Source: Nitrospiraceae bacterium
Lineage (GTDB): Bacteria > Nitrospirota > Nitrospiria > Nitrospirales > UBA2166
Length of the DNA stretch: 64,000 nucleotides
Assembly (NCBI GenBank): GCA_002726235.1
Contig: PBSN01000008.1
Location: forward strand, 386,635 to 450,634
Direction: 5' to 3'
Made by a program: the position numbers and the translations under genes. Of this stretch, positions 1 through 64,000 are shown in pieces. Numbering within the stretch: the stretch's first letter is position 1; the number at the start of each line of letters is the position of its first letter. The notes beneath the pieces were generated by a model that saw only the letters and a program-made list of their open reading frames with translations, searched no databases and was not told the DNA's origin.

Positions 1-316
1 CACCAAGAATCCCAAGATGCTTGAGCGGGAGCTTTGTCAATGTTGCACAATCCACATACACGTTGTTGGAACGCTACTATGAAGAACTTACGACACCTTA
101 CACTTCATCTAACGAAGGATCAAGAAATGCAACGATTCAGCCACTCCCTTTTGCACATAACAGCGTTGTTGTGCGCTCAAACACTTACGGATTTCTATAC
201 GCACGGATTTGCGCACCTCAGATCTCCTTCGAACTCGAAATCAGAGAACCTAAGTCCTTGCGATGGGAAGTCATCCTTGACAATCTACCTTTGAACTCTT
301 AGCATAAACACATGAT

Positions 317-345
317 GCTCTGGTCAATGTGGCCAGAGCTTTTTT
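317..345 (+). terminator. Rho-independent terminator upstream of purA
   Basis: GCTCTGGTCA-ATG-TGGCCAGAGC stem (one G:U) followed by TTTTTT; it lies inside the spurious N-terminal extension of the purA ORF. Confidence 0.75.
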
Positions 346-377
346 GTGCGGTGTTATCGCAAAATTCGAGGAGAAAC

Positions 378-1679
378 ATGCCGAATATCATCGTTGTAGG
401 AACGCAATGGGGAGATGAAGGCAAAGGGAAGATTGTGCATCTTTTAGCCAAAGATGCGGATGTGATTGTTAGGTATCAGGGAGGCGCAAATGCCGGCCAT
501 ACCGTAATTGATCATCGCGCGCAGTATACGTTTCACATGATACCATCAGGCATTTTGCATCCAGGGAAAACATGTATTCTTGGCAATGGCATGGTCATCG
601 ACCCTGCCGCTCTCCTTGAAGAGATTGAACTTCTTGAGTCCCAACAGATTCCCGTGCGAGAGAATTTTTTGATCAGCCATCGTGCACATTTAATCCTGCC
701 CTATCATCGAGCTATTGAGAGAGCAAACGAGAAGCTTAAGGGCCCCAGGCGGATCGGCACAACTGGTCGTGGGATTGGGCCTTCATATGCCGATAAAATG
801 GGACGCACGGGTATTCGCATGTGTGACCTGCTTGATCCAACTGGGTTTCGAAAAATACTCGAGGCAAACCTGGCTGAAATGAATTTACTCTTTAATCGCC
901 TCTATGACGCTGAAAGCATGGATCTCGAAAAAATTTTTGAGACCTACTGTGGCTATGGGGAGCGTTTAAAAAGTCATGTCGTTGACATCTCCTTACTTAT
1001 TAACGATCTCATTGACCGCTCCAAAACAGTGCTTTTTGAAGGAGCGCAAGGCACACACCTTGATGTTGACCATGGGACATATCCTTTTGTCACCTCATCA
1101 AGTTCGACGGCCGGTGGCGCGTGCACCGGAACAGGTGTGGGGCCAACTCGAATCAACGAAGTTATCGGTGTTACAAAGGCCTATACCACGCGTGTCGGGA
1201 GCGGCCCATTTCCAACCGAACTCCTTGGAGATGCCGGCAATGGCCTAAAAACACGCGGTAACGAATTTGGAGCAACAACGGGCAGACCACGCCGATGCGG
1301 CTGGTATGATGCCGTCGCGGTCAAATATGCGGTTCGTGTCAATGGTTTGTCGTCTCTTGCGGTGACGAAGCTCGATGTGCTGGACGGAGAGCCAGAAATA
1401 AAACTATGCACAAGTTATCTCTATGATGGGAAACACTATACAGATATGCCTCTCAATGAGGCGATTATCAATTCCTGCGAGCCTGTCTACGAGGTGTTGG
1501 AGGGTTGGGAAACCCCAACAAGTGGAGCGACCTTATATCAGGAATTACCTGAACCTGCAAAACGTTTTATTGAAAGGGTTGAAGTGCTTGCTGGGTGCAA
1601 GGTTGATATCGTTTCAACCGGCTCCCGCGAAAATGAAACAATTATCATAAGAAATCCCCTTGTTACGGAAAAGCAATAA
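378..1679 (+). CDS. purA: Adenylosuccinate synthetase
   Basis: MPNIIVVGTQWGDEGKGKI..., QGGANAGHTV, GTTGRGIGP motifs; start set at ATG 378 after GAGGAG rather than 312. Confidence 0.97.
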   Translation: MPNIIVVGTQWGDEGKGKIVHLLAKDADVIVRYQGGANAGHTVIDHRAQYTFHMIPSGILHPGKTCILGNGMVIDPAALLEEIELLESQQIPVRENFLISHRAHLILPYHRAIERANEKLKGPRRIGTTGRGIGPSYADKMGRTGIRMCDLLDPTGFRKILEANLAEMNLLFNRLYDAESMDLEKIFETYCGYGERLKSHVVDISLLINDLIDRSKTVLFEGAQGTHLDVDHGTYPFVTSSSSTAGGACTGTGVGPTRINEVIGVTKAYTTRVGSGPFPTELLGDAGNGLKTRGNEFGATTGRPRRCGWYDAVAVKYAVRVNGLSSLAVTKLDVLDGEPEIKLCTSYLYDGKHYTDMPLNEAIINSCEPVYEVLEGWETPTSGATLYQELPEPAKRFIERVEVLAGCKVDIVSTGSRENETIIIRNPLVTEKQ

Positions 1680-1789
1680 CAAAGGGATGCTTGAAAAGAA
1701 TCGACGTGTTGAAACTGGCAGTGAGTAGTAGCGTGCGAAGAAGCAATGTGATGCGCGACACTCAAGTGCCGCACATCACGCGCCTCCTA

Positions 1790-1999
1790 CTACGAATCCT
1801 GAGATTTAGTGACGTTTGACGCTTGCGGGCCTTTTGCGCCCTGAATGATTTCGAATTCGACTTCCTCTCCCTCTTTCAGGGTTTTGAAACCATCCCCTTG
1901 GAGCGCAGAATAATGCACAAAGACATCGCCCCCATCTTCAAGTTTAATAAACCCAAAGCCTTTTTTCTCATTGAACCATTTGACTGTTCCAGTACTCAC
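1790..1999 (-). CDS. Cold-shock domain protein (CspA family)
   Basis: [36 protein letters not shown]1/RNP2 motifs. Confidence 0.97.
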
Positions 2000-2092
2000 A
2001 ACTGCCTCCTTCTTGATGCCAAAACTAAGGTTGATGCTAGAAAACTAAGACCTAGAGGGCATCTCTTTAAGCCGTAGTTGGGTGCAGGACAG

Positions 2093-2124
2093 AAAAAACC
2101 GTAGAAGGACAACTCCTCCTACGG
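2093..2124 (-). terminator. Intrinsic-terminator-like hairpin in the putative cold-shock gene leader
   Basis: Minus strand CCGTAGGAGGA-GTTG-TCCTTCTACGG followed by TTTTTT, about 95 nt upstream of the csp start codon. Confidence 0.65.
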
Positions 2125-2185
2125 CATACGCTGTCATCAAAGCCTAAAAATCTGTCCATGCGTGAACTAGTACAAAAACGTCCCC

Positions 2186-2214
2186 ACAATAGCTGAATTG
2201 ACCGCCGTGGTCAA
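2186..2214 (-). promoter_or_regulatory. Candidate sigma70-type promoter for the cold-shock gene
   Basis: Minus strand TTGACC (2214-2209), 17-nt spacer, TATTGT (2191-2186). Confidence 0.35.
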
Positions 2215-2384
2215 GCACAGCAGTCAAGATACTTTTATCGACTGCCAATTCACCCCCCCCTCTGCATGGAGAGCTTGTTATCCTCGCCTGCCGAATTTAC
2301 ACGATAGCACTCATCGGCTATCATACCTAGGTTTTCAACCCATTTGCGTGAATCAGCATTCTCGTCTTCCCATCGCAGGTCTTT

Positions 2385-3488
2385 ATGCGTTCCCTAACAC
2401 TTAACCGGTATATTTTATCGGAATTGTGCCTTCCATTCTCCTTGGCCATTGGCGGATTGTTGTTTGTACTGCTGACTAGGGAGATGACACGGGTAGCAGA
2501 GTTACTAGTGGTGCAAGGCGTTTCGACACTTATGGTCCTCAAACTTATTGCGTACATCCTTCCTTCGTTTATGATTTTGACACTTCCCATTGCCACCCTC
2601 ATTGCATCAACCTGTGCCTTTAGCAGGCTCGCAGCCGATCACGAACTCATTGCTATACAAGCAAGTGGCATCGGGATTCGACAACTTCTTATTCCGGTTT
2701 CAGTATTTTCTATCTGCATTTATGTAGTGGCCTTTTCCCTTTCATTGTGGGCACAGCCCTGGAGTGGGGCGTCACTGAAAACGCTCGCTCTGGGTATGAT
2801 CAAGGAACAGCTGATGCTTCCTCTCGATGAGGGCATGTTCAACGATCCCGTCGATGGGCTTATGATTTATATCCCGCAAACGGACACAGCATCCAAAGGA
2901 ATTTTCATTGCTGATTCCCGGAATGATGAAGGGAACAGAATCCTCGTCGCACAAAACTGGACACTGTTAAGTGATCCGGAAAGCGAACGCATAGGTCTCC
3001 GCCTGATAAACGGGAGCATCCATATCAAAACTCAAATCCCCAATGCAAGTCAGCGCGTGACATTTGATACATACGACATGCAACTAGAATTCGATAAGGG
3101 TTTTCAAACACCCATGACGGATATTCTAGACCTCAACGGCATTTATACGCGTCTTCATGCGTCAGATTGGACGGATGTCAGCGCATTGAAACAACTTGAG
3201 GCATACCACCGGACTTGGGCAATACCAGCAGCATGCCTAATCTTTGGATTCATTGGTGTTCCGCTCGGTGTTCGCTCCGGCGTTGCTGGCCGGATCGGAG
3301 GACTTGGCGTGGGCGTTGCTGGCATCCTCTTTTACTACCTGCTCAACATCTTTGGCGATTTCTTAGTATCCACGCGTACCATGACCCCATGGATCGCGGC
3401 GTGGCTTCCCAATGCCATCTTTATTGTGTTATCCGCATTTCTCTTCCGCTTGGTCTTGCCTTCCGCACCTCAACTGAGGTATCGCTGA
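2385..3488 (+). CDS. lptF: LPS export permease LptF
   Basis: MRSLTLNRYILSELCLPFSLAIGGLLFVLL; LptF/LptG family layout, paired with lptG. Confidence 0.88.
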   Translation: MRSLTLNRYILSELCLPFSLAIGGLLFVLLTREMTRVAELLVVQGVSTLMVLKLIAYILPSFMILTLPIATLIASTCAFSRLAADHELIAIQASGIGIRQLLIPVSVFSICIYVVAFSLSLWAQPWSGASLKTLALGMIKEQLMLPLDEGMFNDPVDGLMIYIPQTDTASKGIFIADSRNDEGNRILVAQNWTLLSDPESERIGLRLINGSIHIKTQIPNASQRVTFDTYDMQLEFDKGFQTPMTDILDLNGIYTRLHASDWTDVSALKQLEAYHRTWAIPAACLIFGFIGVPLGVRSGVAGRIGGLGVGVAGILFYYLLNIFGDFLVSTRTMTPWIAAWLPNAIFIVLSAFLFRLVLPSAPQLRYR

Positions 3489-3503
3489 GAGAGGATTGAC
3501 GCA

Positions 3504-4601
3504 TTGGCAATCTGGCTTTTAGATCGATACCTCATATCCAAATACCTCAGGATTCTGGGTATTGCAACGACGGCATTGCTCTCAATTTACCTGACCATTG
3601 ATTTTGTTGAGCAGATACGTAAATACTTAAAAGATGACACTCAACTTCTTGATATAATTAGCTATTTAGGGCTTAAGATCCCTGCTATCATTTATCAACT
3701 AACTCCCCTTGCCATCTTACTCGCGACGCTTATCACGCTTGGAACCCTCTCGTACGACAATGAAATTACCGCCATGCGAGCGGGCGGTATCAACCTTTGG
3801 CGTATTACTGCCTCCTTCCTTATCTTTCCATTGGCCCTCAGCCTTCTTCTGCTCGCAGCCGATCATTCGTTGCTTCCAACCACAAATGACCGAGCCCACT
3901 ATGTGCGAACGACTGTTCTTGAACAACATCCCGAGCAAGCGCTTTTCACACAAAACCGTATTTGGTTGCGAGTATCAGCAAACACTTTCATGAATGTGCA
4001 ACTTGTTGATCTTAGTCAGTCAACGCTCTTTGGGATTAGTTTGTATCGGCTCAGCCAGGACTTCGCGTTGCAAGAGATGATTGACGCGCAAGAACTTCGA
4101 CACGATAACGATCAATGGATACTGATATCTGGCATCAAGAGACATTTTCTTGACGACGGGAGAATCCAAACGATCCCGTTTTATCAGGAACCCGTTGACT
4201 TGAAATATGAGCCACTCGAACTTAGGAAGCGGTTAACCATCACGCCTGACAATCTGACCCTACCAGAGCTTGCAAACTATATTGATCGTTTAGAAGAAAG
4301 CGGATACCCCTCGTCCAAATACTCCGCGAATTACTATGGCCGGTACGCTTTTCCTTTTGCTTCTCTTGTTATGGCGATACTTGGGATTTCCATCACCATG
4401 ATGGAACTCAGAACTCGTAGAAAACACTTTGCACGAAGCATAGGATTCACGCTCCTTATTGGGTTTCATTATTGGATCATTCATTCATTTGCCATCGGAA
4501 TAGGCCGTGGTGATGTGATACCTCCAGCGGTCGCAGGATGGACTGCGAACACCCTCTTCCTTACTATTGGATTTTTTCTCATGTCACGAATCCGTCAGTA
4601 G
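3504..4601 (+). CDS. lptG: LPS export permease LptG
   Basis: LLDRYLISKYLRILGIATTALLSIYLTIDFVEQIRKY; TTG start; directly follows lptF. Confidence 0.88.
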   Translation: MAIWLLDRYLISKYLRILGIATTALLSIYLTIDFVEQIRKYLKDDTQLLDIISYLGLKIPAIIYQLTPLAILLATLITLGTLSYDNEITAMRAGGINLWRITASFLIFPLALSLLLLAADHSLLPTTNDRAHYVRTTVLEQHPEQALFTQNRIWLRVSANTFMNVQLVDLSQSTLFGISLYRLSQDFALQEMIDAQELRHDNDQWILISGIKRHFLDDGRIQTIPFYQEPVDLKYEPLELRKRLTITPDNLTLPELANYIDRLEESGYPSSKYSANYYGRYAFPFASLVMAILGISITMMELRTRRKHFARSIGFTLLIGFHYWIIHSFAIGIGRGDVIPPAVAGWTANTLFLTIGFFLMSRIRQ

Positions 4602-4826
4602 AGGCGGTTGCAAAAGTCCATCACACCAATGTTATCGTCCCATTGTCGTTTTCACGCACTCCATATACACTTACGCGCCGACGACCCTGAAGTCTTGCGG
4701 TCAAGAATTTTAGCCCCCCCCCATAATACTCCTGACACTTGAGAGAATTAAAACCTTCTAAAATTTGTGACTTCGAGTCGTCGCTGGGCCTTTCAAAAAG
4801 CCGTGTTCTGGCAGAAAACTAAGAGG

Positions 4827-4862
4827 ATGCTTCCATGAAAATTTACAATTTATGGAAAGCAT
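4827..4862. repeat. Inverted repeat between convergent lptG and yqgE-like genes
   Basis: ATGCTTCCATgAAAATT-TAC-AATTTATGGAAAGCAT, near-perfect stem with one bulge. Confidence 0.5.
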
Positions 4863-4915
4863 ATTATGGCCATTCTGAAAAAAGCGCAGGCTGAATTGTC
4901 TATTTCAAGGTCATA

Positions 4916-5593
4916 TCAAAATTGATGAGCAGGAGGCGAAAAGGAATATGAGGATTGATCGTAAACCTGAATAGCTTGAGAAGCCTCGAATAGTTTCGAC
5001 CAGACATCACTCGGATCAGGATTAAAAATAAAATTCGCATCCCCTTGCAATAGATGCCATGCACCTTGTGCCATCTCAGATGCAAGTTGACCTGGGGACC
5101 ACCCCGCATGACCTGAATAGACTCGCAGTACCCCTTCAAGTGCAGAACTGTCACGAAGCGGCTGAAGCACATCGAAACTCGTGCTCACGTAAACATCCGA
5201 AAATACGTGTTGTCCATCCTGGAGCTTCTCAGGATAGCGAAAGAGAAAAATTGGGTTTTCCATGGCAACAGGCCCACCGAAATACAACATCAAATCTACG
5301 CCCCTTAATGCAGTTACCTGTGGCAGTGCTTGAGAAAGAGAGATATCTCTGGGACGATTAATAATGACTCCGTGCGTTCCATGTTCCCCGTGATTCCACA
5401 ACAATACAACCGTCTGCCGAAAATACGGATCACTCATCGCTGAATCCGCAATGAGAAATACTCCTGGCTGAATAGAGGGATTCTCCACGCTTGGAAAGGC
5501 GTCTGCAGACACACCCTGACCAAGGAGCAAAAAAAGAGTGGCACACACGACACGACAGTACTGTTCAACATTTGCACCTCGACACATGAACAT
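4916..5593 (-). CDS. YqgE/AlgH family protein with predicted N-terminal signal sequence
   Basis: PGVFLIADSAMSDPYFRQTVVLLWNHGEHGTHGVIINRP (AlgH core); preceded by hydrophobic VVCATLFLLLGQGVSADA. Confidence 0.82.
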   Translation of the reverse strand: MFMCRGANVEQYCRVVCATLFLLLGQGVSADAFPSVENPSIQPGVFLIADSAMSDPYFRQTVVLLWNHGEHGTHGVIINRPRDISLSQALPQVTALRGVDLMLYFGGPVAMENPIFLFRYPEKLQDGQHVFSDVYVSTSFDVLQPLRDSSALEGVLRVYSGHAGWSPGQLASEMAQGAWHLLQGDANFIFNPDPSDVWSKLFEASQAIQVYDQSSYSFSPPAHQF

Positions 5594-6561
5594 TAATCAA
5601 TACGGACCGGCCAAGGCACATCTTTCAAGACATAAGTCGCAAGGCGTTTTGCCATCTCAATTTGCTTCCCAGTATCATTTTCGTTCAAAACATCTCTCAA
5701 CCCTTGACCAAATAGCTTATCCCTCACCAAGATAAACTGAAGCTCTTCAGCTGCCGAGACATGCCACAGACCTCGCAGGCGAAACCAAGAGAAGACGACC
5801 TGGTCAAGAAAAGTCGGTAATAGATATCGAGCACGATCTGGATGATCGGTCGCCTCTTGCATCTTCCCAAGCCAATGGTAACACTCTGCTTTCAGAGATA
5901 TTTTTTCATTAACAGAGGGGTAGGGAGGACCCTGTCGAAATCGCCGAGTAGCCACGTCTAGAATTTTCGAAGCGATCCCATCGCGCTCAAACAATACTCG
6001 CGCTTTGCGAAGAAATGAGGGAAGATGCAGTGATGTCTGAAGTTCTTCTTCAAGTCCTTTTTGGCCCCGATAGGAGATATCAATTAGCTGTCGTTTCACA
6101 CGAATCCATTGTGCGCTCTGTTCTTCACCCTTGATGATAACGAGGATGAAATGTTTTCCTCTACGCTTTGACCGAGCATCGTAGGCTGCCGCGGGCATAA
6201 TAATCCCGAGCAAATCTCCACCTCGCTTTGCTTTTATATGTCGTAGCGCTATGGGAAGAAGTTCATTAAGTTCATCGCCAAACTCGTCCGCAAGCCAGAT
6301 TGGCAAGGAAGGTTCGGGAAGTTGACTCTCACCATCAGCGATTATCGTACTCGATGTTTCCTGGGGAGATTCATGTGTTGCAGAGAGATTCATCTCATTT
6401 TGTGTAAGATCAGTTTGAATTACTGCTGATGCGTCTAAATCAACATGCGGACGGTTCACATCCACGTCATCTTTCGAAGAGGCTACATAGCCATCTGGCT
6501 GAATTACATGCGCGACTTCAGATGCTTCGGGTTGAGCACCCATCGTTTGTTCTCTATTCAT
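5593..6561 (-). CDS. Hypothetical protein, possibly degenerate nucleotidyltransferase plus HEPN-like helical domain
   Basis: RRGKHFILVIIKGEEQSAQWIRVKRQLIDISYRG resembles NTase strands without a clear GS/DxD motif; C-terminal AECYHWLGKMQEATDHPDRARYLLPTFLDQVV resembles the helical domain of KNTase-like proteins. Confidence 0.4.
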   Translation of the reverse strand: MNREQTMGAQPEASEVAHVIQPDGYVASSKDDVDVNRPHVDLDASAVIQTDLTQNEMNLSATHESPQETSSTIIADGESQLPEPSLPIWLADEFGDELNELLPIALRHIKAKRGGDLLGIIMPAAAYDARSKRRGKHFILVIIKGEEQSAQWIRVKRQLIDISYRGQKGLEEELQTSLHLPSFLRKARVLFERDGIASKILDVATRRFRQGPPYPSVNEKISLKAECYHWLGKMQEATDHPDRARYLLPTFLDQVVFSWFRLRGLWHVSAAEELQFILVRDKLFGQGLRDVLNENDTGKQIEMAKRLATYVLKDVPWPVRID

Positions 6562-6566
6562 TTTGG

Positions 6567-7529
6567 CTACCCCTTCGCACGATACCTTAGTATCGTGCCC
6601 TCAGCCCCAACTGCCAACCCAAAAGAAGGAGTGACAAAGTCTAGACTCCACAATGTTTTTGTTGTAGGACTTTTCCATTTCGTCCACGTTGCACCGCCAT
6701 CAACGGTATGAAGAAGACTCCCAAGCTCACCAACCGTCCATCCCTTATTCACATCGAGAAAGTCAATTCCGGTCAGTTCTATATCAATATCGCTGGGTTG
6801 AAAATTCCATCGTCGCCCAGCATCGTGGGTCACGGCAATAATTCCACCATCCCCACTTGCCCATCCGTGAGTATTATTCATAAACGACAAGTCAGTGAGG
6901 CGCATTGAAATCCCAACTGGAGAAAAGCCTATGACATTCATAGGTTCCCATGTGTTTCCGCCGTCAGCAGTATGATAAATCTCCCCTTGAACTCCACCTA
7001 TCCAACCATGAGTAGGGTTAACAAATGTGACGGCAGAAAACCATCCGACATCTGGAATATCGTGTGCAGTCCAATTTTTCCCTCCATCCGTTGTATGAAA
7101 GACCTCACTAAAGGTTCCAACAGCCCATCCGTGAAGTTCATCAAAAAAATCTACTGCAAGAAATGCATTCTTGTTGTCGTGCTTCTGAATCTCCCACGTA
7201 TCTCCTCCATCAGTCGTATGAAGAATGGTCATCATATCACCTACGACCCATCCTTTATCAGTAGTGACAAAGTCGACACTATAAAGACTTGATGAAACTC
7301 CACTTGGAAGAACAGTCCACCGATCACCCCCATCACTCGTACGTAAAATCGTCCCCGACTCTCCCACTATCCAGCTAGTTTTGTCGTCGAAAACCGACAC
7401 CCCTGCAAGATTGTATGTTGTATTACTATTCCGAGCCGTCCAGTCTTCATGCTCTCCCGGACAGCCAAGCACAAAAGCCATTGACAAAATACTCAAGGTG
7501 CATAACACCCTAGACCATGATACCTTCAT
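6567..7529 (-). CDS. YCF48/BNR-type beta-propeller lipoprotein
   Basis: Repeated 'GWAVG..GTILHTTDGGxTW' blades; lipobox-like FVLGCPG. Confidence 0.88.
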   Translation of the reverse strand: MKVSWSRVLCTLSILSMAFVLGCPGEHEDWTARNSNTTYNLAGVSVFDDKTSWIVGESGTILRTSDGGDRWTVLPSGVSSSLYSVDFVTTDKGWVVGDMMTILHTTDGGDTWEIQKHDNKNAFLAVDFFDELHGWAVGTFSEVFHTTDGGKNWTAHDIPDVGWFSAVTFVNPTHGWIGGVQGEIYHTADGGNTWEPMNVIGFSPVGISMRLTDLSFMNNTHGWASGDGGIIAVTHDAGRRWNFQPSDIDIELTGIDFLDVNKGWTVGELGSLLHTVDGGATWTKWKSPTTKTLWSLDFVTPSFGLAVGAEGTILRYRAKG

Positions 7530-8509
7530 GGAATCACAACGATACCATGAGGATCTTTTCCAACGGGAATACTGGCCACAACAGTGTGTGTAGATAGCTC
7601 AATCACTTCGACAGTTTCGGTATCTCGACTCGTCACATACAATTCCTTGCCATCAGGAGAAAACACAGGAATATCAGGACGTTTTCCAACCGGGATTGTC
7701 ACAATAGGAACGCGATGCCGAACATCAATAAGTGAAACTGTGTCATCACCTCGGTTTGCAACCGCAGCAAGCTTTCCATCAGATGTTATAGCGAGACCAT
7801 GAGTATCTTTTCCAAGCGCAATCTCAGCGACAACTGTACGTGTCGCTGTATCAATCACCGACACCTGATCTTCGCCGCCTTCGGTAACCCACAGCTCTCC
7901 GCCACTCGGTGTGATGCTGATTCCCATTGCATCCTTCCCCGCAAACACATCCTGAACTGTTTGCCGTTCCCAAGTATCAATCACTGAGATATCCGCTGAA
8001 CCACCATTACTCACATAAGCGTAGTGACCATCAGGACTAAATACGGTAAGCATCGGTTTTTTTCCCACAGGTATTGTGTCAATGACTTTCTGCTCTGCCA
8101 ACGAAATAATCGAAACCGTATTTGCCCCCACATTTGCAGTGTAAAGATATTGACCATCAGGTGTTACCGAAACTCCATGTGTTTTCGTTCCAGCTGGAAT
8201 GCTTACCACTTCTCGTTTGGCTACGGTATCAAACACCACAACATTGTGACTTCCGACGTTTGCAATATACAGGTGTTTTCCGTCTAAAGATGCCACAAGA
8301 TTGTGTGGTTTCTTGCTTGAAAGTGGAATAGTGTGGGTTACCTCTTTCGTTGTGGAATCAATAACCGACAAGGAATTCGAAGCTTGATTTCCTACATAAA
8401 TTGTCGCGGCGTGGACAGGAACACTGAAACAAAGCACGGCAGACATACACATTAGCCCCAAATGGACTATCCGTTTATTTCGAAGTAGCGTCATCATGGG
8501 TACCTCCAT
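7526..8509 (-). CDS. YVTN-type 40-residue beta-propeller protein, secreted
   Basis: Repeated 'SVIDTxTxxVxxTIPVGKxPHGxxxxPDGxxxYVxN' blades; signal peptide. Confidence 0.9.
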   Translation of the reverse strand: MEVPMMTLLRNKRIVHLGLMCMSAVLCFSVPVHAATIYVGNQASNSLSVIDSTTKEVTHTIPLSSKKPHNLVASLDGKHLYIANVGSHNVVVFDTVAKREVVSIPAGTKTHGVSVTPDGQYLYTANVGANTVSIISLAEQKVIDTIPVGKKPMLTVFSPDGHYAYVSNGGSADISVIDTWERQTVQDVFAGKDAMGISITPSGGELWVTEGGEDQVSVIDTATRTVVAEIALGKDTHGLAITSDGKLAAVANRGDDTVSLIDVRHRVPIVTIPVGKRPDIPVFSPDGKELYVTSRDTETVEVIELSTHTVVASIPVGKDPHGIVVIP

Positions 8510-8933
8510 GTTGATCCGATGCCGAAAACATCGTGCGTAGGAAGTTTACAACATGCCACCGATCTTCTTCTGATAATTGCAACTGCCAGTTTGGCATGGC
8601 CCGCCGACCGACAGTGATTTTCCAGTAGAGACTGCCATCAGATTGTCGTTGTATCGCTGGATCCATGAAATTCGCCATGGCAACGCCCAAACTCAGTGAC
8701 GATGGGCCATCTCCATCACCTCGCGAACCATGACACACTTGGCAATTCTTGGCGTACACCAATATCCCACGTCCAATTGAAGCTTGTGTCGGAAGAATCG
8801 GGTTTTGACGTTGTTTGGCTTCGCCTGGAATATCCCAAGACGTTGACCGTTCGATCGCAAAAAGGGGAGTAGAGCAAAAAACAAGAAATGCAATGCTAAG
8901 GAGAAAAGCGCGACTCAAATGAATTGTTAACAC
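8475..8933 (-). CDS. Mono-haem cytochrome c
   Basis: One CxxCH (CQVCHGSRGDGDGPSS), signal peptide, C-terminal MPNW...EEDRWHVVNFLRT. Confidence 0.9.
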   Translation of the reverse strand: MLTIHLSRAFLLSIAFLVFCSTPLFAIERSTSWDIPGEAKQRQNPILPTQASIGRGILVYAKNCQVCHGSRGDGDGPSSLSLGVAMANFMDPAIQRQSDGSLYWKITVGRRAMPNWQLQLSEEDRWHVVNFLRTMFSASDQHGGTHDDATSK

Positions 8934-8942
8934 GTAGCACCC

Positions 8943-9332
8943 TTACCCCTCGGTAAATCGAAGCATCGTGGATGCTTCATACGCTTTCTCGTCACTGCTG
9001 GTGAAGACGACCCTAATTTGGCCTTCCTCTGAGGCTCGAAGTTTAAATGTCACAATTGGATCATCACTAAGTGCAGCGCTCATCTCATAGGTTGACACTA
9101 ACGCGTCACGAAAAAACACTTCCATCTTGTTAATGTAAAATGCTGGCTCGCCTTTGGCAAAAACATGTTCCGCTATCATTCGAAGCCCTGTCCTAGCTGG
9201 ATGGCGCATCTTGGCCTGCACTTTTATGACTTTCCCTCTGGAAATCCGTATGGGCAACCGAATGCGAGGAGGTGCAATCAGCTGTGAAGAGGAAATTGGA
9301 TTCTGATGATGTTGCTTGTGCTGCTCTGCCAT
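8943..9332 (-). CDS. soxZ: Sulfur-oxidation carrier subunit SoxZ
   Basis: RIRLPIRISRGKVIKVQAKMRHPARTGLR...FYINKMEVFF..., adjacent to soxY. Confidence 0.88.
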   Translation of the reverse strand: MAEQHKQHHQNPISSSQLIAPPRIRLPIRISRGKVIKVQAKMRHPARTGLRMIAEHVFAKGEPAFYINKMEVFFRDALVSTYEMSAALSDDPIVTFKLRASEEGQIRVVFTSSDEKAYEASTMLRFTEG

Positions 9333-9354
9333 GTCAAACTACCCGTCGCCCAGT

Positions 9355-9834
9355 CTAACACCCACCAACGGCCACATCTATACTGTGTTCAGTGACCCAT
9401 TTTCCATGCTGATTACACTCCGCAATAACATAAACTGTAGATTCACCAGAATCAATTCGAAGTTGGGTGTACAGATACACTTCGCCATTGTCTGGAGTAA
9501 AACTAAAGGTGCCTTTCCAGATGATTGGATCATGGTAGTCAAGAATTTGCACACTGGTTATGTAATGGTCCTGTTCCATAGGATGGTCCATTGCGACGAT
9601 AATGGGGGCGTTGGCACCATCCTCAACAACATCAGGCATCCGTATCATTGGAATATGCAGCTTCTCAAAAGGAGTTAGGCTCTCTCGGTCACGAGGAAAC
9701 TGAATCAGCTCAGGCAATGTCGACGCGCTCGCCACAGGTCTGCCGAGAAACCCAGATATGCCGAACGCGCCGAGGCTCCCAAACCATGCCCAGAGCATCT
9801 CTCGCCTAGTCAAATTCTTGGCAAATCGAGCCAT
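9355..9834 (-). CDS. soxY: Sulfur-oxidation carrier subunit SoxY, Tat signal, C-terminus ends VGGC
   Basis: Twin-Arg TRREMLWAWFG; DHPMEQDHYITSVQILDYHDPI..GTFSFTPDNGEVYLYTQLRI; ends AVGGC-stop; start at ATG 9834 with upstream GGGGTG. Confidence 0.88.
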   Translation of the reverse strand: MARFAKNLTRREMLWAWFGSLGAFGISGFLGRPVASASTLPELIQFPRDRESLTPFEKLHIPMIRMPDVVEDGANAPIIVAMDHPMEQDHYITSVQILDYHDPIIWKGTFSFTPDNGEVYLYTQLRIDSGESTVYVIAECNQHGKWVTEHSIDVAVGGC

Positions 9835-9898
9835 GGAACGCACCCCATTAAACGAATACTGCCTCACCCATTTATCTCCACAGGTACTAGTAAAATAG

Positions 9899-10729
9899 CT
9901 AGAGCTTCAGATCCCATTTGAGACTTGTTAAGTAAGCATTCACTGCATTGAGTTCATCAGAAGATAAATTGAAACTTGGCATGAAAGTCCGTGGTTTCAT
10001 TTTTTGCGGGTCGGTGAGCCAACTATCCCTCCATTCCGGTCGAATTTTACTTCCCACAAATGTCAGGTCAGGGTAGCCAAAAACACCTCTGGCATCGTCA
10101 TCCTCACCAATGGTGTGGCAGGCTCGACAATCATAGGCATCAGGGGCGGCCAGAGCCTCTCCGATTTTCTCCAACGACTTCCCTGATGAGAGAATTGTGG
10201 CCGGGTCAAAATCAACCTTCAGGGTTTCAAGAAAGGCAATCACATCCGCAACCTCTTGATCACCTGCCCAGTCAAAAACTGGCATCTGAGTCTGTGGAAA
10301 CATTTCCGTGGGATCCCAAATCCAGTTAAACAGCCACTGTTTGCTTCGCCGAGCCGTCACCTGGTTGAGTGTTGGGCCTGTCTCACCCCCAATATATTCA
10401 CCATCTTGCAAGACACTGTGGCATTGAAGACACTGCACACCATCACCCCAGTCCTTTTGGAACAATGCCTCACCGCGCTTTGCATCACCTGCTGGGATCT
10501 CTGCCAATTCTCCTCCAAGCGGACCGGCGGCCGGGGCAAAACGAACCGACGGATGCATATCATCAAACGAAACAACAACTGGCGCCGGCGGTGACGATGA
10601 AGTTGCCTCAGACGTGATTTCTTCAGAATTGGTCGCGCATCCGGCCAACAGAAAGATGCAACCAATCACTAGCGGCACATAGGTTTTCCACGATAACGAT
10701 CGCATTGTTTGCATTTTTGGAATGACCAT
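9899..10729 (-). CDS. Di-haem cytochrome c (SoxX-like class I domains)
   Basis: Two CxxCH motifs (CLQCH, CRACH), lipobox-like LLAGC, repeated GPTL/R..W../MP.F pattern. Confidence 0.88.
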   Translation of the reverse strand: MVIPKMQTMRSLSWKTYVPLVIGCIFLLAGCATNSEEITSEATSSSPPAPVVVSFDDMHPSVRFAPAAGPLGGELAEIPAGDAKRGEALFQKDWGDGVQCLQCHSVLQDGEYIGGETGPTLNQVTARRSKQWLFNWIWDPTEMFPQTQMPVFDWAGDQEVADVIAFLETLKVDFDPATILSSGKSLEKIGEALAAPDAYDCRACHTIGEDDDARGVFGYPDLTFVGSKIRPEWRDSWLTDPQKMKPRTFMPSFNLSSDELNAVNAYLTSLKWDLKL

Positions 10730-10768
10730 TGGTTCCTCCCATTATTAATTGTCTTACTTTCATGAATA

Positions 10769-12103
10769 CTACTGCTTAATGGAAATCGCACTAAAGTAAA
10801 TATCGCTACACTGGACTGGGGGACAGGGCGACAACAATCCAGTATCATGTCGTTGATCCGACCACATGACAAGAAAACGTTTTGACTCACTCACAGCAAG
10901 ACTCGGAAAAAGCTGATCTTCTGACCCTCCATCGTCATCAATCTGAACATTTTTTGTAAACGTTTTCCCTCTGTCACGACTCAGGGAGAAAAAAATATCA
11001 AAATTGTCATATCGCTTGTCCTCCCAAACCACACCAATCGTGCCATCGGAGGTAACTGCGATACTCGGATGAAACTGAAAGGCATCAGAAGAGTCATCGC
11101 TCACCTTAATGTTAAGACCAAATGATTTCCCGCCATCGACACTCTTTCCAAAATAAATATCTGGCTGGCTATTATTTCGAAGATCGTGCCAAGCAATATA
11201 TATATGACCTTTCGCATCAACTGCCAGACTTGGGTTGAATTGGTGCGTCTTCGTTTCATCATCACTGACCATCAGATTGCGACTAAATGACTCGCCGCCA
11301 TCAGTGCTTCTTGCAAAGAAAATATCCGCATTGCCTTTCCGATGATCATGCCACGCAAGAACAATCGTCCCGTCCGGACTCACAGCCAACGTTGGGTAGA
11401 GCTGCCCAGCACTGCCAAATTCGTCAGTGACCTTGACATTGCGGCGAAATGTTCGACCTCCATCCATGCTCTTTGAAAAATAGATGTCGGCCTGCGCACG
11501 TCGATAGTCTTGCCATACAACGTAAATCTCCCCTTTAGTTCCTAAAGCAACCATAGGATGTGTTTGAAACGCAGCTGGTTCAACGTATTCAGGATCTCCA
11601 AATTCATCGACTGCAGGCTCGCGGGTTTCATCATCATTCACCTTGACACTCGCAGTGAAGCCCCCAGTAACACCAAGAGAGATACTACGAGCAAAATAAA
11701 TATCCTGATCTCCATCACGTTCGTCTAGCCAAACGACGTACACATGCCCCTGCGCATCAATGGCTGAGGTTGCTCCATACAAATGAGCCTTATCTGGGAT
11801 ATCATTTACACGAACCGACGGAGCGAACGTCGCTCCATCATCTAGGCTTTGGACAGCAAAGATGTTTGATCGCCCTGCCCGCTCATCCGACCACACCGCC
11901 ACAACAAGCTGTTCATCAGTCTCAAGCTTTCGAGATACCAAGCCTCGTTGACCGGCAGACAGCGTCATTGCGGTGACCTTCCCAACGGGATAATCAGAAA
12001 TCCGCATGTTTGACTGGCCTGCTGTTTGTCCCATCCGACCACTCCCAATCCAAAGGATCACTAGTCCAAGCAGGAGAATAATGAGGAAAAAACCGCGTCG
12101 CAA
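10769..12103 (-). CDS. BNR/Asp-box (sialidase-like) beta-propeller protein
   Basis: About six repeats 'DIYFxxSxDGGxxF...PSLAVxxxGxxxxxWxDxR'. Confidence 0.88.
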   Translation of the reverse strand: MRRGFFLIILLLGLVILWIGSGRMGQTAGQSNMRISDYPVGKVTAMTLSAGQRGLVSRKLETDEQLVVAVWSDERAGRSNIFAVQSLDDGATFAPSVRVNDIPDKAHLYGATSAIDAQGHVYVVWLDERDGDQDIYFARSISLGVTGGFTASVKVNDDETREPAVDEFGDPEYVEPAAFQTHPMVALGTKGEIYVVWQDYRRAQADIYFSKSMDGGRTFRRNVKVTDEFGSAGQLYPTLAVSPDGTIVLAWHDHRKGNADIFFARSTDGGESFSRNLMVSDDETKTHQFNPSLAVDAKGHIYIAWHDLRNNSQPDIYFGKSVDGGKSFGLNIKVSDDSSDAFQFHPSIAVTSDGTIGVVWEDKRYDNFDIFFSLSRDRGKTFTKNVQIDDDGGSEDQLFPSLAVSESKRFLVMWSDQRHDTGLLSPCPPVQCSDIYFSAISIKQ

Positions 12104-12113
12104 TGGTGGACTA

Positions 12114-12830
12114 CTATTTCAAGCTCTCAAGATATGTCGTAATTGCTGTGATAGCATCCTCAGAGAGATTGAAGTCTGGCATAAACGTTCCCTCGATGAT
12201 ATCGTCGGGGTTCCTCAACCAGATATGCTCCCATTCCCGATAAATCTTACTCCCAACATGGGTCAGGTCGGGATACATCGCCCGACCACCTCCAGCCTCC
12301 CCTTCCCCTATTGTATGACAGGCTCGACAATCATAGGCATTGACCAACACTTCTCCTGCCGCAATGTTCGCACCCCCGTGTTGAGTGATAACAGCCGCGA
12401 CATCAGGCGGCGTTGCAGTGGACATAAGAAACGCGGCAATGTCAGCAGATTGTTGTAGGTTTTCCCATGGAAATTGCGGCATCGGCGTCTCTGGATAAAT
12501 CGATCGCGGTTCATTCACAAATTCGAAAAGATGGTCTTCCGACCTGCGCAACCCAACCTCGGTAAGAGTTGGACCGACTCTTCCACCTGCCAACAATTTA
12601 GAACCATCTGGTTGTGCTTCATACAATGCCTCATGGTCAATGATATGACAATTTACGCAAAGGCTCTTCTTATACAGTTCTACACCCTTTACGGGATCTC
12701 CAACCAGCGGTTGCTCCTCCGCAAATCCAATAGTTCCCCCTAGGAACATGCCACTCAACAATACAGCAGCCCCGACATACCATATTCCTGTCCAGCGCAT
12801 GGAATCGTGTTTCTGTTGCTTCATTGCCAC
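12114..12830 (-). CDS. Di-haem cytochrome c, paralogous to 9899..10729
   Basis: CVNCH and CRACH; same YDCRACHTIGE...YPDLTHVGSKI...EW...W L..P block. Confidence 0.88.
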   Translation of the reverse strand: MAMKQQKHDSMRWTGIWYVGAAVLLSGMFLGGTIGFAEEQPLVGDPVKGVELYKKSLCVNCHIIDHEALYEAQPDGSKLLAGGRVGPTLTEVGLRRSEDHLFEFVNEPRSIYPETPMPQFPWENLQQSADIAAFLMSTATPPDVAAVITQHGGANIAAGEVLVNAYDCRACHTIGEGEAGGGRAMYPDLTHVGSKIYREWEHIWLRNPDDIIEGTFMPDFNLSEDAITAITTYLESLK

Positions 12831-12921
12831 CCTCCTCTAGCAAAGAATTAACGACGTACTATCCGCCCAAGTTTAACAACTCACGTACCGTATAATAGCA
12901 AACTCGCTCGCCCAAAGGGAT

Positions 12922-12963
12922 AAAAAAAGGGGGAGAAGATTTCTTCTCCCCCCCCCTTTTTTT
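12922..12963 (-). terminator. Strong intrinsic terminator after the SoxA-like tandem genes
   Basis: AAAAAAAGGGGGAGAAGATTTCTTCTCCCCCCCCCTTTTTTT: 11-bp stem; T-tract on the minus transcript. Confidence 0.8.
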
Positions 12964-12994
12964 CTAGCACTCAGTTGAAACAGGAAACGCGATC

Positions 12995-13639
12995 TTACAT
13001 GGCACCTGCAACCGGACCAGCCGGTAGAATTTTCTTGGCACCTGGTTTCCACTTCTTCCCTTTGCTAAAAGACGAGATATAGTTCGCAAGATCGACTGAG
13101 GCCTGAGTGTTTTGATCAATCCATTGGCCTTTGTTGAACGCCGAAATGCACATATTGTTCATAGCCGGAAGGTTCACCATAAACCCACGACGCGGCCCGC
13201 GTGGCTTCGGAAAGCTTACCGCAGCGCCTTTGAGGGTCGGAATCGACAATTTCGGACGAAACACGAATCCACCGGGTTTAATGACCTCAGTTGTAGCTGC
13301 CCCACCAATTGATCCTCCACCTTCATGACAACTCGCACAACTTTGTCCGGCATTCCCATTACCAAGCGTTGGATCGTGATAGATCTTCTTGCCTCGCTCC
13401 AACGAAGCTTCCATGGTATCTGGGGCGCTATTTTGCATTGCCTTCATTAACTCAGCCACCTCTGCATCCGACAAATACGGATCCGCCATCATTCTGATAT
13501 CTATGGGCTTAGCGTTGGCTAATTTCGCTTCCATTGAATCGGCCCCAATTCCTTTACCGGCACCAGCCGTTGTACCTCCACCTGCACATGACGCGAAAGC
13601 AAACAGAGGTATGGCTAAGAGACTGATATATCGTTTCAT
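12995..13639 (-). CDS. Mono-haem SoxA-like cytochrome c (copy 3)
   Basis: QSCASCHEGGGSIGGA..PTLKGAAVSFPKPRGP...NLPAMNNMCI..ANYISSFSKGKKW. Confidence 0.72.
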   Translation of the reverse strand: MKRYISLLAIPLFAFASCAGGGTTAGAGKGIGADSMEAKLANAKPIDIRMMADPYLSDAEVAELMKAMQNSAPDTMEASLERGKKIYHDPTLGNGNAGQSCASCHEGGGSIGGAATTEVIKPGGFVFRPKLSIPTLKGAAVSFPKPRGPRRGFMVNLPAMNNMCISAFNKGQWIDQNTQASVDLANYISSFSKGKKWKPGAKKILPAGPVAGAM

Positions 13640-13696
13640 TTCATCCTCCCATTGTCAGAGATCCTTAAGAACCTCATACCATTACCACATCTTTGC

Positions 13697-14233
13697 TTAT
13701 GGCAAGGTTGGCTTACCACCCGGCTCATACCGCTTTCCTTTGCTCAAACTGGCAACATAGGACTCAAGATCAATCGCCTGGTGAGAATTTCTGTTTAAAG
13801 GTTTCCCCTTCAAAAATGTCATCAGGCACATGTTGTTCATGCCAGCGAGGTCAGTGACGACCTTCATCGGACCTCGCACGGCCGGAAAATGCGCAGCAGC
13901 ACCCTTCAGGGTAGGAATGGCCACCTGCATGGCCTGTCCTTTCCACTTCATCTCTGTCGCACCCCCAACCGATCCACCACCTTCATGGCAACTCGCACAA
14001 CTTTGCCCAGTGGTGTTATGCCCTAGCTTTGGATCATTGAACATTTTATTACCGGCTTTAACAGAATCCTTTAATGTCACGATGTCCATGTCAGCCATGG
14101 TACCCATCCCAACCATGCCGGTTTCCGGTGACAACAACTTCATCCCCGGAAGAGACGCTGCTCCAGCATACGTAACCACCCCGAGCAATATCGCGACGCT
14201 CCCCAAAAGCAAAATAACTTTTGCCATTTTCAT
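13697..14233 (-). CDS. Mono-haem SoxA-like cytochrome c (copy 2)
   Basis: QSCASCHEGGGSVGGA..PTLKGAAAHFPAVRGP...DLAGMNNMCL..ESYVASLSKGKRY. Confidence 0.72.
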   Translation of the reverse strand: MKMAKVILLLGSVAILLGVVTYAGAASLPGMKLLSPETGMVGMGTMADMDIVTLKDSVKAGNKMFNDPKLGHNTTGQSCASCHEGGGSVGGATEMKWKGQAMQVAIPTLKGAAAHFPAVRGPMKVVTDLAGMNNMCLMTFLKGKPLNRNSHQAIDLESYVASLSKGKRYEPGGKPTLP

Positions 14234-14257
14234 CGCATTCCCCCTTAGGTTGGTAGA

Positions 14258-14827
14258 TTACATCGCCCCAGGAATTGGAGTCGGGACGATCTTTTTTCCG
14301 CCAATTTTATACCGTTTTCCCTTGCTGAGAGACCCTATATAAGTCTGAAGATCGACAGCCGGCCGCATGTTTTTGTTCAACGGCAAGCCCTTCATGAAGG
14401 TCATAATGCACATGTTATTCATGTCCCCAAGATCAGCAATCCGCTTCATCGGACCACGAATAGCGGGGAAATTCACCGCAGCGCCTTTCAAGGTTGGAAT
14501 GGCAACCATCATTTTCATGCCCTTCCAATTCATTTCCGCAGCGCCGCCGACCGATCCACCACCACTATGACAGGTTGCGCAAGACTGGCCCGTCTCGTTC
14601 TTACCCAACTTGGGGTTATTGAACATCTTTTCCCCACGCATTAACGAAGCTTCAAGGGTGTCTGGCTTCATGTTCATCATCATTTCTTTCATCTTCATGA
14701 CTTTCTCTTTCGGGATATATGGGTCCGGCATTGCCCCCTTCATACCCTCGCCGGCTATCGCATACAGCGACACCCCAAAGACTGCAACCGCAATCGCGGC
14801 ACTGATCAAAACTACTTTCTTACTCAT
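14258..14827 (-). CDS. Mono-haem SoxA-like cytochrome c (copy 1)
   Basis: QSCATCHSGGGSVGGA..PTLKGAAVNFPAIRGP...DLGDMNNMCI..QTYIGSLSKGKRY. Confidence 0.72.
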   Translation of the reverse strand: MSKKVVLISAAIAVAVFGVSLYAIAGEGMKGAMPDPYIPKEKVMKMKEMMMNMKPDTLEASLMRGEKMFNNPKLGKNETGQSCATCHSGGGSVGGAAEMNWKGMKMMVAIPTLKGAAVNFPAIRGPMKRIADLGDMNNMCIMTFMKGLPLNKNMRPAVDLQTYIGSLSKGKRYKIGGKKIVPTPIPGAM

Positions 14828-15080
14828 CAGCTGACGTCCTCCCTTCTTGATCCTGAATTAATTGAACACAAATCTCTACCAATTTACGTCACACCAGAGT
14901 GTAGCAACGCTCACGCAACATCATATATCATTAGTGATATAGCACACAAAAGTACCACACGAAATTCAGGCTTGTCAAGAAATGAATATCCTTCCTCAAA
15001 ATTCACAAATCGTTGTGAAATCACTGCTTTTTATCATCTTTTCATCATCGGAAGTATCCATTCTAGGCACTTCTACCAAG

Positions 15081-15111
15081 CTTGAAATGCCGACAATTAC
15101 CACCCAGCAAT
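15081..15111 (+). promoter_or_regulatory. Candidate sigma32-like promoter upstream of the rpoH-like gene
   Basis: CTTGAAA (15081-15087), 15 nt, CCCAGCAAT (15103-15111). Confidence 0.3.
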
Positions 15112-15167
15112 AACAACACCACTTTGCATGTCCATAGCGTTTCCTTTATCATCAGTTATCATCAGTC

Positions 15168-16130
15168 GTGCGCCATCTCGCAAGACATTGGGGACGGTCG
15201 CACCTTTTCCTTTACAGCCCTTATCCTTACTCACAAACAACTAGGCACATCCCATTGAAAGATACGGATACAAGCACCTCTCTTCTCCATTATAGCCCCC
15301 TCCAGCAATACCTTGCAGAGGTGCGCCGATATCCACTTTTGACACGAGAGAAGGAAGCGCGGCTTATCAACGAGTACCGCGAATTTGGAAACCGCGACTC
15401 AGGAATTCAGCTAATTCTAGCAAATTTACGCTTGGTCGTCTCAATTGCCGGTCCCTACGCCCGTCCTGGAATGGAACAGCTTGACCTCATACAAGAAGGC
15501 AATATCGGATTGCTACAAGCCCTCAAACGCTATGACCCGTCAAAGGGCACGCGGTTTGGATCCTATGCGGCATGGTGGATTCGAGCCTATATCTTACGAT
15601 ATGTGGTCGCAAACTTTCGTTTGGTTAAACTTGGAACCACGCAGGATCAGCGAAAGCTCTTCTATAACTTGAAGAAAGAGCGGCAAAAGCTTGAATTGCA
15701 AGGGTTTGTTCCAGACACAAAACTTCTTGCCGACCGCTTGAGCGTGCGCGAGAGGGATATATGGCAAATGGAACAACGTCTCGGAAATCGGGAAATTCCA
15801 CTGCACCAACCACTCGGAAATGATTCCGAGCAGACGCTTCTCGACATCCTCCCTTCCGCAGAAGAGCAGATCGACAAAAAACTTGCGGAAAAGGAACTCA
15901 AGGCGTTGTTTCGGAAAACGTTACGCGAATTTACTGAAACTCTTAACGATCGAGAGCGCTTTATCATGACACATCGCATTCTCTCCGAATCTCCGGTCAC
16001 ACTGGAAGAGCTTGGAAAACGGTTTGGGGTAACAAAAGAAAGGAGCCGCCAATTGCAAAATAGGATTATCGAGAAACTTCGCGACTTTGCAAAAGACAGA
16101 ATTAAGGACTTTGGGCAACTCAGTTTTTAG
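15168..16130 (+). CDS. rpoH: RpoH-like sigma-70 family factor
   Basis: Region 2 ...LDLIQEGNIGLLQALKRYDPSKGTRFGSYAAWWIRAYI; region 4 ...LEELGKRFGVTKERSRQLQNRIIEKLR; real start may be TTG 15255. Confidence 0.82.
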   Translation: MRHLARHWGRSHLFLYSPYPYSQTTRHIPLKDTDTSTSLLHYSPLQQYLAEVRRYPLLTREKEARLINEYREFGNRDSGIQLILANLRLVVSIAGPYARPGMEQLDLIQEGNIGLLQALKRYDPSKGTRFGSYAAWWIRAYILRYVVANFRLVKLGTTQDQRKLFYNLKKERQKLELQGFVPDTKLLADRLSVRERDIWQMEQRLGNREIPLHQPLGNDSEQTLLDILPSAEEQIDKKLAEKELKALFRKTLREFTETLNDRERFIMTHRILSESPVTLEELGKRFGVTKERSRQLQNRIIEKLRDFAKDRIKDFGQLSF

Positions 16131-16145
16131 GGTTTAGCCTACCTC

Positions 16146-16982
16146 TCAGGCACCAGTGAAATCACCATCGCTACCACCAGTTGATGGTCCTTGGGATCCT
16201 AAATAAATCATCCCATTCTCAATGTCATCCTTCACTTGCTGAACCCCAAAGTACATAAATTTTGCTTCGTCAGGACATTCGCGGCACAACAATAAACTCC
16301 GTCTGTCCGTTTTATGATGTCGCTGGTCTTGCTGAATCGTCTCAAGAAATTTTGATTCATCCATCTTGATACGAAGTCCACAAAAGTCGAGTAGCCGCTG
16401 TATTTCACACATTGGATCCTGAAAATAGTCATCATAGAAGGTCACGAACATTGGAATCCCAATGCTATGCCTAAATGCGATGTCCATATACTGCTTCCAA
16501 AGGACCATGCCGGACTGAATAGACCACCCATGCCGAGTTGCAAGTGAGTGAGCAACATCCACAGGATTCCGAATCACTAACACCAGACGCAATGCACTAA
16601 CCACACGTCTCCAAAATGGTAGCGTGAGCGTCGTTCGCGGATCTTTCCATCCCCAATGCAATGCCCCACGACGCCCGTATGCCCGATGGAGGATGGCGAC
16701 GGCCTCTTCCATTAGAAGGGGTATGTCCGACGCTCTTTCCCAGCCATTCTGCCATTGAGAAGGTTTCATCCAAGTGCCTCCTTGGGAAGCCAAAAGACGA
16801 TCGTTAAGATCCATAATTTCTCGATTTTCCCAAAAACCTAAAGGATTGTCGTCTTGGGGATCTAAGAATCGTTCTGGATCACCAAGATCAAGCCCCGCAC
16901 GATTGAGAAGACGAGCCACCATTGATGTTCCACTACGATGCATTCCAATGATGCAAATCGCAGATCCAGCAAGAGGTGTCAT
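16146..16982 (-). CDS. Sulfotransferase family protein
   Basis: IIGMHRSGTSMVARLLNRAG 5' PAPS loop; LVLVIRNPVDVAHSL 3' phosphate motif. Confidence 0.82.
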   Translation of the reverse strand: MTPLAGSAICIIGMHRSGTSMVARLLNRAGLDLGDPERFLDPQDDNPLGFWENREIMDLNDRLLASQGGTWMKPSQWQNGWERASDIPLLMEEAVAILHRAYGRRGALHWGWKDPRTTLTLPFWRRVVSALRLVLVIRNPVDVAHSLATRHGWSIQSGMVLWKQYMDIAFRHSIGIPMFVTFYDDYFQDPMCEIQRLLDFCGLRIKMDESKFLETIQQDQRHHKTDRRSLLLCRECPDEAKFMYFGVQQVKDDIENGMIYLGSQGPSTGGSDGDFTGA

Positions 16983-17014
16983 ATGTCCACGGCCATGGCA
17001 GACAGAATCATCTG

Positions 17015-18334
17015 TTATCGGTTTACCTCTTCACGTGATTCGACCTTCTCCTTCACTCTCACGGAGATGTTGGTCTCCATATAAGCCAAACCGACAAAAC
17101 GCTTCGCACTGTGGACTTGAAAGACAAGAAGGTCTTTTCGCTTGTCCAACATACGAACATGGGTGCCAAGCTTCTCTGTCACACCACAGCTTAGAATATA
17201 GTTTCCTGCGTGAAACTGCGTAAGGATTGAAAAATCAATGGTCAAGACCGTACCTGCTACCTGAGGGTCTAAGGGAAAATCAGCGTTATCAGTGCTGATA
17301 CCGTATACGGCAACACCAACTGGAGTGTGGATTGCCATCCCTACACTCGGCGTTGTGATATCACGATGAAAGGAAATGGTCATTGCGATCGTAACCCAGC
17401 TCCCCCTCTGCACAGCCCGACACGGCATATTTTTGTGATCGTAAAGCTCAACCTCAAGGATCTCTGCAGCACGCGAACCAAACCTATATTCCTCTCCTTC
17501 TAAGGCTGGCTGAAACCCAACATCTTCCAAGCCACGTTCACCATCATCGAGCCAATATGCCCGAGACCCTTGTGTCAACTTCAAACGCTCGACATATTCT
17601 TCTTCCCGGCGAGACAACAACTCCCTATAGGAGTGAAAAACATTTACTGGAGGGCCTGCAGTAAGCATTGTTCCATGATCAAGTAAAATGGCTTCGTCAC
17701 ACACGGTTTGTATCACCTGCGCACTATGCGAAGCCAATACAATCGTTTTCCCATCCCTCTTCGCCTGTTCAAGACGCCGGAAACATCGCCGCTGAAACAT
17801 GCTATCACCAACTTGAAGTGCCTCGTCGAGAATGAAGATATCAGCATCAATGTTTGCCGCAATAGCAAACGCCAGTCTAATGTACATTCCAGATGAGTAG
17901 GTCTTGACCGGTTGATCAAGAAACGTACCAATTTCCGCAAAGTCCACGATCAGATCAAAGCGTTCTTCCATCTCAGCACGATCAATCCCAAGAATAGCGC
18001 CGTTAAGATACACATTGTCGCGTCCAGTAAACTCGGGATCAAACCCTGCGCCCAACGCCAACAAAGCTGCGATTCTTCCCTGAAGCTGGATTGTCCCTGT
18101 TGTAGGTTGCAGAACGCCTGCGAGGAGCTGCAGCAACGTACTTTTTCCTGCTCCGTTTTGTCCAACCAAGCCAATAATTTTGCCCCGTTCGACCTCAAAA
18201 GAAATATCGCGTAACGCCCAATACTCTTCATGATAGCTTCTGCGTCGAATGGAAAACAGTTCACGTAATCGATCCACTGGACGACGATAAAGATTGTAAG
18301 ATTTGGATAAGTTGTGCACGACAACCGTGTTCAT
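17015..18334 (-). CDS. ABC transporter ATP-binding protein with C-terminal carbohydrate-binding-type domain (Wzt-like)
   Basis: GLVGQNGAGKSTLLQLLAGVLQPTTG; YSSGMYIRLAFAIA; long C-terminal extension. Confidence 0.88.
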   Translation of the reverse strand: MNTVVVHNLSKSYNLYRRPVDRLRELFSIRRRSYHEEYWALRDISFEVERGKIIGLVGQNGAGKSTLLQLLAGVLQPTTGTIQLQGRIAALLALGAGFDPEFTGRDNVYLNGAILGIDRAEMEERFDLIVDFAEIGTFLDQPVKTYSSGMYIRLAFAIAANIDADIFILDEALQVGDSMFQRRCFRRLEQAKRDGKTIVLASHSAQVIQTVCDEAILLDHGTMLTAGPPVNVFHSYRELLSRREEEYVERLKLTQGSRAYWLDDGERGLEDVGFQPALEGEEYRFGSRAAEILEVELYDHKNMPCRAVQRGSWVTIAMTISFHRDITTPSVGMAIHTPVGVAVYGISTDNADFPLDPQVAGTVLTIDFSILTQFHAGNYILSCGVTEKLGTHVRMLDKRKDLLVFQVHSAKRFVGLAYMETNISVRVKEKVESREEVNR

Positions 18335-18382
18335 CCGCTTCTCTCACCACACACTGCTGCGACAATCGCAAACTGTTTAGGT

Positions 18383-19204
18383 TTATAAAACATCGGCAAA
18401 TGCGGGTTTGGATCGCATGAAAAATAGATACCCAAATGCGGCAACCATCACCATGACACACGTCAATATGAGCAATCCTGCTATGTCTGGAACAGTCCCT
18501 TCAATGATTGCAAGTCGATAACCTTTGACCAGATGGGCCATAGGATTGATCACCAACAGTATCTTCAACGATTCCGGAACTAGTTCGGCCGGATAAATGA
18601 TAGGCGTGAGAAACATCCACATCTGGGTACCCAAGCCAATCGCATGCCCTGTATCACGTACGAATACCCCAAGACATGCAATCGTCCAAGTTAATCCAAT
18701 CGTAAACAAAAGCTGAAGACACACCAACAGCGGAACAAACACGACCGTCCACGTCAATGGTGTAAAAAATACGCCGACTACACCCAGCAATAATGTAAAT
18801 CCAATCCCAAGCTGAATCATTCCGGAAAGTGATACTGATAAAGGGAGAATCTCCACCGGAAAAATGATACGCTGCACAAAATGTGCGTTTTCTCGTATCA
18901 GCGATGCTGATCGATTCAGCGCGTCGCTAAATGTAAGCCAAGGAATCATGCCACACAGAAAATACACTACAAAATCAGCACTTCGCCCTCCCCCGAAACG
19001 TACCTTAAGGATTGTCGAGAAGACAAATGTAAAGATAAGGATGATACAAAGTGGCGTGATGACCGCCCAGGTAAACCCCATTGTCGTCCCTTTGTATTTT
19101 CCAACAAAGTCTTTGCGAATAAAGTCCGCAATAAGGCTTCGCGACCGATAGAGAGAGAGCAACAATGTGAATTTAAGCACGGCACGCTTCCTGGCTCGCA
19201 TCAC
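18383..19204 (-). CDS. Polysaccharide ABC transporter permease (Wzm-like)
   Basis: LIADFIRKDFVGKYKGTTMGFTWAVITPLCIILIFTFVFS; six-TM ABC-2 type. Confidence 0.88.
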   Translation of the reverse strand: MMRARKRAVLKFTLLLSLYRSRSLIADFIRKDFVGKYKGTTMGFTWAVITPLCIILIFTFVFSTILKVRFGGGRSADFVVYFLCGMIPWLTFSDALNRSASLIRENAHFVQRIIFPVEILPLSVSLSGMIQLGIGFTLLLGVVGVFFTPLTWTVVFVPLLVCLQLLFTIGLTWTIACLGVFVRDTGHAIGLGTQMWMFLTPIIYPAELVPESLKILLVINPMAHLVKGYRLAIIEGTVPDIAGLLILTCVMVMVAAFGYLFFMRSKPAFADVL

Positions 19205-19210
19205 GCTGCA

Positions 19211-20032
19211 TCACGTCTCAAAAGAATAACCGGACAAAAAATCATAGGATGCCATCTGCGCACGCACCCGCTCGATGTCGTCCTGATCCCAATCAATCTT
19301 ATGGCGACTCTTGTTTGGGGAAGAAAACACAACCTGAGAACATGCCGTCGTATAGTCGTCCGGACAATTAATCCCCAAAAACTTACACAGGGTCTGTAAC
19401 CACAAAACTGGGCGTTCAATCATTGCTTCATGAGGAATATCGAGCATGTCTTCGCTCGCCACTCGTCGCTTAATATCTGCCACTGTCTGATACAGTAGAA
19501 AATGCTCTTCAATAAGGCTTTGAAAATCTACCGTCCCGTGTCGCAAACGCTTCAAGTACTTGGTCGCGATATTATCGTAGGGGTTCCGAATGACATGGAT
19601 CAATTTCACTGGAAGAGCAATCGTTTGCTCCAACTTCCACAGAAGTTTGGGGTCATCACGCAAATGCAAGGTGGCTTGCTGCCCCTTCTTATCTCCAATC
19701 ACACGCATCGAGGTGAAGCGGCCTTGCCATTGATTGGAAACACCGTACAAATGGCCTCCCCGCGCCCTCCCGCGCTGCACACTCAACTGAGAATTGTGGA
19801 GAATTAACTCAAAGAGATGTTGTTTTCCAATGCCGTCTTGAATATATTTCATGGCATCAAGTTGATCGGCAATAATCACATTGGGATGAGCATCAAGCAA
19901 TGCCCCAATAAGTGAGTGTCCGCTTCGTGCATAGCCAACAAACATGCAGTAGGTAGCGATGTCGTCAAAGATCGTTGAACTGTCCATCCTGCCCTGGGGA
20001 GAAATCAAATGCTGTTTTGACATCACTAGCAA
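19211..20032 (-). CDS. Sulfotransferase family protein
   Basis: MFVGYARSGHSLIGALLDAHPN; KLIHVIRNPYDNIATKYLKR. Confidence 0.82.
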   Translation of the reverse strand: MLVMSKQHLISPQGRMDSSTIFDDIATYCMFVGYARSGHSLIGALLDAHPNVIIADQLDAMKYIQDGIGKQHLFELILHNSQLSVQRGRARGGHLYGVSNQWQGRFTSMRVIGDKKGQQATLHLRDDPKLLWKLEQTIALPVKLIHVIRNPYDNIATKYLKRLRHGTVDFQSLIEEHFLLYQTVADIKRRVASEDMLDIPHEAMIERPVLWLQTLCKFLGINCPDDYTTACSQVVFSSPNKSRHKIDWDQDDIERVRAQMASYDFLSGYSFET

Positions 20033-20081
20033 TCTAAAACAACATACTTCGATTGAAACATTCTACTGCCCGCCCTTACTA

Positions 20082-20936
20082 TCAATCATAGGAATATCCA
20101 TTCAAAAAACTAAACGGTTTCATCTTCTCACAAACTATCTCAATATCTTCCGGTTCCCATTCGATATCATTTCGAGTTTTGCGAGGCGCCCGAAACACAA
20201 TCTGCGAGCACTGTTCAGCATAGTCGGTCGGACACTCAATCCCCAAGAACTCACACACGGTCTGTAAACATTGAGCCGGATCTTCAATCATCAATTCATG
20301 GTAGATTTCAAGGTATTCCTCCTCACTTAACTTACCTTTCACATCAGAAACGGTTTGACATTGGGCAAAGTGTTGTTCGATGACATGCCGAAGGTTTGCT
20401 GGTCCGCGTTGCAAACGTCTGCGATACTTAGTAGCAATATTGTCATAGGGATTTCTCACAACATGAAATATCTTCAGGGGAAGTTCAATCGTCTTGCGTA
20501 GTATTTGAAGCAGCTCGGGATTTTCTCGAAGCCGCAAACTCGACTTGCCTCCCTTTTTGTCCCCAATAACACGTAAGGTCGTATATCTCCCCTGCCACTG
20601 ATCCTTGATTTCATAGCTATACCCAGTCGCTTTGCGCCCACGAAACGCGTGAGCTTTGGAATTTTCCCGCAACAGATGAAAGATCTGATATTTCGTAAAA
20701 CCCGCGTGAACATACTTAAGCACATCAAGTTCATGAGCTAGGATGACATTCGGGTGTGCATCAAGCAATGCACCAAATAAAGATGTTCCGCTTCGGGCAT
20801 AGCCGAGAAACATGCAGAATGTCTCAAGCTGCGTAAATTGAGCACGATGTTTTATCCCACCATATCCCGAAAGAAGATACCCCTTTATCAACTCTAAAAC
20901 ACTGGACCCAATGGGATTGTGGGAGAAAAGACTCAT
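20082..20936 (-). CDS. Sulfotransferase family protein, close paralogue of 19211..20032
   Basis: MFLGYARSGTSLFGALLDAHPN; KIFHVVRNPYDNIATKYRRR. Confidence 0.82.
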   Translation of the reverse strand: MSLFSHNPIGSSVLELIKGYLLSGYGGIKHRAQFTQLETFCMFLGYARSGTSLFGALLDAHPNVILAHELDVLKYVHAGFTKYQIFHLLRENSKAHAFRGRKATGYSYEIKDQWQGRYTTLRVIGDKKGGKSSLRLRENPELLQILRKTIELPLKIFHVVRNPYDNIATKYRRRLQRGPANLRHVIEQHFAQCQTVSDVKGKLSEEEYLEIYHELMIEDPAQCLQTVCEFLGIECPTDYAEQCSQIVFRAPRKTRNDIEWEPEDIEIVCEKMKPFSFLNGYSYD

Positions 20937-21838
20937 TGCTGATGAAACGTCGCCGCATATCGTTGCTCAAACAACGCAGTTGCAAATCGATAAAGTTCAC
21001 TATCAAGAGATGTATAGGATTCAATCTGAGCTATGGTTTCGTGCGAAAGGGTTTCCTCCGTAAGTGCTGGATCGCGTAGCGCGTTCAGATGGGGAACATC
21101 CATCGTAGTCGTCCAGCCAAACGTAGCTAGCAAAAGCTCCATCGACTCCGCAAAACGATCTGTAATACCAACAAATTCAAACGAGGCAAGACGCTGCTTG
21201 GCTTTTTCCAGTAGCTCATCATCACTCATATTTGTCGTTGTATAGGAAAGCAACTTTGCTTGTTTTGGAAGAATTTCTTTCCCATCGTCATCGTAATATG
21301 TTTGGGTTAGATCAAAATCTATTGCAAGATTACGTACTTGAAAGTTGGTAATAAGTCGTCGCGTCGGAGGAAAGGAAAGAAAATCCTCAATGGTTACGTT
21401 GGGATCAAGAAACCGCTCATGGCCCACTGATTTCCTGACACGATTTCGCATCAAATTTTTAAAACGTGAGATTGTTCGGCTAACCGGTTCCCGAATCATC
21501 GTGATAACACGAGGCACTTGCGGAAGCAATGCGATGAGTGTATGGCCTAGATGACCGGCAAACAATGAGTAATTAGCAAGTTCATTTTTGTCCCGCTTCA
21601 CGATATCGGCAAGTTCATGCATGTAAGAGAATGGCGCGATATGATCTTTTGAAAACTGTTCCTCAATGACGGATCGTAGCGAAGTTCCGGCCGTTTTTGG
21701 AATGTGGAGAAAGTAAGTTTGAGTTTTTTTAGCTTCGTTATGCATCAGCTTTTTCGACTCATCATTCAGCGCAACCGTATGATCATGGCGAGACCAATAT
21801 GTTTTGTAGCATGCGGTGATAGCGTCGTCCAAATACAA
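20933..21838 (-). CDS. Sulfotransferase family 2-like protein
   Basis: TYFLHIPKTAGTSLRSVIEEQF; RVITMIREPVSRTISRF. Confidence 0.82.
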   Translation of the reverse strand: MYLDDAITACYKTYWSRHDHTVALNDESKKLMHNEAKKTQTYFLHIPKTAGTSLRSVIEEQFSKDHIAPFSYMHELADIVKRDKNELANYSLFAGHLGHTLIALLPQVPRVITMIREPVSRTISRFKNLMRNRVRKSVGHERFLDPNVTIEDFLSFPPTRRLITNFQVRNLAIDFDLTQTYYDDDGKEILPKQAKLLSYTTTNMSDDELLEKAKQRLASFEFVGITDRFAESMELLLATFGWTTTMDVPHLNALRDPALTEETLSHETIAQIESYTSLDSELYRFATALFEQRYAATFHQQ

Positions 21839-21937
21839 TTTTTAGGTTGTTGTAATTGTGGCGCAGGGTAAGACGCAAAGACGGCCGAAGCGGAAGATAT
21901 CTTGAAATACGTAAAGATCGATCCCATAGCAACACTG

Positions 21938-22756
21938 TCATGAGGCAAAAGGGAAGTGTCCTGAAAAATTATGTTCAAATATTTCAGTAGCAAACCTATA
22001 CAACTCAGCATCAAGCGATGTACATGCCTGTATATCAGCAAGCGTCTGATTCGAGAGTGGCCGAGCAAGCCCAAGTGACGTAGATGAGGCATTGAGAAAC
22101 GGGCTATCCATCGTGCCCTCCCAGCCAAATGTTGAACACAAAAGATCAAGCGAGTCTCTAAATCGCTCGGTAACTCCCACAAATTCAAACGAGGCTAGGC
22201 GCCTTTTGGCCCTGCTCAACAAATCATGATCACTCAACCCCGTTGATGTATAAGCGAAGAGTTTGTTCATCTTCGGAACAATAGGATTGCCGGAAAAATC
22301 TGTATAAGTCTTGGTTAAATCAAAATCCTGTGCAAGATTGCGAACCTGAAAATTTGTGATGAGTCGTCGTGTGGGTTCAAATGCCAAAAAATCATCAATG
22401 CTGACATCAGGATCTAAAAAACGATTGTGCCCCCACGGAGCGCGTCCCGAACGTGCAGCATGTAGCCTCATATAGTTGAATCGTGAAATCGTGCGTGCAA
22501 CAGGATCACGAAGCATAGTAATCACGCGTGGCGGCGTTGGAAGAAGAGAGAGCAGGGTATACCCCATATGTCCCGCAATCACTGGATAGGTGGCAAGCTC
22601 ACTGACGTCCCGTCTCACCACGTCCGCCAATTCCTGCATGACAGAACAGGGACAGATTTCTTCGGGTTCAAATTGAGCTTCAATTATTTTTCGAAGAGAC
22701 GTTCCAGCTGTTTTTGGAATATGGAGAAAGTAGATTTGCCGTAGATCTGCCGTCAT
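21938..22756 (-). CDS. Sulfotransferase family 2-like protein, close paralogue of 20933..21838
   Basis: IYFLHIPKTAGTSLRKIIEAQF; RVITMLRDPVARTISRF. Confidence 0.82.
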   Translation of the reverse strand: MTADLRQIYFLHIPKTAGTSLRKIIEAQFEPEEICPCSVMQELADVVRRDVSELATYPVIAGHMGYTLLSLLPTPPRVITMLRDPVARTISRFNYMRLHAARSGRAPWGHNRFLDPDVSIDDFLAFEPTRRLITNFQVRNLAQDFDLTKTYTDFSGNPIVPKMNKLFAYTSTGLSDHDLLSRAKRRLASFEFVGVTERFRDSLDLLCSTFGWEGTMDSPFLNASSTSLGLARPLSNQTLADIQACTSLDAELYRFATEIFEHNFSGHFPFAS

Positions 22757-22788
22757 TGGAAGGGCGAAATCGTGTCTCGAAGTCGTAG

Positions 22789-24195
22789 CTACCTAAAACA
22801 CCTGACAATGTCATGACGGCACGGCGACAAGACAACATCCAGTATCATAGGCTCGGTCAGGTTAAGCATGACAAACGATTTCTCCTTTTGAAACCCCTTT
22901 GTTTTTGTCACAACTCGGTATTCACCCTCCGGAAGTCCGGTAAAAAAATAACGCCCTTCCTCGTCAGTCAAAGCTTTGTGCTTGAATACCGTTTTCCCAT
23001 CATTTCGCTGTTTGAGTACAATTTGCGCGCCAAGCACGGCCTTTTCATCGCCCTCATCATCTACACGCGTCACCATGCCACTTAATGCTGTTGACGCATT
23101 GCCTGACGGAGGAACGAGCCGAAACACCGCATCAAACGTCGTGTAGTAGAGATTACCATCGGCTCCAGTTTTCACATCTAAAGTCCCGACAGGCCCTTCA
23201 TCTACAAAATTTTCCAATACACCAACCTGATCATAGGATGGAGGCATAAGTTTGATGCGTTGCACCCGACCAGTATTACAGTCGGTAAAAAAAAGATCAT
23301 TGCGGTATTGCTCCGGAAAGGTATTCCCAGAATAAAAGTCCATTCCGGTTGGACAAATGGATGGGTTGAAGTTGACAATTGGGTCGATAAAGATTGTGTT
23401 GGGTGTTTCACAGCCCCCCATGCAAATGGGCCAACCATAGTTTCCGCCTGCCTTCAACAGGTTAATCTCATCATCATTTCTCCCATTCTCGCTGAAGAAT
23501 ACTCTCCCAGTTATGGGATGAACGGCAATGCCAAAACTATTGCGGATTCCAGATGCAAAAACGGGAGAGCCTTCACTAGGATTGTCCACAGGAATCGACC
23601 CATCCGCATTCACCCGAATGATCTTACCCTGTACGACCTCATCGTCCTGCGCAAGATCTTGAAATCCCGTATCCCCTCTGGTAATCAATAAAGTATTGTC
23701 GGGTAAAAATACAATCCGTCCACCATTATGTTTACCGTCTCCTGGCTGCCTCAAGATTTCAACTTCATCAATTCCAATCCCTTCAACATCACGAAACCGT
23801 GATACCACGATTTCAGTAGGGGTTGGTGTATACAGCACATACAGAAACTGGTTGGTGGCAAAGTCAGGATCAGCAGTCAAAGCAAGCAACCCCAGTCCAC
23901 GAGCACCTCCAACATCAAACGACGTCGCGACAGTAAGCGTGACAAAGGGCTCCGGCTCGAGAATGCCATCCTTGAGCACACGAACCGACCCGGTAAGCAA
24001 CTCGGCATAGAAGAGCCGACCATCGGGAACTGGTGCAAGAGAGACTGGAATCGCAGCGTCTGTGACGAGGGTCTCGACCTGAAAACCTATCGGTGGATGT
24101 GAATCCACCTCTGAAACACCAAGCAGCGCAAAAAAACAGACCCACATAAGACGTAGCATGATGAACCTCTCACGCTGGCTGCTGGCACTCCACAA
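22789..24195 (-). CDS. PQQ-dependent sugar dehydrogenase-like propeller with C-terminal carboxypeptidase-regulatory-like domain
   Basis: RGLLALTADPDFATNQFLYVLYT; KHNGGRIVFLPD; RNSFGIAVHPITGRVFFSENGRNDDEINLLKAGGNYGWP; C-terminal ALSGMVTRVDD..AQIVLKQ..TDEEGRYFFTGLPEGEYRV. Confidence 0.85.
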   Translation of the reverse strand: MWSASSQRERFIMLRLMWVCFFALLGVSEVDSHPPIGFQVETLVTDAAIPVSLAPVPDGRLFYAELLTGSVRVLKDGILEPEPFVTLTVATSFDVGGARGLGLLALTADPDFATNQFLYVLYTPTPTEIVVSRFRDVEGIGIDEVEILRQPGDGKHNGGRIVFLPDNTLLITRGDTGFQDLAQDDEVVQGKIIRVNADGSIPVDNPSEGSPVFASGIRNSFGIAVHPITGRVFFSENGRNDDEINLLKAGGNYGWPICMGGCETPNTIFIDPIVNFNPSICPTGMDFYSGNTFPEQYRNDLFFTDCNTGRVQRIKLMPPSYDQVGVLENFVDEGPVGTLDVKTGADGNLYYTTFDAVFRLVPPSGNASTALSGMVTRVDDEGDEKAVLGAQIVLKQRNDGKTVFKHKALTDEEGRYFFTGLPEGEYRVVTKTKGFQKEKSFVMLNLTEPMILDVVLSPCRHDIVRCFR

Positions 24196-24234
24196 CTACG
24201 CAATACATTTGACCTAACCTCATATAGCGTATAG

Positions 24235-27036
24235 CTAATTTCCAACAGCTGTACCCTGAACAATAGTCACATCTTGGCATGAGGAGTTGGATTGTGGACA
24301 CGTTTGCCCATCCCAAACGGATAAGCGAACTGGGATCCCAACAATACTAATCGTATACGCAAAACCTCCAAGCACTGGGTCAACTATCGGCAACCCCGCC
24401 TCCCCCAGAACCGCTACCAACGCATCTGGGCTAAAAGTAAGTGAACCCGGAGCAACTCCCGTAGTTAACACACCGTTATTTGTTAATGGCGTTGTTGATA
24501 CCACCTCGAGTCCATCCTCATCCCTACCAACAAAAGCAATCCTGGTCGCCGAGAGATCGATCAGAACAGATTCTTTGGACACGGCAAACGTCACTGGCGA
24601 AAAACTCGCGGTCGATACTTTAGGATTGCCAAGAACATCGAGCCCTATAACCAGCGCGCCACTGCGTGTGCCCGTTCCTTGATCTGGATGAACGGTAAAG
24701 TCAAATTTTACAGTCGCCGCATTCAGCGAATTCCCTGGAACTCCCAGAGTCGCCACAGCAGCGCTAATCTCGTTGACAGAAACAAACTGCACTTGACTGT
24801 CATCACGCATCACAAGGCCATTCCCCAGCAAAGTTATACTGAAATTGTCCTTTCCTAAGATAATCTCCCCCAAATTGGTAATACCACCTGGTACAGCCAG
24901 TACGGCTTGAGAACTGTTCGTCACATCACCACTCGTCACAGATGCCCGAATGGTAAACGGATTCGTCGCACACAATACCCCATTTGGTCCAGCAGGCACG
25001 TTAAGCACGGTGAACGATCCATCCGCACGAGTCATCACCGGTCCAACACCTGGAAGAGTCACCGCCACTCCAGCAACCGGTGTTACGGCAATGTTCTGCG
25101 AGCGCACAAGCCCAACTACCGTAGTACGTCGACAGGGAGAAGATGTAATCGCAGTGTGATACCACCCAAGCTTAAGTGGAGTTGGAAGCGGACCACACTG
25201 GACCTTGTCATCCAAATCATTCGCCTCGCCGTCCGTATCAACATCTATCACAGTGCACGAATCCCCAATCGGCTGCAACAGGCCATTCTTAATCCCATTG
25301 AGCGTTGGTACGTCGGCCACATTAAATCTATCAATATTGTCAAAGACAACGGACAGCACCGACCCAGCAGGACAATTCACATCTATCCCACTCGGATGAA
25401 ACGTTCCAAGCAATGTGGAACTCTGACCAGGTGGTAATGGAATCGGAAGCATGGCTGGATTAACCCTTGTGATTGAAAGCAATGGTGAATCCATTACTGG
25501 CGGCATAAGCAAGCATCCTTCGGAAAATCGAAGTTTGAGACCAGCATTGTTCACCACAAGCGACTCACCAAACTTCACCTGAAATACTCCCTCCCCGACA
25601 TCAGCGATGAGGTTAGACGGATCACTCAAATTTACCGCTCCATCGAGATCAAGTTCTGGCAAAGATACATCACGGAATACATTATCTACTCCGCCATTTA
25701 TAAAAACGGGCAAATCACGAATCGTCAGAAACTGTCCACTAGTGCCTCCATCCACCGTGACGTCTGTTGCGCGTATCCCAGCAAAAACGTCTGTTGCGCG
25801 TGCCCCATCAAAGGTAACCCTCGTCACCCCCGTCGCCCCAACGGGAACACTCATTCGAAATAGGCCATTGGCATTTGTCTCTCCCGTGATGAGTCCTGTC
25901 CCAAGTTGGACACTGACCCCCGATAATGCATTCCCAACTCCATCAAACACACGGCCTCGAAAAACCGTTCCAAATTCTCCGGAAGCAACTATGGCAACCC
26001 CTGTTGCACCAAAATTCGACGCAACTGCGTCAACATCGAGCATATTAATAACATCGTCAGAAATCAGATCGAGCCCATCAAGATATCCCACCTCACCTGC
26101 TCGTACTCCCAAGCGGTTTATCAAGATGGGAACATCCAAGCCATCAACCAAACCATCATCATTGGTGTCTGCAATTGAAGCATCAACCAAGGGTTCTTTC
26201 ACGGTGCCAACTTGAAGATCAAACGTTATTGCAACTTTATTTCCCGCAAAGTCTTTCGCAAAAATCTGCAATGGAATCGGTTCCGTATCAAGAGGGGTAA
26301 ACGAGACACGGATGGTAAACACACCATCCCCAGCCAAAACATCTCCCCCAGTTCCATCATCGAGAAGTCGACCAAGTTTTCCCGCACGCCTTCTGGCCCC
26401 AGGTTCAGCTAATTGATATAACTTGACATTCTTGAGGTCACCAATTGGGAAGCCGATCGTTTTATCCGCCTGGGGATCCAGAACCCTCACCGAAACCACA
26501 ACAACTTGTTTTCCACCTTGAGGGTCGAGAACGCTTGGCTGCACAGTGAGTTCACTCAACACAGGGGTAGCTGTGTGGTTGACAATCGAAAGAATGGCAC
26601 CGCGTTTGGTTTGATTCCTTTCCTGATCCGTTGCCTTTACTTTTAGAAACACACGTTCTGCAACCTCAGTATCCACAATCAACTGAGCCGTGAAACGCCC
26701 ATCTTCCGCTACCTCATCACCTCCAGTACCATCGTCAGTTAACTTCACTGTTTTCTTGGTCACACCTTTGCGGTTCACCACAACCTTCACAGTTTTGAGA
26801 TTCAAATCCGGATCAAACACAAGCGCGGATACCGTGACCACCTGTACGCCTATGCCTTGCTCCAGCACTGTAGGCTCAACGGTCACATCACTCAATGTGG
26901 GAGGTAGCGCTACCACGATGCTTGGAAGACACACCACCCCACATGCCACTATGAACACAACCAGTAACGGAAAACGCGCCAAATAATTCGATGTGATTAA
27001 TTTGACATATGCCACGCCGCATTGTATCACAGACAC
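24235..27036 (-). CDS. Large secreted multi-domain protein (Ig-like/choice-of-anchor repeats, dockerin-like Ca-binding segment, carboxypeptidase-regulatory-like domains)
   Basis: TNDDGLVDGLDVPILINRLG..LDLISDDVINMLDVDAVASNFGATG; two 'VSVQLGTG..TGETNANGLFRMSVPVG' type modules. Confidence 0.72.
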   Translation of the reverse strand: MSVIQCGVAYVKLITSNYLARFPLLVVFIVACGVVCLPSIVVALPPTLSDVTVEPTVLEQGIGVQVVTVSALVFDPDLNLKTVKVVVNRKGVTKKTVKLTDDGTGGDEVAEDGRFTAQLIVDTEVAERVFLKVKATDQERNQTKRGAILSIVNHTATPVLSELTVQPSVLDPQGGKQVVVVSVRVLDPQADKTIGFPIGDLKNVKLYQLAEPGARRRAGKLGRLLDDGTGGDVLAGDGVFTIRVSFTPLDTEPIPLQIFAKDFAGNKVAITFDLQVGTVKEPLVDASIADTNDDGLVDGLDVPILINRLGVRAGEVGYLDGLDLISDDVINMLDVDAVASNFGATGVAIVASGEFGTVFRGRVFDGVGNALSGVSVQLGTGLITGETNANGLFRMSVPVGATGVTRVTFDGARATDVFAGIRATDVTVDGGTSGQFLTIRDLPVFINGGVDNVFRDVSLPELDLDGAVNLSDPSNLIADVGEGVFQVKFGESLVVNNAGLKLRFSEGCLLMPPVMDSPLLSITRVNPAMLPIPLPPGQSSTLLGTFHPSGIDVNCPAGSVLSVVFDNIDRFNVADVPTLNGIKNGLLQPIGDSCTVIDVDTDGEANDLDDKVQCGPLPTPLKLGWYHTAITSSPCRRTTVVGLVRSQNIAVTPVAGVAVTLPGVGPVMTRADGSFTVLNVPAGPNGVLCATNPFTIRASVTSGDVTNSSQAVLAVPGGITNLGEIILGKDNFSITLLGNGLVMRDDSQVQFVSVNEISAAVATLGVPGNSLNAATVKFDFTVHPDQGTGTRSGALVIGLDVLGNPKVSTASFSPVTFAVSKESVLIDLSATRIAFVGRDEDGLEVVSTTPLTNNGVLTTGVAPGSLTFSPDALVAVLGEAGLPIVDPVLGGFAYTISIVGIPVRLSVWDGQTCPQSNSSCQDVTIVQGTAVGN
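25760..25801. repeat. 15-bp direct repeat with 27-bp period inside the 933-aa gene
   Basis: ACGTCTGTTGCGCGT at 25760-25774 and 25787-25801. Confidence 0.85.
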
Positions 27037-27148
27037 TTAAGTAACCTCACTGTGAGAATAGTCGCAACCACGGATAGTCGCAACGGTTTCCTCCTCATTC
27101 ATCAATATGCGGAAACCGAAGAAACGTCAGAATGAGATAGAAACATTT

Positions 27149-28024
27149 TTACAGATCATGATATCCAAACCACGCGGCAGAAGCAGCACACATCGATTCG
27201 ATACACTTTTTCTCTTCTATGCTCATCGCGCAACGCTCCTCCTCATTATTCCGGCTCACCAACGGTTTAACCGATCCAATCATCTGGTCTGGAAAAAACT
27301 GCTGGTAGATCCGCTGCAAATGAGGAAGAGGATCGACAATCAAATCTTCATATCTGATGATCGTATCGAAATCCGCACACATGATAATCTCTGTCGCCAA
27401 ATAGTTCCATAGGCCAGCTCGTCTGGTCGACTCATCTGCAACTGCAGCTAGCTTAAGCAGAATAGCCCTCTGTCGTTCATCGGCAAATTTAAACACCGCT
27501 GAATTGAGAATAGTCGCATGTCGAAGATGAGAAAAGGTCTTCTTCCAGGACCCAATGGTGTAATAGGGATGTCTCACCAGGATCACTATTTTCGCTCCTG
27601 GAAATACCCTGCGGATAGTCATCAATTGCGTCAAGTATGCGAGAGGGTTCTTCGTTCCTAACACAAAATCTTCGCGGGTTACCAGTGGGCGGTATAAACG
27701 ACGCTCCCCGTCATTCCAAGTATCGGAGACAACCATATTATCCACACACTGATTTTCAATCGCCTCGCCATTGGCGATCTTCGTTCGCCATGTCTTATAT
27801 GAAGAAAAAAATCCTTCTAATGATGGGGTTTCAAATAAAAAGGGAAGTTCACGAGGCTCGTTAAGAATGGCGAGATTTGGGAGATGATCGAGTAGATGTG
27901 CCAGTAAACTGGTCCCACTGCGTGGGATACCCGTAATAAAGAGCATTCGCTCAGATTCCTGAACAGTGAGGGTGAACGGTGGTGATGGATGCTGTTGACT
28001 CATGACATGTCTGGTAGACATCAC
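27149..28024 (-). CDS. Sulfotransferase family protein
   Basis: LFITGIPRSGTSLLAHLLDHLPN; KIVILVRHPYYTIGSWKK. Confidence 0.82.
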   Translation of the reverse strand: MMSTRHVMSQQHPSPPFTLTVQESERMLFITGIPRSGTSLLAHLLDHLPNLAILNEPRELPFLFETPSLEGFFSSYKTWRTKIANGEAIENQCVDNMVVSDTWNDGERRLYRPLVTREDFVLGTKNPLAYLTQLMTIRRVFPGAKIVILVRHPYYTIGSWKKTFSHLRHATILNSAVFKFADERQRAILLKLAAVADESTRRAGLWNYLATEIIMCADFDTIIRYEDLIVDPLPHLQRIYQQFFPDQMIGSVKPLVSRNNEEERCAMSIEEKKCIESMCAASAAWFGYHDL

Positions 28025-28884
28025 GCTTCTTGCTCTACTTGTCTACCCTTCCCCCTCGCATAGCGACCGTTTTGAAAAGCCAGAATATGTGGCGCATGCC
28101 GCTCGATTATCTGCCACACTCGTTCCGCTTCAGAATGATCGTAGTACATACTCGAATTCCTTGATTTAAGTTTGGATACCGGTCTAGATATCTTGAATCC
28201 AATTGCTGCCACTGCGTTATCAGGATCAGTCATGAGGTCCTCGTAACATATGATCGCGTGAGCAGAAAGATGTGACATGACACGTCCGAAAATCCAATTG
28301 AGGATCTTCACCTGCCTCACGAGAAGATCCGGTTCATTGACTAGAATCCGCAGTTCGGACGAAATCCGTTCTGCAGAATGCAAATGGCCGCGTGAAATCG
28401 GAAGATCGAGAGATCTCCAGGAAAGTATCGTTGATACTGGATCACGTAGCATAGCAAGCACTGAAATATCTTCACGTGCGACAAGACGATCGATCACGGC
28501 AACCAGCGGCGCATTGCGTTTTACCAAAAGCTGGAACCGAGACTCTGGAATAGGGAGCAATTGCGTTTGCCATTGAAATCCCGACTCTACAACCCAACCA
28601 TCGGCGCTGTGTTCATGGCGAACAGCGTAATTCTCTGCAAGAGCTCCGGTATGCGGATCGATACGATTTTCAATTGGCGTTCCACGCAAAATGTCTTCAC
28701 GGATTTTCGCAATAAACGCGACCAAGCCAGCGACAAACTCCTCTGGTGCGCTTGACTGTTCAGTCAGTGCATCAATCTTCCGCGGTTCACTCAAACAGAT
28801 AACATCAGGCGGATTATGCAACAAGCTTGTCAGGAGTGAAGTACCGCTTCGCGGTGCACCCAAAAGAATGACGTTGTTTTTCAC
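28021..28884 (-). CDS. Sulfotransferase family protein
   Basis: VILLGAPRSGTSLLTSLLHNPPD; VLAMLRDPVSTILSWRS; overlaps the next gene by 4 bp. Confidence 0.8.
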   Translation of the reverse strand: MKNNVILLGAPRSGTSLLTSLLHNPPDVICLSEPRKIDALTEQSSAPEEFVAGLVAFIAKIREDILRGTPIENRIDPHTGALAENYAVRHEHSADGWVVESGFQWQTQLLPIPESRFQLLVKRNAPLVAVIDRLVAREDISVLAMLRDPVSTILSWRSLDLPISRGHLHSAERISSELRILVNEPDLLVRQVKILNWIFGRVMSHLSAHAIICYEDLMTDPDNAVAAIGFKISRPVSKLKSRNSSMYYDHSEAERVWQIIERHAPHILAFQNGRYARGKGRQVEQEA

Positions 28885-29096
28885 AGTCTAGCCATGGCTC
28901 CCTTAAAAAGGTTTTGGCAGTCGTTGGAAGTACCAATCAATTCTGCATTATATACATGTATACATGCCTCAGCATGAATCCACGGCAGAAACATGTCGTC
29001 CATACCAAAAACCATGTCTATCTTCTCGTTCTAAGTCAATCCTTCCGAAGATTCGTGATACACTTGATACTCACTGTCTGTCTCGACTTTGTAACA

Positions 29097-29882
29097 ATGG
29101 CGTTCAAAAAGCTTTTCACACGGTTCTCACGACACAATACTGGCGATGTTTTCGTGTTCGATCAATCAGCATTATCAGCACTCGCCCACACGCACAAAAG
29201 CGCCTACGCCGAGGCAAAACCATTTCCTCACGTGGTGATCAATGATTTCTTACCGCCCTGTGTGGCAAACCGCGCTCTTGAGGAATTCCCTCCCCCCGAC
29301 GCTCCACTTTGGCTTGATTGGAGGAAACGTGACACAGTACACCAGCCGAAGAAACTCGGAATCGGTTCCGCAAAACGCCTAGCACAAGCATCTCCATCCC
29401 TACAACATATTCTATTCACATTGAATTCACACACCATGCTCGAATTCCTGGAGGACCTGACTGACATTCATGGCCTCATCCCAGACCCTCACTTTACTGG
29501 AGGAGGCCTACATCAAATTCTATCTGGGGGCAAGCTTGCGATTCACAGCGATTTTAATTTTGACCGCCGCCTAAAGCTCTATCGGCGAATTAATGTCCTG
29601 ATTTTTCTGAATAAAGATTGGAAGGAAGAATACGGAGGGCACTTAGAGCTTTGGGATCCTGCCATGACACACTGCATACGACGCGTCTTGCCCACATTTA
29701 ATCGATGCGTTATTTTCAACACCAATAAGGATTCTTGCCACGGTCATCCGGAACCGCTGAATACACCGAATGATATCACGCGAAAATCACTTGCCCTCTA
29801 TTATTACTCACGCGATTCCAACGAAGGTGATAACAGTATACGAAGTACAGATTGGCGCATTCGGCCAGGAGAAAATGGGTAA
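29097..29882 (+). CDS. 2-oxoglutarate/Fe(II)-dependent oxygenase
   Basis: LAIHSDFNFD (HxD), CHGHPEPL (distal H), RKSLALYYYS; start placed at ATG 29097 (MAFKKLF). Confidence 0.8.
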   Translation: MAFKKLFTRFSRHNTGDVFVFDQSALSALAHTHKSAYAEAKPFPHVVINDFLPPCVANRALEEFPPPDAPLWLDWRKRDTVHQPKKLGIGSAKRLAQASPSLQHILFTLNSHTMLEFLEDLTDIHGLIPDPHFTGGGLHQILSGGKLAIHSDFNFDRRLKLYRRINVLIFLNKDWKEEYGGHLELWDPAMTHCIRRVLPTFNRCVIFNTNKDSCHGHPEPLNTPNDITRKSLALYYYSRDSNEGDNSIRSTDWRIRPGENG

Positions 29883-30083
29883 CCACGCATGACAGGTATC
29901 GGACCTCATGACTAAACTGTCTGAGTCACACTCAGGGCTTGTGCAAGAATAATTTCATATTCCACAGCACCAATCCATACCAGTTGGCAACGTTGCTCAT
30001 TATCATTTATGTACCTCCCAGGATTCTCGCTCGTCGCATTCTGCCAAGTGGAACCTCAACGCCTTTAATCTTGGAATTCATTT

Positions 30084-31244
30084 TTGCGCGAACTCTATAA
30101 ACATGCTCGCACTTGGCTGCGAGATGTGAGTCGCCAGTCAAGACGTCGCCTGCATACACAAACTCGTACAGCATTACGCTTACGAAAACACGGTCTGCCC
30201 ATGAGTTCAATGCTATTCGTGATGCCAACGTCAGCGGTTGGAGGAGGAAATGTGAAAATTATCCATTATCTTTCACATGCCCGCTCGCTTGGTCTTCGCG
30301 TGGGTTTGTGGGTGACTCAGGATAACGATCCCATCAATTGGTCTCCTCAATCAGTCGCAGACATTCACATCCGAACCCCAGAAACCCTAAAAGAATGGGA
30401 CACAATTTTTTTCACCTGGGCTCCAGATTGGCCAAAGATTTCAGAACGGCTGACATCTCCGCTGTCCGAACAACACATCATTCATATCATCCAACATATT
30501 CGACATATCAATCCCGATTTCCTTAATGGATACGCACTTCATTTGCTGCAGACAAAAGCCTTTTCTCGCATCTGTGTCTCGCCGGAAGTAGCAGAGACAA
30601 TTACCCCATACGTAAAAAACACTGCACTTATGAAAACGATTCCGAATGTGATAGATACCCGCCTGTTTCACCCAACCTTTCGCTGGATTACGCCATCGCG
30701 GCCATTAAAGGTGCTATATGCAAACTGGAAAACCACTTTTGGTAATCGGATCCGCGATTACTGGCAATCTACGCACGCACGGGATACCATTATCTTTGAA
30801 TCAATTGATCATCCTCTTTCGCAGCAAGCGTTTGCCCATCGAATGCGGGCTGCAGATATTTTTATCGGGACCCCGAACAAAACAGAAGGCTTTTACCTCG
30901 CGCCATTAGAAGCCATGGCAAGCGCAGTTGCAGTCATCTGTCCCGACGTTATCGGAAACCGTTCATTTTGCCTACGGAATGTGACTTGTTTGATGCCAGT
31001 CTACGATGATCTGGACGGGCACGTCAGCACATTGCGCCAATTCCTCGATGATCCAAACTTACGACACACCATTGCGCGTAACGGTTACCAAAAAGCACGT
31101 TCGCGTCAGTGGTGGGATGAACGCGGCGATTTTCTTTGTTTTCTACAGCGTCTGACCCCAATTTCCAGCACAACTTCCCATTGTGATGAGAATGTGGCCA
31201 CGACAGTTACATCACACGAGACGATGGCAAATCTGCGGGATTAA
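30084..31244 (+). CDS. Glycosyltransferase
   Basis: GGGNVKIIHYLSHARSLGLRVGLWV; FIGTPNKTEGFYLAPLEAMASAVAVICPDVIGNRSF. Confidence 0.8.
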   Translation: MRELYKHARTWLRDVSRQSRRRLHTQTRTALRLRKHGLPMSSMLFVMPTSAVGGGNVKIIHYLSHARSLGLRVGLWVTQDNDPINWSPQSVADIHIRTPETLKEWDTIFFTWAPDWPKISERLTSPLSEQHIIHIIQHIRHINPDFLNGYALHLLQTKAFSRICVSPEVAETITPYVKNTALMKTIPNVIDTRLFHPTFRWITPSRPLKVLYANWKTTFGNRIRDYWQSTHARDTIIFESIDHPLSQQAFAHRMRAADIFIGTPNKTEGFYLAPLEAMASAVAVICPDVIGNRSFCLRNVTCLMPVYDDLDGHVSTLRQFLDDPNLRHTIARNGYQKARSRQWWDERGDFLCFLQRLTPISSTTSHCDENVATTVTSHETMANLRD

Positions 31245-32523
31245 GAATCCGCTGTAATCCGAAAAATAACCCAGCCAACATCCAAAACAGCACCGCTAAC
31301 ATCCCAAGAAACATCACATCAAATGTGATCCTGATTATCATGCCCACGGTCATCAAAAGAAGTCCAAGCGCAAGCATTCGCTGAAATTCAGATGACCCAC
31401 TCAGAAATCCAGTCCAGAAGGTGCGTAGAATGCGAAGCAGTAGCCATAAAAAAAAGCACAGAGCGGGAATGCCAGCACCAAACGCAAAATCCCCATAACT
31501 GCTATGAATATTATGAAGTTGTGGGGGACATCGCGATATGTGAATATCATGGTACTTTCGAGCGAACGTCTTCGTTCCATATCCCCATCCGGCGATCGGG
31601 CGCTCAATCACATCTTTGATGCCGAGTTCCCAAATATGAATTCGGCACCATAGTGTGCTTAAGTTCATCGTGTCTCCTTCAGCCTCCATACTTCCATGTT
31701 TCTCCGATGCATTCTTTGGCTCATTCTGCATGATCGCAACAATCAATGTACCCAACGCAAACACGAGCATCCCAGCAAGGACAATCTTCATCACGTTCGG
31801 CCCTTTCAGTGTGACAAGCACACAAGCTTGAACGGCGACGGCAATCCACGCACCACGCGTATATGTGAGGAACAGGGCGAATGTTGCGACAACCAACGTC
31901 ACCACAAGCACAAAACGCCATTCCCGATGATTTGTTGACAATGCCCATACCATAACAATTGGCAACCCCATCATGAGGTAGGTGCTGAACCAATGATACT
32001 CTGAAGTCAGAGCATCCGCACGAAGCGTGCGTTGATGCCATTGCTCCACGAGTGACCCATTGGCAAGAAAGAATTCGACAATGCCGTAGATACTCATCAG
32101 AAACATACCGACGACAAACGCTCCAAGGATCCGCTTAACCTGCACTTCTTCTGAAATAAAGTTCACCATTAGAAAAAACATCAGTATATGGGCAAACAGC
32201 TTTCGCCATTCAGAAAAACTATACGCAAAGTCGGTTGCACTGAACACAGAGATGAGAACCCATCCAAGAAGAAGAAGGATCGGAAAATCTAACGACGTCC
32301 GGGCCAATCGCCGATTACGACTCGCGATCTGACGCGTCAGCACAACAATCGCAAGCGTGATGAAAAGATATTCCAGCAGGTGATTGAGGTCAGCAACAAG
32401 AATTGCCGCAGCGATAACCATGAGGCCACACTCGACCCCTCGGTCCAGAAGCCTATCGGTCTGAAAGCAAACCTGCCGCGAAAAGGCAGACGCTGTCCAG
32501 CTATTCTGATTCTTTTCGCTCAA
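31207..32523 (-). CDS. O-antigen ligase/polymerase family membrane protein
   Basis: Multi-TM; TYTRGAWIAVAV; ERPIAGWGYGTKTFARKYHD....LHNIHSSYGDFAFGAGI. Confidence 0.85.
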   Translation of the reverse strand: MSEKNQNSWTASAFSRQVCFQTDRLLDRGVECGLMVIAAAILVADLNHLLEYLFITLAIVVLTRQIASRNRRLARTSLDFPILLLLGWVLISVFSATDFAYSFSEWRKLFAHILMFFLMVNFISEEVQVKRILGAFVVGMFLMSIYGIVEFFLANGSLVEQWHQRTLRADALTSEYHWFSTYLMMGLPIVMVWALSTNHREWRFVLVVTLVVATFALFLTYTRGAWIAVAVQACVLVTLKGPNVMKIVLAGMLVFALGTLIVAIMQNEPKNASEKHGSMEAEGDTMNLSTLWCRIHIWELGIKDVIERPIAGWGYGTKTFARKYHDIHISRCPPQLHNIHSSYGDFAFGAGIPALCFFLWLLLRILRTFWTGFLSGSSEFQRMLALGLLLMTVGMIIRITFDVMFLGMLAVLFWMLAGLFFGLQRILNPADLPSSRVM

Positions 32524-32583
32524 CAGACCCCACTTTCCATCGCAATGAACTTCTAGTCTAACTGGCTCCTATAGCACTGAAGT

Positions 32584-33090
32584 TCATCTCCTCTGAAGCT
32601 GGAGAATCACGTCACTCATCTCCCGAACGGCTCCTGCGCCGCCATTGCGTTCACAAATAAAATCAACAACCTCCTTGACCACAGACACGGCATCCGCAGG
32701 AGCGACGGAGAACCCAACATGTTTAAGCGCATCGAGATCATTGACATCATCACCGATAAAAGCAACATCATGCATGCCCAAGTTATACTTTACACAGAGT
32801 TCAGAGAGAACATTCTTTTTTTCGAAGGTCCCTTGGTGGATCTCCGGCACCTTGAGTCGATCGCCTCGTCGCTGAACGAGATTGGTCTGTTCCGAAGTTA
32901 CAAATGCAGTGATGATTCCAGCAGCTTGTAACAACTTGATCCCCATTCCATCTCGGCTATGAAACTTTTTCATCTCATCCCCTGAGTCCGAATAGTACAT
33001 TCCCCCATCCGTTAGGACCCCATCTACATCCATCGCGACAAGTCTGACTCGGCGAATCTTTGTCTGCAGATCAGCAGTCAGCTCTCGCAT
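32584..33090 (-). CDS. kdsC: KdsC-like HAD phosphatase
   Basis: VAMDVDGVLTDGGMYYSDSGDEMKKFHSRDGMGIKLL; FIGDDVNDLDAL. Confidence 0.88.
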   Translation of the reverse strand: MRELTADLQTKIRRVRLVAMDVDGVLTDGGMYYSDSGDEMKKFHSRDGMGIKLLQAAGIITAFVTSEQTNLVQRRGDRLKVPEIHQGTFEKKNVLSELCVKYNLGMHDVAFIGDDVNDLDALKHVGFSVAPADAVSVVKEVVDFICERNGGAGAVREMSDVILQLQRR

Positions 33091-34139
33091 GCGGTAAATT
33101 GTCCCTTCTCGTTTTTTGTCATTAGCAAGTCGTTAATCGCGTCCACCACTTCGTCAACAGAAATCTGCGCCATGCAACTCTGCGAACCTAAACGACAACC
33201 GGGCACAAAACATGATCGGCAGTCAAAATTCTTGAAGAATACTCGATGTCTCGCACCCCATGGCCCCCATACTTTCGGATTCGTTGGGCCGAACAACGCA
33301 ACAACAGAACACCCCATCGCAACCGCCATATGCATTGGACCATTATCATTTCCAATAAATAGAGCACATCGCTTCATGACTGCAGCAAGCTGAAGCACCG
33401 TTGTTTGTCCTACAATTGACACAGATGTCGTCAACATCTTCTCTTGTATGCTCTGAACCCGAGTACGCTCCTTTTCACTTCCGGCAAATACAATGCGAGT
33501 AGATCTCGAACTCTGAACGGTGTCAGCGACTGCAGCAAAGCGATTCAGCAACCACGACTTGGCTTCCCAACGAGACCCTGGATGAACCATTACCAATTGC
33601 TCCTCACGATTGATGCCGTGATTGAGCAAAAGCTCATTAGCATATTCTTCATCATTAGGCCCCAAAAAAAGCGTTGGAGCCTGCACCATCACATTGAGAC
33701 CAATTTCCTTTACAGCATGCAAGTGATAATCCACGGAGTGCATCTTATCTGGGTCAGCATCGATGATCTGATCATAACAACGTCCTCTCCAGCGATGCTC
33801 AGCATTGTAACCAACACGATATCGTGCGTTCATAAGCCAGGTTATAATTGCTGCCCTGTCCCCATCGGTCAAATCGAGCACAAGGTCATACCGAGACTTC
33901 CGTAAGCACATAACTGCCCGACAACTTTCAATAAAATAACGTCGATCAATCGCGACAAGGTGATCCACAGAGGGGTGATTCTGTAGGATAGACTCGGTGC
34001 CCTTATTGACCATAACTGTCACGTTAGCGTGTGGCAGATTTTTCTTGATAGCCTGCAAACACGGCGTCATAAGCAGCACATCCCCTAAATACCTCAATTT
34101 AATGATAAGAACATCTTTAATGGTCAAGGGATCAATCAT
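33078..34139 (-). CDS. Glycosyltransferase family 9 (heptosyltransferase-like)
   Basis: DVLIIKLRYLGDVLLMTPCLQAIKKNLPHA; GNDNGPMHMAVAMGCSVVALFGPTNPKVWGP. Confidence 0.88.
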   Translation of the reverse strand: MIDPLTIKDVLIIKLRYLGDVLLMTPCLQAIKKNLPHANVTVMVNKGTESILQNHPSVDHLVAIDRRYFIESCRAVMCLRKSRYDLVLDLTDGDRAAIITWLMNARYRVGYNAEHRWRGRCYDQIIDADPDKMHSVDYHLHAVKEIGLNVMVQAPTLFLGPNDEEYANELLLNHGINREEQLVMVHPGSRWEAKSWLLNRFAAVADTVQSSRSTRIVFAGSEKERTRVQSIQEKMLTTSVSIVGQTTVLQLAAVMKRCALFIGNDNGPMHMAVAMGCSVVALFGPTNPKVWGPWGARHRVFFKNFDCRSCFVPGCRLGSQSCMAQISVDEVVDAINDLLMTKNEKGQFTACES

Positions 34140-34145
34140 ATGCTT

Positions 34146-35240
34146 TCAAAACACACCAGTGTATACCGCAAGGGTATTGCGCGCGGTCTGCTCCCAAGAA
34201 AACTCTTTTACTCGAGATAGCCCTTTCTGCCTAAGGCTCTCTCCGATACTAGCGTCGTTAAGAATGGCTTTTATCGATTGAGCCAATGTGGCCGGCTGCA
34301 ACGGATCCACCAGAACTGCCGCATCGCCGACGACTTCGGGGAGAGAAGATGTGTTGGATGTGATGACCGGAATTCCACTTGCCATTGCTTCCAATGGTGG
34401 AATTCCGAACCCCTCGTAGAGTGACGGATAGACAAAGAGTGAGGCGTGTCTATAGAAAGCAGCGAGATGCTCCTGTGCAACATAGCCAGTGATTACCACA
34501 TCGTTAGTTAAGTCAAGCTGACGCATCTTCTGTGCAATTTGCTCCATCCACCTTCCCATTCCACCAACAAGAACAAGTTGGTAGCGCCGTCGAAGATCTC
34601 CAAGCATGGAATAGGCCTCCAAGAGGCCCGAAATGTTTTTCCGCGGCCCCCCCCCCCCAACATGCAAAATATATCCGCCACCGTGAAGCCCATAACGCTG
34701 CTTTAGAAACTCCAGCGTAATATCCGTATGATCAACATTCCTTGCGAGTGAGCCTCCATGATGGACAACATTTATCCGCTCCAATGGAATTCGATAATAG
34801 TCATGAAGATCCTGAGCGGTCTGGTGAGACACCGCAATAATACGATCTGCCCTCGCAAACGCCCGACTAGACCGCCACGAAGCCCATCGTTGTCCGAATA
34901 TTTTTTTAGAATGCTGCGGAAATCTCTCGAGAGCAAGATCGTGCACCGTGATTACACTTCTATATCTCCCGTAAGCCGCCAGTCGATAATTCGTTCCATG
35001 AAATACCTCGATAGCATCTCGTCGCACTTGGCGCCTCATACACCACTTTGGAACCTCCACAGACGAGAAGTTATGTTGATTGATAGATGGATCAATAGGA
35101 AATTGCGACGAGGCGTCATGGTAAAGCACATAGGTGTTTTCATGATCAATGCGCGCAAGAGAAGTCGTAAGATGATAAGCATACCAGCCGATTCCACCAC
35201 GTTCACGAAACATCGGGGTTGCATCGATCCCAATTCTCAT
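34146..35240 (-). CDS. Glycosyltransferase family 4 with in-frame poly-G tract
   Basis: [61 protein letters not shown]. Confidence 0.9.
34647..34658. repeat. 12-bp homopolymer, G12 on the coding strand
   Basis: ccgcggCCCCCCCCCCCCaacatg on +. Confidence 0.9.
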
Positions 35241-36454
35241 ACGCTATCTGTCCAAACTCCAGTTCTTAGTGGCGCTTGACCTAGGAGTTCTGCATAGAGA
35301 TCTTCGAACTTCGCGATCTCGGTTTTAATTGAGAAACAGGACTCGACACGCTCACGACCGCGCTTCCCCATCGCCGCTGCCTGTTCAGGGTTTGCCAAGA
35401 GATGGGAAACTGTACGAGCCAATGCTAGCGAATCCTTAGCTTTAACCAACAATCCGGTTTGTCCATGAATGACGACCTCAGGGATCCCTCCAACGGATGT
35501 AGCAACCACTGGTTTATTCATCGCCATGGCCTCAAGAAGCGCGATCCCAAATCCCTCACTCGTCGATGCAAGAACAAACACATCCATCACTGAGATGAGC
35601 GGATACACATCGTCACAAAACCCGGTAAAGATGACATGGTCGCTTACGTTAAGTTCATGCACGAGAGCATACAACGTTCTAGCATATGCCCGATTTCCAT
35701 CACCGACAATCAAACAGAGAATAGATGGGATAACTGTTTTGATATGTGCAACGGCTCGAATCAAAAATTCATACCCCTTCACCGCAAGAAGATTTCCAAC
35801 TGCCCCAATCACAACACGTTCTGGAGCAATTTTGTAACGGGTTTGTATCAAGGCAACATCTTGATGGTCCTCGATTTGCGAGAGATCAATTCCACTATAC
35901 ACCAAGCGTATACGAGAAGGATTGACCCCTGCACCTTCCAGAGACCGTCCCACTGCTTTGGAGACCGGCACACATATTTGACCGGCCTTCAGGCGATATC
36001 GACTAATATGCCGCGGCGCGTAATCTGCTCTGACGTGCGTAATGCAGGGAATATCAGCCAGCCGTGCCGCGGCAAGACCGATTGGAGCCCACCAGAGATC
36101 GTTAATGTGCAACACATCGATCTTGTGATTCACTAGGATCCGAAACAAGCGATACATCGCAGGCAGAATCAGCGGAAAAGCCTTGATCTTTCTCCACGGC
36201 GGCATATTCATGCAGATGACGGGCACTCCAATTTTACGGACCAAAGACACCAACGGATCCTGACAGGGACACACCACAACCGGATCAAACCCACGCAACG
36301 CTTTGATAATCGCCAGAAGGTCTCGCTCAGCGCCACCAATAGAGGTAATGCCATGGAGGAAAAGAACTCGCCCAGAAGCAGAGGTAACCGTTGTTGAGCC
36401 AAGGGTCCTCATAGGGGCTTCTGCGGCCGCCGTACCTTGCGAGAGGCTTCCCAT
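35237..36454 (-). CDS. Glycosyltransferase family 4
   Basis: LFLHGITSIGGAERDLLAIIKAL; VLASTSEGFGIALLEAMAMNKPVVATSVGGIPEVV; start may be ATG 36409. Confidence 0.9.
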   Translation of the reverse strand: MGSLSQGTAAAEAPMRTLGSTTVTSASGRVLFLHGITSIGGAERDLLAIIKALRGFDPVVVCPCQDPLVSLVRKIGVPVICMNMPPWRKIKAFPLILPAMYRLFRILVNHKIDVLHINDLWWAPIGLAAARLADIPCITHVRADYAPRHISRYRLKAGQICVPVSKAVGRSLEGAGVNPSRIRLVYSGIDLSQIEDHQDVALIQTRYKIAPERVVIGAVGNLLAVKGYEFLIRAVAHIKTVIPSILCLIVGDGNRAYARTLYALVHELNVSDHVIFTGFCDDVYPLISVMDVFVLASTSEGFGIALLEAMAMNKPVVATSVGGIPEVVIHGQTGLLVKAKDSLALARTVSHLLANPEQAAAMGKRGRERVESCFSIKTEIAKFEDLYAELLGQAPLRTGVWTDSV

Positions 36455-37227
36455 GTTTTGGCGTACTTCAGAAAGGTATACATGGCAGAGAAGAGACTAT
36501 TGATGAAACCTACCACACCGTCCCGCACTCCTTGCTTCAGGAAAGAGACCTTACACAGGGTAAGCAGAGGATTAAATAGAAGGTGGTACCAGGACACAGA
36601 GGAAAATGTTTCCAATTTTCTTCTCGCTGCAAGCGTTGTGTACTCATCCATCTTTTTCAAATGATCCCCAATGCATCGTTCTGTATAGTGATCAAGAGGA
36701 TTACGTAACGTCCCAATGGACCCTTTTACGAGAAGATTTTCATGAATAAACACGTCGTTATAGAGGGCAGTCTCTTTCTTAAACAAGCGTATTTGATAAT
36801 CGGGATACATTCCTCCATAGCGAACCCAATGCCCCCAGAGAAAGTTACGCCGCGGGATACGGTAGGCAACAGTACCAAGACCTGGGTAACACAATAGATT
36901 CTGGATTTCGTGCTGTAAGGCAAGAGTCACACGTTCATCGGCATCAAGAATCAGAACCCAATCCGACGATGCCTGCGCGATCCCAAAATTCTTCTGCGGA
37001 CCAAATCCTGGCCAGGGTCGCGTAAAAACGCGAACCCCTGGATTCATTCCTCGCGCAATCTCCACGGTTTGATCGGAACTCTCCCCATCGACAAGAATAC
37101 GCTCATCGACCCATTGCACACTTTCAAGACAGTCCGTAATGTTTCGCGCTTCGTTCTTCGCAATCACGACAACTGAGATGGTCATACGACCAACTAGCTT
37201 TCCAGATGAAAGAAGTCGAACATCCAT
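36409..37227 (-). CDS. Glycosyltransferase family 2 (LPS core type)
   Basis: ISVVVIAKNEARNITDCLESVQWVDERILVDGESSDQT; LILDADERV. Confidence 0.9.
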   Translation of the reverse strand: MDVRLLSSGKLVGRMTISVVVIAKNEARNITDCLESVQWVDERILVDGESSDQTVEIARGMNPGVRVFTRPWPGFGPQKNFGIAQASSDWVLILDADERVTLALQHEIQNLLCYPGLGTVAYRIPRRNFLWGHWVRYGGMYPDYQIRLFKKETALYNDVFIHENLLVKGSIGTLRNPLDHYTERCIGDHLKKMDEYTTLAARRKLETFSSVSWYHLLFNPLLTLCKVSFLKQGVRDGVVGFINSLFSAMYTFLKYAKTWEASRKVRRPQKPL

Positions 37228-37674
37228 GTTTACGAAACACCGTCTGAAGTCGCTGGAAATATTTTCTTATACTGGAGAAGCCTCCTCACACAAAAGAGAT
37301 CGCTACAGTTTTCCATCAACGCCTTTTACATCTCGAGCAACCGCCAAACAGACTTCATCCTAAATATAGCGCCAAACCTAGTTTCTCACCTCAACGCAAA
37401 AGATGCGGGTCCACTGGAATATTGTGCCTTGCCGTGCATCGCACCTAATACTGTACATGTCCCAGGTTCCACAACATCAAACAAGTCATGAATGAATTTC
37501 CCCTTCAGACATCGACAAAACCACATGGTCATATCACGTGCCTTAAGTTAAAAATCAATCTGAAGGATTGGTGGAAGCGAATGCGTTAGCCATCCCAGTG
37601 ATAACCGTCAGACAGGTGATGGCTACAACATACATCGCGCCGTCTATCATCCTCAAGAAAGGCAAACCGTTTCA

Positions 37675-38475
37675 TTAGCGAGCGCGGTCATAGTGCTCCC
37701 AAAGCTTGGCATATTTGGTAAACACGTAGGCGGCATATAAGCCTGCCAGGACGAGTCCAGGCATGCCATCCCGAAACCCTTGTCGGGCAATGTACATTTT
37801 GACGAACGTAAACAGCGGATGCGAGACAAGCTGGTGGGCGTAAAACCGGCGCCCTTTACGAAACATAGCCTCTGCACCCAAATTAGAATAGCGATGCATC
37901 TTTCCAAGATATTGACTGATTGTGTGGAAAGGATATTGAAAAACATGGCCATGGAGATACCCCAATTTTCCATCAATCCCATCAAAAAACTCAAAACTTT
38001 CATGAACCATATCCTCTCGATAACGCATTCGTGCCCGGTGGAAGAATTGAGGCTGACGATAATCCGGATACCAGCCTCCATAGCGAATCCACTGACCCAA
38101 AAAATGGCTTTTTCGTGGAACGTAAAACGCATCAGATAGTGAGCCACGTTGCAGGATCGTGGTAATCTCATCACGCAATTCATTCGAAACCCGTTCATCC
38201 GCATCCACGCTCAAAATCCAATCATGCGTCGTATGCGCAATAGCCTGATTACGCAGTCGCCCAAAACCCTCAAACTCGTGCTGAAAAAATCGATCTGTAA
38301 ACTCGCGGCAAATTTGTTCCGTCTTGTCAGTGCTGAATGAATCGACAACGACAATCTCGTCTGCCCACACTACACTCTCCAAGGCTGCACGAATGTTCGC
38401 TTCCTCATTGTGTGTCAACAGATAGACAGAGATGGGGGCTTTAGCGGATTCAATCAAGTGGCTTGGCTTCCTCAA
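37675..38475 (-). CDS. Glycosyltransferase family 2 (LPS core type)
   Basis: ISVYLLTHNEEANIRAALESVVWADEIVVVDSFSTDKT; ILSVDADERVS. Confidence 0.9.
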   Translation of the reverse strand: MRKPSHLIESAKAPISVYLLTHNEEANIRAALESVVWADEIVVVDSFSTDKTEQICREFTDRFFQHEFEGFGRLRNQAIAHTTHDWILSVDADERVSNELRDEITTILQRGSLSDAFYVPRKSHFLGQWIRYGGWYPDYRQPQFFHRARMRYREDMVHESFEFFDGIDGKLGYLHGHVFQYPFHTISQYLGKMHRYSNLGAEAMFRKGRRFYAHQLVSHPLFTFVKMYIARQGFRDGMPGLVLAGLYAAYVFTKYAKLWEHYDRAR

Positions 38476-38620
38476 TCAACATTACCGGAATGTCGTCGGT
38501 GATAGGATAGATGCGACGACAGGCGTTACACATCAAACCATCATTCTGCACTGTCAATACCACCTTTCCTTTACATTTTGGGCAGGCAAGAAGCTCCAGA
38601 AGTGGTCGGTCAATGGTCAT
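38450..38620 (-). CDS. Trm112-family protein (YcaR-like)
   Basis: LLELLACPKCKGKVVLTVQNDGLMCNACRRIYPITDDIPVMLIEEA: two CxxC-type pairs. Confidence 0.9.
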   Translation of the reverse strand: MTIDRPLLELLACPKCKGKVVLTVQNDGLMCNACRRIYPITDDIPVMLIEEAKPLD

Positions 38621-38630
38621 TGTGCTATCC

Positions 38631-39671
38631 TCACCGTAGTTGAAGCATTCTCTGTGCCGCCAATACGACATCTCTCACGGATACCTTGCGCAGACACTCG
38701 TTTGTGTTTGAGTTATGGCAGTAACGCCGAAAGCATGGACGACACTCAACAGGCGACGTTAATACAGCATGGCCATCCCCGTATGGCCCGGTACACGCCT
38801 GGCTGGTCGGGCCAAATACAGCCACCACCGGAGTCCCAACCGCCGCTGCTACATGCATTGGACCGGAATCATTGGTAATGAGCAAGCAAAGTCGCCGCAC
38901 CACTGCCGGGAGATCACCCAGCGTCGTCAGCCCGGTCAAATCAGCTGCTTTGGTTTTCATTGCCTGCTTCACCCTCGCAATTTCGCTCTTCTCGTTGGCC
39001 GCGCCAATGAAAACAACTCTATTACGCCCCTCATGCTGCAATTGATCTGCAACCGCCGCAAATGATTCAGCAACCCACCGTTTTGTCACCCACCGCGCCG
39101 CAGGAGCAATCCCGATAAGTTTCGAAGCACCATCAAGTCCAACCTTAGTATACAAGGCTTGTCTTCGTCCTTCTTCATCCGGCGAGTCTGGCAACACAAA
39201 CTCTGGTTGACGTTCTTTTGCCCCCAATGCAGAGGCAAGGCGAAGATATCGGTCGACCGCATGCATCTTACGCATTGATCCACAAATACGCTGCGTGTAA
39301 AAGAAAGAACTCCCCTCCCGTGCATCAGCGAATCCAATACGCACTGGGGCTCCAGAGAGTAAGGAGAGTACTCCAGTTCGAAGCAACCCTTGTAGATCCA
39401 CGACGACATCAAACCGACGTGCCCGCAGAGAAGCAACCAAGGCAAACAGTTTAGTAGCTGAAAACTCCCCCTCAATGATATCGTCAAGCATTGGATGCCG
39501 GTAAAGAATGGGTGCCCATTCCTTCTTCACAAGCCACGAAATACACGCCGCTGGAAAGGTTCTGCGAATAGCCGCAAGCGTCGGAAGCGCATGAATAATA
39601 TCGCCCAACGAACTCGGTTTGATGAGGAGAATGCGTTCAGGAAGTGTTGAATAATTCAACAATTGTCTCAT
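38631..39671 (-). CDS. waaC: Heptosyltransferase I-like (GT9)
   Basis: RILLIKPSSLGDIIHALPTLAAIRRTFPAACISWLVKKEWAPIL; TNDSGPMHVAAAVGTPVVAVFGPT. Confidence 0.85.
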   Translation of the reverse strand: MRQLLNYSTLPERILLIKPSSLGDIIHALPTLAAIRRTFPAACISWLVKKEWAPILYRHPMLDDIIEGEFSATKLFALVASLRARRFDVVVDLQGLLRTGVLSLLSGAPVRIGFADAREGSSFFYTQRICGSMRKMHAVDRYLRLASALGAKERQPEFVLPDSPDEEGRRQALYTKVGLDGASKLIGIAPAARWVTKRWVAESFAAVADQLQHEGRNRVVFIGAANEKSEIARVKQAMKTKAADLTGLTTLGDLPAVVRRLCLLITNDSGPMHVAAAVGTPVVAVFGPTSQACTGPYGDGHAVLTSPVECRPCFRRYCHNSNTNECLRKVSVRDVVLAAQRMLQLR

Positions 39672-39841
39672 ACCCGCTCACCTTGGAAGCACACGCGGGA
39701 TCACTTGAGCATGAGGCGGGGAACAAAAAATATCCGTCCAGCAAAGCCTCAGCTGTTTTAATGCGTGGAGGGTACAGGTCGTACACGCGCACGACAAAGG
39801 AGCGAGAATGCAGCCGGTAGTTTTTTTCATCCAGTTCATAA

Positions 39842-41470
39842 TTATCTAGCGTTGCTCCGTAGATCCGCAAGCACCCAATCAACTGCCTCACGAATATCCT
39901 CAGCAATATAGTTTGGCTGTATACCCACTGTCCGAAGTTGATTTAACTCATCACCAAAATCGTGATGAGTTTTCACCAACAGCCCTTTTAGCCCGGCATT
40001 CGCTGCAAGCATAATGTCCGAGGCTTTATCACCAATCATATATGACCGTCCAATGTCCAAATGAAGATCATTAGATGCTCGAATCACCATCTCCTGACGA
40101 GGCTTTCGACACTGGCATTCATCATCGGGGTGATGAGGACAATAGTAAATTCCGTCAAGCGTTGCACCCGCTTCCTCCCTCAGAAGATCACGCAGTCGAT
40201 CGTGTACTTCAGCCAATGTGGACTCGGTAAACAAACCTCGCCCAACTCCAGATTGATTGGAAACAACAACAGTCGTAACGCCTTCACCGTTGAGACGCGC
40301 AATCGCTGTTGACGCGCCCGGCAAAAGGGTCAGGGCTCTGGAATCTGAAAGATATCCTGGGTCGTAGTTGATGGTTCCATCTCGATCCAAAAATACCGCG
40401 ACATCGGTCGTTGCCTTAGAACGTTTCAGCAGTGCCAGTGCTGCCTCAAACACCTCCTGTTCCTCAATGCCATTCATACACGCATGATCGATCGGACATG
40501 CCCGCAACAGACATGGAGAACACCCAATCATTGTCGTTACCACGGCATGTTGTGTTCCGTCCGGAGCTGTTGCTCTAGGATCTGTTGGTCCAAAAATAGC
40601 AACAACTGGCACACCTAATGCCGATGCCACATGCATAGGGCCGGTATCGTTCGTGAGAAGCATGTGACATCGTTTTAACAAAGCCATAAGTTCCCGCACC
40701 GAAGTCTTTCCACTAAGGAGCACGGAACGGGCCTTCATCATTTCAGCAATTCGAGAACCTAACTCCTCTTCACCAAATCCACCAAAGATAATAATTTTCG
40801 CTCCGGTTGAGGACACAAGACGGTCGGCAACTGCTGCATAACGCCGGAACGACCACTGTTTTGCAGTTCCATACACTGCCCCAGGATTAAGCCCAATAAG
40901 CAAATCCATTGACCCAAGGCCATGTGTTGCAAGCATAGCCGCAGCATGTTCATCCTCTTCCGGAGTCGTATGAAGCACAGGAGCACTCTCTCCAGGTGTA
41001 ATACCTAATGTGGCAAGGAGTCCACAAAAATAGCGAACCAAGGGTTCACGGCCAGCTTGATGCGGTCGAGCAACTGGATGCGTAAGCAACCTCCCCCGCC
41101 CATCAGTGTCATACCCGAGTCGAATAGGGATGGCAGCTAAACGAGCGACAACCGCAACCCCAATAGCATTCTGAAATAGAATCGCAAGATCATATTCCCT
41201 TTCCTTCAGATCCCTCCCCAACTTCAAAAGTCCGCGCCATCCAGAATGAATGCCAGGATCTCGGTAGAGGACGACTTCATCAATATCCGGAGATTGCTCG
41301 AATAGCGCTGCAGAAGCTGGTTTAGCAAGAAGAGAAAGATGCCACTGCGGAAAAGCGTGTCGGATAGCAGCCAGTGCTGGCGTAAACATAACTGCATCCC
41401 CAAGCCAATTTGGGGACCGGATAAGGACTCGCTGTATTCGACCGAGATCGAGATCCACTACTAACTCCAC
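39842..41470 (-). CDS. waaF-gmhB: Fusion of heptosyltransferase II (WaaF) and D,D-heptose 1,7-bisphosphate phosphatase (GmhB)
   Basis: RVLIRSPNWLGDAVMFTPALAAIRHAFPQ...TNDTGPMHVASALG..FGPTDPRATAP then VAVFLDRDGTINYDPGYLSD..YYCPHHPDDECQCRKPR..MIGDKASDI. Confidence 0.9.
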   Translation of the reverse strand: MELVVDLDLGRIQRVLIRSPNWLGDAVMFTPALAAIRHAFPQWHLSLLAKPASAALFEQSPDIDEVVLYRDPGIHSGWRGLLKLGRDLKEREYDLAILFQNAIGVAVVARLAAIPIRLGYDTDGRGRLLTHPVARPHQAGREPLVRYFCGLLATLGITPGESAPVLHTTPEEDEHAAAMLATHGLGSMDLLIGLNPGAVYGTAKQWSFRRYAAVADRLVSSTGAKIIIFGGFGEEELGSRIAEMMKARSVLLSGKTSVRELMALLKRCHMLLTNDTGPMHVASALGVPVVAIFGPTDPRATAPDGTQHAVVTTMIGCSPCLLRACPIDHACMNGIEEQEVFEAALALLKRSKATTDVAVFLDRDGTINYDPGYLSDSRALTLLPGASTAIARLNGEGVTTVVVSNQSGVGRGLFTESTLAEVHDRLRDLLREEAGATLDGIYYCPHHPDDECQCRKPRQEMVIRASNDLHLDIGRSYMIGDKASDIMLAANAGLKGLLVKTHHDFGDELNQLRTVGIQPNYIAEDIREAVDWVLADLRSNAR

Positions 41471-42034
41471 TTAGGATCATAGCAGGAACGCTTAAGAATG
41501 GAACACCTCGCAATGCAGTCGTACCAAGTTAATAGAAAATCTCATAGATTGTGTCGTACTGCAAACCTAACCTTGCCTCTCCCCTGGCAGGTACATGGCA
41601 GGGAGAAAAAATTGTTCGCAACCTATCGAGCCGTAGATTGCGCTCAGTTTTAAAGAGATGTGTGAGGCTCTGATTTTCTATGCCTGCATTCTTACGGCAT
41701 CACGACAGTAACACGTGATCCCACAAATGGACGCACTCACAGAAAGACTACGTCCTACCTCATCCCCAAGAAAGCGAGCCGCCTTGCAGGAGGTCCTGGA
41801 ATGTCAAGATCTATTGGGAATATCGTCTGCCTTCCCACTTCCCGCATTGAGAAGCGGGTTCTGAAAAACCAAAAGACGCGCCGCTCACAAGGCAAAATCA
41901 TCAAACTGGTGAGGCGATCACAATTCCAAGCACCTAGCTAACGCGATGATTTAGCACAAACCTCTTCCGCAGTAGTGTTGATGGCGACTTCCAGTTCCAC
42001 CGCAAATCGTTTTCAACGCCTAATTACTTGCGAA

Positions 42035-43231
42035 TTATAAAGCAGGTGCCCGTTGGGAGGTCGGCTGCCCAGACAGCGGGAATTGCTCGGGTGTGCCAAA
42101 TGGTAGAGTTTCGACGTACAACGAGGTCGAAGGGAACGCGAATCCAGCGCCATGTCCTCCAACGATCTCTTTGACTCGATAGGCCAGACGCTCCTTCACC
42201 CGAAGCCACTCACCCCATTCTGTGGTCTTGGTAAAACAGTACAGCATGACGTCAACACTTGATGCTCCAAAGGAGTCGACAAACACAAACGTCTTGGTTT
42301 TTTTCGGATCCGTTTCAAACTCCGGATCTTCATTGAGAAATTTTGAAATGTCGTGAACAATAAACTGAAGCTGTTCTTTGGTAGTCCGATACTCCAAGCC
42401 AATCATCCAGTAAATTCGGCGATTGGTCATGCGTGAAAAATTGATGAGCGCTTCACCCGCTAACCGTGCATTCGGAATGGTCACCACGGCCTTATCAAAG
42501 CGTCGAATTTTTGTTGCCCGAAACCCGATGTCCTCCACTATCCCATCAATATCAGGTGTCTGAATCCAGTTCCCTTTCTCAAAGATTCGGTCAAGAAAAA
42601 TAGTGAGTCCTGCAAAAAGATTAGCGATAAAATCCTTAGCACCAAGCGCAACGGCCATCCCGACGAGTCCTAGACTACCCAACACCGCCGCAACATTGAA
42701 TCCCCATTCCTGAAATACCGCCGCGACTCCCAAACAAATCACGACAAATTTGGTCAGCTTAACCAGGAAGTCTTTCATGGTATCTCGCATACTGGGACTT
42801 CCAATCATCCCCAGAGCGCGGTCTATTAATACGGACAATGGGGTCAGCGCTCGAAAAAGAGTCCAAAAAAGGGTAAAGGCAATCAGAGACCGGACAAACT
42901 TTGCAAAAACATCTGCGACATGCTCGGACATCGGGACTACTTGGCCCGCAACATAGAAGCCCATGACCACAAATGCAAACTCAAGTGGCTTTTCAAATGC
43001 CACCAACAGCATGTCATCCAAATTAGTTTTGGTTTTTTTTGTCACCTTGATAACGGTTGCAACCACGAATCGGAAAAATACCCGACGGATCACTAAAAAA
43101 AGAATGAATATCCCGAAGGCGGCAAACACGTCCCCAAGGCTGACCCCCAAGACCCCAGCATCCGATACGGCTACAATGACCTTCCAAAAGTCACTGAGTG
43201 AGTTCACACCAACGCCTCCGCACAACACCAA
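42035..43231 (-). CDS. MscS-family mechanosensitive channel
   Basis: FNVAAVLGSLGLVGMAVALGAKDFIANLFAGLTIFLDRIFEKGNWI. Confidence 0.92.
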   Translation of the reverse strand: MVLCGGVGVNSLSDFWKVIVAVSDAGVLGVSLGDVFAAFGIFILFLVIRRVFFRFVVATVIKVTKKTKTNLDDMLLVAFEKPLEFAFVVMGFYVAGQVVPMSEHVADVFAKFVRSLIAFTLFWTLFRALTPLSVLIDRALGMIGSPSMRDTMKDFLVKLTKFVVICLGVAAVFQEWGFNVAAVLGSLGLVGMAVALGAKDFIANLFAGLTIFLDRIFEKGNWIQTPDIDGIVEDIGFRATKIRRFDKAVVTIPNARLAGEALINFSRMTNRRIYWMIGLEYRTTKEQLQFIVHDISKFLNEDPEFETDPKKTKTFVFVDSFGASSVDVMLYCFTKTTEWGEWLRVKERLAYRVKEIVGGHGAGFAFPSTSLYVETLPFGTPEQFPLSGQPTSQRAPAL

Positions 43232-43264
43232 GCCACTTTCAAAACCCCGCTAGATGAAAGGATA

Positions 43265-43693
43265 TCAGGTATCATATCGAAACTTCATATATGCAACGCC
43301 CGCGGCTAAGGCCAAGCGCCACGCCAACTCGACATCGACGTTGTAATCAGGATCGTGTTCTCTGACTGTATCAAGCAAACTATCGATCCAGAAATCATAC
43401 AGCCAAGGTTCAATATTCTTCTGACTGCGGCTATGCAACGCCGCAACATACGACAACTCTTCTGGCACTTTCAGATCGCTGTATAGGTTGATCACGTGCA
43501 CGAGAGACTTCTGGAGCATCCGTTTCTGTCGCCGAAGATCAACATGCCGAAATTTCTCAGCGACGATGGGTGATGATGCAATGAATTTATCATAGAACAT
43601 ATCGAAAAAACGCTCCTTGCTATCCTCTCTACTCACGCGAGCATAGCTTTCCTTAAAAACAACTTTGTAATCACCCGTTCCTTTCAGTGTCAT
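43265..43693 (-). CDS. Single-domain globin-like protein
   Basis: FFDMFYDKFIASSPIVAEKFRHVDLRRQKRMLQKSL..ALHSRSQKNIEPWLYDFWIDSLLDTVREHDP: globin helix pattern with candidate proximal His. Confidence 0.72.
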   Translation of the reverse strand: MTLKGTGDYKVVFKESYARVSREDSKERFFDMFYDKFIASSPIVAEKFRHVDLRRQKRMLQKSLVHVINLYSDLKVPEELSYVAALHSRSQKNIEPWLYDFWIDSLLDTVREHDPDYNVDVELAWRLALAAGVAYMKFRYDT

Positions 43694-43816
43694 GGGGTCT
43701 CTCAGTTTTCTCCGAACGTACTCAGGACCGCAAAACTATTCCTACATCTAATCCTAGCACATGCATTGATTACTGTGAGACAACAAGACCCACAGCAGTA
43801 GCTCGACCAGCACATC

Positions 43817-44911
43817 TCACCCTTGATTTACGGCGTACATCAGATGTTCTTCTAGCGATTCTTGTCCTTCCTTCCACTCAAGTTCCATCCTAGCAGCGAC
43901 AACTTCCAATGATGCGGGGAGCCGATGGCAAATCTTGACGGCATCTTTCTCTGTGGTGATGACAAGTTTTGGAGAACATCCTTCAGTGCTATTCCATATG
44001 GTTTGAAGATCCTCTGACGTGTATCGCCAATGATCTGAAAAACTCAGAAACTCATGAATCGTCACGCCCGCGCCTTCCAACATGGAAGAAAATGAGTTCG
44101 GATTTGCGATTCCGCAAAAGGCAATACAACGCTTTCCAGATAGCGCCTCTGGCGAGAGAAGTTCACCTGTCCGAAGGTTCACGAAACCTGCCAAAAAAAA
44201 ATTTGATATTGCAATAGGCATCTCCAGTGAAGCTGAGGTGCACAACTGCGCGATTACACTATTTTTAGTGGACGATGCCCTCGTGACAATCAGTGCCGTC
44301 GCACGCTCAATGCCTATGGATGGCTCGCGCAACGGGCCTCGCGGTAAAAGATATCCATTACCGAAACGTGATTCTTCATCAACGAGGAGAAGGTTAGCAT
44401 CACGTTTTAATGCCAAGTGTTGGAATCCATCATCCAGAATAAGCACATCGCACAAAAACTGACTAAGAAGTTGTCTTCCAGCAGCATATCTATTAGTTCC
44501 AACGATGACCGGAATTCCTGGGCATCGCGTAGCGATAAGAATTGGCTCATCACCTGCTTTCTGTGAGTCAAGCAAAATTTTCTTACCATCGGAGACCAGG
44601 AGAATCTGTTTTTCATCGTTTCGTCCATAACCACGACTGACCACTCCGACACGTTTTCCTTGATTGTGAAGCCACTGAGCCAGCGCGATAACAAGGGGGG
44701 TCTTCCCTGTCCCCCCAACAGTGAGATTTCCAACGCTGATGACAGGACAACTCAAAGATCGCGTTTTCAAAAACCCCAATCGGTACAAGTAGGAGCGAAA
44801 TCTTCCGCCTACGCCGTACGCAAATGCAAACGGAACAAGGGCGAGATCAAGTGCGGGCGACAAAGTCCCATTCCGAATGTGCTGTTGAAACCACATTATA
44901 AGTCGTTGCAT
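43817..44911 (-). CDS. lpxK: Tetraacyldisaccharide 4'-kinase
   Basis: CPVISVGNLTVGGTGKTPLVIALAQWL; VVSRGYGR; DVLILDDGFQHLALKRDANLLLVD. Confidence 0.95.
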   Translation of the reverse strand: MQRLIMWFQQHIRNGTLSPALDLALVPFAFAYGVGGRFRSYLYRLGFLKTRSLSCPVISVGNLTVGGTGKTPLVIALAQWLHNQGKRVGVVSRGYGRNDEKQILLVSDGKKILLDSQKAGDEPILIATRCPGIPVIVGTNRYAAGRQLLSQFLCDVLILDDGFQHLALKRDANLLLVDEESRFGNGYLLPRGPLREPSIGIERATALIVTRASSTKNSVIAQLCTSASLEMPIAISNFFLAGFVNLRTGELLSPEALSGKRCIAFCGIANPNSFSSMLEGAGVTIHEFLSFSDHWRYTSEDLQTIWNSTEGCSPKLVITTEKDAVKICHRLPASLEVVAARMELEWKEGQESLEEHLMYAVNQG

Positions 44912-44929
44912 ACTGACAAATGTGCAGTG

Positions 44930-46306
44930 CTAAATTGCCGCACGAGACTGATCACCCAGTACTAAGTCGAGGACTCGCATTGTGCGATCAAGCGCACCCT
45001 GATTATCCTTAACGACTTGCTTTGCCGCATTTCCCACCCACTCACGCTGTTTCTTATCTCGCAAGAGTCCTGTCATTCTCGTGGTCATTTCTTCCAATGA
45101 GAATATCTGAATTCCACCGCCACCTGCGACCATCATTTTCGCCATCTCAGCGACATGATCCATATACGGTCCGAACAACACCGGCTTTCCCCATTGCGCC
45201 GGCTCCATCAGATTGTGCCCGCCCACTGGGACCCAACTTCCCCCAACCCACACAATGGTCGCGAACTGAAATATGGCCGCCAGTTCACCATAAGTATCAA
45301 GAATCAGCACACGCTTTGAAACATTGCTTCCGGCATCCATCCTCGTAGTGGAGAGAAGATGATTCTGGCTAGCATTGGATGCCAATGTTTTGCGGAGAGG
45401 GACGAAGCTGTGGGAACGTATCATCGACTCAAGTTCTGACACGCGATCGAGATGTCTAGGTGCAAGCAACAATACCAACGAAGGAAACGTTTCAAGGAGC
45501 CTTTTGTACACTGTCAAAATCGCGTCCTCTTCACCCTGATATGTACTTGCTGCAACAAGCACATCTTCCCCTTCCGCCATTTTCACAAACGCTCCTAATG
45601 TTTTTTCGATCCGAGGGTTTGAGAGAGGCAACTCCTGATCACACTTGATGCTTCCCGTCATCACCACTTGTTCCGCATTTGCCCCCAATGCACGTATTCG
45701 GTCGACATCGCGTTTAGACTGCATGGCACAGAGCGATATGGACTGAATCACGTGCTTCATGAATGGTCTAATTTTCATGTAGCGGCCAAATGATTTTGAC
45801 GAGAGTCGCCCATTAATAAGCAACGTGGGAGTCCGTCGGCGCTGTAATGCATGAAGCAAATTAGGCCAGAGTTCGGTATCGACAAACATGAATACGTGAG
45901 GATTGATTCTATTGAGTACGCGATTAACGATAACCACATAGTCAAAAGGGAGATACAAATGTTCTGCAAGACCATGAAGCTTATTCAGTACCACGTCACG
46001 ACCGGTATCAGTGATCGTCGAGACAAATACTCTGGAGTTCGGATAAGCATCCTTAATTCGAAAGACCAGCGGGACGATAGCCATCGCTTCACCCATGGAC
46101 ACCGCATGAATCCACAGCACAAGATTATCGCTGTGGCCGACAGCAGGATTCCGGGAGAACACACCGAATCGTTCCAACAACCCAGCACGAGATCGTTGCT
46201 TGGCAATCAGAAGAAAGAGGATCACGGGTAATCCGATGGTCAGAAGAAAATTATATAAGGTATACCATCCACTCCTGCTAGGAGAGGCAATATTGATCGG
46301 CTTCAT
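44930..46306 (-). CDS. waaA: 3-deoxy-D-manno-octulosonic acid transferase
   Basis: LWIHAVSMGEAMAIVPLVFRIKDAYP; FMFVDTELWPNLLHALQRR; GGSWVPVGGHNLMEPAQWGKPVLFGPYM. Confidence 0.95.
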   Translation of the reverse strand: MKPINIASPSRSGWYTLYNFLLTIGLPVILFLLIAKQRSRAGLLERFGVFSRNPAVGHSDNLVLWIHAVSMGEAMAIVPLVFRIKDAYPNSRVFVSTITDTGRDVVLNKLHGLAEHLYLPFDYVVIVNRVLNRINPHVFMFVDTELWPNLLHALQRRRTPTLLINGRLSSKSFGRYMKIRPFMKHVIQSISLCAMQSKRDVDRIRALGANAEQVVMTGSIKCDQELPLSNPRIEKTLGAFVKMAEGEDVLVAASTYQGEEDAILTVYKRLLETFPSLVLLLAPRHLDRVSELESMIRSHSFVPLRKTLASNASQNHLLSTTRMDAGSNVSKRVLILDTYGELAAIFQFATIVWVGGSWVPVGGHNLMEPAQWGKPVLFGPYMDHVAEMAKMMVAGGGGIQIFSLEEMTTRMTGLLRDKKQREWVGNAAKQVVKDNQGALDRTMRVLDLVLGDQSRAAI

Positions 46307-46928
46307 CGCACACTCGATTTAACTCATCCTCAATTTCTTTACATTTCTCTTCGCGCTCGATTTTTCCAGATTCGCGATGAACCCACAGCGGTTCACCCCA
46401 CACAAAAACACTTCGTGTCCAAGGCAAGGGAAGCTGGAACCTATCCCAACTCTGAAACACGTATTTCTTGGCGGCACCAAAAGCCAAGGCTACAATTGGC
46501 AATCCGGTTTTCTGGGCGACATATGCAATACCTGATTGTGCCACACAACGCGGCCCTCGTGGACCATCTGGCGTAAACACAAGATCCGAACCAGCTTGGG
46601 CCAACGAAAGCAATTCGCCAACCGCGCGCATCCCTCCCCGCGTAGTTGACCCCCGCACGGTCCCAAAACCCAAACGTTGCAGGATTCCGTGAATATATTC
46701 ACCATCCCGATGCTGACTCACCAGCACATATCCTGATTTCCCTCGATAGGCAAACGGCATCATCAACTGGCGACCATGCCAAAAAGCAATGATCACGGGC
46801 ATCCGCTTTTTATGAAACTGATCGATACGCTCTGGATACAGCGTGTGGATGCGCAAGGTTTTAGCATATATCCGCAGCAACGCTGTCCCGAGCAGAGGAA
46901 ACACTCGCCTTATGAAGAACTGTTCCAT
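46278..46928 (-). CDS. DUF374-type lysophospholipid acyltransferase family protein
   Basis: PVIIAFWHGRQLMMPFAYRGKSGYVLVSQHRDGEYI; FGTVRGSTTRGGMRA; FTPDGPRGPR. Confidence 0.88.
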   Translation of the reverse strand: MEQFFIRRVFPLLGTALLRIYAKTLRIHTLYPERIDQFHKKRMPVIIAFWHGRQLMMPFAYRGKSGYVLVSQHRDGEYIHGILQRLGFGTVRGSTTRGGMRAVGELLSLAQAGSDLVFTPDGPRGPRCVAQSGIAYVAQKTGLPIVALAFGAAKKYVFQSWDRFQLPLPWTRSVFVWGEPLWVHRESGKIEREEKCKEIEDELNRVCDEADQYCLS

Positions 46929-46939
46929 AGTCTACCTGT

Positions 46940-48676
46940 TCAACCTTGCATTCGGTGGAGATGGGTATAGACTCCATCCTGACGTAGCAGGGCTTCATGG
47001 CCCCCAGTTTCAATAATCTTCCCATGATTGAGCACGACAATCCGATCAGCCTGTCGGATTGTTGAGAATCGATGTGCAACTACAAACGTGGTTCGCCCCT
47101 TCATGAGATTGAGCAACGCAAGTTGAACCATCTGTTCAGATTCAGCATCTAAAGCAGCTGTGGCTTCATCGAGAATGAGGACTCGTGGATTACGCAGCAT
47201 TGCACGTGCAATCGCAATGCGCTGACGCTCCCCTCCAGAAAGTTTGATGCCATTCTCTCCGATGATGGCATCATACTCATCCGGCAATTGAGTGATGAAG
47301 TTGTGCGCATACGCGCCTTCTGCTGCCGCAACGACTTCACCTATTCCAAGATCGTCACGTCCATACGCAATATTGCTACGAATTGTCCCTTCAAATAGCA
47401 GTACATCCTGTGAGACCATGCCAATCTGTTGCCTCAATGATTGAAGTGACACTTCACGTATGTCATGCCCATCGAAAAGAATTCTCCCTTCTGTCGGATC
47501 ATAGAATCGAGGGATAAGGTTCACGCATGTCGTTTTTCCACTCCCACTAGGCCCCACCAATGCCACAACCTCGCCTGCTCCTGCGGTAATGTCAATCTCG
47601 ACAAGCGCAGGCATCTCTGTCTCCGCATAATAGAAAGTCACACCTTGAAGCTCAATGGTGCCTTTCACCGCAGGAAGTACACGCTGACCCCGATCAAGGA
47701 CACATTCAGTTTCTTCATCGAGGACCACAAAAATTCGCTGGGCTGCCGCTAAGGCACGTTGAATCGTATTATTGGCATGGGCCAGTCGACGGATAGGATT
47801 GTAGAGTAGAAACACAGCTGTCAGGAAGGAAGCAAAGGCGCCAGGAGTCATGACGTCTTGGATCACGAGATAGCCGCCATACCACACTACGCCAGCAACA
47901 CCGATCGACCCCACAAACTCCATCACCGGAGACGTGAACGCTGCGACTTGCGCGCCTTTCATGGTGGCTCGAAAGTAGTTCGTATTAACGTCATGAAAAC
48001 GACCTGCCTCAAAGGTTTCACGCACAAACGCTTTGACGACTCTAATGCCCGTGAGACTTTCCTTGATAAGCGCAGAAAGATCAGCAATCCGCTCTTGACC
48101 GGTCAAGGCAATTCTTCGAAGACGTTTGCCTAACTGCAACATGGGATAAATCGATAACGGGAGCACCACTACCGCAAGGAGAGCTAATTTCGGATTCTGA
48201 TAAAAAATCACAGCGACGAGAACGAGAACGGTCAAACTCTGTTGAACAACATCTTTAAACATTCCGGAGACCGCCTCTTGAAATAGATGGACATCATCAA
48301 GTACTCGTGCCAATAAACGTCCGGATGCGTTCTTGATATGGAACGTAAGAGGCAAACGAATCAGGTGTTCGTATAACTGATCCCGGACATCAGCCACCAC
48401 GCGTAACCCAACATAGTTCATCAGATACGCTTGGGCATAGGTAAACAGCCCTTTCAGCAGGGAAATCGCAAGAAGAACGAGCGGTAAGATGATGAGCATC
48501 TGCATATTTTTGTTGATGAAGATATCGTCCAAAACCGGTCGTGCGAGGTAGGCGTACATTCCAGTAAAACCAGACACAAACGCAGAACACACCACCGCGA
48601 TTGCAAGGCGTTTCCAATATGGACCCAAATAACGGAGAAGTCTGAGGTAGTTTGTGATGCCTTCGGAGCGTTCCAT
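46940..48676 (-). CDS. msbA: Lipid A export ABC transporter (MsbA-like)
   Basis: TM domain plus VALVGPSGSGKTTCVNLIPRFYDPTEG; LSGGERQRIAIARAMLRNPRVLILDEATAALD. Confidence 0.92.
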   Translation of the reverse strand: MERSEGITNYLRLLRYLGPYWKRLAIAVVCSAFVSGFTGMYAYLARPVLDDIFINKNMQMLIILPLVLLAISLLKGLFTYAQAYLMNYVGLRVVADVRDQLYEHLIRLPLTFHIKNASGRLLARVLDDVHLFQEAVSGMFKDVVQQSLTVLVLVAVIFYQNPKLALLAVVVLPLSIYPMLQLGKRLRRIALTGQERIADLSALIKESLTGIRVVKAFVRETFEAGRFHDVNTNYFRATMKGAQVAAFTSPVMEFVGSIGVAGVVWYGGYLVIQDVMTPGAFASFLTAVFLLYNPIRRLAHANNTIQRALAAAQRIFVVLDEETECVLDRGQRVLPAVKGTIELQGVTFYYAETEMPALVEIDITAGAGEVVALVGPSGSGKTTCVNLIPRFYDPTEGRILFDGHDIREVSLQSLRQQIGMVSQDVLLFEGTIRSNIAYGRDDLGIGEVVAAAEGAYAHNFITQLPDEYDAIIGENGIKLSGGERQRIAIARAMLRNPRVLILDEATAALDAESEQMVQLALLNLMKGRTTFVVAHRFSTIRQADRIVVLNHGKIIETGGHEALLRQDGVYTHLHRMQG

Positions 48677-48700
48677 TAATCAATCATGCAGTAGAGTGTG

Positions 48701-49846
48701 CTACTCCACGAGAACATGCCTCAGATGTTTCACGATCACAGCGGCAGCGCGATCCGCCGCCCCTGGAGGACTAAATTTTGTTCGAACAGCAGACAACTCG
48801 TCGACCATACGTTGATATGTTACTTCGTCAGACACTAGCGTTTGAATCAACTCTGCAAGCCGAGAAGGCGTCGCTTGGTGTTGAATAAGTTCCGGTACTA
48901 CACTCCGGCCCATGACGATATTCACGAGACCAATCCATTTAATTTTGACAAGCCAGCGCGCCAAACAGTACGTCAACCAAGACGTGCGATACACTATAAT
49001 CATGGGAATTCCAAGAAAACCAGCTTGTAACGTGGCCGTTCCAGATGCAACGAGCACCACGTCCGCAGATCTCATCACGTCAATAGCCCGTCCGGAAACA
49101 CATTTCACGTCAAAGGAATACTGTCGACACACGGCCTCAACACTCGGCTGATCGACAGACTGGGCAATGGGAAGAATAGTCTGAAAATGCATAGACTGAC
49201 TAACCTGCGTCAAAGACTCAAGCATTAACGGGAGATGCGTCTTGATTTCGCGCGCACGACTACCAGGAAGAATTGCAACCACGAGGTCACTTTCCTCAAG
49301 CAAAAAATGCTTGCGTATGTCTTTTTTCGTGCCATGACTCTGCATCTCGATTTCGTCAAGCAATGGATGCCCGACAAAGGTGCACGGAACACCGGCAGAG
49401 CGAAACACTTCTTCTTCAAATGGCAAAATAACGATCAGATGATCGACAACCCGAGCAATCAGTTTTAATCTCTCCCGATGCCAAGCCCATACTTGAGGTG
49501 CAACATAGTAAATAACTGAAATCCCTAAGCTTTTTGCCAGTGAGGCAAGTCTTAGGTTGAGCCCAGGATTATCAATGAAAATAATTAAATCTGGGGGTGT
49601 TGATTTGAGAAAATTGCGAACGGAAAAGTAGGTTCTTAATGCCGCTCTAGCCTGCTGAAAGCCAAAGGTCCCGACGACATCGAGATGTGCAATGCCATGG
49701 ATCAGATCAACACCAGCTTCCTTCATGTTGCGTCCGCCAACGCCACGAAGGATGATCGATTGATCTATCCGTCTCAGTGCCTTGGCAAGCCTAGCGCCAT
49801 GCATATCCCCCGACAACTCACCGGCAACGATAAGCAATCGTTGCAT
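48701..49846 (-). CDS. lpxB: Lipid-A-disaccharide synthase
   Basis: LLIVAGELSGDMHGARLAKAL; YYVAPQVWAWHRERLKLIARVVDHLIVILPFEE; VGHPLLDE. Confidence 0.95.
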   Translation of the reverse strand: MQRLLIVAGELSGDMHGARLAKALRRIDQSIILRGVGGRNMKEAGVDLIHGIAHLDVVGTFGFQQARAALRTYFSVRNFLKSTPPDLIIFIDNPGLNLRLASLAKSLGISVIYYVAPQVWAWHRERLKLIARVVDHLIVILPFEEEVFRSAGVPCTFVGHPLLDEIEMQSHGTKKDIRKHFLLEESDLVVAILPGSRAREIKTHLPLMLESLTQVSQSMHFQTILPIAQSVDQPSVEAVCRQYSFDVKCVSGRAIDVMRSADVVLVASGTATLQAGFLGIPMIIVYRTSWLTYCLARWLVKIKWIGLVNIVMGRSVVPELIQHQATPSRLAELIQTLVSDEVTYQRMVDELSAVRTKFSPPGAADRAAAVIVKHLRHVLVE

Positions 49847-49847
49847 A

Positions 49848-50888
49848 CTATCCTAGGCTAATAACGGGTTCGACCTTAGTAGGAAGGGGCTCACTCACAC
49901 TGGCGGTGAGTGGATCAGACAGTGTATCCCCCTCTTGAGAGAAACGGGAGCGAATCGTCTCAAGCACATGATGCGCAAGCTTCAAGGCTGCCAAGCCATC
50001 GTGACCGGAAACGAGCGGTGCTGTTCCTTGTTGAATACATCCAAGGAAAGAATCAAGCTCTCTCCAGAGCGGCTCATCGCTGTGCCCAGCAAATTCGTGT
50101 CCAGGGCACTCTTTATCTGACCTCATTTGCTCAAGAGTTGGATACACACAAACAGTGCCGGATGCAAGATTCGCGAGGAGAACATTCTCTGGCTGTGCAA
50201 TCGTCATAGTCCGTACATTCTCAGATGAGACCCTACTTGCAGACACGTTCGCAACACATCCGTTTCGAAATACGATTCTGGCATTAGCAATATCCAGACT
50301 GGAAGATCGAACACTCACGCCCGATGCTTGAACGTCCTCTACCTCACTCCCAACAAGCCAAAGAAGAAGATCTAAATCATGGATCATGAGATCAAGCACC
50401 ACATCAACGTCCACACTACGACCTGAGAACACACTCAAGCGATGGCTATCGATAAAATACGGGGCGGTAATCATATCGTGGAGGGCAACCAGTGCCGAAT
50501 TAAACCGTTCAAGATGCCCTACCTGATAGACACATTTTCGATTCTCTGCGAGCGCGACACAATGCCTGCCGTCCTCAACAGTCGCCGCAATAGGTTTTTC
50601 AACCAGGACATGTACTCCGCGCTCGAGACATTGCTTGGTGATCTCAGCGTGCTGAACGGCTGGGACCACAAGACTGACGGCATCGACTGCAGTCAACAAT
50701 GTATCAAGATCTGAAAACTTCTCACACTCATAATGCTGCGCAATGTCGCTCGCGCGCCCAGGGAAAGGATCTAAAACACCAACGAGTCTTGCAGCGGAAT
50801 GCTGCGCATAGATCCGTGCATGATGCTGACCGAAGGATCCCACGCCAATCACTCCCACGTTCACAACATTCTGACTCATGTGCAACAA
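49848..50888 (-). CDS. Gfo/Idh/MocA family oxidoreductase
   Basis: NVGVIGVGSFGQHHARIYAQHSAARLVGVLD; CLERGVHVLVEKPIA. Confidence 0.92.
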   Translation of the reverse strand: MLHMSQNVVNVGVIGVGSFGQHHARIYAQHSAARLVGVLDPFPGRASDIAQHYECEKFSDLDTLLTAVDAVSLVVPAVQHAEITKQCLERGVHVLVEKPIAATVEDGRHCVALAENRKCVYQVGHLERFNSALVALHDMITAPYFIDSHRLSVFSGRSVDVDVVLDLMIHDLDLLLWLVGSEVEDVQASGVSVRSSSLDIANARIVFRNGCVANVSASRVSSENVRTMTIAQPENVLLANLASGTVCVYPTLEQMRSDKECPGHEFAGHSDEPLWRELDSFLGCIQQGTAPLVSGHDGLAALKLAHHVLETIRSRFSQEGDTLSDPLTASVSEPLPTKVEPVISLG

Positions 50889-51022
50889 CGCAAATTACTT
50901 CGATGTTGGCTCAGGAGAAGGCGCAATGAACACAGGATCTGGCATATTTAGCAATACATGGGAATCCAATCACCCCAGCAACGTCATCTTGGAGAAGAGA
51001 AGAATAACTTGAGCAGTTATAT

Positions 51023-51829
51023 TCATGTAGGCAATCCCACCACTGTAATTCCAGCTTTATTGGCTACAGAAAGCATGACCGACTTCTCCAGCATCACACA
51101 CTTTCCAGCCTCTAGAGCCAATGCCGTCGCACCTACTTCTTTCATCACCTTGACGGTCTGTGGTCCTACCGTCGGCAGGTCAAACCGAAGATCTTGCTGA
51201 AGTTTACTACGCTTGATCACCGAGGCTCCAGCCTTCGCAAAGCGCCCCCCACGCTCGATGGTTATATCGGTGCCCTCCACTGTTTCAACAGCGACGATCA
51301 CATTATCCTTGACCACCACACATTGGCCAATGTCCATACGACCGATCTCTTTCACTATATCCCAACCATAATCGATATCTGCCTTTTCAGCGGCTTTTGG
51401 TTTACGCGCCGTCAGGACTCCTTCATCAGCTAACACCTCAGTGAGTCCAAACGTCTGTTCAATAATTTCAATCCCTTCGGTCGCGAGCTCTTCAGCGATT
51501 GCGCGAAGCAATAGATCGTCTTCACGTCCGCCCACTCGACGCAACAAAGCTAACCCTCTCATATCAGGTCGGATCTTTGAAAAAAAATGGGTCTTTTTTA
51601 CACCACCGATCATCACCGCTTTGGTAATACCGTCATCCTTCAATGCCTTAATCAAACGACCGAGCTGCCCAAGTTTGACCCAATGGATATGATCGACAAC
51701 CTCTTCTAGATTGGGATCGGTTTCCTCTGTATGTGCAACCGCACTCACCGAATATCCAAGACGCCGTGCATTTTTTGCGAACAAACGCGGAAACTGCCCG
51801 TTCCCCGCAATTAGGCCAATTTTGGTCAT
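51023..51829 (-). CDS. lpxI: UDP-2,3-diacylglucosamine diphosphatase LpxI
   Basis: KIGLIAGNGQFPRLFAKNARRLGYSVSAVAH; DLPTVGPQTVKVMKEVGATALALEAGKCVML. Confidence 0.92.
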   Translation of the reverse strand: MTKIGLIAGNGQFPRLFAKNARRLGYSVSAVAHTEETDPNLEEVVDHIHWVKLGQLGRLIKALKDDGITKAVMIGGVKKTHFFSKIRPDMRGLALLRRVGGREDDLLLRAIAEELATEGIEIIEQTFGLTEVLADEGVLTARKPKAAEKADIDYGWDIVKEIGRMDIGQCVVVKDNVIVAVETVEGTDITIERGGRFAKAGASVIKRSKLQQDLRFDLPTVGPQTVKVMKEVGATALALEAGKCVMLEKSVMLSVANKAGITVVGLPT

Positions 51830-52662
51830 AGGCGCGCCGTCAGTTCTTCCACTCGTTCATCTCCATTGGTCACCTTCGGAAGACCCGAGCGACATATTCC
51901 GCGTTTTGTCCCCTCAATAAATTGGACCAACTCAGAAACTTCTGCAGTATTCTGTGCAGCATCGCGAAGCATCTGAATGGATTCGGTTTGCTTCAAATCA
52001 GAACGAAATAGCGTTCTGTAGGCGGATTTAAGGGATTGAATAGTCTCACTCGAAAAGCCGTTTCGACTTAACCCGACAGAGTTCAGACCAATCAAATGTG
52101 CCCGATACCCCCCTGCTGCTCGCGTAAATGGGGGGACATCTTGCCCCAATGCAGAACAGCCCCCAACCATCGCAAATCTCCCTATACGGACATATTGATG
52201 AATCCCAACGAGGCCACCGATCACAGCATGGTCTCCTATAGAAATATGTCCTGCGAGGGTCGCCGCGTTCGCCATCAAGATGTGATTCCCCAGCAAACAG
52301 TCATGGGCAATGTGAACATAAGCCATGAGCAAATTGTTGTCTCCGATCTTGGTTACTCCACCTCCAAATTCCGTCGCTCGATTAACCGTCACGAATTCAC
52401 GAATGGTGTTGTTGCGGCCAATTGTTACCAAAGTATCTTCGCCTTGGTACCGAAAATGTTGAGGAGAAGTTCCGATTGAGACAAATGGCGAAATCTTACA
52501 GTCTTCACCAATATCAGTTCGGCCTTCGATCACCACATGGGAACCAACCGTGGTACCAGCCTCAATCGTGACGTTCTCACCGATGACCGCATAGGGACCG
52601 ATATCAACACTATCCGCCAAGACGGCCTTCGGATGGACCACTGCCGTTGCGTGAATCGTCAC
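51826..52662 (-). CDS. lpxA: UDP-N-acetylglucosamine acyltransferase
   Basis: IHATAVVHPKAVLADSVDIGPYAVIGENVTIEAGT: hexapeptide repeats; IREFVTVNRAT. Confidence 0.95.
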   Translation of the reverse strand: MTIHATAVVHPKAVLADSVDIGPYAVIGENVTIEAGTTVGSHVVIEGRTDIGEDCKISPFVSIGTSPQHFRYQGEDTLVTIGRNNTIREFVTVNRATEFGGGVTKIGDNNLLMAYVHIAHDCLLGNHILMANAATLAGHISIGDHAVIGGLVGIHQYVRIGRFAMVGGCSALGQDVPPFTRAAGGYRAHLIGLNSVGLSRNGFSSETIQSLKSAYRTLFRSDLKQTESIQMLRDAAQNTAEVSELVQFIEGTKRGICRSGLPKVTNGDERVEELTARL

Positions 52663-53171
52663 GACCCTGCCCCATCAATGATCGCCGCAGTTGTAGACAC
52701 CGACGAGACAGCGTCTTTCTCTCCGGCAAACATCGCAAGAAGTTCTGCCTCACACACCACCTTCGATTCAACATAGACCCACCCTTTGGTCTTCCAGTAT
52801 GGCGTACGTTTACGAAGAACCTTTACTTCCATCCGAAGTTGGTCCCCTGGCACCACAGGTTTTCGAAATTTTGCTTGGTCGATTCCCATGAAATAGACAA
52901 GATTGCCATCATGCCCATCAGATGATTTATAGGCCAGAACAGCGCTTATTTGTGCAAGAGCCTCAATCAATAAAACTCCAGGCATGATTGGACGGTCAGG
53001 AAAATGACCCGGGAAAAATGGTTCGTTGATTGTGACATTTTTTACTCCAACGATTCGCTCTCCAAGCTCAAGCTCAAGAATGCGGTCGACTAACAAAAAG
53101 GGATACCGATGCGGCAAAATACGCAGAATCTCGCATATATCAACAGATTGTGATTGGTGGTGATCTCCCAT
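52659..53171 (-). CDS. fabZ: 3-hydroxyacyl-ACP dehydratase FabZ
   Basis: ILRILPHRYPFLLVDRILEL..KNVTINEPFFPGHFPDRPIMPGVLLIEALAQ; start reset to ATG 53171. Confidence 0.95.
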   Translation of the reverse strand: MGDHHQSQSVDICEILRILPHRYPFLLVDRILELELGERIVGVKNVTINEPFFPGHFPDRPIMPGVLLIEALAQISAVLAYKSSDGHDGNLVYFMGIDQAKFRKPVVPGDQLRMEVKVLRKRTPYWKTKGWVYVESKVVCEAELLAMFAGEKDAVSSVSTTAAIIDGAGS

Positions 53172-53184
53172 TCCACTCTCTCCC

Positions 53185-53802
53185 CTAGGGTTTTTTCGGC
53201 ATGGGCCCAGATTTTGACTTTGCCTTTGAGGATTTTCCCCCGCGATCAATCTCTTTAATCACCTGAGGAGTGATATCCAGCGAGCCGTGGTGAAAGAGCA
53301 CCATTCCACTATCAGGCATCTTCGCGAGAACAAGTGTGAGACCTCCCCGCTTTGCCACTCTCGCAACTGCAGCTTTCAGCAATTTTGCATACTTATCCGA
53401 CTCTACTTTGCGTCGTTCTTGTAGCCCACGATTAATCTCGTTAGCCTTCTGCTGATAGGCCATCACCTTCTGCTGATAGGATTCCTGTTTTGCCTCCCTC
53501 GCCGCCGCGCTGAGGAGAGGACCTTGTGTTCTTAGCTCATCCTCAAGTTTACGCAACACCGCCTCCTCAGTATCGATCACTTTCTGACTTCGTTCCAGAT
53601 ATTTGGTCAGCGTCGCTTTCATAGTCTTCCCTAACGCTGTCTCATCCGCTACACGCTCTGGTTCAATCACAGCGATTCTAAACTCTGCACTTAGGCTCGG
53701 AGACGATAACGCAACAAGCAGCAGACCTACAATCAGCACGATACTCATTATCCATTGTGTTTTATAACGCTTTGTCCAATCCAACATACGTACCATCACC
53801 AC
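53185..53802 (-). CDS. OmpH/Skp family periplasmic chaperone
   Basis: RIAVIEPERVADETALGKTMKATLTKYLERSQKVIDTEEAVLRKLEDEL; signal peptide; next to bamA. Confidence 0.82.
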   Translation of the reverse strand: MVMVRMLDWTKRYKTQWIMSIVLIVGLLLVALSSPSLSAEFRIAVIEPERVADETALGKTMKATLTKYLERSQKVIDTEEAVLRKLEDELRTQGPLLSAAAREAKQESYQQKVMAYQQKANEINRGLQERRKVESDKYAKLLKAAVARVAKRGGLTLVLAKMPDSGMVLFHHGSLDITPQVIKEIDRGGKSSKAKSKSGPMPKKP

Positions 53803-53809
53803 CCCCTAG

Positions 53810-56176
53810 CTAGAATAAAGACCCAATAGAGAATTCGAGCAGGCCAGGAGCCTCATTGTCTCGCTTATCCACCTTTAACCCATACGCCACGCGTAGCGGT
53901 CCAAATGGTGAAATCCAACGAAGCTCAATCCCAGCACCCTGCCGTAAAGTTGTTGGATCCAGCGTTTCTCCCGTTTCAAATCCACGACCAAGATCCAGAA
54001 AAAGCGCCGCATTAATCTGTGCTTCTTTTACAACCGGCAAAATATACTCAAAGGTGAACCCCATGGCTCGATCGGCACCAAGAACCTCATCGGTATTTTC
54101 GACCATAGGCCCCGCTTTTCCATATCCAAACCCTCGCACCTGAGGAAACCCATTAATACTTCCCACAAACAACCGCTCAGTCAATGGAATATCATTATCA
54201 GCACCATACGGCTCGCTAACTCCCAGTACACCACGCACTGAAAAAACATGGTCAAACCACCAAAGTGGAGCGTAATGGACCGTAGTTCCCAGAATCTTGA
54301 CGAAGTCGTTGTTGCCTCCAAAAAAGTGACTCGCAATTTCTACTGAGGCAGTTTGCCGTGACCCGCTAGTTGGATCAAGATGGTAGTCACGTGTATCACT
54401 TGAGATATTCGCCCCAATAGAACTTACCGCCTGCGTCCCCTTTTGCTCTGTGATAAATGGGGGAAGAAACTCGAGTCTCTCCTCCTCAGTACACACAATA
54501 TCAAAAGCCTCATCGCATGTGAGAAGATTGCTAATCCTGACCCGCTCATACGCAATATTCACCCCTCCATACAAATACTCTCCGAAAGGTTGGGTGAGTG
54601 AAATCCCTCCTCCGGTTCGAGCTTCCTCATAGGTATAAACATCAAACGCTTGGTGAAATAGGTCAAACTGCGTCGAAATCTCAGTATCTAAAAAATAAGG
54701 CTCCCGGAAACTGATATTTGCATAGTTGCGCCGCTCACCTAATTGTGCATTCAAACGAAGCAATTGTCCATTTCCAAAGAGATTTCCTTCCACAATATCG
54801 AAAATTGCGGTGAGTCGGTCCAACGAACTAAATCCACCCCCGATACTGAACGAGCCTGTGGCTTTTTCCTTCACTCGAATATTCAAGTCGACTTCGCCAT
54901 CATCTAAAGGCTCAGGAACCAGCTCCACGGTTTCAAAGAAGTTCAAGTTATTGAGTCGTTGGAAACTTCGCTGAATAGCAGTCGTCTCAATGACTTCACC
55001 TTCATTGACACGCACCTCGCGTCGAATAACCTTATCCCTCGTCTTGTCATTCCCGGCAACATTGATACGTCGAATGCTGACAAGATCTCCTTCCGTCACG
55101 GAAAACGTCACATCAGCTTTATGCGTTTCGTCATTTGGTACGACCATCGGATTAGCATCTGCAAACACGTAACCTTTTGACCCATAGAGATCGGTAATGC
55201 GCTCGACTTCTTCCCGCATGACTTGCCGTTGAAACACGTCACCAGACTTCACCTCAAGCGTCGTTTTCAACTCATCGTCAGTGAACTCTTCATTGCCGGT
55301 AAACTCCACCTCTCCAACCTGAAACTCTTCACCCTCCGAAATCGGGAACGAGATGTGAAACCACGCCTTATCATCGCTCAAAACGACATCGGGAAGACCC
55401 ACCTTGGCGTTGATATATCCTTTGTTCGCATACAGGTCTTTAATGCGTTCAACGTCGTTTGGAATTTCATCCTTCTTGTAGGCCCCGGTCCCTGCCAGCC
55501 ATGAGGTGAAAAAGGAGTACTTCCGTGTTGCAATCCCTCCACTCAGCTCTTCTGCTAGGATGTTTTTGTTGCCAACAAAGTCAACGTGCTTTATCCGTGC
55601 GAGCGGTCCTTCCTTGATGTAGAACGTCAGGGTCGATTTGTCTTCACCTGTGGACTGAATTACTGGAATGACCCTGGCATCGTAATATCCATCCCCACGA
55701 TAAAGAGTCCGTAAGGCCTTCACACTTTCCTCAACCTGGTTTTGATCAAGAAAGGTGTTGGTGCGAACAGTCACCTCATCTTTGAGTTTGGCAGTTTTGA
55801 GGTTTTCGTGGCCATCATAGTAAATATTCGTCACAAACGGATTTTCCTTCACGATGACAATAAGACCAAGACCACCCGAAGTCGGATCCGTTTCGAGTTG
55901 AACATCTTCAAAGTATCCCATACCGTAAATCGTTCGAATTGCTTTAGGAATGAGCGTTGTAGAGAACACCTCACCAATTTTTACTCCCATTCTAGAGAGA
56001 ATGGTTGTAGACTCAATTCGCTTATTCCCCCGAACATCGATAAAGGAGATGGTGGGACCCTCACGCAGATCCATTTCTTGAGCAAAGAGATGCCCCCCAT
56101 AGTCTGCATTGACGCAAGCCACAAGGATAATGAGCACACATGCTCCATATTTAATCCGCCCTAAAAGGCTCTGCAA
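53810..56176 (-). CDS. bamA: Outer membrane assembly factor BamA
   Basis: Signal peptide, multiple POTRA domains, C-terminal beta-barrel ending FSIGSLF. Confidence 0.95.
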   Translation of the reverse strand: MQSLLGRIKYGACVLIILVACVNADYGGHLFAQEMDLREGPTISFIDVRGNKRIESTTILSRMGVKIGEVFSTTLIPKAIRTIYGMGYFEDVQLETDPTSGGLGLIVIVKENPFVTNIYYDGHENLKTAKLKDEVTVRTNTFLDQNQVEESVKALRTLYRGDGYYDARVIPVIQSTGEDKSTLTFYIKEGPLARIKHVDFVGNKNILAEELSGGIATRKYSFFTSWLAGTGAYKKDEIPNDVERIKDLYANKGYINAKVGLPDVVLSDDKAWFHISFPISEGEEFQVGEVEFTGNEEFTDDELKTTLEVKSGDVFQRQVMREEVERITDLYGSKGYVFADANPMVVPNDETHKADVTFSVTEGDLVSIRRINVAGNDKTRDKVIRREVRVNEGEVIETTAIQRSFQRLNNLNFFETVELVPEPLDDGEVDLNIRVKEKATGSFSIGGGFSSLDRLTAIFDIVEGNLFGNGQLLRLNAQLGERRNYANISFREPYFLDTEISTQFDLFHQAFDVYTYEEARTGGGISLTQPFGEYLYGGVNIAYERVRISNLLTCDEAFDIVCTEEERLEFLPPFITEQKGTQAVSSIGANISSDTRDYHLDPTSGSRQTASVEIASHFFGGNNDFVKILGTTVHYAPLWWFDHVFSVRGVLGVSEPYGADNDIPLTERLFVGSINGFPQVRGFGYGKAGPMVENTDEVLGADRAMGFTFEYILPVVKEAQINAALFLDLGRGFETGETLDPTTLRQGAGIELRWISPFGPLRVAYGLKVDKRDNEAPGLLEFSIGSLF

Positions 56177-56328
56177 TGACTCACAATTCCTTCAAAAACG
56201 AAGCAATTATACCCATCTCAGAAAAGTGAAGTAAAGGAGGGTGTAGCGACCACATCACGGGGTTTTTATCACTTTTTCTCTTTTCCTGTGCACAGCAAAA
56301 ACTCAATGACAGCAAACCTTCTGAGACC

Positions 56329-56355
56329 CTTGCCCGACTCACTACCCCCATGCTA
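56329..56355 (+). promoter_or_regulatory. Candidate lon promoter (sigma32-like or sigma70)
   Basis: CTTGCCC-N10-CCCCATGCTA; alternatively TTGCCC-N18-TAGGCT. Confidence 0.25.
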
Positions 56356-56426
56356 GGCTGTCGAGTTACAGTCAGTAGTGCAATTACCCATCCAACGACG
56401 CGCCTGCTGTACCATAAAGACTCGCT

Positions 56427-58841
56427 ATGGCTATCCACCCCCTTTCAGATCAGGAATCATCCGCGACATACGAAGTCGATATCCCTGACCTTCTACCTTT
56501 GCTACCTGTCCGAGACATCGTTGTCTTCCCACATATGCTCGTTCCACTTTTTGTTGGCCGAGAAATGTCGATGCGAGCAATTGAACACGCGCTCTCGGCA
56601 AACAGACTAATGTTTATTGCGGCACAACGATCGCGAGACCTCGAAGACCCGAAACCCAACGATATCCATACCGTAGGAACGTGTGTCACCATCATGCGCA
56701 TGCTCAGGCTTCCCGATGAACGAATCAAAATCCTCGTACAAGGACTGACCAAGGCCAAGATTACCAAATATGTACAGGAAGGTTCGTTTTATCAGGTAAA
56801 GATTACCAAACTCATTGACTCTAAGGTAACAGGATCACACGCCATTGAAGTCGAAGCAGTGATGCGCACGGTGAAGGAACAGCTCGAGCAAATAGCAAGC
56901 CTCGGAAAAGCTATCACGCCAGATGTTATTGCCATGATTGAGGGGATAGAGGATCCAGGTCGCCTAGCAGATATGGCCACAGCCAATCTTGGATTAAAAG
57001 TCCAGGAAACGCAGGAAGTTCTTGAGACCATCAATCCACTTGCACGACTAAAACGGGTAAGTGAACTCCTAAGGAAAGAGATCAAACTGCTATCGATGCA
57101 ACAAAAAATCCATGCCGATGCTAAAGGTGAAATCGACAAGACACAACGAGAATACTTCCTTCGAGAGCAGTTGAAAGCCATCCAAAAAGAGTTAGGCGAG
57201 TTGGATGAACGTGCGGGGGAAATTTATGAATTCAGGGAACGCATCAAGGCCGCAGCAATGCCGGAGCACGTACTCAAAGAAACAGAAAAGCAACTGAAAC
57301 GCCTAGAAAAAATGCATCCTGACACTGCCGAAGCTACAACTGTCCGCACCTATCTCGAATGGATGGTTGATATTCCCTGGAGCACAAGCACTAAAGACCG
57401 CCTCAATCTCAAAGTCGCCGCGGCAATTCTCAATAACGACCATTACGATCTAGAAAAGGTCAAGGAACGCATTCTGGAATACCTGGCGGTTCGCAAACTC
57501 GGGGCAAAGATGAAAGGCCAAATTCTCTGTTTCGTTGGCCCTCCTGGGGTTGGAAAAACCTCTCTTGGTAAATCCATCGCACGCGTACTCGGGCGTGAAT
57601 TTGTCCGCATTTCTTTAGGTGGAGTTCGCGATGAAGCCGAAATTCGAGGCCATCGACGCACATACGTGGGGGCCTTACCTGGGCGGATCATTCAGGGTCT
57701 AAAACAGGCGAAATCAAATAACCCTCTGTTCATGCTCGATGAGATCGATAAGCTTGGCGCAGATTTTCGTGGAGATCCATCCGCGGCACTCTTGGAAGTG
57801 CTCGATCCTGAACAAAATCATTCATTCAGCGACCATTACCTCGGCGTTTCATTTGACCTTTCAAACGTAATGTTCATCACAACCGCCAATCTTGTTGACC
57901 CAATTCTTCCTGCATTGCGTGACCGCATGGAGACGATCGAAATTGCTGGCTATTCCCAAGAGGAAAAAATCGGCATCGCCAAGCGCTTTCTAATCCCCAG
58001 GCAACTCGAAGAACATGGGATCACAAAAAAACACATTAAGATTTCGGATGCTGTACTTCGAAATATCATTGCGCACTACACTCGCGAAGCTGGGGTGCGA
58101 AACTTGGAACGTTCTCTCGCAGCCCTGATGCGAAAAGTTGCCAAACATCTCGCAAGTGGCCGACGCAAGCTACACTCGATCACCCCCAACGTCCTACACA
58201 ATTATCTTGGCGTCCCCAGATTCACACTCGAGTCCGACCAAAAAAAGGGGGAAGTTGGGGTGGCTACTGGGCTTGCTTGGACCGAAGCAGGAGGAGAGAT
58301 CCTTCAAGTCGAGGCGACGGTGATGAAGGGAAAGGGAGCCCTCACCCTGACAGGACAGCTCGGCGATGTGATGAAAGAGTCCGCACAAGCCGCACTAAGT
58401 TACATTCGCTCACGCGGAAGCCACTTTGCTCTCGAAGAGAACGTCTTCTCGGAAATCGACATTCATCTGCACGTACCTGCAGGCGCCATTCCTAAGGATG
58501 GGCCATCGGCCGGCATCACATTGGCATCCGCTTTAACCTCAGCATTGACAAACATTCCTGTCCGACACAACATCGCCATGACTGGTGAAGTGACATTGCG
58601 TGGACGTGTCCTGCCTGTTGGAGGCCTCAAAGAAAAGCTTCTCGCTGCACGCCGAGAGAAATTATCTCGTGTTATTCTACCCAAACGAAATCGGAAGGAT
58701 TTTGATGACATTCCAAAGCATCTTCTGCGCGGAATGCATTTCGTCTTCGCAGAAACTATGGATGATGTCCTTCGTGCTTCTCTCCGTTCCATGAACTTTA
58801 AGCCAACTACCCGGGTTCGAGGACCCCGCAAGCCTCTCTAG
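56427..58841 (+). CDS. lon: ATP-dependent protease Lon
   Basis: LPLLPVRDIVVFPHMLVPLFVGR; GPPGVGKTSLGKSIARVLGREFVRISLGGVRDEAEIRGHRRTYVGALPG; PKDGPSAG catalytic Ser. Confidence 0.98.
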   Translation: MAIHPLSDQESSATYEVDIPDLLPLLPVRDIVVFPHMLVPLFVGREMSMRAIEHALSANRLMFIAAQRSRDLEDPKPNDIHTVGTCVTIMRMLRLPDERIKILVQGLTKAKITKYVQEGSFYQVKITKLIDSKVTGSHAIEVEAVMRTVKEQLEQIASLGKAITPDVIAMIEGIEDPGRLADMATANLGLKVQETQEVLETINPLARLKRVSELLRKEIKLLSMQQKIHADAKGEIDKTQREYFLREQLKAIQKELGELDERAGEIYEFRERIKAAAMPEHVLKETEKQLKRLEKMHPDTAEATTVRTYLEWMVDIPWSTSTKDRLNLKVAAAILNNDHYDLEKVKERILEYLAVRKLGAKMKGQILCFVGPPGVGKTSLGKSIARVLGREFVRISLGGVRDEAEIRGHRRTYVGALPGRIIQGLKQAKSNNPLFMLDEIDKLGADFRGDPSAALLEVLDPEQNHSFSDHYLGVSFDLSNVMFITTANLVDPILPALRDRMETIEIAGYSQEEKIGIAKRFLIPRQLEEHGITKKHIKISDAVLRNIIAHYTREAGVRNLERSLAALMRKVAKHLASGRRKLHSITPNVLHNYLGVPRFTLESDQKKGEVGVATGLAWTEAGGEILQVEATVMKGKGALTLTGQLGDVMKESAQAALSYIRSRGSHFALEENVFSEIDIHLHVPAGAIPKDGPSAGITLASALTSALTNIPVRHNIAMTGEVTLRGRVLPVGGLKEKLLAARREKLSRVILPKRNRKDFDDIPKHLLRGMHFVFAETMDDVLRASLRSMNFKPTTRVRGPRKPL

Positions 58842-59855
58842 ATGCCCTCGCCAAATCGACTCGAAGAATTCGCACTGATCCAGCGTATCGCGAAGCGGTT
58901 TGGAGGACTTCAAAATCACACCATCGTCGGAATCGGCGACGATTGTGCGGTCACACAACCCAATTCGAAAAACCTACAGCTGATTACGACGGATCTCCTA
59001 GTCGAGGATGTTCACTTCAATCGACGCTTCACAAACTCTCGTGATATTGGCTACAAGGCAATGGTCGCAAACCTCAGCGATATTGCCGCTATGGGAGGAG
59101 TTCCCCGGCAGTTTCTTGCTTCGATCGCGATTCCACCATCATTTTCCAGAAACGATGTGGACGCGCTGTATGAAGGAATGATGGAGCTAGGAAAGACAGC
59201 AGGCGTTGCCTTAATTGGGGGAGATACCTCCACAGCCAAGAAGCTCCTTCTTTCACTCACGTTAATCGGCGAGGTTAAACCTTCACACGTTGTCCAACGA
59301 ACCGGACTACGAGTCGGCGATGCGATTTTCGTTACCGGAACCTTAGGTGATTCCAATGCGGGACTTCGTATTCTTCAGACACCTCCCCGCAAACATGTTC
59401 CCCTCGCATGCCGAACATGGCTTTCCCAACGACACCTTCGCCCAACAGCTCGCCTTAATGCAGGACAACGACTGGCAAAATGTAAAATCGCCACGGCAAT
59501 GATTGACCTATCCGATGGATTAAGCGGGGACTTGGCTCACATATGCGAATTAAACGCTGTTGGAGCCACGATCAATATCACTCATCTCCCCATTTCTGAC
59601 GCATTACACACATACGCACATCACCTCGATAAACCAGCATACGAGATCGCGCTCCAAGGTGGAGAAGATTATGAACTCCTCTTTACCACCAGACCGGAAT
59701 CTCTTTCACGCATTAAACGGTGGAACACACATGGCCTTCTCGATGCATCCCATATCGGAACCATTACACCAAAACAGCAGGGGCTTCAAATGATCACACC
59801 AACAGGCTTAACCCGGCCCATACGCATCCAAAGCTATGAACACTTTCGTAGCTAG
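58842..59855 (+). CDS. thiL: Thiamine-monophosphate kinase
   Basis: EFALIQRIAKRFG..VGIGDDCAV; TTDLLVEDVHF; YKAMVANLSDIAAMGG; GGEDYELLFT. Confidence 0.95.
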   Translation: MPSPNRLEEFALIQRIAKRFGGLQNHTIVGIGDDCAVTQPNSKNLQLITTDLLVEDVHFNRRFTNSRDIGYKAMVANLSDIAAMGGVPRQFLASIAIPPSFSRNDVDALYEGMMELGKTAGVALIGGDTSTAKKLLLSLTLIGEVKPSHVVQRTGLRVGDAIFVTGTLGDSNAGLRILQTPPRKHVPLACRTWLSQRHLRPTARLNAGQRLAKCKIATAMIDLSDGLSGDLAHICELNAVGATINITHLPISDALHTYAHHLDKPAYEIALQGGEDYELLFTTRPESLSRIKRWNTHGLLDASHIGTITPKQQGLQMITPTGLTRPIRIQSYEHFRS

Positions 59856-59908
59856 ACGGGCTTAGACATTACGCCAAGCAAAGAGATGGGCAACAAGTAA
59901 GTACACCG

Positions 59909-61327
59909 ATGGACGCACCAGAAGACTCAGCACCCTCTCGTGCATACGATGGCCCAACTATGTACGATGGGCTCTCCCTCCTTGCCGATCCCATCCACAA
60001 GTATATTTCGCTTACCGTGCCCACTGCGTCATACCCTGAGGAAACGACAGAAAAAGATCTCATTGATTCCCTTTGGGTTCAGCGACTGCGTTCCATCTAC
60101 CAGCTGCAAAGTACGCGTTGGGTCTATCCTTCTGCCGAACACAGCAGATTTCAACATTCGATTGGTGCGATGCATGTTGCAGGCCTCTTTGCCCGTCATC
60201 TCTACCCATCATTAAAACAAACGTTTCCTGATCTCCCCTCCCCCTACTACGTTGAAGAGCTCTTACGAATTGCGGCTTTGCTCCATGACATTGGACACGG
60301 TCCATTTTGCCATTTCTTTGACCAAAACATCCTAGCTCCGTTTCACCTCACGCATGAACAGATCGGTCAAACAATCATCACAGACCAACTTGGAGATTTG
60401 ATTAAAACCTTATCGCGAAGCCCTCATGCTCCCTTCTTACCAGGAGAAACAATTGACCCATCACATATTGCTTTTCTCATTCTCAAAGACCCCACCAAGA
60501 GCACTGAAAACTATCCGCAATGGCTGAACGCCCTTCAGCCAATTCTCGGTGGAGTCTATACCGCCGACAACTTGGATTATGTCCTCCGAGATGCCTATAT
60601 GTGTGGAATCGCGATCGGTCCGGTCGACCTCACTAGGATTATCCACTATACGTTTATAACACCGCGGGGTTTAACTATTCATAAGGCCGGCATTCCAGCA
60701 CTTCAAATGTTTCTGAATGCTCGCTTGTATCTCTATTCAAATGTCTACTACCATCGAACGACCCGAGCAATTGACATTCATCTTCGTGATATTTTCAGAG
60801 AAACAATGCAGGTTATTTTCCCACACCACCCACTCGAGAACCTTGATAAATATTTATTTCTGACAGACACGGCACTCCTTGAAACTGTACGCCAATGGCC
60901 CCTCTCCTCCGATCCAACGAAACAACGACTCGGGAATGAATGGCATCGAGTGTTGTACCGGAAACCAAAATGGAAAACGGCATATGAGATGAACCTTCCT
61001 GCTCGTAATTATCAATGGGGATACCAAACATTTGATACCGAATATTTCGAACGGCAGGTCAGAGCATTTCTCCCAGATGCCTTGAAAAACATTGAATTCA
61101 GAGTTGATATGGCCAACAAAGACGGACGCCCAGTCAACCCATTGAATATGGGAAATTTTCAGATCTATGTGTATGATCCATCGACAAAAACGGTCTCGAC
61201 GGAAGCCCTCAAAGATAGCTTGGATTACATCCCATCGCACATTGCTCACTTGAGGATCTTTGCGCTCAACCACGATGCTGATACCGAGCTTTCATACGCG
61301 GCAAAGGCAGCTCTAGACTTCCTCTAG
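59909..61327 (+). CDS. HD-domain phosphohydrolase (dGTPase/SAMHD1-like)
   Basis: YPSAEHSRFQHSIGAMHVAG; AALLHDIGHGPFCHFFD; DNLDYVLRDAYMCGI. Confidence 0.88.
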   Translation: MDAPEDSAPSRAYDGPTMYDGLSLLADPIHKYISLTVPTASYPEETTEKDLIDSLWVQRLRSIYQLQSTRWVYPSAEHSRFQHSIGAMHVAGLFARHLYPSLKQTFPDLPSPYYVEELLRIAALLHDIGHGPFCHFFDQNILAPFHLTHEQIGQTIITDQLGDLIKTLSRSPHAPFLPGETIDPSHIAFLILKDPTKSTENYPQWLNALQPILGGVYTADNLDYVLRDAYMCGIAIGPVDLTRIIHYTFITPRGLTIHKAGIPALQMFLNARLYLYSNVYYHRTTRAIDIHLRDIFRETMQVIFPHHPLENLDKYLFLTDTALLETVRQWPLSSDPTKQRLGNEWHRVLYRKPKWKTAYEMNLPARNYQWGYQTFDTEYFERQVRAFLPDALKNIEFRVDMANKDGRPVNPLNMGNFQIYVYDPSTKTVSTEALKDSLDYIPSHIAHLRIFALNHDADTELSYAAKAALDFL

Positions 61328-61404
61328 CATGATTCGTTCGTTGCGCCCACAGCCTAAGTTTGATACACTAAGCTTCTTCAAAATACGAAACCCCACGGAG
61401 TGCA

Positions 61405-61746
61405 ATGTTCGGAATTGGAATGCCAGAGCTTGTCATTGTTCTGTTAGTGGCCTTTTTGCTTTTCGGCCCACAGAAACTTCCTGAGCTAGGTCGATCAATT
61501 GGGAAAGCCATCAAAGGGTTTCGCAATGTCACCGACGACGTCAAGCAATCGATCGAGCCAGACCTTAATGCCGTTCAGCACGAGTTTACGACTCTTCAGG
61601 AAAACATTGCGACTTCGGCAAGCGAAGTTGAAAATAACCTTTCCTTGAATCCCACCGATAATGCCGCCAATCCCTCTGCAGATCTTAAGCTCGATACTGA
61701 TCTCGAATTGACACACACCCGCTCCGATCCCTCTAGGGACGCCTGA
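61405..61746 (+). CDS. Tat translocase TatA/TatB family subunit
   Basis: MFGIGMPELVIVLLVAFLLFGPQKLPELGRSIGKAIKGFRN. Confidence 0.93.
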   Translation: MFGIGMPELVIVLLVAFLLFGPQKLPELGRSIGKAIKGFRNVTDDVKQSIEPDLNAVQHEFTTLQENIATSASEVENNLSLNPTDNAANPSADLKLDTDLELTHTRSDPSRDA

Positions 61747-61788
61747 TAACCAAAAAAGTTGTACGAGTGCCTCACATAACTAATCTGC

Positions 61789-63282
61789 TTGTCTCAGATG
61801 CTCATCACCTCTCCTAACCACGGAACACGAAAAAATACGACCTTCCCTCTCAGGGTCGCGATGCTAGGCCTTGCACTTACGGTTACCCCTCTTCTCGTGC
61901 CAATCAGCCAAGCGGAGGAACATCCGTTACCACTGCGCGGCTTTTCCGATATCGTGAAAACCGTTAGCCCCGCAGTCGTATTCATCTCTTCGGAAGGAAG
62001 CGAAGTCGCCAAGAACGGGCCAGAAACACTCCCCCCTATGCCCAAACCGCCATTCCCCTTTCCTCCCGACGCACCATTCCCATTTCCATTTCAACCCCCA
62101 GAGCCAGCACCCCAAAAACGCTCGGGATCTGGAATCTTAATTAACCCAAGTGGCTACATCGTCACCAATAATCACGTTGTTGAAGGGGCAACTGAGGTCA
62201 CCGTCACACTTTCCGACAGGAGAGAACTTAAGGGAACCATTGCCGGAACAGACCCGCAGACAGACTTAGCTGTTGTTGTCATTCAAGGCGATGATCTCCC
62301 CGCAATGAAGTGGAGCGATTCTGACCAAGTCGATGTCGGTGATCTCGTTCTGGCTATTGGAAGTCCTTTCGGATTAACACAGACAGTCACAATGGGGATT
62401 ATCAGTGCACTTGGCCGCGGCAACGTTGGAATCACAGAGTATGAAGACTTCATTCAAACCGATGCCGCTATTAATCCAGGAAATTCTGGTGGCCCCCTAG
62501 TTAATATGGCCGGCAACCTGATCGGAATAAACACCGCAATCTTTTCCCGCACTGGAGGCTCGGAAGGCATTGGCTTTGCCATTCCAAGTAATATCGCGCA
62601 ACACATCGTCAATAGCTTAATCCAAACCGGAAGTGTCGTTCGCGGCTGGCTTGGAGTGTCTATCCAAGATATGACCCCTGCTCTCGCTGAAGCGTTTGGT
62701 CTTCAAACGATGAAAGGCGCGCTCATTGGCCAAATACTTGCTGATAGCCCTGCAGAGAAAGCTGGCCTTCAACAGGGAGACATCATCATTAGATACGCTG
62801 ATAAGCTGATTGACAACATGAGTCAGATCCGCAATGCCGCCGCGCAATCTCCGATAGGAAAGAGTGTCGATGTCACCGTTATCAGAGATGGACAAGTACA
62901 CACCCATCAGGTCATCGTTACGGTCCGACCGGCCGATCTCTCCGCAAGCGCTGGTTCATTTTCAGGAGAGAGCGAAAACCTTAATAATGTCTTGGCTAAT
63001 CTCCGTGTCCGAGATCTTGATCTTGAGACGTTAGAGCGTCTTGATCTTCCAAGCGACACCTCGGGTGTGCTAGTAGAAGCTGTGCGCCAAAACTCTCCGG
63101 CTGACCACGAGGGCATACGACACGGAGACATTATTCAGCAGATTCGATTTGCCGGCACACAGATGCAAATTACGAACATGACCGATTTCCGTGCTGCTGT
63201 GCGAACAATTGAGAAAGACGACATGATCATTCTGCTTATCCAGCGGCGGGGAAGCAACCTGTTTGTCCCACTTCAGCCCTAA
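61789..63282 (+). CDS. HtrA/DegP-type serine protease with two PDZ domains
   Basis: GSGILINPSGYIVTNNHVVEGA; TDLAVV; TDAAINPGNSGGPLVNMAGNLIGINTAI; two C-terminal PDZ modules. Confidence 0.95.
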   Translation: MSQMLITSPNHGTRKNTTFPLRVAMLGLALTVTPLLVPISQAEEHPLPLRGFSDIVKTVSPAVVFISSEGSEVAKNGPETLPPMPKPPFPFPPDAPFPFPFQPPEPAPQKRSGSGILINPSGYIVTNNHVVEGATEVTVTLSDRRELKGTIAGTDPQTDLAVVVIQGDDLPAMKWSDSDQVDVGDLVLAIGSPFGLTQTVTMGIISALGRGNVGITEYEDFIQTDAAINPGNSGGPLVNMAGNLIGINTAIFSRTGGSEGIGFAIPSNIAQHIVNSLIQTGSVVRGWLGVSIQDMTPALAEAFGLQTMKGALIGQILADSPAEKAGLQQGDIIIRYADKLIDNMSQIRNAAAQSPIGKSVDVTVIRDGQVHTHQVIVTVRPADLSASAGSFSGESENLNNVLANLRVRDLDLETLERLDLPSDTSGVLVEAVRQNSPADHEGIRHGDIIQQIRFAGTQMQITNMTDFRAAVRTIEKDDMIILLIQRRGSNLFVPLQP

Positions 63283-63311
63283 CAAGATGGGTGCCCTCTA
63301 GAGACGACACC

Positions 63312-64000
63312 ATGCCATCGCCCAACTCTGAGCAATCCACATCCACTAGGTTTTTTCAACGGATCCACGACAAAATGTTTCCGTCCATTGATGACAAGAG
63401 GATGCCAATCCTTGTCCATCTGACGGAACTGCGAACACGGCTACTTCGCGCTGCAGTGATCATGAGCATTATCTTTCTAGGCGCCTTTTATTTCGCGCCA
63501 ACTCTTATGACATGGGTCCAAGCTCCTTTATATTCCTATTTCTCACCTTCAAAAATGACATGGGTTGCTTCGGGATTGTCGGACATCACATTTATCTTCC
63601 TCTCCCCGGCTGAAGCATTCTGGAACAGCATCAAAGTCGCAGCGGTTGTCGCAATTTTTATTGTCATGCCTTATGCCCTCTACGAACTATGGAAGTTTGC
63701 CGAGCCTGGCCTTCGTGTCCACGAGCGACGCTTTACGCTCCCCTTTGTCACGTTATGTAGTACCATGTTTTATCTTGGCATCTCGTTTTGTTACCTCGTC
63801 GTTCTTCCGTTTGCGCTCAACTTTCTCGTCGGATACGGCATCGATGCAGGATTTACCCCTCAGCTCTCAATTGGCATTTTCGTTGGCTTTAATTTGTGGC
63901 TACTACTTGTCTTCGGCCTGATTTTTGAACTGCCGATGCTGATGACATTACTGGCCAAGTTAGGGCTTGTAGATGCTCCTTGGCTCCGAAGGTATCGAAA
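63312..64000 (+). CDS. tatC: Tat translocase subunit TatC, truncated by window end
   Basis: Hand translation MPSPNSEQSTS...MPILVHLTELRTRLLRAAVIMSIIFLGAFYFAPT; open to window end, absent from the ORF track for lack of a stop. Confidence 0.9.
   Translation, partial: MPSPNSEQSTSTRFFQRIHDKMFPSIDDKRMPILVHLTELRTRLLRAAVIMSIIFLGAFYFAPTLMTWVQAPLYSYFSPSKMTWVASGLSDITFIFLSPAEAFWNSIKVAAVVAIFIVMPYALYELWKFAEPGLRVHERRFTLPFVTLCSTMFYLGISFCYLVVLPFALNFLVGYGIDAGFTPQLSIGIFVGFNLWLLLVFGLIFELPMLMTLLAKLGLVDAPWLRRYR

Follow-up and report, generated by a model that had tools for sequence, protein, structure and literature searches.

Three tandem mono-haem cytochromes of a Nitrospiraceae bacterium, here termed C1, C2 and C3, are members of the SoxA/TsdA superfamily, yet neither SoxA nor TsdA. 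As the conserved neighbour of this family is a predicted His/Met di-haem SoxX-like cytochrome, we read the two together as a divergent SoxAX-like module, which probably acts in electron transfer or thiol redox chemistry. This reading builds on homology, the conservation of one Cys, a fold match, a conserved neighbourhood, the loss of an Arg and the absence of SoxB, from which we infer the Cys ligation, the complex with the partner, the electron flow and the substrate. c-type haems with His/Cys ligation are rare, and the best studied of them belong to thiosulfate enzymes. The window, that is, the whole 64,000-nucleotide stretch of DNA analysed, comes from a genome (G000) of 1.87 Mb that is 90.65% complete.

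Three tandem genes and the family around them

The original prediction of three tandem mono-haem cytochrome genes agrees with three minus-strand open reading frames that carry the motifs it quoted and are transcribed in the order C3, C2, C1:

14258..14827, minus strand: C3, 189 aa, with a signal peptide, haem motif CATCH and MNNMC Cys140; PF21342 35.2 bits (cut-off 27)
13697..14233, minus strand: C2, 178 aa, with haem motif CASCH and MNNMC Cys136; PF21342 40.7 bits
12995..13639, minus strand: C1, 214 aa, with a lipobox-like N-terminus (FASC), a longer hairpin insertion and MNNMC Cys164; PF21342 25.8 bits, slightly below the cut-off of 27

Each protein contains a single CxxCH motif and, outside it, the Cys of MNNMC; only C1 has an additional Cys, within its lipoprotein-like FASC signal. 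N-terminal signal sequences, judged by eye, are present on all three. Sequence identity is 56-58% between C3 and C2 and 48% between C3 and C1, so the motifs shared among them are not due to chance. The haem His and the MNNMC Cys are separated by 53 residues in C2 and C3 and by 59 in C1, compared to 39 in TsdA, 34-39 in the N domain of SoxA and 43-48 in its C domain; the short spacing of canonical SoxA is indeed absent, as had been noted. The longer spacing results from a predicted β-hairpin inserted after the haem motif, at residues 70-83 in the AlphaFold model of C3.

Divergent from the triplet lies a gene for a sigma-70-type factor (15168-16130, plus strand), whose position is conserved in locus L052. 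Several sulfotransferase-family genes, adjoining polysaccharide export and glycosyltransferase genes, are found at 16146-28884, of which the two at 27149-28884 were confirmed by Pfam and the others assigned by appearance.

A family profile search retrieved strong single or paired relatives in G169, G308, G067, G117, G315, G332, G344, G444 and G446, bringing the carrier genera in the Nitrospirota sample to ten, the window's included. The 19 family sequences form one clade (support 100/98), in line with the suggestion that they represent a distinct family. The triplet of the window's genus makes up a 9-row clade (100/97), and each paralogue is shared between species, so the triplication predates the species of this genus. 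The gene pair in G332 is a separate duplication in the tree. Among 58 near relatives searched, no triplet was found outside the window's genus; an apparent absence in G001 was dismissed, as the contig ends directly upstream of the SoxX-like gene. The three genes in a row, which had been called unusual, are thus confirmed as a local expansion, and most carriers have a single copy. The triplication may raise the dose or separate partners. A plasmid search found no relatives of C3 on plasmids.

Superfamily membership, probable axial Cys and substrate site

The SoxA/TsdA cytochrome c domain profile PF21342 is passed by C2 and C3, and distant single-copy family members score 27.8-37.0 bits against the cut-off of 27. 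In the SoxA equivalog model TIGR04484 all three fall far short, at 23.3-32.3 bits versus a cut-off of 110. In the sample, PF21342 is found in 157 of 296 Nitrospirota genomes, where it covers true SoxA (L053-L063), TsdA (L065-L082) and small mono-haem proteins (L083-L102). The TsdA-like di-haem proteins have Arg and Cys intact and are common in the sampled Nitrospirales families f2, f3 and f4; the small mono-haem SoxA-like proteins are widespread and possess the same Cys without the Arg at C-4.

Profile comparison with hhalign demonstrated that the closest profile to the family is that of this small mono-haem group (99.4%, score 121), and the best match among named domains is the N-terminal haem domain of SoxA (98.4%, score 88.8), followed by the N domain of TsdA (94.9%, score 50.9). 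Compared to these, the catalytic C domain of SoxA gave 31% and a score of 27.9 over the haem motif only, so the order of motifs in C1-C3 does not mirror the SoxA catalytic domain, contrary to the original proposal. All full-length matches align the MNNMC Cys with the axial Cys of SoxA and TsdA. Moreover, across 53 aligned superfamily rows only one Gly, the CxxCH residues and the Cys at the MNNMC position are invariant, and the neighbouring Met varies. A PDB search with the 53-row profile revealed SoxA 1h31 (2e-31) and TsdA 4wq7 (7e-22), with the same column on the Cys of both; with a single sequence or the 9-row profile, the matches were weak and mostly limited to the haem motif (hydrazine synthase gamma, peroxidases, MauG). 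The MNNMC Cys, which had been put forward as a candidate His/Cys haem ligand, very probably holds the haem iron together with the CxxCH His, by homology. Membership in the cytochrome c peroxidase/MauG group (PF03150, in which C2 scores 27.7 versus a cut-off of 25.6) was rejected, as the match is confined to the segment around the haem motif.

The AlphaFold model of C3 computed with the 53 superfamily rows has a pLDDT of 85.5 and a pTM of 0.78; these rows were required for a confident model, the nine genus sequences by themselves giving a pLDDT of 38.5. Structural similarity search of the model against the PDB using Foldseek placed TsdA entries at ranks 1-9 and then SoxA 1h31_A, with an rmsd of 1.8 over 119 columns, followed by SoxA 2c1d, hydrazine synthase gamma and SoxA 3oa8 and 3ocd, so that, apart from one hydrazine synthase chain, the first 14 hits are all TsdA or SoxA. 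As SoxA and TsdA rows are present in the AlphaFold alignment, this likeness is not fully independent of the sequence comparison. Altogether, the PF21342 scores, the profile comparison and the fold match uphold the assignment to the SoxA superfamily.

An ordinary class I cytochrome, in which a conserved Met such as Met139 would supply the distal haem ligand and the Cys would have a structural role, appears highly improbable in the light of these comparisons. Met139 is invariant in the family and the sequences are Met-rich, but across the wider superfamily it is the Cys that is conserved and not this Met, which was rejected as a haem ligand. In addition, the two class I control profiles (73% and 4%, scores 33 and 20) align over the haem motif only, and TsdA and SoxA rank first in the fold search.

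Among named domains, the architecture of C1-C3 most resembles the N-terminal haem domain of the di-haem SoxA of SoxAX (1h31), with which they have in common the fold, the CxxCH, a KG-AA-(F/Y)P block, an INxC-type Cys and a Y..S(L/F)S.G C-terminal helix. However, they are stand-alone mono-haem proteins with a hairpin insertion and lack the catalytic C domain of SoxA. They also share the Cys position and the fold with TsdA (4wq7, 4v2k), at the top of the fold search, whereas the second class I haem domain of TsdA is absent, there being one CxxCH in 178-214 aa. The small mono-haem SoxA-like Nitrospirota proteins (ORFs of 119-206 aa) likewise have one haem, the same Cys and no Arg at C-4, but they lack the hairpin insertion and, in most cases, the KG-AA-FP block.

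The thiosulfate-binding Arg at C-4 is invariant in SoxA/TsdA (PMC4423706). At this position, equivalent to TsdA Arg119, the family has Met in 18 of 19 members and Gln in the remaining one. The Arg is found in all 18 TsdA and in 10 of 11 SoxA C domains, the eleventh being apparently shifted by one residue; Gln occupies the position in all 11 SoxA N domains, and Ala, Met, Phe or Val in the small mono-haem group. Position C+4, equivalent to TsdA Ser127, is Phe in 19/19 family members. With both residues replaced, the family does not retain the thiosulfate site, although a Lys at C-12, conserved in most members, might stand in place of Arg109, one thiosulfate-binding Arg, in which case some thiosulfate chemistry may persist. 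The suggestion of a thiosulfate dehydrogenase-like enzyme is not supported, given the missing C-4 Arg and second haem domain. Likeness to the N-terminal rather than the catalytic haem domain, together with the replaced Arg, sets C1-C3 apart from both SoxA and TsdA. Since the Arg is missing, the canonical SoxAX/TsdA thiosulfate reaction is presumably not run by the module.

A conserved SoxX-like partner

Downstream of the triplet, the window encodes the following features:

12929..12956, minus strand: strong terminator-like hairpin with a T tract, in the C1/SoxX-like intergenic region
12114..12830, minus strand: di-haem SoxX-like cytochrome; TIGR04485 59.7 bits versus a cut-off of 61
10769..12103, minus strand: exported BNR/sialidase-fold β-propeller; PF13088 40.6 bits; conserved in L049, L051, L124 and L125
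9899..10729, minus strand: second di-haem SoxX-like cytochrome; TIGR04485 88.6 bits, cut-off 61
9355..9867, minus strand: SoxY-like carrier with C-terminus AVGGC; PF13501 60.6 and PF01880 44.6 bits
8943..9332, minus strand: SoxZ-like protein; PF08770 59.1 bits
8475..8933, minus strand: mono-haem class I cytochrome c; PF13442 46.9 bits
7526..8509, minus strand: YncE/cytochrome-d1-like β-propeller; PF21783 87.7 bits; conserved in the long cluster
6567..7529, minus strand: Ycf48-like β-propeller; PF14870 195 bits; near the SoxA-like/SoxX-like pair in four SoxYZ-free genera too

In all loci whose contigs extend downstream, the family is followed by a tandem di-haem SoxX-like gene; a neighbouring gene for a SoxX-type cytochrome, as a SoxAX system would have, is seen throughout, in nine genera (L026, L027, L028, L029, L047, L048, L049, L051, L052 and the window). 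The terminator-like hairpin is present in two sister species, in one of which (L007) its stem is changed; given this conserved hairpin, the triplet and the SoxX-like gene need not share a transcript in the window's genus. After the SoxX-like gene, a long cluster in three genera (the window's, G332 and G344) continues with the BNR propeller, the second di-haem SoxX-like gene, SoxY, SoxZ, the cytochrome c and the YncE-like and Ycf48-like propellers, and in four of six short loci the Ycf48-like gene comes next or shortly after.

Three of the four SoxX-like neighbours tested exceed the SoxX cut-off, and both partner domains keep the conserved Met. Their di-haem nature and scores near the cut-off count against a SoxAX-like reading. 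Among solved structures, the partner profile matches best to SoxX 1h31_B and to 7zs0-7zs2/9fbk, which are labelled only as a di-haem protein and which, from the described architecture, we take to be Kustd1711. Kustd1711 is a di-haem His/Met protein of +350 mV with SoxX-resembling domains (PMC11791136); it is located in the anammox nitrite oxidoreductase cluster, whereas the partner here accompanies SoxA-like genes.

The mono-haem His/Cys cytochrome TfcP of Myxococcus, with a potential of about -312 mV, was judged unlikely to transfer electrons (PMC8833165). With this precedent, and with propeller genes as conserved neighbours, C1-C3 could be low-potential non-redox helpers that stabilise or metallate a partner, perhaps the β-propellers, and carry no respiratory electrons. 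We consider such a role decidedly unlikely: no gene of the cluster was recognised as a PilY1 homologue, and the invariable presence of a di-haem SoxX-like electron carrier alongside the family favours electron transfer. In the SoxAX-like module that we favour, C1-C3 would work as Cys-haem electron-transfer or thiol/persulfide redox proteins, with a low-potential, Cys-ligated haem that gives off or takes up electrons by way of the high-potential SoxX-type haems.

An unusual SoxY and the missing Sox genes

The local SoxY differs from the canonical carrier. It scores above the cut-offs of both PF13501 and the superoxide reductase profile PF01880. Its residues His71, His95, His101, Cys151 and His154, invariant in five orthologues, align with the iron ligands of superoxide reductase. 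This five-ligand set is absent from the canonical SoxY of Sulfurovum and Phyllobacterium plasmids in the alignment. Among 269 genomes sampled from the class, SoxY with superoxide reductase residues was found in four, each of which has the long cluster. The variant with the GGC end and a PF01880 match occurs in the window, L049, L051, L124 and L125. Only three of ten carrier genera have a SoxY above its cut-off, and that of the window is atypical; SoxYZ therefore cannot be the general target of the family, contrary to the proposed action on the nearby SoxYZ.

SoxB gave no match in 12 carrier genomes, the window's own being 90.65% complete, and the classical Sox cycle cannot close when SoxB is absent. 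The window's genome has five sulfite oxidase superfamily matches, of which the three examined score below the SorA, SorT and SoxC cut-offs. These findings bear on whether C1-C3 and the SoxX-like protein functionally replace SoxAX by oxidative conjugation of thiosulfate or sulfide to the GGC Cys of the local SoxY, thereby supplying the missing first Sox step. Consistent with such a replacement are the conserved Cys, the SoxX-like partner with a score above or close to the SoxX cut-off, the clustering with SoxYZ in three genera and the SorA-like molybdoenzymes of the genome. However, we regard it as unlikely in view of the catalytic Arg missing from 19 of 19 members, the absence of SoxB, the superoxide-reductase-like local SoxY and the seven of ten carrier genera without SoxY above cut-off. 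Where the long cluster occurs, in three genera, the SoxAX-like module would probably serve the unusual SoxY-SoxZ carrier.

A 2025 comparison of Nitrospirales reported soxYZ homologues and two sulfite-oxidase-superfamily molybdoenzymes in family UBA2166, and the remaining sox genes as absent (PMC12342949). Immediately upstream of soxYZ, these marine Nitrospirota carry divergent SoxA-like and SoxX-like genes that address the published gap, which probably arose because the genes diverge from the standard models.

We tentatively propose that the SoxA-like and SoxX-like proteins, together with SoxYZ, might constitute a SoxB-independent periplasmic redox system of Nitrospirota, in which SoxY would unite a sulfur-carrying C-terminal Cys with an iron site of the superoxide reductase type. 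If so, the SoxY carrier itself would perform redox chemistry on bound sulfur or superoxide. The superoxide reductase ligand residues of SoxY make a SoxB-free Sox-like module directly testable. As the Cys and the SoxX-like partner are kept while the substrate Arg is lost in all members, the family can separate the role of the Cys as ligand from thiosulfate chemistry.
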